From the NCBI GenBank assembly GCA_009746045.1, contig RPFO01001162.1, positions 251,001 through 315,000 on the forward strand: a stretch of DNA of 64,000 nucleotides. Direction: 5' to 3'. Both the position numbers and the translations under genes were made by a program. The DNA is from Mesostigma viride. Its lineage: Eukaryota > Streptophyta > Mesostigmatophyceae > Mesostigmatales > Mesostigmataceae. This document shows, in pieces, positions 1-64,000 of the stretch. Position 1 is the first letter of the stretch. Every line of letters starts with the position of its first letter. The notes under the pieces were generated by a model. The model did not search any database. It saw nothing but the letters and a program-made list of their open reading frames with translations, and had not been told where the DNA came from.

Positions 1-166
1 GTGGATCCCTTAAACTCAGTCACACAAGGCCTAGCATGGAAAATGACAGAGCCATCTGCTGCTTGCTTGTGCTTGCACACGAACTTAAGTCTTAGGTGCT
101 TGCTCCCATTGGGCTTACGCTCTAAGGGAGTGACTGGAGGTGTGTGGGTGGGACTACGTGGATCTG
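1..166 (-). pseudogene. Ty1/copia element A, start of reverse transcriptase (partial)
   Basis: Read on the minus strand, this piece encodes the beginning of a copia reverse transcriptase. It has an LRLKFV segment and a TEFKG segment that align with LKLKFV and NEFKG of the intact copia element at 22-25.7 kb. It is the continuation of the pol frame that stops at 1966: deleting 167-1965 joins the two parts in frame with no base lost or gained. The rest of the polymerase, RNase H and the 3' LTR lie beyond the left edge of the window. No stop codon interrupts these 55 codons. The element is disrupted by the insertion, so it cannot make a full polyprotein. Confidence 0.75.
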
Positions 167-425
167 GAATCGGTGTTCTCTGAACGTAGTTTCTTTATAA
201 CAGATGAGAATGAACGCCGCTATGTGAGTGGTACTACGGGACGGTGGGCCTTGGGCTGGACCGGTTCCATGAGTTAGAATTAGTTGGCCAGTTTTGTATG
301 GCCATTTCTAGTTCGTTAAGTTAAGTAGCAATTAAGTTACTGTTGCTGACGGCTCATGAGGCGAGCCCGGGCTGCGCCGCCCTAAAGTGCCATTTGCACG
401 ATGTTCTAGGTCTCTTTTTCTTGTC
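167..425 (-). repeat. Large split direct repeat, outer copy
   Basis: 259 bp, differing by eye in one base from the copy at 1549-1807. Its minus-strand ends (start GACAAGAAAAAGAG, end ACACCGATTC) resemble the ends of the 419 bp repeat of the second element (start GAGCAAAGAAAGAGG, end ACCCCGATT), which links the two loci as one family. Confidence 0.8.
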
Positions 426-1427
426 ATCGGATGTATGGGGTATGGGTATGGCGGATTACAAGAAATTTAATGCTGCCCTAATCGCGTCAGCCTATTTGGC
501 TGGCGGTGGCCGATTAGAGATGGCGCGTGACTGACATAGCTTGAACAGTCACGTGACTGTGAAAAAGAAATTAAAATTACCCTCGTCGGTTTTCTCCCCG
601 CAGCTGGGTTCTTGGCCGACGAGAGACTATAAAATACTTCGCGTTTGCCTGCGCGTGGCACCTGTACGGAACTCTGAAACCATGAGTAAGATTTCCGTGC
701 CACGCTGCAGTGCCTACCGCTTTGCTGCGGAATGTCGCAGCAGGGTTGCAGTTCCTGACTGCTGACTGCCGAAGGAAGGGTGGTCGGGTTACTTCTAGTG
801 GGCACTGTGATGGACGACAAATCTGTCGGCCCTCGCGAAAGTAGAAAAATATTTACCAGCATCCGCTCTTATGGGTGCGTGAGGTCTCGGGAATGTGGTG
901 GGGACGAATTCCGGAATTATGCAATATTTCGATTCAGACCGAGACTTAAGGGGCCAGTTTAACAGACGGACCTGGGCCGGGCAGGACCAAATATTTTGGC
1001 CGGCCCAGTTGCGCTTGCGCTTTATCGGCCGCTGGGGTGTGTGATGAGAGCCTGCTCATCAACTAAAACCTGAAATATGGAAAGTTACTCCCCCAGGTGA
1101 CAACGTTGACAGTAATCGAGATATGGTGGCATCGGGTGTCGTCCTACAAGTTGTCGTCACGTTAGGGCGGCACTGGCCTTTGAGGGAGGTCCGTGATCGT
1201 TAAACGAGGCGTCTTCTTCCTTGTCTTTGCGTGCACATTCAACACCCTCTTTTACTGGCCGAGGGTGGAAGGCTGGGGGGGCCCTGCGAAGGGTTATCGT
1301 GCATGAGGCTCGCTACAGCCGCCGGCGATTGTAATGGTCGTGACCGTTGCGGCAGGGCAGCCTCGAGAGCCACTGAGCGAAAGTGGTTGGCGGAGCTTTG
1401 GAGATAAAGCACCAGGAAAGGGGGGTT

Positions 1428-1551
1428 GGGTAACGAGAACTACAATCAATCATGAAATGGGTGCAGCGTGGCAGGCTCACTCATGGGTTCTGTAATTGCC
1501 CACTTATTGTTTTAATCAAATGTTGGTGGATTGGTAATAGTGGGAATAGAA
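1428..1551 (-). repeat. Small split direct repeat, inner copy
   Basis: 124 bp, matching 1842-1965 throughout. On the minus strand it shares the block ATTAAAACAATAAGTGG and its start (TTC..TCCCAC) with the 116 bp repeat at 11069-11184 and 11651-11766 of the second element. Confidence 0.8.
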
Positions 1552-1807
1552 TCGGTGTTCTCTGAACGTAGTTTCTTTATAACAGATGAGAATGAACGCC
1601 GCTATGTGAGTGGTACTACGGGACGGTGGGCCTTGGGCTGGACCGGTTCCATGAGTTAGAATTAGTTGGCCAGTTTTGTATGGCCATTTCTAGTTCGTTA
1701 AGTTAAGTAGCAATTAAGTTACTGTTGCTGACGGCTCATGAGGCGAGCCCGGGCTACGCCGCCCTAAAGTGCCATTTGCACGATGTTCTAGGTCTCTTTT
1801 TCTTGTC
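1549..1807 (-). repeat. Large split direct repeat, inner copy
   Basis: Second copy of the 259 bp repeat. It abuts the small repeat at 1428-1551 (they share about three bases) and is separated from the small repeat at 1842-1965 by a 34 bp pyrimidine-rich spacer. Confidence 0.8.
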
Positions 1808-1841
1808 CCGCCCTCCCTCCCTCTTCTTGTGTTTGTTTCTA

Positions 1842-1965
1842 GGGTAACGAGAACTACAATCAATCATGAAATGGGTGCAGCGTGGCAGGCTCACTCATGG
1901 GTTCTGTAATTGCCCACTTATTGTTTTAATCAAATGTTGGTGGATTGGTAATAGTGGGAATAGAA
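1842..1965 (-). repeat. Small split direct repeat, terminal copy
   Basis: Forms the right end of the insertion. The adjoining base 1966 resumes the copia pol reading frame, so this edge is fixed to the base. Confidence 0.8.
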
Positions 1966-4267
1966 CCACCCATTCATCCATAGCCTTTCTAAAAGCTTCA
2001 ACCCACTTAGTGAAACCTTCCTGAGTTTGACAGTCCTGGACAATCTGCTCATAGGAGAGGGGAGACATTTTTGCAACATCATATTTTCCCAATCCAAATG
2101 CTTTAGGGTGCAGTTTCTGACTGTGCACCAAATCTGCCACACGTGGCTCGTGCCCAGGTGCATACTTTGGTGCAACAAATTTGACAGTGGCTGGCTGTGT
2201 GTCAACCAAAGTCTGGAGTGGTACCTGAAAATGATCAAGTGACACCCCACCCAGGCCCTGTACCTCAAGCCTATCACAAGAGATGGTGACACCTGGGTAA
2301 GAAATAAATGGATCACCCAACAAAGCATTTCCTGTGTATCCTTCCAGTACCTGAAAAGGTGTGGGGATACCAAGAATGTTTAAGGTAACCTGACCTTTAA
2401 CAGTCAAGCTAGCCTGCCCAGAGAAATCAGCCACCCGTTGCCAAGGGGAAGGCTCTAACTCTAGGTGTGGTACAGCCAATGCACTGATGATGCTAACCTG
2501 AGCTTGGGTGTCAACTGCGACTAGAGCTGGATTGTTGTCGCTGTGACCTGCCCTACTCACTTTGGCTGACCCTGCAGCAGTGTGAGCTTTGGCTCTATGC
2601 GCTGCTTGCAGTATGCGGACCGCTTCTGCTAGCCCATGTTTGGACACGGTAGGTATGGGTTGAGCTGGTACCGCTGAAGGTGTGCTGTCTTGCTGACCAC
2701 CTTCTTGGTTAGTGCCCTCATTGACAGGTGGTCTAACCTGCTGTGGCTGGCTAGGCTCACTGAGGGTGACCTGGGGTGCACATGTGTTGTGGCTATCACA
2801 CTCACCAGTGTGTGTTCCAAACAACCACTCACTGGGTACTCCAGATATACCAGGCAACTGTACTGAGCTGTCGACCATCAGCTCTTCCTCCTCTGCCACG
2901 TCTGACAGTGGAGTGTAATACAATTTAATCCTGTGAGGTGAGCACTTGTGCACATGCCCAGTGTCATTGTGTTTCACATGCACAGTCTTGCCTGTGCTGG
3001 AAAACTTAAGGATAGTGGCTGGGCCTAACCATGTCCCAACCTTCCCTAGCCCTGACTCCTTATAGAAGAGAACTGTGTCCCCTTCCTTGAAGGAGGGGCG
3101 TGGATGCTTGGCATCCTTGGCTGCCAATCTGCTGGCAGCGTGGGCACGCTGTGCATTGTACACAGCTAGTACCTCAGGTGGGTATATCCCAGCCTGTAAC
3201 CCATCTGGTGTGATAATACCATAGGGTGTCTGCAGGAGTGGTCGTCTATTGAGTATCTGGCATATCTTAGTAGCCCACAGTGCCCTATCAGCGTATGACC
3301 CACTGTCAGCTAACAGGTTCTCACCTTCTTTGGCTACCAAGGTTTTGATAGACCTAATTGCCCTCTCAATGATACCTTGTCTCTCATGATCTTCTAGCCC
3401 AGCCAGGTCTATAGCTTCACAGCCCTCTGCCCCAGCAAGGCAACTAAATTGCTGATCTAACAGCAGTGCTTCTACTGGGTAGTACCTGGCTTGTGCTATT
3501 AATATAGCTCTGTGCAACTGAGACTTGTCCATACCAGGGAGAGGTTCTATTGCTGTGTACCTGGACCATGCGTCCTTTAAAGCCAGATAGGGCTGTCCCT
3601 TAATATGGAACACATCCCCGACCACTCTGCCCTTGCACTTAGGTGGTGTAGCTACATGCCACTTGGGTGGTTTAGGTGCATACATTTGGCAGTGCTGACA
3701 GTGTTTTCTGATCAGCTGACATGCCTTCCTGAGTGCCGTACCTCCCAATGCAGCTGCTACCACCTCTGCACATGTCTCATGACCATACAGTAAGTGCAGT
3801 TGCAATGCCAGCTCCTCATAACTGATGTTACTAAGAGCTTGGGTCATGACCCTGGACACCTTGGGTATCAAGGAGGTGAACCTGGGTTCACTGTCAGAGG
3901 TTTCTGTGTAATACTTCAACACTTTGCCAACCTTGCTTACAGCCTTGACAGCTGAGCATGAAGGTGGAGAGTGAGAGGTAACAGAGTTAACTTGACATCC
4001 TGTCAACATCCTCCCATCCTGTGTCCCTGCCTGGGCAGTGGAGCTGGATATTGGGTGGTGTAGGGGACACGACTCATCATGACACGTGTGAGGGTGTGAG
4101 GACTTACATTTAGGGGGCTGCCACGGCTCCTTGGTGCACTTGGCGGGGTCCCCGTGAGGCGGTCCCAGGCACTTGTGGCAGAGCACCTCCAGGTGCGGCA
4201 GGTGCTCCTTGTGTTTGTGGCACTTGTCCTTGCTGTGTCCACGACGCCCACAACGCACACATTTCAC
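1966..4267 (-). CDS. Ty1/copia element A pol: zinc knuckle, integrase, protease-like, start of RT
   Basis: One open frame of about 766 codons up to the inserted element; the apparent last 24 codons beyond it belong to that insertion. In order: CCHC-type knuckle near residues 3-17 and further Cys/His clusters to about residue 70; integrase zinc site H158/H163/C190/C193; integrase catalytic triad D218, D271, E301 (in ERQGIIERAI); a basic C-terminal domain; a retropepsin-like segment with D586 in VDTQAQVSII and ALLGDPF at 648-654; then the start of RT ending at MDEWV. The protease follows integrase, opposite to the usual copia order, and its active site reads DTQ rather than DTG. The first codon shown is GTG within a longer open frame (from about 4330), so translation must enter from the gag frame. 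Confidence 0.75.
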
Positions 4268-4344
4268 ATCCTTCTTGGGGGTGGAGGACCCAGCCCCAGA
4301 AGACTTGTTAGCGTTCCCCCCTGGGGGGATGACCTACCCTTCCC

Positions 4345-4402
4345 CTTCCCCTGCCCCTTGCCCTTGCCCTTGCCCTTGCCCTTGCCCTTGCCCTTGCCCT
4401 TG
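4345..4402 (-). repeat. Hexanucleotide run encoding Lys-Gly repeats
   Basis: Tandem copies of a 6 bp unit (CCCTTG on plus) encode about ten Lys-Gly pairs in the gag frame of element A. A basic low-complexity tract beside the zinc knuckles is consistent with RNA binding. It is a likely site of length slippage. Confidence 0.8.
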
Positions 4403-4445
4403 CTCTTAACAAACTGACTCATAAGAGTCTTCACCTCCCCTAGCG

Positions 4446-5855
4446 TCACAGGACGCTTGTCCTTGGCCTTCCTGGCCTTACCCTCCTCATCTGATTCCTC
4501 CCCCCGGCCCGCTTGACAGCAGGGGGGGAAGAGGTAGAGGGGGGAGGGGCTGAGTCCTGACACAGTGGACCCAGGGCTAGCTTAACATAATCGAGAGCCT
4601 CTTTCATCGACTCCCAATGGGTGGCCAAGCCTGTGGTGATCATGGCAAAGGTGTTACGATCAAGGTTAAGCTTCTCGAGCAGGGAATGAACAAGCCACTT
4701 GTGATCTAGCTTGCTAACCTCGGGGTGGGCCTTCACTGCAAGTTCCCACTTCTTGATCTCTGCTACATAGTTCTGAGTTTCTACCTTATAGGTTTTCACC
4801 CAGTTAAACGCAGAGTACATGTCAACAGTGGTGGGAGCAGACAGCAGGTCATGCAGATCACGCAGAAAATTCTCCCATGGCTCCCTACCCTGTGTATCCT
4901 GCCACCTGGGATACCTTTGCTGATATATGGATACCAAGTGCTGGATGGAGGGATTGGATTGGTGGAAGAAATCACCCTGCATGAGTGCCCCAAACCAGTT
5001 CTTGATATTCAGCTCCTCCCTAGCGAGCTTGAGAGAGAGAAGAAGCTGAGCACCCTGCTGCCTAGTATACCCCTCTGGCAGCCCCCTCACCATAATCCTG
5101 TCAATTGGCCTATGCTCGTTATAGACTGGCCAATCCTGAGAGGGGAAGAGGGAGAGGGAGAAGAAGACCTGCCTGGGGATGTAGCAGCATTGGCAGTGTT
5201 GGGATGCTAGGTGAGACCTGTGAGGGCCTGCTACGCGTGGCTGGCTGCACTGGGGGGTTAGGTGCCTGCACAACATGTGCTGGTGAAGATGACATGTCCA
5301 TGCCCCCCTGCACACCCTGACTCTGTGCCTGCCTCTTGCGTGCCCTAGCTGCCTCCCATTGCTCAAAGGTAGGGGTGAGAGAAACATCACTATCCTCACT
5401 GCTAGATGAGCTTGTCTGCTGCACGTCCCCCCCCTGCTGGCTACCTGTCTGTACACGCAACCAAGTGGGGAGATACATACTTGCTTGCTGCATGCACACC
5501 CGGTGCAACGTCTGCACCATCTCCACCATCGTGGCCAGATTCACCCTGATCTTCTTGCCTCGCAGCAAGGTCTGCAGGGCGGGAGGAGTGCCTCGCACAT
5601 CCTCCTGGTCATCGGCTCAATCGAGGGTTGATCGAGCAAATGATAGATGATCGCACACAACAGGCTGGTGTGTTCAGCCAACCTGTCGTCCAGCCTCTCG
5701 CTGGCCACCCCTTGGATACCCTGGGCGCAGCGCTGGACTGCGCGCCAAAGGGTTGGCTCACGGAGTGAGACGACGTCATCCCCAGGGATGCGTGCCTCGG
5801 CTGTCTCCATGGCCACATCCTCCTCCCCTGGGGGAGATGGATGATCCCTTGCCAC
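4446..5855 (-). pseudogene. copia element A gag, central and C-terminal parts, frameshifted
   Basis: Three overlapping minus-strand frames (5855-5541, 5598-5119, about 5280-4446) read through as one Gag-like protein: a helical region around LWRAVQRCAQGIQG, an acidic Ser-rich linker, then a capsid-like region with WFGALMQGDFF, YPRWQDTQGREPWENFL and NWVKTYKVETQ. The frame changes mean that at least two indels have occurred or that the reading is not simple. The segment lies upstream of pol in the same orientation with zinc knuckles following, the usual place for gag. No significant family match can be claimed by eye; assignment rests on position and composition. Confidence 0.5.
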
Positions 5856-5990
5856 GGCCTGGGCCGTGGCAGGTCCCTTGCCGGCCCTGCCGGGGGCTTG
5901 GGACTGCGATGGGGGTGCCGAAGCACCCGCCTTCGCGGGGGGTGGGTGGTGATGGCGTTGGTGTTGTCGGCTGATGCCGACGGTGCCGAC

Positions 5991-7120
5991 TCAGCGGCGG
6001 GGTGTCGTGGGAGGCGGCTGGCGCTTGCCCTCCGCCCGCCTAGGGGTCGCTGCCGCTGTCGCTGTCGCTGCTGCTGTCGCTGTCGCTGTCGCTGCCACCA
6101 CTGGAGAAGACGGGGCGCCCACCGGTGCTGCAGTCTTGGATGCCGCGGCCGGCAAGGTCGCCGCCGACGCCGGGGGCGACACAGTTGCAGCCAGCTGCTG
6201 CGACGCAGTCGATGTCGCTGCCGAACCAGGGGATGCCGTCGCAGGTCCCCAGCCGACTGGCACGACAGGTGGCATCCTTGGCATCTCCTCGGCCGGCCGA
6301 GGTGGCTTGGCCACCACCGTGGCCGCTGCCACCTGGCGAGCCTCCGAATACATGTCGAGAGCAGTTACTCCTTGTCTCACGGCCAAGAAGTACAGCCGGA
6401 TCAGAATCGCAACCTGAACATGCGAAAAACGACAATGGACGTCCTCCGGGAGCTCGGCCGCCACCGCCTGAACCGCGAACTTGGTCAGGACGAAGCCGCC
6501 AGGGAGGGTACTCTGCTGGCGGAGTCGCCAGCCGTCGAAAGGCAAAAATTTGGTGCATTACGCACCGGGATCTTGAAGGGGAGCTGGCCCCAACCGTCAA
6601 CATAAACCTCACCTGCGTCCTGGGACGCAGGGGTCGGGTTCGCGCCGAGGCTCATGCCTGCCAGCGCCCTCCCGACAGAGGTGTTGCCAGACGATGACCT
6701 CGTCTGGCCGGAGGTCACCTCTCTCCTAGGAGAGGGTGAAGCCTCCCCCTCCTCCATAGAGGAGGAATCCTCTTCCACCTGTCGCCCTGGGGCGGGTGGC
6801 ATGAGGTGCGGGGCAACCTCGGACTCGTTGCGAGTCCCGGTGCCCCTGTTCCCCTGGGGGGCAGAATCCTCGGCATCGACAGCTTCACGCTGCCGGCGAG
6901 GGGTGTCCGCCACCACCATGCGGTAGGTGACATTTTCGTCACGCTCCCGCGGTGGGGAACTGCGAGGAGAAATTCTCCTCTGAGACGCCGTGAAAGGCAG
7001 TCTCGTGGTAATGGGGGGCTCCCGGTTAGTGGGAGGCCGACCCCGACCGTTTCCTGCCCCTCCCCGCTGAAGGGTGGGGCGGACATTGTTGTTCTTAGCA
7101 TCCGAGTTCTTCGGCGCCAT
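5991..7120 (-). pseudogene. copia element A first ORF / N-terminal Gag region, frameshifted
   Basis: Starts with ATG at 7120 (MAPKNSDAKNN) and runs 211 codons in a Pro/Arg/Ser-rich frame, then continues in another frame at 6545-5991, where a hydrophobic helical piece (QVAILIRLYFLAVRQG) is followed by an Ala-rich tail. It sits at the 5' end of element A, as the separate leading ORF does in copia copy C. The Ala-rich tail comes from GCT/GCC-type codon runs near 6050-6110. Function unknown; disordered composition and the frame break make a working protein unlikely. Confidence 0.4.
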
Positions 7121-7210
7121 GTCTAATCCAAGTTAGATAGTCTAGGAATTAATATTGGCCGGCGTTGATTCTGTAGGGAATTTTAATTGCAGCAAACAGA
7201 ATCGATTCTG

Positions 7211-7350
7211 ACCAATCACGTTCCTTAGTTAGTACATTTTGCGAGACCAATCACGTGCCTTAGTACATTTTGCGAGATTTGGCGAGCGAACGCCGGCCAA
7301 TCACGTTCCTTAGTACATTTCACGGAGTGCATTTCACGAAGTACATTTCA
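7211..7350. promoter_or_regulatory. Repeated CCAATCACG / TTAGTACATTT motifs, possible promoter of element A
   Basis: CCAATCACG occurs at about 7212, 7248 and 7298, each followed by a variant of CCTTAGTACATTTT and then GCGAG or a shortened form. The cluster lies just upstream of the first ORF of element A and about 75 bases before the plus-strand gene at 7427. Repeated CCAAT boxes suggest a promoter for one or both. I could not define an LTR for element A here, so the 5' LTR boundary remains open. Confidence 0.35.
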
Positions 7351-7426
7351 TGAAATGCCGAGGTAGCCATGTCTTCTTGCTAAGTTGCAAAATTGTGGCT
7401 GTTTGTGCGATTAGTGTCAAGGTCAG

Positions 7427-8106
7427 GTGCACATTGAGCTATCCGGACTAGTGGCCGACATGGCGGTCGAAACGGAAGGTGTGCTATGGCTTTGCTGGGA
7501 CATAATCGTGGCTATCTGCTTCCTGGCTTTCGGTATCATGGTGATGGGACACCATGGGAAGCGCAAGTTCGCAGCCATAGTGCTAAGCGGCAGCACCCAT
7601 GCCGGCAGCCTAGTGACCGACGAGACGTTCGACTGTAAGTGCGGCCACGAGTGCATGAAGCCCATTAGAATATCACATCTCCAGGCATTGCGAAGCGCCT
7701 GGTTTTCGCCCGGGCGGAAGCAAGAGGACAGGAAGGCGGCGATAAAGCAGCAGCTGCACCAGGGGGGGTACGACGCCATAACCACGATGTCGTCATCTAC
7801 TCGTCACAAGTTCGTTCATGGCGCTGGTTTTCGGTTCGTTCTCGACGGGGGAGTCAAGGATATGAACACAGGGTTTGTGACCCCTTTTCACTTTCGCGTT
7901 TGCGAGGCGGCCTTCAGGCACTGCGCCCCACGTTTAGCACTGCGCCCCACGATTAGCAACCACGTTTGGAACTCGTCGGACCACCTGTGAAACTAATCAC
8001 ATTTGATGATGTGCTGGCGGGCCTGAGCATCGCATGTGAGCATTACTTCGAGCAGGGCTCAACAAGCTCGATGCGCCAACTCAACCCGAAGAAGCCCTAA
8101 GCTGCG
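7427..8106 (+). pseudogene. Unidentified gene, 5' part; Cys-rich, possibly transposase-derived
   Basis: A 187-codon frame (start GTG-type, 7427) has a hydrophobic N-terminal stretch, then a C-x-C-x3-C motif (CKCGHEC), and ends near a VCEAAF motif. That spacing is seen at the N-terminus of several eukaryotic transposase-derived families; this is inference. The frame stops at 7990, but the next frame continues plausibly (LITFDDVLAGLSIACEHYFEQ) almost to a consensus donor site at 8107. The gene therefore seems to carry at least one frameshift. I do not recognise the protein. Confidence 0.35.
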
Positions 8107-8298
8107 GTAAGACATATATTTGTGTGGATGGCTCTTGATATCATGCTGAATTTCTAGTCTTCTCTAGGTGGACAGTTCATGTGCAGCCATACAGGTCATC
8201 CATGTGTGTTTTAACCATGTTGCATGTGCCACATATATTATGAGCAGTATTTACTAAGTGTGCTGGAGTCGTTGTTGCATGCTTGTTGTATTTCACAG
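8107..8298 (+). other. Candidate spliceosomal intron
   Basis: Donor GTAAGA at 8107 and acceptor TTTCACAG ending at 8298 enclose 192 bases with a T-rich interior and several in-frame stops. Protein-like frames adjoin both ends. A second possible acceptor (TTCTCTAG) lies near 8167. Confidence 0.5.
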
Positions 8299-9412
8299 GT
8301 TCACGCCTGCATGAACGCATCGTTGATACTAATGATTATTCATATTGCATGACTGTTCTATTGGGGACGCCGCGCTTGATGTCACAACGTGGCTGAAAGG
8401 GTGCATCCACCGCGACTTTGGCCGGTGGGTGAAATCGATGGACGCATTTCCGAAGAAGCCAGCCGCGGGCCACACCCATGGCGCGGGCGTGGGCGCGGGC
8501 GGGGGCGGGGGCGGGGGAGAAGGCGCGGGTGCGGGCGCGGGCGCCACCCAAGGCGCGGGCGCGGGCGCGGGCCCGGGCGGGGGCGGGGGCGGGGGCGCAG
8601 GCGCCGGCGCGGGTGCGGGCGCGGGCGCCACCGCCGACTTGGATGATGAGCCAGCAACCGAAGCCGAGAGGGAGAGGCACCGCTCTTCGAAGGTGTTCGA
8701 TCTCGAAGTGTTTTGGGGGCCGGATATGACCGTGTATGTCCGCTGGCGCCTAGCCGCATCGGAGACGTTGGTAAATGCACCGGTGAACAAGTGGCAGCCC
8801 ACAGGGCCTAATGGCGAGGCTTGTGACGGGGTCACGCCCATTGGGTACACCCTGCAGGGAGATCCTGTCTATGGGTGCCTCCTCATAGAGCGTGGCAAGG
8901 CCCCCAAAGGAAGTCCTGGTCTAGTGCCGCTTTTTGAATGGGACGAGGGCGGTGCCAGGAGATGTACCTGCGCTAGCCTTCACAGCCTTTTTCCCGACAT
9001 CGTCGCCGCTGAGAAGCAGCAGTTGCTGGACGGATGGATTGAGCAGGTGCCAAAGTCCGTGGAGGATGTGCGTGCCAACAACGAGAATCTGTTCGACATC
9101 ATGGAGCAAAAGCTCAAAGAGAAGCGTGAACTGCAAGCGAACAAGGCGGTACCCTTACCGCTGCGATCTGCAGGCGACCAGTCGGTTGCGCGGGCAACAC
9201 GAGCACTGAGGCTGCCCATAAAACAAGTCATCTCACACGTCGCTTGCCCTGCCCCGCGAGATTCAAGCGCAGATCAACCGCGCATGTGCGCCTGCTGCGC
9301 GAGGGAGCACATCAACGGCAACGCCCGCTTAATTGCGCACACTGATTTCCGGCAGGCACACCTTCAAGGTGAATGGAAGCCTCATACGACGCGGCGACCT
9401 ACTCGTTGTTAA
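8299..9412 (+). pseudogene. Unidentified gene, middle part with Gly/Ala-rich tract
   Basis: After the intron a short frame (SRLHERIVDTNDYSY) leads into a 355-codon frame from 8345 that needs a frame change near 8345. It encodes TTWLKGCIHRDFGRWV, a long Gly/Ala tract (about residues 45-95), then a folded-looking segment with VFWGPDMTVYVRWRLA, DPVYGCLLIERGKAP and CTCASLHSLFPDIV, and a Cys-rich end (RMCACCAREH). The reading then passes into the frame starting at 9333. A regulatory or chromatin-type protein is possible but unsupported. No family recognised. Confidence 0.3.
8478..8635 (+). repeat. GGCGCGGGC low-complexity tract
   Basis: About 160 bases of near-uninterrupted G/C with units of GGCGCGGGC. 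It is open in several frames on both strands, so overlapping ORFs here carry no weight. Confidence 0.85.
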
Positions 9413-10291
9413 GCGGCCAGCCGTCACCTGCGGGCAGGGAATGCCGTGGGTACCACACATGCTGGTGAAGGTCCTTGATCTGGAAGGCGATCGCACGGAG
9501 CGTGACAGCATTGTCGCCTCTCCGTACTACGCACCGTCGTGGACGGGCCAGTTTTCTAGAGTGACATTAGGTGGCGGCAGCGCAGGGATGATGGTCCCCA
9601 TTTCTGATGTACACCTCTGCAGCACTGGACAGTGGGCAGTACGGCAGAGGTGCACCAGCCTGAGCTGATCAGTACCGGCAAACTGTCAGCTGCCACGGTG
9701 GCGGCGTTGAAAGAGCACCCGCAGATTGACTTTGAGCATTACAAGACTGCCACCGCCGCCAGGGCAGCAGCAAAGGATGACTGCAATGCCTACTTTGCCG
9801 AGCATGCAGCACGTGCGCATATCGGGATGCGCCTGTGTGCCCTGTTTCCGGGGACAGCGAGGAAGAGGGAGCGCTTCCATGGCTGGGTCACTAAGGTTCA
9901 GGAAAGGGGAGGTCACCTGCTCATCAAGGCGATGTGGGCTGATGGGCAGTATGAGGACTATCATGCCCTGGCGGAGGTGACGCAGTTCGTGTGCGGCTGC
10001 CCACACCCAGTCGAGGCATTTGGCCGCGCTCGCTTCTTTCCACAGGAGGCTGGCACCGTGAACGCAGGTGATGGCACCCACATGGACGATGCCGTCCCTG
10101 CTGTGCACAGTGACAGTGAAGGCGGGGAGGAGGAGGAAGAGGGAGAGGAAGAGGGGAAGAAAGAGGGGGAGGAGGAGGGGGAGGAGGAGGGAGAGGGGGA
10201 GGGGAGGGGGAGGGAGAATGGGAGGGGGAGGGGGAGGAGGAACAGGGAGAGGGAGAGGGAGAGGAGGATGCGGAATGGGAGCCGGGGATGA
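9333..10291 (+). pseudogene. Unidentified gene, 3' part with Tudor/BAH-like stretches and acidic tail
   Basis: Two frames (9333-9668 and 9632-10291) read as one protein across a frame change near 9640. The first has RRGDLLVVKRP and MLVKVLDLEG followed by SPYYAPSWTGQ, the second HGWVTKVQERGGHLLIKAMWADGQYEDY, a beta-rich pattern reminiscent of Tudor or Agenet domains reading DNA- or histone-linked peptides. The C-terminus is a purine-rich tract (10112-10280) encoding Glu-rich then Arg-rich sequence. Similarity is by pattern only. Together with 7427-9412 this may be one decaying gene of about 2.8 kb. Confidence 0.3.
10112..10280 (+). repeat. GGAGGA/GGGAGA purine tract
   Basis: About 170 bases with almost only A and G on plus, translated as Glu-rich and then Arg/Gly-rich sequence. 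Triplex-prone mirror-repeat composition. Confidence 0.8.
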
Positions 10292-10730
10292 CTGGTAGAT
10301 GAGACGGTGCCATCTACCGGCGCATGGAATGAAGTGGTACACAAGTTTACTCATGCCTCATGGTTATCGGCAAGTAGAGCATGCACGCCTGGCCTAGTTG
10401 CATTTAAATCAATGAGTTGAGTTTGGAGAGGCTGCATTTTGCTTGGATGAAAAATGTGTTAGCATGGCCAAACTTTTATGGCTTGTAGCCAAATCCTCTT
10501 GGGGTATGCAGTGTACTAGCGGTGTGCAATTGCGATAGGATTCCTGTCTTGTAGCGATGTGGCCTCTCACCCTGCAGCCTGGTAGATGTGTTGGCATGCA
10601 GCCACCCATCATTGGTCATCCGATCTGGTGTGATTTGCATTTGCACACCTTGTATTAAGGCCATGATTTAATATTGTCTTGTTATTTTCAATGTGTATAT
10701 ATGCGAAAAGAGGCATAATATGCTCATATA
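10292..10730. other. No gene seen
   Basis: AT-richer sequence downstream of the broken gene. No ORF, repeat or RNA signal supported; may hold its 3' untranslated region. Confidence 0.4.
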
Positions 10731-11070
10731 TAGTGCTAGCAAATGTCACTACCTTTACATATGCCTGACCTTACAAGTTGAGGATGGTCTAATGTAGTGG
10801 CAAACAGGTTATTTACAACAATTCACAGTTTTCTGACATATAGTTTGAGGCAACTATACTTACCAAAATGCTTGAAAAAGGCAAAAATTGCACCATTTAT
10901 GCTAGCAAACGTCACTATTTTGACATCAAACTGGGCCCAAACTTGGCCCATGGTCTAATCTAGTGGTGTTTAGGTTGCTTCCAACATTTCATAGCTTTCT
11001 GACATAGTTTGATATTGTTTAGTAGCTTACACTGAGCAAAATGCTTGAAAATGGCAAAAAATGCACCATT
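10731..11070. repeat. ~170 bp satellite, left block (two units)
   Basis: Units begin near 10731 and 10898 with T(A/G)(T)GCTAGCAAA(T/C)GTCACTA and run about 167-173 bases, ending in a stretch like AAAATGGCAAAAAATGCA. The array is interrupted at 11069-11070 by a PAT-like element and resumes at 13039. Confidence 0.8.
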
Positions 11071-11233
11071 CATGTCCCACGTAGCTCCCACAAAAACCAG
11101 CATCTTCATTAAAACAATAAGTGGAAGCATACATGTGACACTATTGACATGCCCGGAGGCACGCCGTTCAAGGCCCTTCATGAATTAAGAACGTTGCCCT
11201 AGAGGCAACCAAGACAAGGGTGGGTGGGTGGGG

Positions 11234-11652
11234 AGCAAAGAAAGAGGCCGACAAAACCAGCCAGAGCGGCTTTTAGTCGCAAAACCTCCCTTATCCCTAG
11301 CTAACTGACGTCATTAAACCCTTATGTTCAGTGATGCTAGTAAGACGCTAACCGTACAGACCGGGGGTAGAATATCCCGAATCTGCACGGCTAGTATTAA
11401 ATAATGCGTAGGTTGTTCTTTTCAGGGGCACTGCACCTCACGCCCCGTTCCGCCCGGGTATAATCAACCCAAGCGCGGAACGCACATTTTATTTAATTCA
11501 TTTTTCAACCATGCACTATACTGCATCTACTAATCACAAAAGCTCTAGCCAAACAGCTACGAGAAAACACTACGACATATAAGCCGCTCATCCAGCGGCC
11601 TCTTGTTCCCGCATTCACGTATAGAAGAAACTCCGTTCAAAGAACCCCGATT
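11234..11652 (+). repeat. 419 bp split direct repeat L, inner copy
   Basis: Starts AGCAAAGAAAGAGGCC and ends AAGAACCCCGATT. Holds a possible TATA-type motif (GGGTATAATC near 11457) and is by eye identical to 12620-13038. Confidence 0.85.
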
Positions 11653-11766
11653 CATGTCCCACGTAGCTCCCACAAAAACCAGCATCTTCATTAAAACAAT
11701 AAGTGGAAGCATACATGTGACACTATTGACATGCCCGGAGGCACGCCGTTCAAGGCCCTTCATGAA
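11651..11766 (+). repeat. 116 bp split direct repeat R, inner copy
   Basis: Directly follows L, sharing two bases with it; same sequence as 11069-11184, from TTCATGTCCCAC to CCCTTCATGAA. Confidence 0.85.
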
Positions 11767-12619
11767 GTACGTTGCCCAATCACCCCCGCCCTGGCTTTCC
11801 CTTGAAGCCGCACTCCACCTTGCTCGTTGTCACAAGTGACCGCCCTGCCGCAAAACGGGAGCCCCCCCACATCGGGAGGCGTGTGCCCGGCGGCTGTGGA
11901 TGCATGGCCAGGCCCAAAAAGGCCCAGCGCATTTGCACTGCGATTGCGCACGGCCAGCCTATCATGACCCCTCTCGGGGCCCCGAGTCGGTACCGCTATG
12001 GCCGTCTCCCCATAGACCCGGGGTGCTTCGAGAAAAAACGTGGACCTAGCCCAGGCCCCGCCAGCCCGGATGCCCGAGGCCACAGCCCCAGGCACCTGGC
12101 TGAACGAGAGTCCGTTCAGCCAAGACCGCATTCCCCCCCGAGGTTTCTATGCGTGGGGAAAAAATTTCTAGCTTAGGCGCTTTTCCCATCGCCGTCCCCA
12201 GCCCCAACCACCCCCCCCTCGGCGGAAGGCAATTGCAAAGTTTGCTGGCCAGCAGCAATTTCCGAAGAAAAAGCCTCAGGCCGCGGACCGAGACACGGGT
12301 CGCCAGTGCCAGCCATCCGGCTCCCACCCGGGGTGCAAGCATCCCCAGGTACGGAGCACCAGCTTGCGCACTGCCAGGGCCGACCAAGCGACAGTTGAGC
12401 ACCTGTCACGGCTCCTGGCCCACCAAAGACCCCAAGCTGGGGAAAAGGTGCGGACCGGAGGTAATCATTTTCTTTTCTTTTAGTTAACCGGGCGAGGAAC
12501 TACGCCTGGCCGGTTAACAACTGGAAGTCTCACCACTGGCCAAGTGGCCGGTGCAACCAGTGCTTTTGGGATTTTGCTCCGCAGCACCCATAGCTGCGGC
12601 TGCCGCCGCAACGACAACG

Positions 12620-13038
12620 AGCAAAGAAAGAGGCCGACAAAACCAGCCAGAGCGGCTTTTAGTCGCAAAACCTCCCTTATCCCTAGCTAACTGACGTCAT
12701 TAAACCCTTATGTTCAGTGATGCTAGTAAGACGCTAACCGTACAGACCGGGGGTAGAATATCCCGAATCTGCACGGCTAGTATTAAATAATGCGTAGGTT
12801 GTTCTTTTCAGGGGCACTGCACCTCACGCCCCGTTCCGCCCGGGTATAATCAACCCAAGCGCGGAACGCACATTTTATTTAATTCATTTTTCAACCATGC
12901 ACTATACTGCATCTACTAATCACAAAAGCTCTAGCCAAACAGCTACGAGAAAACACTACGACATATAAGCCGCTCATCCAGCGGCCTCTTGTTCCCGCAT
13001 TCACGTATAGAAGAAACTCCGTTCAAAGAACCCCGATT
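12620..13038 (+). repeat. 419 bp split direct repeat L, terminal copy
   Basis: Forms the right end of the element; the satellite resumes with TATGCTAGC at 13039. Confidence 0.85.
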
Positions 13039-13470
13039 TATGCTAGCAAACGTCACTATTTTGACATCAAACTGAGCCCAAACTTGGCCCATGGTCTAAT
13101 CTAGTGGTGTTTAGGTTGCTTCCAACATTTCATAGCTTTCTGACGTAGTTTGATATTGTTTAGTAGCTTACACTGAGCAAAATGCTTGAAAATGGCAAAA
13201 AATGCAGTATTTACGCTAGCAAATGTCACTATTTTGACTTCAGATTGACCCCAAACTTTGTGCATGGTCTATTCTAGTGGTAATTAGGTTGCTTGCAAAT
13301 ATCCATGATGGTTTGACGTGATTTAGTACTGTTTCCTATTTATTACTATTTTATTTAATTTAAAATTACAAAAATGTACCTTTATTGCTAGCAAATGTCA
13401 CCAAGATGACGTCCGATCGATACCAAACTTTGTACGAGGTCTATTTTGGTTGCAAACATCATGCATGACA
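13039..13470. repeat. ~170 bp satellite, right block
   Basis: Units begin at 13039, 13212 and 13383 (the last partial). The third is more diverged and carries an AT-rich stretch near 13340-13370. Continues the array broken at 11070. Confidence 0.8.
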
Positions 13471-14278
13471 ATTTTCAGCATAAAAAGACGAACTTCGGTA
13501 CGAAGTACATTTTGCGTGCTGGAGTACATTCTTAATGGCTGGTAGGGGGTGAGTGGCAGTGGCATTGGAGCAAGAGTTGTTGAGCATGTGCGTGTGTCTA
13601 TCCTCTTGACAAACAACCCCTCGCACCCCTGACATTGAGGAGTTTGGCCATGTGCCAGGCTGCCAGAATTCCGCAAACATGCATCATAGGGAAATAAAGG
13701 ATGGCTGGTTGTGCACACGACATGAGAAAACAAAACACACATACCTATCAGGAGGGCAGGCTTGGGTTGCTTCATTGGCGCTGGTTGCAGCGTGCGTAAT
13801 AATAGCCCGCCATTGGCTCATCCACCCGTGCCCTTGGCAAGCACGCACAGCCTGAACTGCATGAACTGCATGGATGCGGCAGTCCAGGATGCCCTCTGCT
13901 CATCATTCAGGGGTGTGAAGGCAGCTTGGGTGCTGGCGTGTAAGGCAGCTTGGGTGCTGGCGTGCAAGGCAGCTTGTGCATCAGTGTTTGCCGCCCGGCC
14001 GTGTGGCAGCACAGGTAGCTGGCCTAGCCCGGCCACTGTCCTCTCTCTGCTCTCACGCAATATGCCACCCTCTCCACAAACCATGACAGTTCTCATATGC
14101 ATGCATGTCTTAAGATGCTTGTTGAAGGTAGATGCTTTCAGCTTAGAGATGGTGGGCACGTATGCAGTGGGTGTTATGGACTCACAAGCATGTACGTGAA
14201 GCCATCAAGCATCCAAGAAAGCCACCCATTGCTTCTGGGTTTTCCATCAATCTTCGTGGTCAACCATGTCATGCAACA
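13471..14278. other. No gene seen; short Ala/Cys tandem near 13918
   Basis: Contains a partly repeated segment (AAGGCAGCTTGGGTGCTGGC type, three imperfect copies, 13918-13980). Short ORFs on both strands show no protein-like conservation that I can recognise. Confidence 0.4.
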
Positions 14279-15163
14279 TTACTTGCCGTGAGCACAATGC
14301 CAATAAATTGCAGCATGTAGAACTAGAGCGAAGCAACAGCTTGGTGATCCATAGCCCTGCCTGCAAATAATTGCCATCGGCGGCAATAGCGCTGCAAGGC
14401 TGCCAGCCAGCCCGTAATATCTTGCCCGCAATCCATCACGCAACCTTCCTAATATCCGTGTGAGGAATTCCTTGACATCCCTAGCCTCTAAGGTAACCTG
14501 TACGTCGCTGATGTGAAGAAAAGGCTCGCCATGAAACCGTAGCTCGCTATACGATTCATGACGCACTTCTCGTAAGATAAGAAGATGACCAAAAGAGAAA
14601 CCCCGGAGATGGGGAACTGGTAAATTATTCATCCGTGACAAGGTCAGGGCTTCAACAAGGAGTGAATTCGCCCCTAGATATGAGTATGGGAACATACCGC
14701 TCGGAGGTATCCATGTCTGCCTTGCGCTTGATGTCTGTTTCGCACACCCCGGCGCAGAAAGTCGTTCCGGCATTCACCTGCTGACCGCAGTTTGTGCATG
14801 TCCAGAGGCTGATAAAAGCCCCAACATCGTGGGCGTCTTTAGAGTCCATAAAGCCTGCATTAAACATGAAGTTCGGGCAAACGCAGATATATACGAAGTA
14901 TGGGTCTGCCAAGCCTGAGGCAGCCTTGAAATTGGTCGGAAATATGCGGTAGCTCAGGAAAAAAGAATTGCAGCGGTAATGAAGAAAGTCGTTCGGTCAA
15001 AGTCTTTAGAATTAAAAAATGCGTCGTTTGTGATCGAAACCCCGATCTTAGGGCGCACTTCATCGGGAAAATTTTTTGCTGCGGTCAGGTGGGGTCGAGA
15101 GAAAATCTGCGACCATTCAGGCACCCACCTATGAATGACGCAACATGCTGTTCGATTCCTCAA
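14279..15163 (-). pseudogene. Unidentified broken ORF with Cys4-type motif
   Basis: Three minus-strand frames seem to continue one another: 15163-14954 (IGVSITNDAFFNSKDFDRTTF), about 14955-14652 (LADPYFVYICVCPNF, then CTNCGQQVNAGTTFCAGVC, a CxxC-x10-CxxxC metal-binding pattern) and 14773-14279 (FLHISDVQVTLEARDVKEFL). Two indels would be needed to join them. Composition is protein-like but I recognise no family. It could be part of an old mobile element, since it adjoins the truncated copia copy B. Confidence 0.3.
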
Positions 15164-15396
15164 ATTTTATGGCGAAAAAAAAACAGTGGTGGATCGAATA
15201 ACACCCTAGGAGGATAATCGTAAAATTTCAGCCTTGATAGTGCCTTTATACACGCTCAGCATGGCCTGCCAGACCGCCATGCCTGTCGCCCGGAATTCGG
15301 TCAATTTCGTGCACGCGCACACCAAAAATCGCGTTTGGCGCCACTTTTCGGGTACCGCTTACGAGGGCAGATTTTGGCGCGGCTCGTACCGTTGTG

Positions 15397-18300
15397 CTGT
15401 CAGCCCAATGGGTCTATATCATGGCCTGTGCCCCCCACATGTGCTGGAGGGCTGGAAACATGCTGCACATGTCACCTTTGCCAAGCTGAGGGAGAAGGAC
15501 CGGGGTTGGAAGATGCTGGAGCCAACAGTGGGTCAGAGAGTATTAGCTTGGAAGGAACCGAGCCTGTATGGCAAACGTGGTAGCTGGAGTCCTGGGGTGG
15601 TCACCCAGGTTGATGAAGCTAGCCACGCATGCTTGGTCAGCATGGAGGACGAACCAAAGCATGTACACCGGCTGAGTTGGTCATATGTCAAGCCTAACCT
15701 GATGAATGAGGGCAGTCAGGCACAAGGCTCACAGGATCTGCAGGATTTTCAGGTCCCAGAAGATGGCATCACTGACGCAACGACCACATCTGTTGCAGGG
15801 GAATCTGTCAGCCCTGGCCAGGTTGCAGAGGTACTTGTTGAACAGGCTGCAAGGTCAACAGCTGGGGAGTCAACTGTCAAGCCCAAGGCTCTAACCAAGC
15901 CCAGGGGGACTAGTTTGGCTGCATGGATTGATTGGGGCTCTGCAAAGGGCCAAGAAGCAGCCCAAGGTAGCCAAGCTCAGGTGGCATGGCAATCTGGGGC
16001 TGGACACTGCCTTAGAGGTAGACACTAATTCTCAGGTTTCCATCATTGGGACCAGAGCTGCAGCAGGGTACAGCATGTCTGAGCCCAGCTATCAGTTTGT
16101 GTCTGACTTCAGTGGCGGGGTACACGTGAAGGTACTGGGTGAGGTATCTATTCCTATCCTTGGACAGGACACTGCTTAATTTTGTGTCTTGGAGGGCTAT
16201 CAGGGACCTGCTCTTCTGGGGCAGAATTTCCTATGCCAGGATGGGGTAGTGATCACGTCCTCTCTCCTGACTAAGGGGCTGGTCAGGTACCACTGATTAA
16301 TTTCAGGACCACTCACCTATCACGTGCAGTAACCAGGTCGGTTAAGCGTGTGCAAGTGTGCCAGGGGCAGGAGCCCTTGGTTGATGACCTCATACTGCCA
16401 GCTGCTAGTCATCCAAGCAGTTTGGGCATTGGTCCTCACTCACTTGCTGGACACAGCCCTATCAACTACCAAGGCCTGGTGAAGCTTATGTCCTCTCCCA
16501 TTATGTGTCCCCAGGTCACACTGGGTCTGATTAAATCTGGGGAGGACTGGATCTCCAAGAAGTGCGTGGAACCTGTCAATGACCTACCTCCTGCACGGCG
16601 TCTACTCAAGCTCAAGTTTGTCATCAAGATGAAGGAGGTGGACGAGGTCAAGGTACCACATGTCAGGCCAGTGCTGAATTAGTTCAAGGGTACTGGTGAG
16701 TGCACTGCTGAGGAGTTGTATACCCCTGGCATGTTGCATGACACTTGGAGGCTGCTGCTGTGTGTATTTCTAGGCCTTCTCAACAAGGGCTTGGACTATG
16801 GCTCAGTGGTGGTAGACTTCAAGAGAGCATTTCTGGAGGGGGATGCAGAGGTGGCCCAGGAAAAGTGGGAGGGCAAAACGCCTTTCTATGTTAGGGTGCC
16901 TGCTGTATGGAAAAGGGACATTCACACTGAGTTCCTGAAAATCCTCAAGGGCCTGGAGGGCCTGAGGTCAAGTCCAATAATCTGGAGGGAGACTCTCAAC
17001 CGTTTCCTGAAGGAGCATTGCAACTTGAAGGTCTCTCCTGTAGACCCCTGTCTGTTTCTGGGGCAGTGGGAAGGCCTACCAGTGTATGCTTCGCTGCACG
17101 GGGATGACCTGCACCTGCTGGCTCCTACGTCGTGGCTAAAGCAGCTGATCTCCATCATTAAGTCCAAGTTTCCTCTGGGTAGGGAGCAATGGCAGGTGGA
17201 GAATGAGCCTCTGCTGTTTGTGGGCATGGAGGCCACACTGGTAAAGAAGGGGGGAGAATGGCGTATGCTGCTGGTGGGGGGTAATGCTTATCAAGAAACC
17301 CTCATTAGCAAGCTTCCTCCAATCATCACACAGGCACTGTGTCCTATGGTCAGGGGCATGGTTGCTTGGGTGGCAGGCATTTCCAGGCCAGACCTTATGG
17401 TCATAGCCAGGTTGCCTGATGACATGCTGATGGAGCTAGGGTCTGCCAAGGTGGCTGATCAGGTCAGGGCTTCGTCTGGCATTCTGTTGTCTGCAGTGGA
17501 TTTATCACAACCCATTTGCATGGAGCTGTATGTGGATAGCTCAATGGACAGCAGGCAGGTCTCCAAGGTCAGGGGCAGGGCTGCAGGGCTCTTTGTGCTC
17601 AGACAGGAAGGCCTGGGGAGTTTGGTGAGCTGGTTTAGTCGCCTGCACAAACGGGTGGCTGTCAGCAGTGATGTGGCAGAATGCAGGGCTATTTGTGAAG
17701 GTATTCACACAAGCCTTTATCTGAAGGAGTTGCTTCATCAGATGACTTCTAACACTCCTTGGCCACTTCAGGTTACCACTCTTCTCAAAACAGACTCCAT
17801 GGGGATGGTGCAGTTCTGTTTATAATATGTATAATGCGTTACTTGGTCAACATGATAATTGACGTAATTCGTTAGAATTAATTAACGCATATTGGCAGCA
17901 CGGCTATGGCATTGCCCTTGCCATCGGGCAGCCATTAGCCTAAATTGCTACATTGTCACTTGCTAGCAAGGAAAAGGGGAGAGTTCGTGGAGTTGCCAAC
18001 CCTAAAATCATGCACGGTGGCATGGGGTCGGCACTACCCTTGGCGACAATCTAACGGCTGGCACAAATGACAGGTCAGCATCACTAGTGGTGTCGAATGC
18101 ATGCATACGGTGCACATTCTAGAAAGTACTGCGCACAGGTGCAGGCGCATCATGACGTGGACATAGGTACGGCCACTCTAATTATCGCCACACATATTGC
18201 ACGCTCAGTGCCGGAATAGGACCATCGGCACTAAATATATCACTCGCCACTATATAAAATGTGATGCGATAAGTTGGAATAGCACACGGCTAGACTACCT

Positions 18301-19333
18301 AGCATAAATACACGGCAAGAGGTGGGCATAACCTCAGACACCCCCCTTGCACAGCTCATGCGTGCTCAAAAGAAACATGACACTCCTTCCTCTCCCCCCT
18401 CAATAACTAGGTAGGATAGCCGGGTACAAAACACCCTGGCATACCCCCCTTACACGGCTTGGCGGACTACAACGGCCGTGGCCAGACTCGCGCAAAGGCG
18501 AAACTCCAACGAAAGTGCCGGCGATGCAAGCACACCTCGTCCTCGAGGTGGGAAGAAAATAATGTTCGCCAGGCAAAGGCTGAAAAACCATGAACCATCA
18601 GCTCCGATACCATGTTTATAATATGTATAATGCGTTACTTGGTCAACATGATAATTGACGTAATTCGTTAGAATTAATTAACGCATATTGGCAGCACGGC
18701 TATGGCATTGCCCTTGCCATCGGGCAGCCATTAGCCTAAATTGCTACATTGTCACTTGCTAGCAAGGAAAAGGGGAGAGTTCGTGGAGTTGCCAACCCTA
18801 AAATCATGCACGGTGGCATGGGGTCGGCACTACCCTTGGCGACAATCTAACGGCTGGCACAAATGACAGGTCAGCATCACTAGTGGTGTCGAATGCATGC
18901 ATACGGTGCACATTCTAGAAAGTACTGCGCACAGGTGCAGGCGCATCATGACGTGGACATAGGTACGGCCACTCTAATTATCGCCACACATATTGCACGC
19001 TCAGTGCCGGAATAGGACCATCGGCACTAAATATCTCACTCGCCACTATATAAAATGTGATGCGATAAGTTGGAATAGCACACGGCTAGACTACCTAGCA
19101 TAAATACACGGCAAGAGGTGGGCATAACCTCAGACAAGTTCGTGCACAGACAGATGGCCAGAAGTAGGGACTTGGATTATCTCCTTCTAAAGGAATTGTC
19201 CTCCTTGGCCAACATTGAGCATATCCCTGGGGTTGACAATCCTGCTGATGCTTTGACCAAGCTAGTGCAGAAGGCAGCAGTGCAGTACAAGGTTCTTCAG
19301 TCTCTGATGAACCCATCTCAGCAAGCTGTCTAA
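15397..19333 (+). pseudogene. Ty1/copia copy B, 5'-truncated and mutated pol
   Basis: Begins abruptly inside the integrase C-terminal region (matches 23107 onward of copy C) and follows pol to its end, at roughly 95 percent or better identity by eye. Defects: a 4-base insertion near 15920 shifting frame; an in-frame TAA near 16176 created by a 3-base insertion; a 4-base deletion near 16276; a GAG to TAG change at 16680; and a TRIM insertion at 17817. The catalytic region of RT (SLHGDDLHL) and RNase H is otherwise readable. The pol end is followed by the LTR at 19440, with the 841 bp 3' untranslated region missing. Confidence 0.85.
17817..19136 (-). mobile_element. TRIM retrotransposon, copy 1 (524 bp LTRs, 272 bp interior)
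   Basis: Two LTRs, 17817-18340 and 18613-19136, differ by eye at one base, begin TG and end CA. A 5 bp target duplication AGTTC flanks the element (17812-17816 and 19137-19141). On the minus strand the 5' LTR is followed at once by TGGTATCGGAGC (18612-18601), a primer-binding site of the initiator-Met tRNA type, and the 3' LTR is preceded by a purine tract AAGGGGGG. The interior has no coding capacity. A longer relative lies at 30019-32023; this copy lost about 690 interior bases at an AGCC microhomology. It interrupts the RNase H region of copia copy B. Confidence 0.9.
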
Positions 19334-19439
19334 GCTGGTGCCTGGTTATAGGGCATTGGAGAAGCAGATTGTGTGGTAGTGTCAGCATTGTGACTGGCAT
19401 AATACCTGTATTTTAGTCTGTACTAAGGCTCATGGACCA

Positions 19440-20025
19440 TGGAGTTAACGTAAAGGATTTACGTTAGATGGATAGAGATTGTTACGCTCTTTCCAACGGC
19501 ACCTTGAACGCCTCATTTGGTTAAGGAACGTAAAAGTTATGACGTTTCCTAGGCTGTGCCGACAGTACCCGGCGCGCCACTGTGGGCGCGTACGGACACA
19601 GGATGTACAAGTGTCACTTTGATAGTCCGCAGGACGTTGACAGGACTTGTACAGGACTTGATGGTCAATTGATAGGTAGGCGCACTGTAGCGCGCCAGGA
19701 CCTATGAGACAATTGATGCTGACTAGTGTACGGATAGGTCCACAGGACTAGCCGTATGGACAATTGATAGATCTGCGCGCCAAAGGCGTGCCAGAGTCTG
19801 TGTAATCAATTGATTGACAGTTCAGCTGTGACAGTGCAGCTGAATACTTGGACGCGTCCCTAGTAAGCTATATGAGTGACTTGGTCACACCGGGACGCTA
19901 GTTCTTGCGTGCACGTTCTCTTGGCACTGCGACCCTGTCGTCTGTGCTGCGTGCAGTCTTGGAAGTGACGTGACTTACGTCTGTGTTTCCTGATTGTTAA
20001 TAAAGGCAACTTCCTGCAAGAACCA
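19440..20025 (+). repeat. copia LTR (3' of copy B / 5' of copy C)
   Basis: 586 bp, TGGAGTTAACG to CAAGAACCA. Looks identical to 26661-27246. Includes AATAAAGG near 19999 (possible polyadenylation signal) and a TATA-like GCTATATGAG near 19868. Shared by the tandem copies on either side. Confidence 0.85.
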
Positions 20026-20041
20026 TGGCGGAATTCGTGGC
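20026..20041 (+). promoter_or_regulatory. Candidate primer-binding site of copia copy C
   Basis: TGGCGGAATTCGTGGC starts immediately after the LTR end CA, as expected for a tRNA primer site ending in the complement of CCA. The tRNA species is not assigned. The same bases follow the LTR at 27247. Confidence 0.6.
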
Positions 20042-20094
20042 ATTCTTACCCTCACAACTCGTATTACACTCGTATTACACGCTCTGTCAAAAAG

Positions 20095-20805
20095 ATGCCA
20101 AATTCGGAAGAATTTCGGATTCCGGACGATGAGGAAATAGCCGCTCCGCCGGCTGGTTCTTCGTCAAGACCAACTGTGCCGTCGTGGCAACAATTGCTCG
20201 ACGAAGTTACAGTTTCGCTCGACGAGCTTCATCGTCAGCAGCGTGCAGCTCACGCATTGCTCGGGGATAACCCCGAGGACCCCGATTTGCCAGCACTGGT
20301 GCCGGCAATCCGCAACCTGTTGGACCAGATTCGAAACATTTTATCGACATTTACGGTCCAGGTGCGGGGAGGTTTGCGGTCGGTGACCGAAGTCACGACT
20401 GCCATTGAGGAGTTGGACAACGTCCTCTCTTCACTCACCGGTTACCAGAGAAACCTGCAAAACTGGGCATCGCTTCGCACGGGGGGCGCGCCGGCGGTGT
20501 CAACAAATTTGTTTCAGGATCTCGCGCTGTTATCGCTGCTCACTCGCGGCGTACGCAGTCGCGAGCGCCAGGTTTTAATTAACCTGGTGGCATTTCTCGC
20601 CTCTGTGCGAGAGTGGATTCCCGCGGGGTGGGAATTATTGACGATCTTTACACATCCTCTGCGCCTCGTCGCGCGTCGGCGCGTCGCAACTTACGCGGCG
20701 GGGAGCACGCCGGTTTTAATTCATACCGGTGCAGGTCCGGAGCTGGATATGGAGGATCGTGAGTTCGTATACACGTACTGCGACTTCAGGGGCCTTGACT
20801 ACTAG
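20095..20805 (+). CDS. Extra leading ORF (ORF0) of copia copy C
   Basis: A 236-codon ORF from an ATG 70 bases after the LTR, before gag. The product is acidic at the start (PNSEEFRIPDDEE), then strongly helical with leucine-rich segments (DELHRQQRAAHALL, AIRNLLDQIRNILSTF, TAIEELDNVLSSLTGYQ), suggesting coiled coils. It ends in a basic segment (RLVARRRVATYAA). No enzyme motif is visible. Copia elements normally start with gag, so the ORF is an accessory one; it could be an assembly or packaging factor. It is intact, with identical LTRs around it, suggesting that it is or was recently under selection. Confidence 0.6.
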   Translation: MPNSEEFRIPDDEEIAAPPAGSSSRPTVPSWQQLLDEVTVSLDELHRQQRAAHALLGDNPEDPDLPALVPAIRNLLDQIRNILSTFTVQVRGGLRSVTEVTTAIEELDNVLSSLTGYQRNLQNWASLRTGGAPAVSTNLFQDLALLSLLTRGVRSRERQVLINLVAFLASVREWIPAGWELLTIFTHPLRLVARRRVATYAAGSTPVLIHTGAGPELDMEDREFVYTYCDFRGLDY

Positions 20806-20974
20806 TCGGCCTAATTTTCTTCTGCAGTACTTGTCGACATTTTTTTTGTCGAATTTCGGCGGCAATTCGCGGGGCGGCAGCGACACCGGCGCAGGCGGCA
20901 GAGGCGACACAAAAATTTTGTACATATTTTCTGCTGCTTCGTTAAGGTGTTCTTTGAATAGCTGGTAGTGCAGG

Positions 20975-22087
20975 ATGGCTGAGGGACGCCGTAGCAAGGG
21001 TCCAGCCAGTGGGAATAATAATGGGGGTGCTGGTAGTGGAACCGCTCACGTAGATGACGTGGGGCTTACCGGAGAGATTACCAACCTTCCTCACAATAAT
21101 AATAATGCACAAGCTATTCATGGCTTTGATCTTACCACACAGGGTCTTTTAATTGTCAATCAGTTGCAGCCTGTAACCTCAGACTCCAAGCCTAAGCAGG
21201 CTGAAGAGTTTGTGGAGGGATTGGAAGGGTTCCCTAGCTTGTACGGTGGTACAAATTACTATCAAATCTGGATAGGCAGTAGCACTTTTGGCAAGTGTAC
21301 TGACCAGATTAAGGACCTAACCAGGGAGTGCAAAAAGGCCAATAAGGCCTGGGCACTGTACGTGGCTGAGCTGAAGGAGCTGCTGGAGGATCAGAGGAAG
21401 AAGTGGGCATCCATTGGCAGGAAATACCAAGGGTGGGAGGTCAAGGGGGACCTGATCCAGAACTTTCTCAACTATTGTAAGATGGTTGAGGAGGGCAGGG
21501 CTCACGGCTTTAATGTCGCTGATAACATAGCCCTAACCAACTGGCTCAAGGTTTCTGGGCTGGATAAGGCGACACGTGGCTCCTTAAAAGTCATGTGTGC
21601 CCCACACTCTACCCTGAAGGCCTACAAGGTCATCATCAAACAAGCACTCGAGGCAGAGGAGCTGTTTGAGGGTGGAGTGCCAGCAGTGAAGGCTACCCAG
21701 GCAGGCGGGCGTACCCAGGGTGGCTCCAAGACGTCTGAGGCTGACCGAAGCCAAGGAGGGCGTAGGGGCAACCATCACAAGCGCAAGGGAGATCATTCAC
21801 CTGATTCTGACAGGAGGTCACACTCCAAGTCGGTGTTCAGGCGGGTGGGTGGTCAGCCCAAGCAGGGCAACGCGTCTGACAATGGGGGCAGTGGCCAGGG
21901 CAAGTCCAAGATACAATGCTACCTGTGCAAGGGGTGGGGGCACATCAAGAAGGAGTGTCCCAGCTTCAAGAAGTCCCAGGGCCAGGGCAGCAACAAGAAT
22001 AACAACAACAACAAGAAGAACAACAACAAGTCCCAGGCAGGCCAGCCTTCAAAGGGCAGTCAGCAAGAAGACAACAAGGAGCAGTGA
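20975..22087 (+). CDS. copia copy C Gag with CCHC zinc knuckle
   Basis: A 370-codon ORF. Residues 60-230 form the Gag core (EFVEGLEGFPSLYGGTNYYQ, then helices with LTRECKKANKAWALYVAEL and FNVADNIALTNWLKVSGL). A basic Gly/Lys/Arg-rich linker leads to a retroviral-type zinc knuckle, CYLCKGWGHIKKEC (CX2CX4HX4C) near residue 318. The tail is Asn/Lys-rich. Gag would form the particle that packages element RNA. It starts 169 bases after ORF0. It ends in TGA, but the same frame stays open through pol, so part of the product is probably extended. Confidence 0.85.
   Translation: MAEGRRSKGPASGNNNGGAGSGTAHVDDVGLTGEITNLPHNNNNAQAIHGFDLTTQGLLIVNQLQPVTSDSKPKQAEEFVEGLEGFPSLYGGTNYYQIWIGSSTFGKCTDQIKDLTRECKKANKAWALYVAELKELLEDQRKKWASIGRKYQGWEVKGDLIQNFLNYCKMVEEGRAHGFNVADNIALTNWLKVSGLDKATRGSLKVMCAPHSTLKAYKVIIKQALEAEELFEGGVPAVKATQAGGRTQGGSKTSEADRSQGGRRGNHHKRKGDHSPDSDRRSHSKSVFRRVGGQPKQGNASDNGGSGQGKSKIQCYLCKGWGHIKKECPSFKKSQGQGSNKNNNNNKKNNNKSQAGQPSKGSQQEDNKEQ
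22085..22087 (+). other. Single in-frame TGA between gag and pol, candidate readthrough codon
   Basis: Context CAG TGA CTG. From 22088 to the pol ATG at 22229 there are 47 sense codons and no further stop, so gag and pol are one 1580-codon frame broken only here. TGA followed by C is a well-known leaky context in eukaryotes. Confidence 0.65.
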
Positions 22088-25000
22088 CTGTCTGAGGCAA
22101 CCCCTACACACCTTAATTCACCCAAGGGGGAGGCCAGGTGCTCCAATGCAGATTTTATATCTGGGCAACAAGAGGGTGATCTCCAGGTTCAGTGTGGCCC
22201 CAGGTCACCTGGAGAGGTACAGGTTCCTATGAAGACGTCCTTGACAGCTGATGCAGCTGTAAGTATGTCTGACCCTATGCATCCTCGTGCTGGGCACGAG
22301 GGTGGACCTCTCATTTTGAGAGAAACCAATGTACAACCACAGAGGGGTGTGAAGGCCTCTGGTGGTATGCATGTGGTCCCTGCTGGCGGTCCAGGTGTTG
22401 GGCATGAGCAGGGTGACTCAGGCTCTGAGTCAGAACAGGATGGAAGTCAGCATGGTGATGCTGGACAACCTGACAGCACAGTCCTGACTGTGCCAGGGAC
22501 TGCTTCCTCTGTGTACCAGGAGTTGGGTGCCCGAATCCACAACATGTTTGGGCATGCCACTTCTCTGTCAAACAACTTTGCCTTCCGTATGGGCAGGGCA
22601 CCCCTTCTTAAGGCGTGTCAGCAAGCTGCCTCACGGTGTAAGTGCCAGTTGTCCTCCAACAAGCCCAGGAAATCACATGCCAAAGCTCTACCTCAGAGCA
22701 TTGGTGATCTGCAGTGTGATATCCAACACATCAGGGGCATGCAACTGTTGGTGTGCGTGGACAGGTACACGAAATACAAGGTGCTGGAGCATTTACCTTC
22801 TATGAAGAACAGGTACTTGCTGGCTGCCCTGCAGAATGTAAGAGCCAAGTTTCCTACCACAAGGATCCAGGTGGACATGCAGTTTCAGCATCTCAAGGGT
22901 GATCCTACCCTTCCTGAGTTGCTGGTTACACCTAGGGAGGCTCATGGGCAGCAGGGTGCTATCGAGAGGGCAATCCAGGAGGTCAAGAAATTGATCATCT
23001 CTGAAGACTGGGTACCCTTGTCTGCACCTGCACTTGTCAGGAGTGCATGGCTGAGGAACGTGGAGCAGCAGCTGAACAGCAGGGTTAACTTCTACTATGA
23101 TGGAGTTGCTGTCAGCCCAATGGGTCTATATCATGGCCTGTGCCCACCACATGTGCTGGAGGGCTGGAAACATGCTGCACATGTCACCTTTGCCAAGCTG
23201 AGGGAGAAGGACCGGGGTTGGAAGATGCTGGAGCCACAAGTGGGTCAGAAGGTCCTAGCTTGGAAGGAACCTAGCCTTTATGGCAAACGTGGTAGCTGGA
23301 GTCCTGGGGTGGTTACCCAGGTTGATGAAGCTAGCCACGCATGCTTGGTCAGCATGGAGGACGAACCAAAGCATGTACACCGGCTGAGTTGGTCATATGT
23401 CAAGCCTAACCTGATGAATGAGGGCAGTCAGGCACAAGGCTCACAGGATCTGCAGGATTTTCAGGTCCCAGGTGACATCACTGACGCAACGACCACATCT
23501 GTTGCAGGGGAATCTGTCAGCCCTGGCCAGGTTGCAGAGGTACTTGTTGAACAGGCTGCAAGGTCAACAGCTGGGGAGTCAACTGTCAAGCCCAAGGCAC
23601 TAACCAAGCCCAGGGGGACAAGTTTGGCTGGATTGATTGGGGCTCTACAAAGGGCCAAGAAGCAGCCCAAGGTAGCCAAGCTCAGGTGGCATGGCAATCT
23701 GGGGCTGGACACTGCCTTAGAGGTAGACACTAATTCTCAGGTCTCCATTATTGGGACCAGGGCTGCAGCAGGGTACAGCATGTCTGAACCCAGCTATCAG
23801 TTTGTGTCTGACTTCAGTGGCGGGGTACACGTGAAGGTACTGGGTGAGGTATTCATTCCTATCCTTGGACAGGACACTGCTTTTTGTGTCTTGGAGGGCT
23901 ATCAAGGACCTGCTCTTCTGGGGCAGAATTTCCTATGCCAGGATGGGGTAGTGATCACGTCCTCTCTCCTGACTAAGGAAGGGGCTGGTCAGGTCCCACT
24001 GATTAATTTCAGGACCACTCACCTATCACGTGCAGTAACCAGGACGGTTAAGCGTGTGCAAGTGTGCCAGGGGCAGGAGCCCTTGGTTGATGACCTCATA
24101 CTGCCAGCTGCTAGTCATCCAAGCAGTTTGGGCATTGGTCCTCACTCACTTGCTGGACACAGCCCTATCAACTACCAAGGCCTGGTGAAGCTCATGTCCT
24201 CTCCCATTATGTGTCCCCAGGTCACACTGGGTCTGATTAAATCTGGGGAGGACTGGATCTCCAAGAAATGCGTGGAACCTGTCAATGACCTGCCTCCTGC
24301 ACGACGTCTACTCAAGCTCAAGTTTGTCATCAAGATGAAGGAGGTGGACGGGGTCAAGGTACCACATGTCAGGCCAGTGCTGAATGAGTTCAAGGGTACT
24401 GGTGAGTGCACTGCTGAGGAGTTGTATACCCCTGGCATGCTGCATGATACTTGGAGGCTGCTGCTGTGTGTCTTTCTAGGCCTTCTCAACAAGGGCTTGG
24501 ACTATGGCTCAGTGGTGATAGACTTCAAGAGGGCATTTCTGGAGGGTGATGCAGATGTGGCACAGGAAAAGTGGGAGGGCAAGACGCCTTTCTATGTTAG
24601 GGTGCCTGCTGTATGGAAAAGGGACATCCACACGGAGTTCCTTAAAATCCTCAAGGGCCTGGAGGGCCTGAGGTCAAGTCCAATAATCTGGAGGGAGACT
24701 CTCAACCGTTTCCTGAAGGAGCATTGCAACTTGAAGGTCTCTCCTGTAGACCCCTGTCTGTTTCTGGGGCAATGGGAAGGCCTGCCAGTGTATGCTTCGC
24801 TGCACGGGGATGACCTACATCTGATAGCTCCCACGTCGTGGCTTAAGGAGCTGATCTCCATCATTAAGTCCAAGTTTCCTCTGGGTAGGGAGCAATGGCA
24901 GGTGGAGAATGAGCCTCTGCTGTTTGTGGGCATGGAGGCCACACTGGTGAAGAAGGGAGGGGAGTGGCGTATGCTGCTGGTGGGGGGCAATGACTATCAA

Positions 25001-25714
25001 GAGACCCTCATTAGCAAGCTTCCTCCAACCATCACACAGGCACTGTGTCCCATGGTGAGGGGCATGGTTGCTTGGGTGGCAGGCATTTCCAGGCCAGACC
25101 TTATGGTCATAGCCAGGTTGCCTGATGACATGCTGGTGGAGCTAGGGTCTGCCAAGGTGGCTGATCAGGTCAGGGCTTCATCTGGCATTCTGTTGTCTGC
25201 AGTGGATTTATCACAACCCATTTGCATGGAGCTGTATGTGGATAGCTCAATGGACAGCAGGCAGGTCTCCAAGGTCAGGGGCAGGGCTGCAGGGCTCTTT
25301 GTGCTCAGACAGGAAGGCCTGGGGAGTTTGGTGAGCTGGTTTAGTCGCCTGCACAAACGGGTGGCTGTCAGCAGTGATGTGGCAGAATGCAGGGCTATTT
25401 GTGAAGGCATTCACACAAGCCTTTATCTGAAGGAGTTGCTTCATCAGATGACTTCTAACACTCCTTGGCCACTTCAGGTTACCACTCTTCTAAAAACAGA
25501 CTCCATGGGGATGGTGCAGTTTGTGCACAGGCAGATGGCCAGAAGTAGGGACTTGGATTATCTCCTTCTTAAGGAGTTGTCCTCCTTGGCCAATATTGAG
25601 CATATCCCTGGGGTTGACAATCCTGCTGATGCTTTGACCAAGCTAGTGCAGAAGGCAGCAGTGCAATACAAGGTTCTTCAGTCTCTGATGGACCCATCTC
25701 AGCAAGCTGTCTAA
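22088..25714 (+). CDS. copia copy C Pol: integrase, protease-like, reverse transcriptase, RNase H
   Basis: Open over its whole length; numbering is from the ATG at 22229 (1161 codons). Integrase zinc site H104/H109/C137/C139; catalytic D164, D216 and E246 (QQGAIERAI). Protease-like domain: D500 in EVDTNSQVSIIG and PALLGQNFL at 561-569. RT: D765 in VVIDFKRAF, and the YxDD box replaced by SLHGDDLHL (D861, D862). RNase H: YVDSS, SSDVAECRAI, LKTDSMG, then NPADALTKL near the end, the usual copia terminus. The domain order INT-PR-RT-RH differs from the canonical PR-INT-RT-RH. With identical LTRs this is the likely active copy that could mobilise neighbours. Confidence 0.9.
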   Translation: MSEATPTHLNSPKGEARCSNADFISGQQEGDLQVQCGPRSPGEVQVPMKTSLTADAAVSMSDPMHPRAGHEGGPLILRETNVQPQRGVKASGGMHVVPAGGPGVGHEQGDSGSESEQDGSQHGDAGQPDSTVLTVPGTASSVYQELGARIHNMFGHATSLSNNFAFRMGRAPLLKACQQAASRCKCQLSSNKPRKSHAKALPQSIGDLQCDIQHIRGMQLLVCVDRYTKYKVLEHLPSMKNRYLLAALQNVRAKFPTTRIQVDMQFQHLKGDPTLPELLVTPREAHGQQGAIERAIQEVKKLIISEDWVPLSAPALVRSAWLRNVEQQLNSRVNFYYDGVAVSPMGLYHGLCPPHVLEGWKHAAHVTFAKLREKDRGWKMLEPQVGQKVLAWKEPSLYGKRGSWSPGVVTQVDEASHACLVSMEDEPKHVHRLSWSYVKPNLMNEGSQAQGSQDLQDFQVPGDITDATTTSVAGESVSPGQVAEVLVEQAARSTAGESTVKPKALTKPRGTSLAGLIGALQRAKKQPKVAKLRWHGNLGLDTALEVDTNSQVSIIGTRAAAGYSMSEPSYQFVSDFSGGVHVKVLGEVFIPILGQDTAFCVLEGYQGPALLGQNFLCQDGVVITSSLLTKEGAGQVPLINFRTTHLSRAVTRTVKRVQVCQGQEPLVDDLILPAASHPSSLGIGPHSLAGHSPINYQGLVKLMSSPIMCPQVTLGLIKSGEDWISKKCVEPVNDLPPARRLLKLKFVIKMKEVDGVKVPHVRPVLNEFKGTGECTAEELYTPGMLHDTWRLLLCVFLGLLNKGLDYGSVVIDFKRAFLEGDADVAQEKWEGKTPFYVRVPAVWKRDIHTEFLKILKGLEGLRSSPIIWRETLNRFLKEHCNLKVSPVDPCLFLGQWEGLPVYASLHGDDLHLIAPTSWLKELISIIKSKFPLGREQWQVENEPLLFVGMEATLVKKGGEWRMLLVGGNDYQETLISKLPPTITQALCPMVRGMVAWVAGISRPDLMVIARLPDDMLVELGSAKVADQVRASSGILLSAVDLSQPICMELYVDSSMDSRQVSKVRGRAAGLFVLRQEGLGSLVSWFSRLHKRVAVSSDVAECRAICEGIHTSLYLKELLHQMTSNTPWPLQVTTLLKTDSMGMVQFVHRQMARSRDLDYLLLKELSSLANIEHIPGVDNPADALTKLVQKAAVQYKVLQSLMDPSQQAV

Positions 25715-26660
25715 GCTGGTGCATGGTTATAGGGCATTGGAGAGCAGATTGTGTGGTAGTGTCAGCATTGTGACTGGCATAATACCTGTATTTTAGTCTG
25801 TACTAAGGCTCATGGACCATGGTACACTCACTCTGATTTTAATCAGGATACAGCCAGGTTTTGGCTGGGGTTCATGCTGTTGACTACACAAGGTTGACAG
25901 GTCCATTACAGACCATGTATTCTATTTTAAAAGAAATGTATATTTGTACATACTTCTCACAATGGTCTGGGAACCTTTATTCTGGGGTTTATAGGGCGGG
26001 GTTCGATTCCCTGGTATTATGTTTCTACAAGCTGGCCTGTTCAGGTGTTTGCCTGTTCAGACTTCCCTAGTTCCCCAGGGCAGGATTTAATTGTTGCCTA
26101 TGTGTTTCATTTTGTCATTTGTTTGCTGTGGCAGTTTACCATCTGGCAAGTAGACGGGCGCCGTAAGACGGGCGCCAATAGACCCCTGTTGAGAGAATGA
26201 CAGGCAAACTATTGTAATACGCCTTACTTTGTCAAGTGGTATTTTAATTGTCATGGATTTATTGTACTTATATTGAATATGTACTGGGTTTTATGGGATT
26301 AGTATCTGGGATTAATGTAACTCACCGCCAGAAGGTCATTGTACTGGAGGCTCTACCGAGGTGATGGGATTAATTCCTGGAGAAGACCTCATAGAATTAA
26401 CCTGTATGTATTTAATTTTGTGTGCTTCTAATATCTGGTGGTACTCTGTAATGCCACTTCCATAGGTTTTCTCCATTTCTCATGAAATGGTTTTCCCTGT
26501 GGCAGATCTGTTTCTTTTCCAGTTCCTTAAAAGAAAGGGCTGGGGGAATGGCATTGGCCATTAAAGACATCTGTTCAAGCTTCAAGCTGGAGTGAAGGAC
26601 ATTTCAAGCTACTTCAAGGGTCCCTGGCAGGGGATGTGACCCCTAAAGAAAAGAAGGGAT
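25715..26660 (+). other. 3' untranslated region of copia copy C
   Basis: About 950 bases between the pol stop and the LTR; the 841 bases from 25820 are repeated at 27295-28138. It holds the motif GGGGTTCGATTCCC (near 25995), which matches a Pol III B box, but no matching A box or tRNA fold was found. Ends in the polypurine tract. Confidence 0.7.
26645..26659 (+). promoter_or_regulatory. Polypurine tract of copia copy C
   Basis: AAAGAAAAGAAGGGA followed by T and then the LTR start TGGAG. Primes plus-strand DNA synthesis in LTR elements. Its position defines the LTR as 586 bp. Confidence 0.85.
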
Positions 26661-27246
26661 TGGAGTTAACGTAAAGGATTTACGTTAGATGGATAGAGAT
26701 TGTTACGCTCTTTCCAACGGCACCTTGAACGCCTCATTTGGTTAAGGAACGTAAAAGTTATGACGTTTCCTAGGCTGTGCCGACAGTACCCGGCGCGCCA
26801 CTGTGGGCGCGTACGGACACAGGATGTACAAGTGTCACTTTGATAGTCCGCAGGACGTTGACAGGACTTGTACAGGACTTGATGGTCAATTGATAGGTAG
26901 GCGCACTGTAGCGCGCCAGGACCTATGAGACAATTGATGCTGACTAGTGTACGGATAGGTCCACAGGACTAGCCGTATGGACAATTGATAGATCTGCGCG
27001 CCAAAGGCGTGCCAGAGTCTGTGTAATCAATTGATTGACAGTTCAGCTGTGACAGTGCAGCTGAATACTTGGACGCGTCCCTAGTAAGCTATATGAGTGA
27101 CTTGGTCACACCGGGACGCTAGTTCTTGCGTGCACGTTCTCTTGGCACTGCGACCCTGTCGTCTGTGCTGCGTGCAGTCTTGGAAGTGACGTGACTTACG
27201 TCTGTGTTTCCTGATTGTTAATAAAGGCAACTTCCTGCAAGAACCA
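26661..27246 (+). repeat. copia LTR, 3' of copy C
   Basis: Appears identical to 19440-20025 over 586 bases, implying very recent insertion or recent gene conversion. Confidence 0.9.
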
Positions 27247-28138
27247 TGGCGGAATTCGTGGCATTCTTACCCTCACAACTCGTATTACAACTCATGGTAC
27301 ACTCACTCTGATCATAATCAGGATACAGCCAGGTTTTGGCTGGGGTTCATGCTGTTGACTACACAAGGTTGACAGGTCCATTACAGACCATGTATTCTAT
27401 TTTAAAAGAAATGTATATTTGTACATACTTCTCACAATGGTCTGGGAACCTTCATACTGGGGTTTATAGGGCGGGGTTCGATTCCCTGGTATTATGTTTC
27501 TACAAGCTGGCCTGTTCAGGTGTTTGCCTGTTCAGACTTCCCTAGTTCCCCAGGGCAGGATTTAATTGTTGCCTATGTGTTTCATTTTGTCATTTGTTTG
27601 CTGTGGCAGTTTACCATCTGGCAAGTAGACGGGCGCCGTAAGACGGGCGCCAATAGACCCCTGTTGAGAGATTGACAGGCAAACTATTGTAATACGCCTT
27701 ACTTTGTCAAGTCGTATTTTAATTGTCATGGATTTATTGTACTTATATTGAATATGTACTGAGTTTTATGGGATTAGTATCTGGGATTAATGTAACTCAC
27801 GGCGCCAGAAGGTCATTGTACTGGAGGCTCTACCGAGGTGATGGGATTAATTCCTGGAGAAGACCTCATAGAATTAACCTGTATGTATTTAATTTTGTGT
27901 TTTCCTAATATCTGGTGGTACTCTGTAATGCCACTTCCATAGGTTTTTCTCCATTTCTCATGGAATGGTTTTCCCTGTGGCAGATCTGTTTATTTTCCAG
28001 TTCCTTTAAAGAAAGGGCTGGGGGAATGGCATTGGCCATTAAAGACATCTGTTCAAGCTTCAAGCTGGAGTGAAGGACATTTCAAGCTACTTCAAGGGTC
28101 CCTGGCAGGGGATGTGATCCCTAAAGAAAAGAAGGGAT
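27247..28138 (+). mobile_element. Deletion derivative of the copia element between LTRs
   Basis: Consists of 48 bases of leader (primer-binding site onward) fused to an 844-base copy of the 3' untranslated region with its polypurine tract. All coding sequence is gone. It shares the LTR at 26661 with copy C and has its own at 28139, forming a tandem array. Keeps the sites needed in cis for replication. Confidence 0.8.
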
Positions 28139-28725
28139 TGGAGTTAACGTAAAGGATTTACGTCAGATGGATAGAGATTGTTACGCTCTTTCCAACGGCA
28201 CCTTGAACGCCTCATTTGGTTAAAGAACGTAAAAGTTATGACGTTTCCTAGGCTGTGCCGACAGTACCCGGCGCGCCACTGTGGGCGCGTACGGACACAG
28301 GATGTACAAGTGTCACTATGATAGTCCGCAGGACGTTGACAGGACTTGTACAGGACTTGATGGTCAATTGATAGGTAGGCGTGCTGTAGCGCGCCAGGAC
28401 CTATGAGACAATTGATGCTGAGCAGTGTACGGATAGGTCCACAGGACTAGCCGTATGGACAACTGATAGATCTGCGCGCCAAAGGCGTGCCAGAGTCTGT
28501 GTAATCAATTGATTGACAGTTCAGCTGTGACAGCGCAGCTGAATACTTGGACGCGTCCCTAGCAAGCTATATGTGTGACTTGGTAGCACCGGGATGCTAG
28601 TTCTTGCGTGCACGTTCTCTTGGCACTGCGACCCTGTCGCCTGTGCTGCGTGCAGTCTTGGAAGTGACGTGACTTACGTCTGTGTTTCCTTATTCTTAAT
28701 AAAGGCAACATTCCTGCAAGAACCA
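28139..28725 (+). repeat. copia LTR, right end of tandem array
   Basis: 587 bp; differs from the other two LTRs at a dozen or more places by eye, so it is older. Followed by 11 bases of primer-binding-site sequence (TGGCGGAATTC) before unrelated DNA. Confidence 0.85.
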
Positions 28726-28736
28726 TGGCGGAATTC

Positions 28737-29395
28737 AGCACAACCCTCTCTCAACTGTCAAAGACTATGACCGAGACATTATGCTCCATCAAGTCCGGTG
28801 TTTTTTGCAACGTCACCCACATCTGTTCGGTGCTGCCCCTTGGCACAAGCTCTACAAACAGGTCGTGGACCGGCTGGATCGCATAGTATCTCCGCACATC
28901 TGAACCCTGTGATGCCAGATCTCCTTTGCGGCCGTTTCGAGCTTGGCATTGGATTCGTTGTCCACATCATCGCGTCGCTGCAGCAACACGATGTTTTCTG
29001 GCATACGCAGGCTTTTGGTTCCCGCCGCACATTTGAAAGTGCTGTCCTCCGGCTTTTTGCCTTTGCACTGTGTGCAGTTCTTGGACGTTTGGAATCATGG
29101 CATATGGCTAACGTGATGACTGACTAGCTAGACCTTTTCAGTGGTTTTCCATTTGCGGGTATTTCCTCGTAAATGGTGGGAGAGCGATCGCAGCAATGGT
29201 GCTCACCACTAGACACTCCCGGCCAGTTAGGCTCGAAACACACGCCCTGATCAAGCATGCTGTTTCCGGCCCCACCGTCTACAGTCGTGTAGGTCATCTA
29301 GTCGCTCTACACGTAAGCCAGCCATAATTTCAATGCACAAGGATACACATTTCCATCACCATTCATCTTCATCATCCTGAACGACTCGAACACGC
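28737..29395. other. No clear gene; possible coding fragment near 28740-28890
   Basis: A plus-strand frame reads VKDYDRDIMLHQVRCFL and PWHKLYKQVVDRLDRIV before a stop near 28900. It is protein-like but unrecognised. The rest shows nothing that I can support. Confidence 0.25.
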
Positions 29396-29478
29396 GGACA
29401 AGATAACGGCAGGCTCAAGCTACCAATGATGGTCCGAATTCTCCCCATTTCTGGCCTGCGCTGGTTGTCTCCTTGATA
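29396..29478. repeat. Half copy of a hairpin MITE
   Basis: Matches 56924-57002 at about 90 percent, from GGACAAGATAACGGCAGGCTC to TGTCTCCTTGATA. The second inverted arm is absent here. Confidence 0.75.
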
Positions 29479-29639
29479 CTGTTGCTTATCACCTTCTTGA
29501 TGATGAATCTTCAGCCTTCCCGCCTTCACCTTCCCGCCTTCACAAGTCACAATAAACGCGCTTTTAGCTTTAGTGCACTATACACTAGCTAGCTCATCAC
29601 GCAATTATTTGTTCCTACTACAGGTCGGCGCGCCGCAGT

Positions 29640-29830
29640 CTAGGCAAGCAAATGCACCCACCTCGTAAGCCAAAAATATGCCAAAAATACGCGAAAATAC
29701 GCAAAAATGCGCAAAAATACGCGTTGCGTATGAAAGTACCCCATTTTCGCACGCGCCGCTTGCGTATCGCGCATAATACGCTAAATACGGCGTATAATAC
29801 GGCGTATGGCCAGTCACTGAATACGGTAGC
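29640..29830. repeat. AATACGC-rich block, possible hAT-type MITE
   Basis: At least eight copies of AATACGC or AATACGG on one strand or the other. The same words crowd both ends of the hAT element at 44656-45993, where they resemble subterminal transposase-binding repeats. Termini and target duplication could not be fixed. Confidence 0.4.
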
Positions 29831-29874
29831 TGTGCTGCCACCCAGGAATCGGGGGCGCGTCGGCAAGCAGGATA

Positions 29875-30018
29875 TCAGGTTGCAGACGTCAAGCTCAGGA
29901 ACCCCGTGAGCGCCGTCAGCTTAATCACCGGGGCGGGGAGCTGGTCAGGTCCAACGGCGGCGTAGCAGCGGAGTTGCTTGGTGGCGGTGCTCAGCTCGAG
30001 CTCGGTGAACGGCGGTAG
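29875..30018 (-). pseudogene. C-terminal coding part of the gene split by TRIM copy 2
   Basis: Minus-strand frame of 48 codons ending in TGA at 29875 (PPFTELELSTATKQLRCY ... TALTGFLSLTSAT). Removing the TRIM and one GGTAG duplication joins it in frame with the segment beginning at 32024 (ALTEPLADPSEL). I do not recognise the protein. Confidence 0.55.
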
Positions 30019-32023
30019 TGTCTGAGGTTATGCCCACCTCTTGCCGTGTATTTATGCTAGGTAGTCTAGCCGTGTGCTATTCCAACTTATCGCATCACAT
30101 TTTATATAGTGGCGAGTGAGATATTTAGTGCCGATGGTCCTATTCCGGCACTGAGCGTGCAATATGTGTGGCGATAGTTAGAGTGGCCGTACCTATGTCC
30201 ACGTCATGATGCGCCTGCACCTGTGCGCACTACTTTCTAGAATGTGCACCGTATGCATGCATTCGACACCACTAGTGATGCTGACCTGTCATTTGTGCCA
30301 GCCGTTAGATTGTCGCCAAGGGTAGTGCCGACCCCATGCCACCGTGCATGATTTTAGGGTTGGCAACTCCACGAACTCTCCCCTTTTCCTTGCTAGCAAG
30401 TGACAATGTAGCAATTTAGGCTAATGGCTGCCCGATGGCAAGGGCAATGCCATAGCCGTGCTGCCAATATGCGTTAATTAATTCTAATGAATTACGTCAA
30501 TTATCATGTTGACCAAGTAACGCATTATACATATTTAAACATGGTATCGGAGCTGATGGTTCATGGTCTTTCAGCCTTTGCCTGGCGAGCATTATTTTCT
30601 TCCCACCTCGAGGACGAGGTGTGCTTGCATCGCCGGCACTTTCGTTGGAGTTTCGCCTTTGCGCGAGTCTGGCCACGGCCGTTGTAGTCCGCCAAGCCAT
30701 TTACGAGGACAGCGCAGCTAGCACTTGGTGCCGCTGGCGTTGCTGCCAGCAGACCTGGATTCGGTGTGTTGCATATATTTGCGTAAAACAGATTCGTGAG
30801 CACACCCGCAGCTGCCAGTGTGCATGGTGTGCAAGCGTTGACGCTGGATGCCTGAAGTCCGTGTTTGGTTCTGGGCGGGGACAGCCAACTTTTTTATTTT
30901 TTTGACGACAGCAAATTGTTTGTTCCGGATGCTGATTCCGCTGCTGGCACAGTGAGCCGTGAGGCTTCGAGCCCATTTTCGCAGAGTCTACGAGCTGATA
31001 TCGCCTTGTATGGCAAGCGGCACTGATCCGCTAGACTTTTATACTCGACTTTTTATGTCGAGCGCCCAGTGCCTGCCCGAGAGCCACGTGCCGTGAGCCT
31101 AGTGCCGGGAGAGCCCGTAAGAGCCGCTGAGCCAGGAGCCGCCGAGCCAAGGAGCCTAGAGCCAAGAGCCAGGGGGTGTATGAGCCGAGCGCCTTTTGTC
31201 GAGATTTCGTTGATAATCAGTTCGGATTTTTTATGACCTGCCGGCCATTGTTTTTTGTCATAGTTGAGCTAGTCCTTTGTTGGCCGTTGACCTGAAAGGA
31301 CCTTCTCCTTGAGGGGGGGTGCCTGATTCCCCATATTTCTTGCTGGTACTGAGTTTGAACCTCCTTATCCCCACCATGGTTAGCCGTGTAAGGGGGGTAT
31401 GCCAGGGTGTTTTGTACCCGGCTATCCTACCTAGTTATTGAGGGGGGAGAGGAAGGAGTGTCATGTTTCTTTTGAGCACGCATGAGCTGTGCAAGGGGGG
31501 TGTCTGAGGTTATGCCCACCTCTTGCCGTGTATTTATGCTAGGTAGTCTAGCCGTGTGCTATTCCAACTTATCGCATCACATTTTATATAGTGGCGAGTG
31601 AGATATTTAGTGCCGATGGTCCTATTCCGGCACTGAGCGTGCAATATGTGTGGCGATAGTTAGAGTGGCCGTACCTATGTCCACGTCATGATGCGCCTGC
31701 ACCTGTGCGCACTACTTTCTAGAATGTGCACCGTATGCATGCATTCGACACCACTAGTGATGCTGACCTGTCATTTGTGCCAGCCGTTAGATTGTCGCCA
31801 AGGGTAGTGCCGACCCCATGCCACCGTGCATGATTTTAGGGTTGGCAACTCCACGAACTCTCCCCTTTTCCTTGCTAGCAAGTGACAATGTAGCAATTTA
31901 GGCTAATGGCTGCCCGATGGCAAGGGCAATGCCATAGCCGTGCTGCCAATATGCGTTAATTAATTCTAATGAATTACGTCAATTATCATGTTGACCAAGT
32001 AACGCATTATACATATCTAAACA
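30019..32023 (+). mobile_element. TRIM/LARD retrotransposon, copy 2 (523 bp LTRs, 959 bp interior)
   Basis: LTRs 30019-30541 and 31501-32023 differ by eye at one base. Perfect 5 bp target duplication GGTAG at 30014-30018 and 32024-32028. The primer-binding site TGGTATCGGAGC starts at 30542, directly after the 5' LTR, and a purine run GCAAGGGGGG ends at 31500. The interior has an ATG overlapping the primer site and a short frame (MVSELMVHGLSAFAWRALF) but no gag or pol motif. It depends on an autonomous relative not present here. The unit lies inside a minus-strand coding sequence. Confidence 0.9.
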
Positions 32024-32730
32024 GGTAGCTCGCTGGGGTCGGCCAGGGGTTCTGTCAGGGCCGGGTACGTGTAGTCCTGCTCGATCAGCGGCGTGCGGCG
32101 TGGGCGGCGCAGGGACGCCCGCAGGCGCCAGGCCCGCGGCCGCCAGAGGGCCAAGCGGCGGAGGCTGCGGGGGGGCGCCGAGCAGCCGGGACTGGGAGGA
32201 ATGCCACTGGTCAAGCTGCTGCTGCGGTGAGCCAGAGAGCGTCCGCGGCGCCGGCTGCGCGCCGCCGGCTGGCCGCGTTGGGCGTGACGCAGGCGGGTCC
32301 AGGCGTAATGGCCGTGCTGGTACTGGAGGTGGGCGAAGTACTCGCGGACATGGAGGTCCTCCTGCTCCTTGGTCGCCTGCCGGATGTTTGAGTGGTATTC
32401 GGCTTTAATTGAGGCGGGCATAGCGGTCGGGGTCGCGGTTGTCGCGCAGGGCTTGCCGGGCCTGGATGACGGCGGGGAGCCGGTGCAGGCTGGTGAAGCG
32501 GGGCGGGCGGCGGGGGGCCAGCAGGGCCCCTGCCGCGGGCAGCTTGCCAGCGAGGTGCCGAAGGGCCGATGCCGGGCCGGCAGCGGGCAGCTGGGCGTGG
32601 CTTGTCGCGTTTGCGTGCAACTAATAATCTCCGGCATCACTATATGTCCTGGCCATTCAGCTTTTGGGAACCCCAGGTGAGCTATAAAGCTGAAATGCCT
32701 GACCTGGTCCCATGCACATGCAGCTGCCAC
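32024..32730 (-). pseudogene. Upstream coding part of the gene split by TRIM copy 2
   Basis: Minus-strand, GC-rich. Protein-like segments: PPRFTSLHRLPAVIQARQ and ALRDNRDPDRYARL in one frame (32620-32405), then EYHSNIRQATKEQEDLHV and REYFAHLQYQHGHYAWTRL in another, and finally LIEQDYTYPALTEPLADPSEL reaching the TRIM. One frameshift lies near 32410, and the middle may contain another. The gene continued into 30018-29875 before insertion. The helical, Gln/Arg-rich middle is unrecognised; it could be host or an old transposon ORF. Confidence 0.45.
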
Positions 32731-32799
32731 ATCTTTGGGAGACGTAGGTTACTGCCATATGTATCCATTCAAAGGATGAGCCGACGCTTACCATGCGTC

Positions 32800-34025
32800 G
32801 CTCTAGACCCCCGTTGATTGGCCACGAATTAACTGACCGTCTAAGGACGCCTATTGAGATGTATCCCTCTGCTCTAGAAACTGATAGCCTCGTGACTTGT
32901 CTCATGGATGAATCAGATGGTTCACAGCTGCAACTTGAATTGCACTTTTTAATTAATTATATTGATAGTCGACCTTGTACAATCACATCCGCAATTGTGT
33001 TGCCCACGACTGAGGACGAACACACCCTACACAAGGAAACGGATGTCAACAAGCCTTGCCTCAAGATGTGAGGACAAACGAAGGCTCGACATGAAGGTAC
33101 ATGAAAGAGACTACACGCTGCCGGTGTCTCTTTCCCACACATTTAGTCAAGCCCACACGAGTCACCAAAGCAACACACGCTTGATTGTACACGCTTGTCA
33201 GAACACGATAAACGTTTGTCGTGATTCCTGACACAACAAAACCGCATGCATTCCAGAAATGCCGTCCTGACATTTTCACCACACATAAGAGCATCTAAAA
33301 ACTGGCATCATGACAAACTAAAATTGCCGCCTCACTGCACGTTTTATCTGGCACAAACCGAAGCATTTTTCTGCATGTCCAGGACATATCTAGTAATGAG
33401 TGCCGAACGACCAAACCTGAAGGTCGCAGCATATAATATCTTTCACACGATCTGCACTTTCACTCGTGACTGGCGACGCAATCGACGCTTCAAATGACAC
33501 GTGTAAAGGGTTGTCGTAAGCTGCGGCATCTGTGCCATAAGAGGTAGCCAGGTTGAAATCCTGCCAGAAACACAATACCACCTCCCCTCTAGCCTAGGCT
33601 CCACCACGCCCTTAATTCCTAATTCCTGGACAACCCACATAACGTTGTCCAGGACCTGTCTCAACCAAGTCCTGACTGTGCGTCGCGCCTATATTGCCTG
33701 ATCGATCGAGCGCCCACGCTATTCCAAGCATAGCCTAACCAGCGCATCTCAGTGTCCCAATAACTACTGGTGACAGTGCTGATTCTGTCGGACGCATCTC
33801 CATGCGTAACTCACGCACTGGCAGCGTCCCTATGCTGACTGCTCCCGATGTGGTCTGTTGCTATCAACAATACCTATACTGCATTACTGTAATAATGCCA
33901 TTCCAACCCTTGTCGCGTACTCGTGCCAAACTCCCTGCACTGACAGAAGCCTCGTTGGCCCTCATGAGGTATGGCTGCATGGGTGATCGATGGGCCACAT
34001 GCTAGCCTTACCCCACTAGTGCTGC
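32800..34025 (-). repeat. 3' LTR of gypsy element G1 (approximate limits)
   Basis: Clearly related along its length to the G2 LTR at 40247-41383. Shared blocks include GCATTCCAG..GCCGTCCTG, CACCACACAT, and GCATA(TA)ATAT.CTTTCA or CTTCAGACA followed by ATCTGCAC. On the minus strand it would start TGGGCAGCACTAG just after the purine tract AGCGAGGGGGGGAGAAAAG (34050-34030). The far end is not well defined. Confidence 0.6.
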
Positions 34026-34046
34026 CCACTTTTCTCCCCCCCCTCG

Positions 34047-37000
34047 CTACCAAGTCCTTTGCTGGGTAGCAAGCAACAAAGTGGCAGTAGCTGCTTGAAT
34101 CGCATGAGTGGTGAACCCCGCAGCAATGCATGCACACAGGCAAAACCAGGAACCCTCAGGTACCTGAGACAGAGGGGGTTGAAGGCAGTGAAGATGCCAG
34201 CCGCAGTTGCAGTGATCACACAGCAACATGACCTCAGGCTGGTCGACCCGGTGACAAATTTGACACTGCGCATCGCGGATGCGCCTAGCGGTGTGCGGCT
34301 GGATGCTCCGTGCCAGGTGGGGCATGGAGCAAGGAGACAGGTTCGACACATTGTCAGTGGTCTTACTACCATGCATCCGCACCTTCGAGGACGGCCACCC
34401 CCGAAGGCTTAATCTCCACAATGCGAAGGATGGTGGGCCCGGCCGTGACGTCCAGCGTGTGTTGGGGTTGAGTCCGCAGAAACACATACTGGCCGGGGTG
34501 GAACTGCAGCCGCCTGGCCATATACTTGCCACCCCGTTGCTGGGCGTACCGCAGTGTGTCGCGGTGCTGCGCGATCAACAGATTGTTCATCGCGATGGGC
34601 ATCACCTTCTTAAAAGTGGCGGCGCGCGCCACAACCTCCCGCAGCCACTCATTGGCGTCATCCCATTGAATCGGCTGGGGGTGAGCTTCCTGCACCTCAG
34701 AGGGCAACAATGGTGCCCGACCAAAGAGCAGAAAATAGGGGGGAGAACTGGGCGAGGGATTCTTGTGGGCTCATCCGGTAGCCCATGGCGATCCAGGGCC
34801 GGGAGTTCCCTATCCCAGGTGGCCACACGTGCTGCTTGCAACGCCCATTTGCGCAGCGCCTGTTTGACTGTCTGAACCAAACGCTCAGCCAGTCCATTGG
34901 CCTGAGGGTGCTCCCGCGACGTGTACCGATGATCGATGGAGCAGGAATCCAATAGCTCTTGGAATTCCCCACGAAATTCCCCGCCTTGGTCTGAAACCAC
35001 CTCCGCCGGTGCCCCATACCGAGCAATAACATCCAGGAAGTAGGTGGCTGTGGTGGCGGCGTGCTTGTCGGGTAGGGGAATCAGTTCCAGCCACTTGCTG
35101 AACGATTCCACACACACCATGACGTAACGGTTGCCGGAAGTGCTGAGCTCAAAGGGCCCACACAAGTCGACGTGCCACCGGTAGAACAAGCCCCGGATGG
35201 GCAAGGTCATGAGCTCCTTGTCATGATGGTCCAGGTTGAAACGCGCTTTCGCGCGAGCACACTCAGCACAACTGGCTACCTGCCGTGCTATGGCATGCTT
35301 CATGCCCGCCCACCAATAGACCCCACGCACCATGGCACCTGTGCGGTTTGCACCCATGTGCCCGAACCGCTCATGGTAATGTGCAACGAGGGCAGCACGC
35401 TTGTCAGGGGGCGGCACGACCAGCTTGCGGCGCCCCACAAGCTTGTAGACCTGGTTGCCCTCCCAGGTATAATTCACAGCCCGGCGCTCCACGCGCTCTT
35501 GCTCGGCTTGCCTCTGCGTCGGTGTCCAGTCAGCAGGGGCTGGAGAGGCAGGCAAACCCTGCACCCGCTCGAGAACCCTCCCATCCAGCCACACGTCCCC
35601 AGCGCAGCACTCCACCGCAATGGCGTGACTAGCGGCAGCATGCAGCACCACACAGCCCATGCTCGCCGGATCCACCGGCTGCGCAAGCGTGTCTTCAGCC
35701 AAAGGAAGAAATATCACGCCCTGGGATGGCGTGAAAGCCGCTGGCCGTACAGGATTGGCGTAGCACGCAAACTCCGCCACGGCATCACTGCAGGAAAGCC
35801 ATCGCGACTCGGAATCGCATGGCCCGGCTGCGTTGACAAAGACGACTGAGCCCTGTGGTCCCTCCGCGCCCTGCGCTCGCGCCCCCGTCCGGTCCTCTGA
35901 CGTTGCCAAAGCATAGCGTGATAAGACATCGGCATTGGAATGGTCCACCCCAGCGCGGTGTACAATGGTCATGTTATATTCTTGAATAATCATGGCCCAG
36001 CGCGCCAGCTTGCCTGTCAGATTAGCACTTGTCATCAACCACTGCAGTGGCTGATGGTCGGTGACCAGCGTGAACTGACGCCCGAACAAGTATGGCCGAA
36101 AATGTTTGATGGCCCACACCACGGCCAGAGCCTTGCCCTCATACGATGAGTACTTGGCCTCAGCCGTGTTGTTGCTCCTGCTGGCATACGCCACCACATG
36201 TTCCTTGCCATATATGCACGTCCTTCTAGTGCCAACACAGCACCAAGTCCAACCCTGGACCAATCCGTGTATAGCACAAATGGCTGGGCATAGTCGGGCT
36301 GACGGAGTATCGGCGCTGAGGTGAGCTCTGCCTTGATGGTCTCAATGGCGCGTTGCTGCGCCGGACCCCATGCCCAGACTGCACCTTTCTCCAACAGCTC
36401 CGTCAGTGGCTTAACCTTGGTGCTGAAGTTGGGGATATAACCTCGGTAATACCCCGCCAGCCCCAGGTAAGCCCGCACACCCGCCACATCCGTGGGCGTT
36501 GCCGCGTTGACGATCGCTTCCACCTTGGCCGCTTGTGGAGTTCTGCCGCCAGGAATGATCTGGTGTCCGAGGAAGTCGAGGCTCCGCTGCGCAAACCGAC
36601 ACTTCTCGGGATGCAGCTTTAGGTTGGCTCGCGCCAGTGCCATGCGCACCTGCTCAAGGTGCTGGAGGTGTTGCTCAAATGTCTCACTGAAGATGATCAC
36701 ATCATCAATGTAACACGCAGCGAATGGCATGCCATTCAACACTTGATCCATGGCACGCTGAAAGATGGCACTCGCATTCCTATGCCCGAAAGGCATCCTG
36801 ACCCACTCATAGAGTCGGTGGCCCCCCCAGAACGCGAGCTTGCGTTGGTCACCCTCCGCCACTTGGATTTGGTGAAACCCACTGCGGAGGTCTAGGGATG
36901 AGATGAACTGCACGCGTGGCGATATCCGGTCAAGCACATCGTCCACTCGCGGCATGGGGTACCTGTCCATCGGGGTGTGTGCGTTGAGTTGCCGCAGGTC

Positions 37001-37155
37001 CGTCGCCATGCGCATCCCAGTCCATTCACCTGTCACCGCATCCTTCTTGGGCGCCACGACGGTCGCGGCCGCATAGTTGGATGTGGATGACCGAATGATG
37101 CCAGCAGGCTGCCTCCAGCTCCTCGCATTGTTGATGCACAAACTCCAGCTCAACT
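34047..37155 (-). pseudogene. gypsy G1 RT, RNase H, integrase, PHD finger (frameshifted)
   Basis: RT is well preserved (YPMPRVDD, SSLDLRSGFHQ, YIDDVIIFS) in the frame 37153-36250; RNase H and integrase continue in a second frame 36263-34780 (YTDWS, then HVDLCGPF, SDQGGEF and GLAERLVQ catalytic residues); the C-terminal region and PHD finger (CQICH, MLLCDHCNCGWH) are in a third (34532-34047). Frameshifts lie near 36230, 34770 and 34400-34550. The RNase H acidic residue seen in G2 as YEGEA is YEGKA here, so activity is probably lost. Order and neighbours match G2, its closest relative in the window. Confidence 0.85.
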
Positions 37156-37159
37156 TGAC

Positions 37160-37670
37160 TCAGCCGGTGTTGTCGGCGAAACAGTGGCTGATCGGTGTCC
37201 AGCGGGACCCGCATCTGCCCACCATTGTAGCATCCCAGCTCTTGACTGCATATGCTGAATGCAAACGCGTTGCGCGCACCTTCCAGCCACTTGAGCAGCC
37301 TCGCGCGTTGCTCAGCTGTGAGGTGCTCACATGCAGACGCTCCATTGATGGTTTGCTGCCGGGTCGCTTGCGCTCGAGACAGCCACCGTGCATGTGCACA
37401 GCCACCGTGGGACCGCGCACGGCCGCCGACTGAAACAGCATGTATGCCGCCGCTCCCGGCGTAATGGCTCGCTCGATCTCCCACCTGCCGTTGTGCCTTC
37501 GCCACGAGGAACTGAAAGGCCGGAGCCGCCGAGAACACACAGCTGGTGAGGAGCGCAGTCATGAGGATGACTGACCATACCTGGCGCCAGGTGTAGGACC
37601 ACCCTTGGCCCCTGCCGCCTGCACGCTCCGCCTTAGGCACACCAGCCGGCGCAGCACCGGTGGGTGGAGA
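37160..37670 (-). pseudogene. gypsy G1 linker with hydrophobic segment, frameshifted
   Basis: Contains VWSVILMTALLTSCVF, the counterpart of a hydrophobic segment in G2 at 46340-46393, then the pre-RT stretch ending PLFRRQHRLSQVELEFV. A frame change lies near 37530 and another near 37100. Preservation of the hydrophobic block in both elements suggests that it mattered. Confidence 0.6.
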
Positions 37671-37674
37671 AGTG

Positions 37675-38950
37675 TCACTCTGCGCCTGTGCAGTCGCAGC
37701 ATGGACGGGGAGTGCAACCCGCTGCACCCTCCGCACACCTTGCACTGCTAGCAAGGTGTACCCCACCTGCCATGCAGGCTGACATGGCCTGGCCAATGAG
37801 CGACCATCGCTCCACCTCCAGGAGCCCTGGGGCGGCGGATGCACCTTCGGCAAAGCCCATGCTTAGTTCACGAAACCCCGCGGACCCGTGGCTGAACCAT
37901 GCAAGAGACCTGTGGCACGCTCCCACACAAGCCCCTTGCCCCGGTCACGATAAGCCTGGGACCCTTGGTAACTGACAAGGGTGGGCAGTGCTCGCATGGG
38001 GGCGCCTGCCTTGTTGACGGGCGCGTCGGGTGCCTGATCATCGTGCTCCACATACTGCGCCGTGAGTTGACTGGGCAACACGACATCAACCGGTGGCAGC
38101 TCAATGTGGCTAGCGACATGCTGCATCACCGCCTGCATGCGTAGAACCTTGGCCAGCGATGTTGGTCCAGAACGCGCGCAGCCGATAGGTATTCCCTCCC
38201 AGCCCGGCATTGTCCGACACCACGGGTTCCCCCAAAATACCCACAATGGTGCCCCAATCCTCCCGAACAGTGGGGCTGGGACTGTCCACCGCCACTACGT
38301 TTTCAAATAAGTAGGCGGGTGGCACCTGCTGCAGCTGCTGGAGCTCGCCCACAATGCGCACCATGTCCCAAAATAGGCCGCTCCTGCTGTCGGCAAGGCC
38401 CCGGCCATGCCCAGCCTGGCTCATGCCTTGGCACTCCCAGCCAGCAATGACCAACCCTACCTCGCCATGTTGTGAGATGAGGCGGCGCAGCTGCTGCTGC
38501 CCAAGGAAGCGCACGTCATGAGTGCCCTCGCCGAAGACATCAGCCCAGGCGGATGGAGGAAATTGTGCTGGGTATGCTTGCATGCGACAAGATAGCGCAG
38601 TGGTGCAAATATGCCGCCCTGGCTGTGAGCGATGCCTCCACCGCAATGAGCTTGCTGCATACCCCCCCGCTGCTCAGGAAACCGGCTATGCCGCCACCCA
38701 TACCTGCGAACAGCTCCAGCACGACGGTGGCACGCCCGAAGTCCGGGATGCGTTCCAGCACCTCTGCGCTAAAGCCGGGGTACGGCGTGATGGCACCCGG
38801 CTGGCGCCGCTTCCCCCCAGCACCCTTGGGCAGTGCCTGACATGCCGCCATCACCCGTGCGCGCACATCGCGCAGGCGTGGCAGGGGCGCAACCTGGGCA
38901 AGCCAACTTTGCCTCTGCGCATCCCGCGCTGGCAACGCCGCAGGCAGCAC
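37675..38950 (-). pseudogene. gypsy G1 C5-cytosine methyltransferase domain (broken)
   Basis: Methyltransferase motifs are recognisable in order but in several frames: motif I VVLELFAGMGGGIAGF (frame 38950-38540), motif IV VIAGWECQGMSQAG and motif VI AYLFENV (38646-38110), target-recognition region LPTLVSYQGSQAYRDRGKG (38246-37863) and motif X ERWSLIGQAMS (37926-37675). Frameshifts lie near 38640, 38150 and 37880. The sequence is the homologue of the open domain in G2. It is no longer expressible as one protein, yet its presence in an older, independent element shows that the domain was inherited by the family and not captured once by G2. Confidence 0.85.
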
Positions 38951-38959
38951 ACACCGGTG

Positions 38960-40104
38960 CCTATCGCGCGCGCGTGCTTGTCGCTAGCCGCTTGCGCCAT
39001 GTGCACCGCTTGCGTGTCCGGCCACACGCCCCCCCCCCAGTTCTCAGCCGCATCCCCTGGCTCCACCTCTATGCTGGCGGGCGACACCACTGCAGCCACA
39101 CACGCGTCTAGCGACACCACCCCCTGCGGGTTAGGCTCCGGGTCGCTGCTGCACTGAATGGGAAGAAGCGCCTTTTGCTTCCCCTCCCCCTGCCAATCAC
39201 GGCGGTAGGTCGCAACCTCCAGCCAAGGGTCAATTATGAGCCCGAGGCGATACATGACGTCCATCCCGATAAGGGCTGCATACCCACACCTGTCGACCAC
39301 CAAGGCCGGCACAGCCACGCAGGCCATCCGCTTTGGGTCCGTGGGGTTGAGGATGACGTTGATCAGCATGGAAGTCATTGCATCGGGTCGCGCCGCTGGC
39401 CCTTTCCATCCCTCCACGAGAACGGTGCTGTCTATGAGCCCGCCGTTCTCACGGGTCGCACCACACATCTTGGCCAGCTCCATGGTGATCACGAGCGGCC
39501 CGGCTCCGCCATCCAGCTTGGTGACGGACTTTGCGCTGGGGCACACCATAGGGCCCCAACAAGTGCCGTCCTCGCTTATTGCCTGGAAAGCAATAGCCGG
39601 GGACCCATCAGGGTGCTTTGCCACCGTGACTGTCCTCGGCACCCGTGACATCCGCTCCTCGCGGGTTGCTTCCCGGGGCATGGTTGGTGCTGGGACGTCT
39701 GCCGGGGTTGCCGGCATAACTGGCATGGTGACCCGCCGCGCAGTTTCCGCCACCGGCAATGTGCGTGCGTCTATAGGCTGTCGGCGCACCGCTGCAGTGC
39801 CGCAGCTGCTTGGTGCACCAACGTGATGCCCCGCTGCCCGCAGCCATCAATCACTTGCCTGGCAGAAAACAAGGGAGCATCAATCACTCCATCCACTGGC
39901 AAGAATGGTGGCAGCTTGCGCCGCTGCTCGGCGTCGGCGGGGTTCGGGTGCTCCAGCAGCGATGACTCACCGCCGGTTGAACCTGCCGGGAACGATGCAG
40001 GAAGCTGGGGTGGCCCCCCCTCACCATTTCCCGTGGTTGGTAGGAACGACGGCAATGCCCGTGCCTGGCTGCCTGCTTGCCTTGGGTAGCTGCCTGGACC
40101 TCGA
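38960..40104 (-). pseudogene. gypsy G1 protease region
   Basis: The frame from 39789 down to about 38990 carries an aspartic-protease-like segment, SVTKLDGGAGPLVIT (a DGG active site instead of DSG), ENGGLIDSTVLVEGWKGPA and YAALIGMDV, matching G2 piece by piece. The part above 39770 is in another frame (LFSARQVIDGCGQRG), so an indel separates them. At 40104 the reading is cut by G2; across the target duplication TCGA it continues in frame into the gag segment at 52185 (WAPIHAV joined to EVQAA). Confidence 0.75.
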
Positions 40105-41383
40105 TGTCGCGTCTGCGTGCCACAATCTCCGGCGCCACCATGGCGGCTGGCCACTCAGCTTAATTTGGTAAAACCCAAATGAGCTGAGCTGATGTGCCTG
40201 CCTTAACTGCATGCCCTGTGGGGTGGGCGAGGACCTGTCCCATGTTTAAAGAAAGGAGGGCTCTCAGCCGAGGACAAGGAACTGTCCCTCGTGCCTGATA
40301 ACCACCTTATTGCCTCCCCTGCTATAGAATAATGCTTTCAAAACACACACTTTGCACAGTCTGATGATGAAGCCGCACATGCGGAGTTTATTGAGAAAGT
40401 TAATACAATTACAACACGTTGATAGTCTCAATATCGATGCACTCCATGCTCACGAGCCCGCAGTTAGGCAGCGCTCCATGACATGCTACCGGCCTTGCTC
40501 CCAAGGAAAGGGAGAAACACGAAGGCCACTAACGAGAGACTCGAAGAGACTACACGCTGCGTGAGAGTCCTCTTCGACTATGAACCAAACCATTCGTCAT
40601 GCCACACGCATGACACACGCCACACTTGTCAGTCCAGCCAGGAATGCCAAAACTATCTTGCTGCCTGAACCATGCGAATAGAAACCGCATTCCAGTTGCC
40701 GTCCTGGCTTTCTACCACACATGCCAACAAAAGCAGGAAGGCATCCCGACAAATCTAAATTGCTACCCTGTTGCCGATCTCATCTCCTAGAGGCTCCGGC
40801 ATTTCTGTCCCTGGGAATGTCCGACATTGAGTCACGTCCAGCAAGGTCGAAGCATAATATCCTTCAGACAATCTGCACGCTCACACCTTGCGTGTGAGTG
40901 GCCCAGCAAACATTGCGTCTAATCGTTCCTTTCTAGAAGAAATCCCTTTGTAGGGCTGCCAGCGATTTCGCATTCATTCCAGCGATCTGGCTCCGCACCG
41001 CAAATTGTCCTTTTCCATTTTCTGTCCAGTCCTCATAACGTTGACCCGCTATTCTACACCACAAAGACACCTGGCCTGTCAATAGCCTCGGCGCTGTTGA
41101 AGTCCAGCAGTCCAGCTTCAGCTCCAGCTGTCCACTAACACGCGTATGATCCTCTCGACGCTGCACACTTGTGCTGCCGTCCGCTCAAGTCAGTGCTGCG
41201 CGCCCAGCTGTGCCTGGCCCGGCGCGCGTGCACGTACACTTTCGTCCGCTCTTATGCTGCAAGTGCTAGTGTCCCCCCCGGTCACTAGCCTTTGTCGAAA
41301 ATGCGTAGAAGACAAATTCCTTGCGCACGTCACCGGTCTTGTGCATAGTGGGCGCCCGGATGACATAGCGCGCGTCCGTGACA
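40105..41383 (-). repeat. 3' LTR of G2 (core 40247-41383 plus 140 bp end)
   Basis: The core matches the 5' LTR 51047-52184 almost perfectly (a handful of differences). It continues for 140 bases to the element end at 40105. That 140 bp extension is not present after the 5' LTR core, where the sequence diverges at 51046. Confidence 0.75.
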
Positions 41384-41385
41384 GC

Positions 41386-41525
41386 TGTCGCGTCTGCGTG
41401 CCACAATCTCCGGCGCCACCATGGCGGCTGGCCACTCAGCTTAATTTGGTAAAACCCAAATGAGCTGAGCTGATGTGCCTGCCTTAACTGCATGCCCTGT
41501 GGGGTGGGCGAGGACCTGTCCCATG
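41386..41525 (-). repeat. 140 bp repeat between G2 purine tract and 3' LTR
   Basis: Identical over 140 bases to 40105-40244. The two copies bracket the LTR core, giving core, internal region, repeat, core, repeat across the element. Confidence 0.9.
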
Positions 41526-41540
41526 ATTCCCCCCCTCGCT
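41526..41540 (-). promoter_or_regulatory. Polypurine tract of G2
   Basis: Minus-strand AGCGAGGGGGGGAAT just after the pol stop region, matching AGCGAGGGGGGGAGAAAAG at the same place in G1. Confidence 0.7.
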
Positions 41541-41554
41541 GGCGACCGGCCCCA

Positions 41555-44500
41555 TCACGAAGACAGCGATCGTACCAAGACAAGGGCAGCGGTGACCGCA
41601 GTCAAGCTGCGGGAGGTAAACTGCGCAGCGGTGCACACTGGACAAAACCAATCCCCCTCCGGAATGCTGGTGACCACGGGCTGCAAGCACTGCATGTGCC
41701 AACCACAGTTACACTGATCACACAATAACATGGACTCCGCCTGATCGACCCGGTGACAAACCTGACACTGGGCGTCCTTGACTCGGCGAGATGTGTGCGG
41801 TTGGAGGTCGTGGACCAAATTGGGCAGTGAGCAGGGACTGAGATTGCTGAGGTTGTCTGTCGTACGGCTCCCGTCGGCGCCCTCCAAAATTGCCACTCCC
41901 GATGGTTTGATAGCCACAATGCGCAAAATGGTGGGCCCCGCCTCCACATCCAAAGTGTGCTTCAGCTGAGTGCGCAGGAAAACATACTGCCCTGGCCTAA
42001 ACCGCAGCTGGCGAGCCATGTATGCGCCCCCCCGGCGCTGAGCGTAACGCAGGGAGTCCCTGTGCTGAGCAATGAACAAGTTGTTCATCGCGATGGGCAT
42101 GACCTTCTTAAAAGTCTCTGCCCTGGCCAGCACCTCAACCAAAAATTGCTGAGCGTTGTCGAAGGCCATGGGTTCGGGGTGCGCAACCTGTGCCTCCGTA
42201 GGCAAAAGAGGATTACGCCCGAACAGAAGGAAATACGGGGAGAAGGTAGCGAGAGACTCCTGGGGAGACATGCGATAACCCATGGCAATCCATGCCAACT
42301 CGCGATCCCACCTGGCCGACTCCGGCACCTGCAGGCTCCACTTGCGCAGCGCCTGCTTGACGGTCTGCACCAATCTCTCAGCCAAACCATTGGCCTGAGG
42401 ATGCTCCCGAGAAGTGCGACGGTGATCAATAAGACATCCATCCAGCAACTCCTGGAACTCACCCCTGAACTCACCACCCTGGTCCGTGACTACCTCCGCG
42501 GGAGCCCCAAACCTGGTGATGATGTCTGCAAAATGCTTCGCTGTGGTAGCGGCATGCTTGTCAGCAATGGGGATCAACTCAACCCATTTGCTAAAGCTCT
42601 CCACGCATACCATGACATAGAGGTTGCCGTCAGGGCTCTCCTGAAACGGCCCGCACAGATCGACGTGCCAGCGATAAAACAAGCCCTTGATGGGAAGCGA
42701 CATCAGCTCCTTGGCACCATGATCTGCGCTAAAGTTAGCCTTGGTTCGAGCACACGGGACACAGCTGGCCACTACCTGGGCCACTGTGTGTCGCATGTTA
42801 TTCCACCAATAGCTGGTCCGTACGAGGCTGAGCGTGCGATTGCCACCCAAGTGACCATACCGCTCGTGGTACGCCTGCACTATAGCAACGCGCTTGTCAG
42901 GCGGTGGGACGACCACCCTACGCTTGCCCAACAGCTTGTACAAAACCCCATCTTCCCAACCATAGGTTGCAGCCCTGTGCTGCACCCTGTTCAACTCCGT
43001 CGCCTTCTGAGCAGGAGTCCAATCGACTGGAGTAGGAGTCAAGACAGCACCCTGCACTTGCTCCAAAACTCGACCATCTAGCCAGATATCAGCGGTGTAG
43101 CAATCAGCAAGAGAGCTACGCGCTAAGAGAGCCTGCACAGCGATCAGCTGCTGCAGAGAAGGATCAATGTCAAAGGACAGAGACCTACCCTCTTCCATAG
43201 CGCACACAGCTTTGGATGGCGTGAATGGCGACGGCCGCACCGGGTCGTCGCTGATGCCGAAGTCCGCCACAGAGTACTCGACACTGCGCCACCACGCCTC
43301 CTCCTCATCGTCGGCCGCATACCCAGCAGCGTTCACAAAGACCACAGAACCCGACGAGCCCTCGGCACCCATGGCCCGGGCTCCAGTGTGGTCAACAGTG
43401 GTAGGCATGGCGTATCGGGATAGCACATCGGCGTTGACATGGTCCTTGCCGGCCCGATGCACAATGGTCATGTGGTACTCCTGGATAATCATGGCCCATC
43501 GGGCGAGCTTACCCGTCAGGTTGGTGTTGGTCATTAGCCACTGAAGCGGCTGGTGGTCTGTCACCAGAGTAAACACGCGCCCAACTAAATACGGGCGAAA
43601 GTGCTTGATGGCCCACACCACAGCCAGTGCCTCCCCCTCATAGGAAGAATACCGGCTCTCCGCTGGGTTGTTGCTGCGACTAGCATAAGCAATAACGTGC
43701 TCGCGCCCATCACCATCCTTTTGCGCCAAGACCGCACCCAGTCCTACCTTGGACCAGTCGGTATATAACACAAATGGCAAAGCATAGTCAGGGGCGCGCA
43801 GAATCGGGGCCGACGTGAGCTCCTGCTTGATTGTCTCGATGGCGCGTTGCTGTGCGGGACCCCACGCCCACACGCACCCCTTCTTGAGTAACTCGGTCAA
43901 GGGCTTCACCTTGCTGCTGAAGTTCTCAATGTAACCTCGGTAATAGCCAGCCAAACCCAAATACGCCCGCACCCCTGAGACATCCGTGGGTACGGCGGCC
44001 TGCACAATGGATTCGACCTTGGCGGCATCAGGCGTCCGGCCACCCGGCACAATCTGATGACCAAGGAATGAGAGGGTCCGCTGGGCGAACTTGCACTTCT
44101 CAGGGTGCAGCCGCATATTATGCTCCTCGAGAGCCAAGCGAACCTGCTCCAAGTGCGCCAGGTGCTCCTCAAATGTCGCGCTAAAGACGATTACATCATC
44201 AATGTAACAAGCGGCGAAAGGAAGACCTGCAAGCACTTTGTCCATAGCTCGTTGGAAAACAGCACTAGCGTTGCGGTGCCCAAAGGGCATGCGCACCCAC
44301 TCATACAAATTGCCGCCCCCCCAGAATGCAAGCTTCCGCTGATCCTCCGGCGCAACTGCGATCTGATGAAAGCCGCTACGCAGGTCCAGCGAGGACACAA
44401 ACTTCACATGAGGAGATATCTTATCCAGGACATCATCCACACGTGGCATGGGGTAACGGTCCACGGGTGTGTGTGCATTCAGCAACCGCAGATCGGTGGC

Positions 44501-44655
44501 CATGCGCATACCCGTCCATGCCCCGGTGATAGCGTCCTTCTTGGGCGCAACGACAACGGCAGCGGCATAGCTGGAGGAAGATAATTTGCCTGATGATACC
44601 GGCATCCTCTAACTCCTTGCATTGCTCGGCTACAAAATCCAACTCGGCCTGACTC
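41555..44655 (-). CDS. G2 Pol second half: RT, RNase H, integrase, PHD finger
   Basis: One open frame; numbering from the Met at 44605, although the frame extends to the hAT junction (ELDFVAEQCKELEDAGI lies upstream in a nearby frame). RT: YPMPRVDD 51-58, SSLDLRSGFHQ 71-81, YIDDVIVFS 134-142. RNase H: D283 (YTDWS), E325 (YEGEA), D350. Integrase: H580, H585, C615, C618, then D649 (HVDLCG), D708 (TDQGGEF), E743 (GLAERL). After a GPY-like region (GQYVFLRTQ) comes a PHD finger: C947, C950, C962, C965, H970, C973, C988, C991. Gypsy integrases often end in a chromodomain; a PHD finger in that place would be an alternative way to read histone H3 tails. All catalytic residues are intact. Confidence 0.9.
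41621..41773 (-). other. PHD finger domain of G2 integrase tail
   Basis: C4-H-C3 pattern CQVCH..., MLLCDQCNCGWHMQC..., WFCPVC. The aromatic W before the last Cys pair is typical of PHD fingers. G1 keeps the same domain. Confidence 0.9.
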
Positions 44656-45993
44656 TAGGTTGGCAAATACGGGTACGGGGTATAATACGCGGACCTAAAA
44701 TACGCGTATTATACGTGGGGGGTGTAAAATACGCGGCGGTAAAATACGCGACCGTTTTTGTGGTCCAATTGTCAGTCACCCAATTAGCACGCTCCTTGAT
44801 GATGGTCATGCAGTTATTGCAACTGAAATTTGGTGTATATGCTTATTTATTAACATCTTCCATTAATTTATGCCCTGCAATCCTATCTGATTATGATTTG
44901 TTAAATGCTGGGGGGAGCAGACTGCAACGGGAACTGTAAGGAATCAATTAATTAGTTAATTGTAAGGAAAGCCATCCACTATATAATGCATGAGAGGACA
45001 TAAGACACAACTAACTTCTTCACGAGCAGCTCGCCACCCAACAACTTCCGAGAAGGAGGGGTGACGTGCCCTCCTTTGTATTGGATCATGCCGGCCACCA
45101 TCTGCTTGAAAGAGGCGCTCTCAGCCGCATTGAAGGCAATGCCGTTCTCGATAAAAAATTCGGCAGCCAGCAGCTGGATACCTTGTTCGTCGACGGGAAC
45201 CAGCCATTTGGTGATGCTCAGCTGGCCTTGATGCTTGCTGGGAACCGACGACAAGTCAGCCGGCGCAGCCCCTCCCATCTCCGCCATTGCCCTGTTCAAA
45301 GTGTGCACCTTCTTGGCGTCTGACTTCTGCAACTTGTTGTTAGCAATCCTGAGAAACCTGTTCCGGATATTCGGTGGAATTTTGTCGCAGGGTAACACCC
45401 CTTCCCCTGCGATTCCGGCAAAGTGTGCACGGACTCGGAATACGCTTATTGGCCCCGCCTTGTAGGAGAAGTTCTTGTTGCAAAATGAGCAGAACATCCT
45501 CGACACATACTGCGTTGTGTTACTAACAGCATCCGTGACTGCTTCTTTCTTCTCGACAACGAAATCCCATTCAGGCCCTTTCTTCGGCATGGCTGCAAAT
45601 CGAAAATGGCTGCACACTATCGCACAGTCGCACTGGCCTCGTCCTCGCTATATTGCATTACACCGTCAGTAGCACAGCTGGCATTTGCTGTCATTATGCG
45701 TGATGTACCTAGTCCTAGCTGTCTCCTACCGGCCAAAGATTTTGCAAGGCTTGCGCTTTATGGAAAGAACTGTACGCATCTACTTCTAGTAGTAAAAATC
45801 TCAAATGTGCAGTGAACGCGACGCGCCCAGAACCTGGGCACCGCGCCAGTGCCCGCTGCCCGCTGGTACCCCCGAAAAATTCTAAGTCCAAACCGCGTAT
45901 TCTGAAGTAAAGTACGCGTACATACGGCGGAGGCCTTCAGTGTACGTTTTCCCGTACTTCTGCGGCTCCGTACGGCGTACTGACCAACCCGGG
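44656..45993 (-). mobile_element. hAT DNA transposon, internally deleted
   Basis: Flanked by CCTGACTC (44648-44655 and 45994-46001; the direct repeat extends to ten bases). Ends TAGGTTGGCAAATACGGG and, inverted, GGGTTGGTCAGTACG form imperfect terminal inverted repeats. AATACGC-type words cluster near both ends. It encodes only the N-terminal part of a transposase. Removing it and one duplication restores the G2 frame (RLSQ joined to AELDFV), as in G1 (RLSQVELEFV). Confidence 0.85.
44979..45590 (-). CDS. hAT transposase N-terminal fragment with BED zinc finger
   Basis: 204 codons from the Met at 45590 (MPKKGPEWDFV); an upstream in-frame Met at 45617 is also possible. Residues near 33-75 form a BED-type finger: FCSFCNKNFS, then FRVRAHFAG and GVLPCDKIP, the plant hAT spacing C-x2-C, H, C. 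A later block, FFIENGIAFNAAESASFKQM, matches the conserved stretch in hAT transposases before the catalytic core. The RNase H-like catalytic domain and C-terminal dimerisation domain are missing, so the fragment cannot transpose the element but could bind its ends and act as a repressor. Confidence 0.8.
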   Translation of the reverse strand: MPKKGPEWDFVVEKKEAVTDAVSNTTQYVSRMFCSFCNKNFSYKAGPISVFRVRAHFAGIAGEGVLPCDKIPPNIRNRFLRIANNKLQKSDAKKVHTLNRAMAEMGGAAPADLSSVPSKHQGQLSITKWLVPVDEQGIQLLAAEFFIENGIAFNAAESASFKQMVAGMIQYKGGHVTPPSRKLLGGELLVKKLVVSYVLSCII

Positions 45994-48900
45994 CCTGACT
46001 CAGGCGATGCTGGCGTCGGAACAAAGGAGTGTCAGTGTCCAATGGAACACGCATGGTCCCACCATTGAAACACCCCAGTTCATCACTTGTGAAAGCGAAG
46101 GCCCCCCTTGCAGTGCCTAGCCACTTTAGCATGGCTGAGCGCTGCGCATCAGAAAGGTGTTCGCCAATAGCCCAGGGGTGCGTATCCGCGGGATCACCCA
46201 CAGCTACCGCATGTGCCTCAAGATGCGGCGCCCTAGCCGCATCGTCGTGGAACAAGGAAAAGGCTGCCACGCCTGGTGTGACACCCACCGCCGGAGCCTC
46301 GCGTGCCGCACGGTGTATTACCCGATGCAGCGTGGGCTCGCCGGCCAGCACGGTGCTGGTCAGCAGGGCGGTCATGAGAATGATAGTCCACACCTGTCGC
46401 AGACGCCACCCCCATGCTGATGAAGTCCCCGTCGCTGCAGGGCGCTTCAGTTTGGCTGCGCGCGCCTCAACCTGCTGAGGCGGATTGGCTGGGGACGCCC
46501 CCCCAGACTGGCGCACGGCAACCGATGCAAGCAGCACATACCCGACCTGCAACACCGACATAGCCTGGCCTATCAAAGACCAGCGCTCACTCTCGAGCAC
46601 GCCCGGCAGCGCCGAGGCCCCGACATGAAAACCCATGCTGGCCTCACGAAATTCTGCGGGTGGCTGCACCAACAGACCGGTGGTAGTGTCCCAAACGAGA
46701 CCCTTACCCCGATCACGGTATGCTGTCGACCCTTGGTAACTGACCAGGGTCGGCAGTGCACACATGGGGCTCCCGACCCGGTTGACGCGTGCATACGGTG
46801 GGCGATCCTCGCTATCCACCTTCTGCGTGACTAGGTGGGAAGGCAATGCTACCTCCGCAGACACACTCGGATGCTGCCTTGCTACGGCCCCCAAGACCGC
46901 CTGCACATCGGTCGCACACGCCACGTTGGTCCAATAGGCACGCAAACGATGCGTGAGCCCACCCAGCCCTGCGTTGTCACACACGATGGGCTCCCCCAGG
47001 AGTGCCACGATTGTAGCCCAGTCCTCCCGCACCGCCTGATGTGGGCTGTCACCCGCCACAACGTTCTCAAACAGATACGCAGGCGGATGGGGCTGACGCG
47101 ACTGCAACAGTCCCACCACACGCAACAGTTCCCAGAACAGCGCGCTACGCGGATCGGCTAGCCCCCGCCCTTGCCCTGCCTGGCTCAGGCCCTGGCACTC
47201 CCAACCCGCAATTACCAAGTCGATGGCATGATGCCTGCGCAACAACTGCTGCACCTGCACCTCACCGATGGCTCGGATATCTTGAGGACATTCCCCAAAC
47301 GGGTCACGCCATGCTGATGGCGGAAACTGCGCGGGATACTCTCGCGACAACACGCCACAGTGACTGAAGTACACCTGACGCGCCTTGTGCGATGGCTCTA
47401 CCGCGATGAGTTTACGGCACACGCCGCCTGCGGCCAAAAAGCCTGCAATGCCCCCTCCGATCCCCGCAAACAGTTCCAACACTACCGCACCCTTGGCAAA
47501 ATCAGGGGCCTGCGGTAAGATTGCAGCAGAAAAATTACCTTGGGCCTCCGAGACACCCGGTTGCAGCAAAGTGAGGCCATGGCTGGCCATCTGAGGAATG
47601 GTGATGACGGCTTCAGTTACCCGCTTGCGCATAGCCAGCTGCCGCGTGGACGTCACAGCATCCAGCGACCACTGCGTGCGCATCTTGGCAATGCTCGCCG
47701 TTGGCTGGGGCAGCACCGTCCGATGCTTGTCCCACGCCGATGAGCCCGCCGCCCGTACCTCCACCATGCTGACCTCCACCACGCCCGCAGCCGCGGAAGG
47801 GTTGAGGCGTGCAGCCCCGGCTGAAGAACTGAAGCATGAGACCGGCACGCTGGCCCGCTTCAGGCCAGCCCCATCCCAATCAGGGATGTAAGATGCCTCC
47901 TCCGCCCTATAGTCCACCTGAACCATGGCGCGAGCAAGGACATCCACCCCGAGTAGTGCGGAATATCCACACTTGTTGACCACCAGCGCATACGCGGACA
48001 CGGTGGTCATGCTAGAGGCGCGCAACGGATTGAAAATCACGTTGACTTTAACCGCCGTCATAGCGTACGGCTTACTAGCCGGACCCTGCCAACCTGACAC
48101 AGACACGGGGCTTTCCACTAAGCCACCGTTCTCGTAGGTCAGGTTCAGCATGGTGGCCAAGTCCGTGCTGATGACTAGCGGCTGAGCACCGCTATCAAGC
48201 TTGACTGCGCCAACCAACGGACATGTCACCATGTCGCTCCATACATCTCCACAGGCTCCAACTGCTTGGAACGCCATGGACGGCTCACCATTGGGGTATG
48301 GAACCACCGTGGGAACCTGGGGGACTGCACTAGTGCGCTGCTGGCTACTTGTGCTGACCACTCCCGCTTGCACCACGGGCACTGCGGCTTCTACCGGCTG
48401 GCGCCCGTAGGTGACGGACTCAGAATTGCGCAAGGTGCGCACATCATGCCCATCTGCGAACAACTGGATCTCGGACACAACCGACCCCAGCCACTCAACC
48501 CCCTTCTGCCCGAAGGTGTCGACCACCTGCCGTGCTGAAAACATGGGTACGTCCACAATGAACGGCATTGGGTACACAGGCGCCAATCGCCTACGCTGCT
48601 CCAGCCCAGCAGGGTTCGCATGCTCAAAAGCAGATTGCACCCCAGCCAGCGGCATGGAAAAGGACGCGGGCAACTGCCCGGCAGGCAACATGGGTGCCTG
48701 CTGAAAAGAAAGCGGGCTGCGTGCCTGCTTGCCTTTGGTAGCCTCCGCAGCGTTGATCTCGACGTCACCCGGCATGGGCGCCCAGAATGGGTCCTCCCGG
48801 TACACCGTCTCGAATTGGTTGGGGGGCGCCGTCGCCTCCTCACCATGCTTGATGGCAGCCACCTGGGCTTCCATCGAGTCGGTCTTGCCCGCCATCTCGG

Positions 48901-49087
48901 CGAAGTGGACCGTCTTGATGCCCGCGGCTGGACACTTGTTCATCAGGTGCCACTTCGTGTCTGCCCCATGCGGCTTCGTGCAGCGGCTTGGACACTCGCG
49001 ACTAAGGTGCCCATCCTTGTCGCAAAGGAAGCAGCCCGATTTGCGCGCATCCGTCCTAGTACCCGTCTGTGAGGACGTGCCCCCCCA
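45994..49087 (-). CDS. G2 polyprotein first half: zinc knuckle, protease, C5-methyltransferase, hydrophobic segment
   Basis: Numbering from the Met at 48943; the same frame is open upstream through a zinc knuckle (CFLCDKDGHLSREC, 49033-48990) to the G7 run at 49080. Protease-like domain: D250-S-G in VKLDSGAQPLVIS, YSALLGVDVLA 327-337. Methyltransferase 482-805: motif I LELFAGIGGG, motif IV AGWECQGLSQAG with C583, motif VI FENV 626-629, HRLRAYWTN 665-673, LPTLVSYQGS and motif X WSLIGQAMSV. Next a hydrophobic segment WTIILMTALLTSTVLAG (852-868) and the pre-RT stretch PLFRRQHRLSQ, where the hAT element cuts in. The 78 codons beyond belong to that insertion. Confidence 0.9.
46340..46393 (-). other. 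Hydrophobic, possibly membrane-spanning segment in G2 polyprotein
   Basis: Eighteen mostly hydrophobic residues preceded by WRLRQ and followed by a small-residue stretch, like a signal anchor. G1 has VWSVILMTALLTSCVF at the same place. Confidence 0.5.
46529..47500 (-). other. C5-cytosine DNA methyltransferase domain of G2
   Basis: About 324 residues, close to the size of a minimal methyltransferase. Motif order I, IV, VI, VIII, target recognition, X is the normal (non-permuted) one, so it is not a DRM-type permuted enzyme. The catalytic loop reads WEC in place of the usual PPC or SPC, a variant that I associate with some phage and giant-virus-like enzymes. No stop, no missing catalytic residue. 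Expected role: methylate cytosines in DNA, perhaps the element's own copy. Confidence 0.88.
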
Positions 49088-50778
49088 GCTCGCGTCGGGG
49101 CGGCAGCGTCTTTGTTGCCGCCAGCGGCGTTACCCTGGGTTGCATCATGCGATGAGGCGTTGCGAGACCCCCCTTGGTTCCTGCTAGCACCGTGGCCGCC
49201 TTGCGGGCGCGCTTGTCTTGTGGCAGACGACTCACCCGACTTGGCCTTGGTCAGCGCGTCGACCTTGGCCTGCAGCTCGGCCACCACCGTGCTTACCGAG
49301 ATCCGGCCTTGCGCGTGTCGTCGCATCATGGCCCTGACCTCAATGCACAGTGACCGCAATCGCCACGGCTGGCCGTTGGGCGGCGTGGGCAGCTCCATCT
49401 CCTTGGAGCCTAGCGCTTGCAGCCATTTCTGACACGCCAGCTTTTCGGACCAGTCCTCCACTTCGCCGGCGAACTCCATGAGGCGCTCGTAAGATTGCTC
49501 CGGGGTTTCACCCTCGGCTATCTTGAAACTGCGCCACTCACGCTCTGCCTTGATGGTCTCCACCGGGTATTCCTGGCGAAGGAGGCCCCACAGTTCCTCG
49601 GCAGGGTCGACACCATACATGATGTTGTCATAGTCGGGCTGGCCACGCCCGTCGAAGCCGAACCACACGTCCGTGTGACGCGTGTACAGCGAGACCTCTC
49701 TCCACTGCTCCACCAGCCTAGCCACTCGCCTCAGCGTAAGGCCGTGAAAGAAAAAATGCATGTTGTTCATCACAAACTCATGCATTACAGCGCCTTGCGT
49801 AGTCATGTATTGCAGATCAATCCATGACTTGTACGCGTTGTAGGCCTGCGCCAGCGTGGCCAGATTGCCGGTTGTGGAGAACTTCTCGCGCATGTCCACC
49901 CGTGGTAGGGTGGGCATCTTCGCGCCTTCCGGTATGAGGCGCACCCTTTGCGGGTACTGCACCCCATCGGCATCCTCCGGCGGTCGCTGAGCTGCGCGTC
50001 CCTGCGCCAGCGTGCTTGGTCGTGCTGCCTCCCGTACTCGGAAAGCCAGCGGCGTGGTTATGTCCTCCATGGGCGGAATGCGCCCGATTGGCACACTTGA
50101 CCACCGTGCAGTCGACCCGCCGGTCAGCGCCCCACCGCCTCGCCCAAACGGAATTGAGGCCCCGCCTGGCAGCATGCGTCCTGGTGCACCCCTGTGTGGG
50201 TCCATCGCGCGCGCCAGCCCTGCCCCGTTCTCCTCGTGCAATCCGTCTCGCGCTTGATCGAAAGGCAGGCGCCTGGGCGCCAGCGTATACTCGCCCCGTG
50301 GCTGACCATCCGCCTCACCAAGCAAGTCGTGTTGGGTTAGCGACCCAGCCAAAACCCCCGGTTCCATCGAAGCCCTTCCCGCCGCATTACCTGAGGTTGG
50401 CGGCTGGTCCCGCTCCCTCGGCTCCGCGGCAACACCACTGGGGCCCGGCATCGATGCCTGCCCGTCCCATGGTGTGGACTGCAGATGACGACCCTCTACG
50501 GCCACCAATCTGTCGGTCACTTCCCGCATCTGCAGCGCCAATTGCTGCTGCAACTGTTGCGACTGTTGCTGCATCTGCGCTTGCATCTGCGCGAACAGCG
50601 CCACCATACTCAGCGGCGCTTCTTGGTCGCGACTCTCACCCACTGCGGGTACGGCGGGAGGAATCCCGCCATTCGACCCCGGAGCGGACGTGTCGGCATC
50701 TGCTCTATTTGCATCTGCCATGGCTCGAGTCTGCGCTCGCGTCAGTGGCATGCACCAGCTGACCGATGGGCAAAACAA
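49080..50778 (-). CDS. G2 Gag
   Basis: Starts with ATG at 50778; a second Met (50721, MADANRADADTS) is also possible. An acidic disordered N-terminus, then a Gln-rich coiled coil (MQAQMQQQSQQLQQQL near residue 68-85), a long Pro/Gly-rich linker, and a capsid-like core (RVDMREKFSTTGNLATL, YKSWIDLQYM, GVDPAEELWGLLRQEYP, EDWSEKLACQKWLQALG). A basic Ser/Ala/Gly tail reaches the G7 run at 49080-49086, after which the zinc knuckle lies in the -1 frame. The gag frame itself continues 40-odd codons to a stop at 48943. G1 has the same core with conserved DVDPAEELWELL. Confidence 0.85.
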
Positions 50779-51046
50779 GAACCAACAAGCCTAGGTTTCG
50801 CTGAGAAGAAGCAACAACCAAAGGCTTTATAACAGGTGTCAAGGATAACGACTCGACTAGCCTGCCAGAAAAAGACAAGAGCCAGCAAATTCTGGCTAGT
50901 TCTATTTTCTTAAAATCTGTCTCAAGACACTTCCTTTACAAACTGTCAGCCAGGCCGTTCCCTGTACTGCTGATGGTTGCTAAACACTAAAGCCAACGTC
51001 TTGGCTTCGAACAGAAGGAAGCAGACTACCGGGTAGTCTCTTCGAG
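50779..51046 (-). other. G2 leader between 5' LTR and gag
   Basis: 268 bases without ORF. Includes CTTTATAACAGG (plus) near 50824, and a purine/pyrimidine mix. No convincing primer-binding site follows the LTR core at 51046. Confidence 0.5.
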
Positions 51047-52184
51047 TAAAGAAAGGAGGGCTCTCAGCCGAGGACAAGGAACTGTCCCTCGTGCCTGATA
51101 ACCACCTTATTGCCTCCCCTGCTATAGAATAATGCTTTCAAAACACACACTTTGCACAGTCTGATGATGAAGCCGCACATGCGGAGTTTATTGAGAAAGT
51201 TAATACAATTACAACACGTTGATAGTCTCAATATCGATGCACTCCATGCTCACGAGCCCGCAGTTAGGCAGCGCTCCATGACATGCTACCGGCCTTGCTC
51301 CCAAGGAAAGGGAGAAACACGAAGGCCACTAACGAGAGACTCGAAGAGACTACACGCTGCGTGAGAGTCCTCTTCGACTATGAACCAAACCATTCGTCAT
51401 GCCACACGCATGACACACGCCACACTTGTCAGTCCAGCCAGGAATGCCAAAACTATCTTGCTGCCTGAACCATGCGAATAGAAACCGCATTCCAGTTGCC
51501 GTCCTGGCTTTCTACCACACATGCCAACAAAAGCAGGAAGGCATCCCGACAAATCTAAATTGCTACCCTGTTGCCGATCTCATCTCCTAGAGGCTCCGGC
51601 ATTTCTGTCCCTGGGAATGTCCGACATTGAGTCACGTCCAGCAAGGTCGAAGCATAATATCCTTCAGACAATCTGCACGCTCACACCTTGCGTGTGAGTG
51701 GCCCAGCAAACATTGCGTCTAATCGTTCCTTTCTAGAAGAAATCCCTTTTTAGGGCTGCCAGCGATTTCGCATTCATTCCAGCGATCTGGCTCCGCACCG
51801 CAAATTGTCCTTTTCCATTTTCTGTCCAGTCCTCATAACGTTGACCCGCTATTCTACACCACAAAGACACCTGGCCTGTCAATAGCCTCGGCGCTGTTGA
51901 AGTCCAGCAGTCCAGCTTCAGCTCCAGCTGTCCACTAACACGCGTATGATCCTCTCGACGCTGCACACTTGTGCTGCCGTCCGCTCAAGTCAGTGCTGCG
52001 CGCCCAGCTGTGCCTGGCCCGGCGCGCGTGCACGTACACTTTCGTCCGCTCTTATGCTGCAAGTGCTAGTGTCCCCCCCCGGTCACTAGCCTTTGTCGAA
52101 AATGCGTAGAAAACAAACTCCTTGCGCACGTCACCGGTCTTGTGCATAGTGGGCGCCCGGATGACATAGCTCGCGTCCGTGACA
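51047..52184 (-). repeat. 5' LTR of G2 (core)
   Basis: 1138 bp matching 40247-41383 with few differences. Begins (minus) TGTCACGGACGCG beside the TCGA duplication. Lacks the 140 bp end present on the 3' LTR. Confidence 0.9.
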
Positions 52185-54449
52185 TCGACGGCATGGATAG
52201 GAGCCCAGAACAATTAAGTCGGGTTGCTCCACCAGCGTATACGCGTCATACGTTTCCATCCCCGCCGCCTGCCCACTCGGTTGGCTGGGTGACGCCGGCG
52301 CTGCCGATACCTCAGCTGCGTGCTCTGTTGGCGTGCTGTCGGCTGCCACCATGGCCGCTGCATGTGCTTGCACGGTCTTGGTGACCACTGGGTACTTGCA
52401 CCCTGCCGGAGCATGGGCGGGCGTTCCAGCCGCGTGCTCCTTCTTGCACTGGGCTGGGCAGGCCCGCTTCACGTGATCTGGCTTCCCGCAGATCCAACAT
52501 GCCTTGTGCGGGTCAGCCGTGGCCTGGCCGGTGCTGCTGGAGGCCGTGTTGTCGCCCCCCGCGCTGGCTGGCTTGTCCGCCTGCGACCCAAACTGCCGGC
52601 TGCTTGGTCCACCCCTTCCACCGCTGGACCCTCCACCGCCTGATTGCGCGCCACCCACCCTGTTACCCTTCTTGTGCGCTTGGGCGACTTCTTGGCGTAC
52701 CAGCTCCACTAGGTCCGGGAGACCCCGTGCCTGTCGCCGGTTGAACGCATGCACTTCCGTGCACAACTGGGCCAGGTCCCAATGACAACCAAATCTAGGT
52801 TGTGGGATCATGGCAGCTTTTGGACCCAACGCCTTGAGCCACTTCTCACACGCCTCCGCCTCCGTCCATGCCGGGACCTCATCCCGCAAGACCTCCAGGC
52901 GGTCCATCGTGGCGTCATGCAGGCGACTCCTTGTCCCCCACCTTGAAATCATGCCACTCCGCCTCCGCCTTGGTGGAGGAGTGGGCGTACTTGGCGCGCA
53001 GCAGTTCCCACAGCTCCTCGGCAGGGTCGACGTCAAATACGACGTGTTGGTAGTCCGGCAAGCCTTGTTGGTCGCGCCTGTACCACACATCGGATCTTCC
53101 CGTCTTCAGCGCCACCTCATGGTAGCCTGTGACCCACCGCTGCACCAGCTTTTGCGTGTTGCCCGAGAAAAACATTGGGATGTTGTCCATCTCAAAGGAC
53201 TTTGGCAGCTGGTTATGCGTGACGATATATACTGCTGGTGCAGCCAAGTCTTATATTTCCAATAGGCTTGGTTGATGTCAACAAGCCCACCGTCAGCAGT
53301 ATACCTGTCCTTCAGCTCCACCTGCGCTTGCACCGGCATTCCCACCTTGGATCCCTCAATCGGCGACCCACAGTGTAGCCCACCGGCATGCTTGGCGTCC
53401 TTGGTAGAGTAGCCACAAACCTCGGCTCCAGCCCATAGCCTCGTTCCACCGTGTATGGACTGCCTCGCTGCAATCCCGGAATGATGCCTGGCCGCACCCA
53501 CGGTGTTTGTAGCCGTGGCGTCGCTGGGTTTGTTGGTGCCGGCGCATGCGGCACGCCAAAAGAAAACCCAGTTTGTGCACTAGGCATCCCAGGCACATGC
53601 TGCCGCGACGCCTGCATCTGTGGCACTTGCGCCTGTGGCTGCACGGATGGTGCCTGCGACATTAAAGGCACCTGCGACTGCAACACCTGCGCTTGGGGCT
53701 GCCAAACTTGCGCCTGCGGCTGCAACACTTGCGGCTGTGGTAGGTGCAGCGCTGGTGTCAGCGTTGCTTGCGCGGTCCACGTCGCGTGCAGACTTGCAAT
53801 CTGCGCCGCCAACTGCGCCGTCTGCTGCTGCTGCAACTGCATAGCCTGCTGTTGCTGCCGCATCTGTTGTTGGGATTGTGCTACATGTTGCAAAATCTGC
53901 TGCAACACATCCGCACCCACCCCCTGGCTGGCACTTGGCCCCGGCGCTAGCCCCGGCGGTGCCTGCCAACCCGCTGCATGAGCCGTATCTGCGATGATAG
54001 TGTGATGGGAAGTAGTGTTCCATCTTGAGGACCTGCCGCGCTGCCACCCAGCCCTCCGTTGACGACCGATGTGTCACCACCACCACCACCAACGCCACCA
54101 CTCCGATCGGCGACCCCCCCCCCCATTGCCCATCCCGGAACCCGAGGCTGCTGCATGGTGGGACGAGTGGCCCATTGCTGTTGTCGCCAGTTGGCAAGGA
54201 TGCCTGCGTGCCTGCAGCATCACCCTGCCGCGGTGCGCCATCCACCACCGTGCCTTGGTTGGGGTTGGCGCCCCCTTGATGTTGACCATCTTGGTCTGCC
54301 ATCAAGCTTCGCGCAATTGTGCTCTCGTGAGCACCGTTTCTGCAACCAATCACTGGGCTACAGAGTGAGCAGACGTAGTGCAAAATCAGTATGCACCACA
54401 GGGGCCACCACTTGGCCCCTTCAACTTGCTGGCACCACACCAGATGCAC
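52185..54449 (-). pseudogene. gypsy G1 Gag with zinc knuckle (frameshifted)
   Basis: Read from a likely Met at 54303 (MADQDGQHQGG) or the upstream 54449. The parts lie in several frames: Asn/Gly-rich start; a Gln-rich coiled coil (LQQILQHVAQSQQQMRQQ) and QPQ repeats (53920-53580); capsid core RYTADGGLVDINQAYWKYKTW, DVWYRRDQQGLPDYQHVVF and DVDPAEELWELLRAKY; then WTEAEACEKWLKALG and a zinc knuckle CWICGKPDHVKRAC (about 52506-52465). Frameshifts lie near 53920, 53320, 53230 and 52925. The frame ends at 52185 where G2 inserted; across it the protein continues into 40104. Confidence 0.8.
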
Positions 54450-56000
54450 AGGGCAAGGAGAAAGAAAACAATTGCCTGAAAGCTGAAAACCAATGCTGCT
54501 TCAGGACCTGCTTGCAAGCTGCCTGCCTTGACAGCCTTGCACAGCCAGCTTTACCTCTATTCCTAGGATTCAGGAAGAGGCCTCAGCCTTGACCAAGCTT
54601 ACCTACCAACTCTCAGTTAGCTCTGTGTATAAGACGAGAAGCCAGTGCCAACTGCACTTCTCAAAAAGGTGAGACCTGAGAGTGAGGTATGACTAGGTTG
54701 GGCTTCACACTGGGTTCTTTGTTGCAAATGAAATGAACGTTTTTATTACCAATACTCTACCTAACTTGGCAGCTCTGTTTCAGCAATAGCTGGGCTCGAT
54801 GAAGGAAAGGAGGGCTGGCCACACTTGCCACGCACCACCATGACCAAGACAGAGTTCAAAGATCGATCCACACAGAGCTACATCCAACGCCCTGGTGGAA
54901 ACACACACTTATCCCAATGAATGCCTCACACTTACGCAATATCTTGCGTCAGCCTTACCTCGTAGCCACGCTCAGTATCTGATCCTGACGACAACCGCTT
55001 TGTCGTCCATACTGCTTCAATTACACCAAAGCTACTCCGTGGCACTCGGCTTTGGTCAGCACCAAGACCTAAAAGTACACAAAATCCTAAGTCGTTGTCT
55101 GCAACGACTCCCTGTTCCGCATATGAAACATATCATCTAACACTTTCTCTTTAGACGACAAAATCAACTAGACAACCTGGGTAGGCCAGAAATCCCAGAC
55201 GACAAAATGCCCTTGTCACAGAGCACTCCAGTGTCGACTTGCCGACCCCTGAGCTTGCCAAACAACTATATCACCAACCAAGCATGTACGACAACTACTA
55301 GCTGGCCCTGACGAGAAAAGCTGCCTCGTCGCATTCACAAAAGCGGCTTGCCAGCCTGCCGAATATCAATGCCAATATTGCATGACATTATCTACCTGCA
55401 GCGGACAGTTCTCGAGATCAATAACGCGCCAGCTTGCGTGCACGTGCATGTTCAGCCTGCACGATCCGCATAATTGCGAGGCTGGTAGCCTAGCTTGGTC
55501 CGTGTTGTAGTCCAGCAGCCAGTGCGTGCTGCTTGCCAGCGTTGGCACTGACCTCCTGGTGACGCATGTCAGTACCGCTGTCAACTCCCAGTGCTACGCG
55601 TCGCGCTACGGCGCATGCGTTGCTCCCGTAAGGCCCAAATGCCAAAGGCGTAACAACTCGCACACGCGCAATGCCTAGCTGCCTCGCCTCGTCCCCCGGG
55701 CCGGCCGCGTGGCGGCCCCGCGTAAAGCCAATACTCGTGCGAATCGGAACGGCGCGCGACACCCTTATCACCCGTAGTGACCTGTCGCATAGCTATTGCC
55801 TGCACCAAGATGAAATTAAGTGCGTGCTTAGCTTACCGACTTCCACGCATAGCATCGCTATCAAACGAACTGCTTCACAGCAATTCCTGCATTGCGTCCT
55901 TTGGCAATCATACCCCGAGCCTGGCTAGGGTCTGTTACGACACGAACATTCACAACACAAAAGAGTACCGGCAGTGCCCTTGGCCCGATATGGTATCTTG
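54450..56000 (-). other. Leader and probable 5' LTR region of G1
   Basis: From about 54795 (GGAAAGGAGGGCT, matching the inner edge of the G2 LTR) the sequence has weak, scattered similarity to gypsy LTRs, such as GTAGTCCAGCAG near 55507. It is too diverged from the 3' LTR at 32.8-34.0 kb to fix boundaries. No gene seen. Confidence 0.35.
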
Positions 56001-56262
56001 TTGAGTCGACTGGCATTGGAACCGCTGGTATCCGGGGGTAATGCCACAACCCCCTGACGTTGAACTGCTTCAGCGCTACAACGTCTCCGTAAGTGTTTCC
56101 CACACCAGTTGTCTATATGGCGCAAGCATTCTTGGCTACCGTATCCATGGCAGCACCGAGCGACCCGCCATCGCTATAATGTATTCTGATTTGGCACGCC
56201 GCAAAGGTGAAAACCATTTGCTTTCAGTGCCGGTCCGCGAAAAACGCGATCTGCAAATGAAT

Positions 56263-56373
56263 CCGGGCCGGAATCGAACTGGGGACCTCTCGCACCAACT
56301 TTTGCTGACTATAGGTCGGACGTCTCCTGATCCTAAGGCATCGCCAGCTGACACCTACAGTCCAACCGCAAAA
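56263..56373 (-). other. tRNA-like sequence with Pol III box B
   Basis: Minus strand contains AGTTCGATTCC, ten of eleven bases of a B box, with an A-box-like TGTCAGCTGGC about 75 bases upstream. The T-stem is mispaired (CCCAG against CCGGC) and I could not build a full cloverleaf, so a decayed tRNA or the head of a SINE is more likely than a working tRNA gene. Confidence 0.35.
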
Positions 56374-56923
56374 GTTCTCCTTTCCGGGGAGTGATGCAAG
56401 CCATCCGGATTTTGCACTAGATAAATCATTCGAGATCTGTGTGTGTAGGAGTACTACACACGTGTCCACTCGAGACTTGTTCAGTCTCGACACGTGAGAC
56501 GGGCTATAATGTATCCTCGCTGTGTGCGGATGATCTAGCTCACGGACGTGACAGGCTGGCCGGGATGTCCAGCGCGTCGACGAACTCCTCTGCCGCGCGC
56601 TTGTGGGCGCGTTTTTCAGGGAAGTCCTCCAGAGCTTCGTCAGATTTCTCAAGCAGCTGCAGTGTTCGCAAATCAGGTGGTGCCACGTGCTTACGAAAGT
56701 GCGAGGGGAATCGCAGGCGGATGCGGGCGGTGACGATGCGATGATCGAAGCGCACCAGGGGGATCATGTGCGAGCGAGCAGCTAGTACAGATCCTTGATG
56801 ACGCTGTCAAGCCGTTCAGGGTGATAACGATGAATGGAGTTGTCACATCACAGTATGTCCTGTATGTGAGGTTGAGTGCATGAATAACAATGCTATTTTA
56901 TTATGTGATGTACGTATAATGTT

Positions 56924-57100
56924 GGACAAGATAACGGCAGGCTCGAGCTACCATGGTCCGGATTCTCCCGATTTCTGGCCTGCGCTGGTTGTCTCCTTGA
57001 TATAATGTTGGTGGTCACTTCATAATCTTGGTGGTATCTCTTGTTAGCGTTGGCTTTGTTTATCAAGGAGACAACCAGCGCAGGCCAGAAATCGGGAGAA
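56924..57100. repeat. Hairpin MITE with perfect 40 bp inverted arms
   Basis: Arm 56963-57002 and its exact reverse complement at 57061-57100, separated by 58 bases. A related single arm lies at 29439-29478. No ORF. The element could form a 40 bp hairpin as DNA or RNA. Confidence 0.8.
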
Positions 57101-58740
57101 CGTGTTTAATTGGGTGTCTTCACTCTGATGTAAGTAATTATACTTTTTAACGTATAATGCTGGATCAGAGTATAATGCTGGAGTTTGCCAACAGTCCAAA
57201 TGTCTCATCGGCAAAAGACCGATATGCTGGTCCACATTGAAGAAAAAAACACGGAGTTCTCTGACAGTCAGGGATTCTCTGAGTTGATTGAGCATGTCTG
57301 CTGGGGCCCCTGCCACCGCCCTATCAAACGGCGCCTCTTTTGCCATCTAGTGTCATTGAAGCTGGCCAACTGCATTGGCAATATGCGTTGAGATAGCTTG
57401 CATATTATCCTGTGTTCCGTGACGATGTACAGAAGGAAGCAAGCAAACCACGCTGGAGAATCCATTTATTCACCACATTAGCGAGGGGGGCACACATCCA
57501 CTTCACGGCATAACGGCACACTCAACTTAAGTGGGTGGTATCGAAGCGTCGCCTAGCGTGGAGCCATGTGGGTGGCTGGCTCCTGTGGCTGGCACGTCAC
57601 AGGACCGTGCGGATACACGCACACGCCAAAAAAAAAAAAAAAAAGCTACTACTTTAGAAAAGGCAGCGTATGGCCATCATAACTGATGACCGTTGAAGAG
57701 CAGCGTTCTGAGCAGGAAGCAGATAAGGATAGACATGGGATTGTGTGGCCCACACCAACGATCGATGACCAGGCAAAGATTGAAAAAAAGTAGCACTTCA
57801 AAGCATTTTAGAAACCAATCACTGATAACGGCGAATTCGCAGATACCTCAAAACGACAACTGTCCGTAGATAGACAATATCACCATGTACTAGTAAGGCA
57901 TCAGACAAGCTTGCTAGAGTGCGGCCCAACCTGAAATTGTCGCAAAAGTGGCAAGTGAAAGACAAACCAGAAGCCAAAACTTCCCTGTTTGCCCCGGAAT
58001 TCACACATTTCAAATTCCATTCCGCCGAATTATGCACCAAAAGTTGTGCAAATCCAGACAATCAAGGGCAAACCAAGACATGTGCTTTCTAGGGAAGTAG
58101 AGCACAAATGCTGCATGAAATTCAACAGCCACCCCTGGTTTTATAGTGCAACATTTTGATTGGGATCAGCCTTGAACAATGTTAGAAACCTAGTGCTTGC
58201 TCCCACGCCACCATGCGGGCTGGAGTACAGAGCTGTCTGAATCCAGCAAGGTTCAGGGTAGACACTGCCACAGGCCCCAGCCAAAAAAGGAAATAAAAAC
58301 TTGACCAGCCAACAACTGCCAAAGCAGAGCCACACATGATCTTGTGTGCCACCTGCAGCCGCCTCCCGTGTACAAGTAGAGCCCCACGCACGTACCCGCG
58401 TGTGCGATTTGAGACCGAGCGACAAAAGCAGGGGGCGTGACAACCCTTGTCGACTGCGAGGTGCGCACACCACCGGGAGAAAAAGCAAGGCCAAGTAGGC
58501 AGTCCGGTTGGTTATAAAACCTGGCAATGTTTGCATGGCTGGCAGGTACCCAGCATGCTTGTAGTGCTAGTTTTTGGAAGCTTTGCGTTTGGTGAACAAG
58601 GAGGGAGACGAGGGGCCTGCTTGTCCCAGCAACAAGCAGGTCACATTGTTTAGTCCAGTCCAGTTCGCAAATAATGCTCAAGCAAGGGTAGCACTTAACC
58701 TCTTGTTTAGGCCCATGGCCCCATCCTTTTGTCAAAACGA
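57101..58740. other. No gene assigned
   Basis: Has a 17-base A run at 57628-57644 and scattered short ORFs without recognisable features. Could be intergenic or intronic. Confidence 0.4.
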
Positions 58741-58757
58741 AACTGAAATGCCCCATT

Positions 58758-59160
58758 TCACGACCTGAATGACGCTTGTGCTCGTCCCGTGACGGCGACG
58801 GAATACACCACCCTCGCGACACCACCACGTCCCGTGATGGCGACGGAATACACCACCCTCGCGACACCACCATGTCCTGTGTCCAGCACCCTCACTGCCA
58901 ACCTGGTGAAGTCCTAGCAGCAAATGAGGTTGCGATGCCCAAGGCATATGCAGGCAAACATGATAACCGCCCAACTGGCATCAATGTCACACTGGGGTGG
59001 GCAAACGCCATTGGGCATCACAGCCACGTAGCTGTCTCCCTGCAGAAGACCACACACACCACGCAGCCCCCCAAACAGTGGACATGACCAAGGCTGCCAC
59101 CTTTTCCTTACCAGCTGCGGTGTGCGCTTTACAAACACTTTGCGTCCCGTTCAAAAAACA
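58758..59160 (-). CDS. Candidate host gene, 3' exons (unidentified)
   Basis: Exon-like frame KVFVKRTPQL ends at 59112 before a strong donor GTAAGG; after 72 bases an acceptor (CTTCTGCAG) opens, in phase, a second exon 59039-58976 reading GDSYVAVMPNGVCPPQCDID. Further down, a frame (DFTRLAVRVLDTG) after a TTGCTGCTAG acceptor runs to a stop at 58758, through a 45 bp tandem duplication. The donor for the second exon (GTTGGG) is weak, and another frame is also open there, so the end of the model is uncertain. Family not recognised. Confidence 0.35.
58783..58872. repeat. 45 bp tandem duplication
   Basis: Two copies, 58783-58827 and 58828-58872, differing at about one base. A multiple of three, so it adds fifteen residues to any frame crossing it. 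Confidence 0.85.
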
Positions 59161-59219
59161 ACAGCACAACAGCGCAGCAGGCAGGCTGTACGAGCTCATC
59201 AGGCCGTAGTGCGGACTGC

Positions 59220-60490
59220 CCAAGGATGTACTTGAAGGTTAAGTATTAGGGTAATGACATCAATCAAGAGGTTGCGAACACGCATCAATGTCCGGGCATG
59301 ATTGCAAGCCCAAAAGCCATTGCAACGAGTCTGCCAAAAACATAGGCTAGAAAAAGGGAGATTCCATTAAGGCTGTATTAAATGGCCATTATTGATTGCG
59401 TCAAAGATGAATATGGCACAAATCCGAAAGAAAAGGGCCGCCATGCCCTGCCCTCATCACATGCACAGACAACAGCGGAGCCTTTCTCAAAGGGCTTGAG
59501 AGCAGTAAGTGGCGAAACGCCGCCCTCACCCGTCGCAATATGCAAGTACGTACCCCAGCACTTCCACCAGGTGTCGTGCGCAAGCCGTCAGCGAGGGCTA
59601 CGGCGCACCATCGCATCGCGCATGTGCGTGTAGAGTATAGGCAGCAAGCCACGCCCAATGGGTTCGTGGGGCGCGGTGGAACAAACAAGGCATCCAGCGC
59701 AGCACATAATCCATGAGTAACGATACCCGGGATGCCTGACGCAAAGGCTGCGCAGGCCCGTCGTGTGCTTGTGGCAAGTGCACATGGGAGCCTGCCTCCT
59801 ACCCACAGCAGAGGGAACAGACGGAGCCCTCTGCTGCGGTGAGGAGGCAGGCACGAAACGGAGAGAGCTGGGCTGGACGTGCGATACCCAGCAGCAGGGA
59901 CACCGGTTTCTTCTCAACCAGCGACCCCCCAACACCGGTTTCTTCTCAACCAGCGACCCCCCACCTGCTGGCCCGCACGTGCGGTCCTGAGAAGCTGGCG
60001 GCTGGCGGCAGGTCCCTGACATGGCCCGCCCGCCCATCCACACAGGCTTGTCGACAGCTCGAGTAGAGGGGCCTCCATGAGCCCTCTGCTGAGTACACAG
60101 AAGCGTCCATGAGACGCTGCTTGGCCGCGCCTCAAGGGAACCCGGAACACCCAAGCGGCAGTACCGCGCCACGTCACCCAAGCGGCTATCCCGCAAGCAC
60201 CACCGCGTGGAGGCGATGCAGTGATAGTGCTACCTCATGCCTTCTCTCGCCATGATCGCCACCACCACCACGACCGCAGTATGACGGGCAACACCACCAC
60301 CCTAACTTAGCAGCCGACAAACCCCTTCTTGCCCCTCAGGTTTCCCAGTACCCATAAAGCAAACAGAATCGCGTAGCAGCACAAGGGGAGGAGATGCGGG
60401 CGTTGCGAGGCACAGATACCACAAGTGAGCGCACGCGGCCGCAAACACACACGCAAAAACACACAGGCAACGTGACCAGCAAGGGTCCCA
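59220..60490. other. No gene assigned; short direct repeat at 59899-59965
   Basis: Contains two adjacent copies of an approximately 32 bp unit (CACCGGTTTCTTCTCAACC...). Long overlapping ORFs on both strands reflect GC-rich composition. No supported gene. Confidence 0.4.
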
Positions 60491-60683
60491 TGCACCCATC
60501 CCATCCATAGGCAAGTGCACCCATCCCATCCATAGGCAAGTGCACCCAACCCATCCATGGGCAAGTGCACCCATCCCATCCATAGGCAAGTGCACCCAAC
60601 CCATCCATAGGCAAGTGCACCCATCGCATCCATAGGCAAGTGCACCCATCCCATCCATAGGCAAGTGCACCCATCCCATCCAC
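60491..60683. repeat. 25 bp minisatellite
   Basis: About 7.7 copies of a 25 base unit (plus strand GCAAGTGCACCCATCCCATC + CATAG) with single-base variants. The unit has no stop on the minus strand, so three overlapping frames of over 100 codons arise there; none should be taken as a gene. Confidence 0.9.
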
Positions 60684-60699
60684 CTCATTCTAGGCAAGT

Positions 60700-61320
60700 G
60701 CACCCACCTCGTCCCGCTTGCCCATGAGCACGTGCACGTTGTAGTTGTAGTTGGATGGCAGGGAGGGCGAGGAGGGGAAAGTATCACCCAGGGGCATGGG
60801 TCCCTCCCCCATCTCCCGGCTGCAGGCACCCATCACGCATCCGTCACAGCGCAGGCGACAGGCCCACAGACAACCAGGCAGTCATCAGCAGCACACGTGG
60901 CAGTGGCAGCGAGAAACCCTCGCAGGCCAAGGCATGCGTCGTCGCATGTGGGCACATGCTGGGGGTAGTAGCTGGGTCATGTCGAGATGGTGGTGAGCAA
61001 AGGCCAGGCAGAGGGCGGTTCGTAAAGGCCAAGCCGGACTAGGGCCAGGTTTGCCAGTAAAGAGGTTTGCCATGTGCCGGTGGACAAGATGGTCGCAAGT
61101 GCCAAGTGGAGGGGAAGCAATCCCTGCGCCCCCTGCCAGGCAACCTCTTTGCGAACAGCATCACCCTCACCCCTTCCATGACCGGGCCAGCGAACTTCTG
61201 ACCACTGCAGCCAGCCCTAACCAACAAGACGACGACGAGCGACATGCGGGCATGGCCTGCACGAGCACCGCGGCGGCACACAAACTGAGCACGGTGAGCA
61301 CGCGGCATCAGCATCCCTGG
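60700..61320. other. Probable 3' exons/introns of the chaperone gene, not resolved
   Basis: Candidate acceptors and donors occur (for instance KFAGPVMEG flanked by GGTCAG and GTGAGG near 61200-61170), but no chain matches the expected C-terminus. Confidence 0.25.
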
Positions 61321-61326
61321 ATACAC

Positions 61327-62308
61327 CACCAGGGGGGCAGCACGGGTCAGGCACGGGGCATCAAGTGCTCCCTTGGCCATCAGCGCAGCCACAATGCGCT
61401 CGGCCACCTTGAAAATGAAAGAAAGTCTGGAAATTAAAACTCACAATAGAACCCATTGCATGACACATCACCACCACTGCCTACAGCACACCTACAGGAG
61501 GCCGTTGTCCACCGTGAGGGTCACTAAAGTCCCTGGGCACCGCCTGGCATGCAACAATGCTATCATTGACCCATTGCACACACAACCACCCACCTGGCCA
61601 GCATGAGGGTGCCGATGCCGCCCAGCTGGGATGCGATGACCTGGCGTCAGGGGTCAGCACAATCATGTCAGAATAAAAGGGGCCAGGCGCTGGAGTTAGC
61701 ACCACACCCGGAGCACTGAGCTGGATGCAAACTAAAATATAGTCCTTCTCCTTTTCCCCCGTAAGCCCTGACCTCCCCAGCTGTCCACTCACCTATTCTC
61801 CTCTGCCTCTCACTTGTTTCATGCGCTGGAAATCAATCGAATTCATAACAGCAAATCGTCCGTCTTACCATGTAGTGCATGGCAAACGATACCTTATACT
61901 GGAGGATAACTAGTAAGTCATTCGTGCACAGAATTCAATACCAGATGTATTCACTCAAAGGCACGCCGGCAGCAGTGGTAACCGTACCAGGAGACGGTCG
62001 CTGTAGCTGGAGATGAAGATGTCGGTGGGGACCCCCTGTGCAGGACATACACGAATTACAGCCCTATAAGATAACATGAAGAAATTTGGAACCTGGCCTT
62101 AAAGGGGGGGGGGGGGGGGGGGGGGGAGGGGTAAAGAAAGCGTGGCAATCAGACACGCTCAGCTAATTTGCTGAACAGCACGTATGCGACTTCGGAGCAT
62201 GGAAAGCATAATGATGGGTAGAAGTCGCCTTGCAGCAGGAACCCTTTAATCACTCAGGCATACCTCTATTTCCTCAGATAGCAACTTGGTGTGCACAGGA
62301 AACTCCAT
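61327..62308 (-). CDS. PSMG3: Proteasome assembly chaperone 3 homologue (PSMG3/PAC3), multi-exon
   Basis: Exon 1 62308-62264 (ATG, MEFPVHTKLLSEEIE; donor GTATGC), exon 2 62035-61988 (GVPTDIFISSYSDRLL; acceptor CCTGCACAG, donor GTACGG), exon 3 61640-61594 (VIASQLGGIGTLMLA; acceptor GACGCCAG, donor GTGGGT). These three join in phase and match the family core, in which a GVPT or GVKTD motif is followed by a strand ending in (T/S)Q(F/I/L)G..GTL. Exon 4 (61532-61496) and exon 5 (61407 to about 61327, VAERIVAALMAKGALDAP) also join in phase but are tentative: the family's conserved LLG.(R)DEP segment is not seen and the C-terminus is not found. The protein helps assemble the 20S proteasome alpha ring with PAC4 in the cytosol. 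Intron 1 holds a 23-base G run. Confidence 0.55.
62104..62126 (+). repeat. 23-base G homopolymer
   Basis: Uninterrupted G run in intron 1 of the minus-strand gene (C run in its transcript). Length is likely to be unreliable in the assembly. Confidence 0.9.
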
Positions 62309-63458
62309 GAATGGCAATATTATTGCACTTGCTTGTTTAATTCGTGTTAACCATGTTAGCTGCGGAAGACAGTATGGCAACTTAATCCGGTTATATTCTG
62401 ATTTGGCACGCCGGTTATATGGCTACATTACCATCCTTCTGACGCGAGCGCGGTACTCAGCGCCTCTTTTATCTACAGTTTGGGCATCAATATGACTTGG
62501 ACAAAATAATAAACAAGACATCAACACTTATTTGTTACGACTTGTTACGTAAACGTGGTTTGTCAAAAACGAGAAATCTGCCATTAGATTGTGCACTAGC
62601 AAACTGATGTCCCCACGTCTAGTTGTAGTTGTATGTCATATTGCCTGCGAGTACAGTGTGGGTCTGTGGGATGGAGTTGTTGTTGTTGTGTCCCACGCCG
62701 GCACGCCGCACATGGGCAACAGAGAATCTATACCGGTAGTGGCCAAGGGCCGGATATATTTAGTGTACAGTAGTGGGATGGAGTACTGTCGAAGGTCACT
62801 AATGGACGGGTCCCCATTCCCCAATCAACGGGTGGGACAGGTGGGATCAGGATTCAGGGCAGGATTTTGAGACAAAGCCGCGGGAAACGACGTGCCACCG
62901 TGGCAGGATTAGACCGATCGAAGCAAGGCATCTGCGAACCCCTTCAACTTTAACTGTACAACAATAATGTCTATTCGTAAGAACACGAGTGGATAGCCCT
63001 TCAGTATCGGACCCTACTCTCGTAATTGGCGAATCCATGGCAGCCCACTTGCTGCAAATGCTGCCCCAGGATGGCTTGGTGCTGGGGTTTGACTGCTCTA
63101 CCCAGTACGTATTCGTGGGTATCTTACATAACTAGGACGATTGGAGACTTCGACGTTAGCAGCAGGCCCTGGCCTGCCTTGGATACCTAGTATTTCCTTC
63201 ATTTGTTAATTTTCTTTAATGGCGATATAATTAATTCCACTGGCTGCTCACTTTTTCTGTTATCGCTTATTGATTATGCCTGGTATGGCGTGTCATTGTC
63301 TCACGGTACCTAATGCTTTTGCGCGGCCCTACAGCCCTCTATACCAGATTACCATAGCTCAGTCGTTACTGCGGCCAACTACTCCCTTTGCACCTTCCGC
63401 TTGGGGCACCCCCGCTTGCAATTCCGTCGGGCGCCTGCCATGCTTGTCGTGGGCGCAG
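62309..63458. other. Probable promoter and intergenic region
   Basis: Upstream of the chaperone gene start. AT-richer at 62310-62360; no TATA box stands out. No supported ORF in the rest. Confidence 0.35.
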
Positions 63459-63832
63459 GTCATTTAAAGCAAAAGCACTGGATGGCAATCTTAAAGAAGT
63501 CGCGAGCGTCACCGTCAATTTTGATTCTGAGCTGCCGCATTACAAAACCCTGGGTGGCGTACACAGGTTGGTGGAGGCTGCCTGAAGTCCATACATCAGT
63601 TGATGCCTGCCTACTCGTATGCCTGATGTCAGCTTGAATGGTGGATGCTGCTCCCTTGAGCACATCATTTTCACCAATCCAACCCTATTGTTGCGACCAT
63701 GTGCACTCCAACCTGAGCACTACAGAGTTAGAGACATCACCGCGTTCGTCTCCACAGTGTGCATCTATTGTCTTTCTGTTCCTTACAGAATGCGGTACAG
63801 GGCCGGCACCTGCACAGCGGCTGGGAGTCACG
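63459..63832 (+). CDS. Candidate host exons, unidentified
   Basis: An exon-like segment 63459-63566 reads SFKAKALDGNLKEVASVTV and NFDSELPHYKTLGGVH after an acceptor GGGCGCAG and before the donor GTTGGT. A pyrimidine-rich acceptor (TTTCTGTTCCTTACAG) at 63788 begins a 44-base segment that joins in phase (RMRYRAGTCTAAGSH) and ends before GTGCAT. Donor sites are weak and no family is recognised, so this may be chance. Confidence 0.2.
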
Positions 63833-64000
63833 GTGCATGGCATGTGCATGCATGGCTGCTATGGGATGCATGGGGTGCTTGGTCCAGGGACCCACGTTTG
63901 CCAGCAGAAAAGAGGTGGGCTGTTTATGCACATGCCTTGAGGGTGTTGGTGCCTTGGCCGAAAATGCCACAAGGTTGCCTCATTCCTCTGGTGTGCTGGC

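Follow-up and report, generated by a model that had tools for sequence, protein, structure and literature searches.

A DNMT3-class cytosine methyltransferase within Pol of a split-repeat Ty3/gypsy retrotransposon in the green alga Mesostigma viride

The retrotransposon described here, G2 of the streptophyte alga Mesostigma viride, carries within its Pol a cytosine-C5 methyltransferase (MTase) domain of the DNMT3 class and has its repeats split in the order A-coding-B-A-B. The explanation accounting best for the whole, to which we give a somewhat better than even chance, is that of a recently active Ty3/gypsy element with a DNMT3-class MTase in Pol, which would integrate from a circle and methylate its own DNA. 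In the window, i.e., the whole stretch of 64,000 nucleotides analysed, G2 lies on the reverse strand with the following parts:

40105 to 52184, reverse strand: whole element G2, in the order A1-gag-pol-B1-A2-B2, outer ends TGTC...GACA, with the 4-bp duplication TCGA on both flanks (52185-52188 and 40101-40104)
51047 to 52184, reverse strand: repeat A1, 1138 bp, starting with TGTC, 99.56% identical to A2; also present in the copy on contig C592
51340 to 51353, reverse strand: candidate self-primer GTAGTCTCTTCGAG in A1 (A2 counterpart at 40540-40553)
51033 to 51046, reverse strand: candidate primer-binding site CTCGAAGAGACTAC, directly 3' of A1
48943 to 50790, reverse strand: gag open reading frame (ORF), 615 aa from stop to stop, from the ORF list, without a Pfam match
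45758 to 49129, reverse strand: ORF of 1123 aa with zinc knuckle, protease-like motifs and MTase (ORF list, Pfam)
48992 to 49033, reverse strand: zinc knuckle, read in the pol frame, a Pfam match just below cut-off
47936 to 48199, reverse strand: retropepsin-like protease, by motifs only and without a Pfam call (LDSGAQ at 48182-48199, ALLGVDVL at 47936-47959)
46529 to 47500, reverse strand: DNMT3-class C5-cytosine MTase domain, 324 aa (profile, fold, tree)
44653 to 45998, reverse strand: insertion of 1346 bp splitting pol between MTase and reverse transcriptase (RT), flanked by the 10-nt repeat GAGTCAGGCC, absent from copies L018 and L011
41555 to 44608, reverse strand: RT, RNase H, H2C2/rve integrase and PHD finger in one ORF (Pfam)
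41633 to 41767, reverse strand: PHD finger at the integrase C-terminus (Pfam), closest solved PHDs those of BAZ2B and Lid
41527 to 41539, reverse strand: polypurine tract GCGAGGGGGGGAA, spotted by eye, which abuts B1
41386 to 41528, reverse strand: repeat B1, 143 bp, ending with GACA, 99.3% identical to B2
41380 to 41389, no strand: B1|A2 junction with palindrome GACAGCTGTC, a proposed internal attachment site for the integrase; single match in the window for 0.04 expected
40247 to 41383, reverse strand: repeat A2, about 1138 bp
40105 to 40247, reverse strand: repeat B2, 143 bp, the outer 3' end of G2, at the same position in 7 of 30 loci

The sequence-only reading had proposed a Ty3/gypsy element with an apparently intact C5-MTase lying between protease and RT, and both points stand, the MTase being in frame between the protease motifs and an RT-RNase H-integrase block further downstream. 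This order is that of Ty3/gypsy elements, the RT is closest to the Ty3 RT among solved structures (E 4e-57), the integrase is of the DDE type with the second D and the E 35 residues apart, and the target duplication falls within the 4-6 bp known for the group; two full LTRs, one at each end, are however missing. A Pfam scan of four G2 ORFs, one of them in the inserted piece, found rve and no tyrosine recombinase (PF00589).

The window copy is not whole, as its pol is split by the insertion of about 1.35 kb which separates the MTase from the RT. Among 30 fetched copies, 29 part from the window at the left edge of this insertion or 36 nt before it, while the remaining one (L024) diverges earlier. 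With short inverted ends and an ORF (44979-45647) for a 222-aa protein with a Cys/His-rich start, in which a Pfam scan found no match, the inserted piece looks to us, from its sequence, like a shortened hAT transposon. Copies with a 1042-aa frame (e.g., L011) form a recurrent class, which diverges from the rest where a run of C lies between MTase and RT; there, L011 has one base fewer and the long frame is broken; this class is either a real variant or an assembly error. G2 itself sits within an older relative, as follows:

34047 to 40104, reverse strand: older host element G1, 3' part, decayed and interrupted by G2 (ORFs, comparison, duplication at the nested insertion)
about 52189 to 54500, reverse strand: gag of G1, on the other side of G2
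37753 to 38740, reverse strand: decayed MTase relics in G1, relative of the G2 MTase

Elsewhere in the window, further long repeats of 97-99% identity occupy 15395-32030, e.g., 15395-17815 paired with 23107-25521 and 17816-18459 with 31382-32024 in inverted orientation, along with others, and as sequences they point to additional nested young elements.

The MTase domain forms a single open stretch inside the 1123-aa ORF, which is matched by Pfam profile PF00145 (DNA_methylase) at E 2.7e-11 and 43.9 bits for a cut-off of 22; 12 of the 14 alignment members match the same profile at E up to 0.1. With NCBIfam dcm the domain scores 45.7 bits, under the curated cut-off of 100.65, hence a divergent member of the family. 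Profile and structure comparison thus place it among C5-cytosine MTases, and the motifs that had been read from the letters in one open frame were all located within 46529-47500 (reverse strand, with the customary motif numbers):

47450 to 47476, reverse strand: motif I, ELFAGIGGG
47183 to 47209, reverse strand: motif IV, AGWECQGLS
47060 to 47071, reverse strand: motif VI, FENV
46925 to 46954, reverse strand: motif VIII, THRLRAYWTN
46556 to 46576, reverse strand: motif X, LIGQAMS

By profile, fold and tree, the domain is nearer to DNMT3 than to DNMT1, DNMT2 or HhaI. The DNMT3-like fold spans the whole chain, DNMT2 comes out far weaker in the profile search (1e-3), and the motifs run from I to X in the usual order without the circular permutation of the DRM type, DRM matches falling at shifted positions. 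In a tree including phage and retroelement enzymes, the window MTase joins a DNMT3/retroelement clade, within which DNMT3A (one fragmentary row on a long branch), a phage group with the motif YWTN and the retroelement MTases may branch in any order. As judged from sequence and fold, membership of the DNMT3 class, not of DNMT1/CMT, is confirmed, and the origin other than DNMT1 or CMT that had been surmised from the letters is borne out on these grounds. Compared with the catalytic domain of DNMT3A/DNMT3B, the window MTase is part of a polyprotein, its ORF lacks the ADD/PWWP companion domains, and its motif IV reads WEC instead of the SPC of DNMT3A.

A phage, giant-virus or bacterial donor was considered and dropped after comparison with IMG/VR and stand-alone relatives. 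The IMG/VR relatives include the phage group with the DNMT3-like motif YWTN, which joins the DNMT3/retroelement clade, while stand-alone bacterial-type relatives match at 1e-13 or weaker, in most cases along some 41% of the domain, and branch elsewhere than in that clade (four sampled in the tree). In phage MTases from viral contigs (L046, L048, L051, L058, L060, L063), motif VIII reads for instance QNRKRFYWTN and motif X is GNGWT in most, both nearer to DNMT3 than to classic bacterial enzymes; on sequence likeness, the phage YWTN group may give a hint as to where DNMT3 came from. Mesostigma also contains a distinct stand-alone C5-MTase of 364 or 387 aa with an FPCQ motif (L001-L008, on contigs C1468, C35, C47, C64 and others), in at least 10 copies of equal score; in L002, PF00145 covers its full length and the adjoining ORF has no Pfam match. 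These copies possibly belong to an endogenous virus or other mobile element of the alga.

The Mesostigma genome (G000, 439.9 Mb, 2243 contigs) was searched with the MTase domain as query. Of 514 candidates, 123 were scored, the window copy included, and each of the 123 aligns with residues 1-324 and is free of stops there; 99 of them form the top-scoring group, 24 score slightly lower and 39 keep an open frame of 2074 aa. Over its 972 nt, the domain is identical to the window in 30/30 fetched copies, which, as the first 30 of the top group, do not allow selection inside the family to be judged. In a second family, B (G1, L039-L043), the domains of L039 and L042 are open and have 65-66% protein identity across the full 324 residues, while in L040, L041, L043 and G1 the MTase domain is truncated or frame-broken. 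Over 324 ungapped codons, G2 against L039 gives dN 0.27, pS 0.74 and dN/dS about 0.08, and the MTase of G2 against that of L042 about 0.10, values which are rough, with only the direction safe, because synonymous sites are saturated. Between the same families, the RT region gives dN 0.15 and pS 0.77 with no finite dS, and the gag/protease region dN/dS about 0.30. Codon comparison between the two Mesostigma families thus confirms that the MTase domain is under purifying selection, the value being rough, which agrees with the selection across copies that the sequence-only reading had put forward as a check.

That the MTase might be a passenger gene or an artefact, i.e., a decaying or contaminant enzyme without function in the element, finds a ground in the interruption of the window copy and in the decay of G1; it is contradicted by the intact copies and long frames, by this selection and by the presence of related enzymes in no fewer than 119 further pol proteins, and we regard it as extremely improbable. 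The MTase domain of G2 is conserved and, from its sequence, probably competent.

Traces of methylation are found in family B, where five copies compared with L039 show transitions at 18 of 1796 CpG sites vs. 12 of 5622 other C/G sites (Fisher p 3e-5; p 3e-4 without L043, the most divergent). This CpG-biased decay is a sign that some enzyme, which need not be the MTase of G2, methylated these copies. The published M. viride genome is reported, in excerpts of its description, to contain 5mC with CG as the most abundant context, and LTR retroelements make up the largest portion of its repeats, 27.9% (PMC6947507). A quarter of the query is covered by a 159-aa EukProt protein labelled Prorocentrum lima (P0127), which has 98% identity with the Mesostigma MTase; its presence in a dinoflagellate set reflects either contamination or a recent transfer.

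Beyond Mesostigma, a search with a metagenomic relative (P0002), in which 8000 candidates were scored, found at least 122 pol proteins with an MTase, 120 of them listed, with Haematococcus lacustris and Monoraphidium neglectum among the hosts. The layout was compared in 122 proteins (3 from an earlier search, 119 new from that with P0002). In 120/122 an RT, RNase H or integrase stands beside the MTase, which lies after RNase H and/or before integrase in 120/120, a set leaning towards the layout of P0002 since it was fished with it; the other two (P0001, P0003) are MTase-only in this test, and so is the window ORF. The order of the window, namely protease-MTase-RT-RNase H-integrase-PHD, recurs in L158, a contig of 9285 bp, the ends of which overlap by 127 bp, placed by binning in a cyanobacterial MAG and taken for a eukaryotic contaminant therein, with 43.8% identity in the MTase and a protease match just below the Pfam cut-off.

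RT and MTase trees agree in separating G2, family B and L158 from 20 sampled elements of the RNase H-MTase-integrase branch, with support of 96/88 and 99/97 in the RT tree and 92/86 and 88/84 in the MTase tree. P0003 joins the group of G2, B and L158 weakly (82/52) and, in the other MTase tree, sits below all other retroelement MTases. A single capture, after which the MTase changed its position in Pol, best fits these trees; as sequence comparison goes, two captures from a single source are possible, ranking below the single-capture reading.

The second layout bears on where the enzyme would act. At or around the target site, brought to chromatin by integrase and PHD finger, the MTase might methylate the adjoining host DNA, and so steer integration or set the chromatin state. 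In the RNase H-MTase-integrase branch, the MTase precedes the integrase in 110/110 proteins with both, at a median gap of about 200 aa to the integrase core, and most of these proteins have a PHD finger (precomputed Pfam annotation); the PHD finger of the window resembles those of BAZ2 and KDM5/Lid, which read the unmodified H3 tail. In Mesostigma and L158, though, the MTase stands before the RT, far from the integrase, and we consider such a target-site role unlikely.

Near-full-length MTase domains could be aligned for 114 of the 122 proteins, 8 being dropped. The catalytic Cys, Glu and Asn, the second Arg and the Trp are invariant in 114/114, and motif IV reads WECQ in 71/114 and WPCQ in 18/114. 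The WEC loop had been taken as evidence of origin, a point which did not hold, as this loop is common inside the retroelement clade and DNMT3A has SPC, so that it does not identify the donor. To our knowledge, a Pro before the catalytic Cys is near-universal in C5-MTases; it is present in just 21/114 retroelement MTases. Such alteration of motif IV in most members could suit a domain kept for a nucleic-acid or RNA role (RNA methylation, chaperone or structural) instead of DNA methylation, and RNA methylation has been suggested, in excerpts of the source, for the retroelement DNMT SymbioLINE (PMC5890265). Against this speak the invariant catalytic residues and the DNMT3-like fold over the whole chain, with the RNA-type DNMT2 far lower in the profile search, and an RNA role appears quite improbable.

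The other singularity of G2 is the anatomy of its repeats, i.e., A1 (1138 bp)-coding-B1 (143 bp)-GC-A2 (1138 bp)-B2 (143 bp). The copy on C592 has the same A-coding-B-A order up to A2 at the contig end. A normal LTR pair is ruled out for G2 by the 5' end with A only and the 3' end with B-A-B. A 4-bp duplication is found in 9/9 copies with both ends readable, namely TCGA (window), CATA, ACAT, CAAT (a tandem composite), GCCT and GGAG, as well as CAGT, AGGA and AGCT for solo A-B copies. Among the 30 loci, the end of A was located in 16, followed by coding sequence in 8, B in 7 and neither in 1; it was not found in 14/30, two of which were used for the left flank only. A genome-wide search gave 434 occurrences of the start of A (0 for the reversed control) and 252 of the pattern of polypurine tract, 0-14 nt and B; in the places listed, tract and B abut save for the length of the G run or point changes, with a single exception that carries an insert.

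With the polypurine tract directly before B1, the reverse-transcribed LTR should be B+A and the cDNA should start with B, whereas the nine copies flanked by target duplications start with A and end with B, which fits a two-LTR circle or a concatemer cut at the B|A junction. This junction, GACAGCTGTC, is a perfect palindrome made of the abutted ends with 2 nt between them, and the 14-mer GACAGCTGTCACGG is found unchanged at the corresponding site of L158, 111 nt past the point where its G run begins. The same 14-mer occurs in 43 stretches of viral contigs, which we take for chance.

Alternatively, the A-coding-B-A-B order could be templated by read-through RNA or result from copies recombining with one another, without any circle, the palindrome being a by-product of abutting TG...CA ends. 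The A2|B2 joint, TTTA|ATCATGGG, is identical in 72/77 places and four of the other five differ by one nucleotide, for which plain mutation suffices, a uniformity in favour of this alternative; unequal crossing-over between A repeats also yields tandems. Tandem forms were observed on contigs C111 and C133 (L142, L148), with a B-GC-A junction followed by coding sequence, which is what either a dimer or recombination between A repeats would be expected to give. Without a circle, on the other hand, a left end starting with B is predicted by the tract before B1, contrary to the nine copies, and the 14-mer junction common to L158 also weighs against it. So does one A2|B2 joint, in the solo copy with duplication AGCT, which holds 8 nt of the primer-binding site, as end-joined cDNA would leave, although internal deletion plus recombination could also have produced this sequence. 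On balance, formation without a circle is possible but on the doubtful side.

As for priming, A contains at offset 831 a 14-mer to which the 14 nt after A1 are perfectly complementary, a length reached in 0/500 shuffles. No such self-priming match was found in L158, where the longest complement is 10 nt and 9/200 shuffles reach 11.

In the preferred explanation, with the circle, the RNA would begin in A, fold back onto the site after A1 and prime itself, and ordinary reverse transcription would give a linear cDNA with an LTR of B+A. Joining of the cDNA ends would then yield a circle (or a concatemer), which the DDE integrase would cut at GACA|GC|TGTC inside one LTR, so that A1-coding-B1-A2-B2 would be inserted into a target with a 4-bp stagger, the PHD finger possibly assisting on chromatin. 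Being made within Pol, the MTase is probably packaged with RT and integrase, and it would most likely methylate the free double-stranded DNA of the element before or at integration, in a CpG context by analogy with DNMT3, after which the methylated DNA might be treated as host-like. That the MTase of G2 methylates the DNA of its own element is plausible by analogy with other retroelement DNMTs, for which self-methylation is a published hypothesis, as excerpts of the source have it (de Mendoza et al., 2018, PMC5890265). The sequence-only proposal that the enzyme may act on cDNA or insertion sites therefore matches an idea already in print for such elements.

A further, tentative reading, which we hold to be doubtful, would make these elements a new class, in which the DDE integrase opens a two-LTR circle at the ready-made GACA|GC|TGTC junction and the element's own DNMT3-class MTase marks the free circle; the circle so marked would be spared by the host or not be targeted by its own integrase.

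For elements with split direct repeats of the DIRS/PAT type, a circular DNA intermediate has been proposed. G2 is like them in repeat layout and unlike them in integrase class and in RT affinity, its RT being that of Ty3. In its available excerpts, one source reports Dam-like adenine MTases in some DIRS-type elements, de novo CG methylation in yeast by the MTases of SymbioDIRS-Dnmt3, and a Dnmt3-class MTase in Gypsy Pol, with DIRS-like repeats, in KnitGypsy-Dnmt3 of Klebsormidium nitens, the MTase of which gave no methylation in yeast, a result termed inconclusive by its authors (de Mendoza et al., 2018, PMC5890265). SymbioDIRS-Dnmt3 shares with G2 the Dnmt3-class MTase in Pol and the A-coding-B-A-B repeats but uses a tyrosine recombinase, where G2 has a DDE integrase (Pfam rve). 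The kind of element is thus already known, KnitGypsy-Dnmt3 being the closest: by its excerpted description, as opposed to its sequence, it has in common with G2 a streptophyte alga as host, the A-coding-B-A-B repeats and, in the Pol ORF of a Gypsy element, a Dnmt3-class MTase which keeps its catalytic residues and is under purifying selection, and G2 displays all of its features that were compared. Among the matches listed in the protein searches, none was named as K. nitens. Those excerpts hold no target duplications, palindromic junction, self-priming, PHD finger or chlorophyte relatives, which the work on G2 adds. Copies in K. nitens are said there to be fewer than in Symbiodinium (PMC5890265); Mesostigma has at least 123 scored.

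Self-priming is predicted or described, in excerpts of the source, for the Ty3/gypsy elements Tf1/Sushi and Tcn1 (PMC6317226), which carry a chromodomain where G2 has a PHD finger and an MTase, the self-priming site of G2 being a candidate. A 2025 survey of eukaryotic DNMTs, likewise in excerpts, lists retrotransposon DNMT3s (LTR Copia, DIRS) from streptophytes and dinoflagellates as well as SymbioLINE orphans (PMC12344493). A search of the open-licence literature yielded no account of DNMT-bearing Gypsy elements in chlorophytes or of Mesostigma retro-DNMTs, no split-repeat element with a DDE integrase besides those of PMC5890265, and no second Pol position, target duplications, shared palindrome or self-priming site.

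New here, as far as that search goes, are a chlorophyte branch with a second position of the MTase in Pol, the target duplications, the shared palindrome and a candidate self-priming site. What had been a report from one species, Klebsormidium, becomes an apparent clade of MTase-bearing Ty3/gypsy elements across green algae, with the enzyme at two Pol positions, which suggests that the capture is ancient and beneficial and no mere curiosity. The repeat anatomy provides a concrete and falsifiable model of integration for an integrase element with split repeats. Should the tentative new-class reading be true, MTase capture would go with circular double-stranded intermediates (DIRS, SymbioDIRS, KnitGypsy and the G2 clade), and streptophyte and chlorophyte algae alike would have retained one captured enzyme, the place of which in Pol has shifted. 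Since the Mesostigma copies look recent, the alga has CG methylation and bisulfite data already exist, the question of why a transposon would methylate itself becomes testable in this organism.
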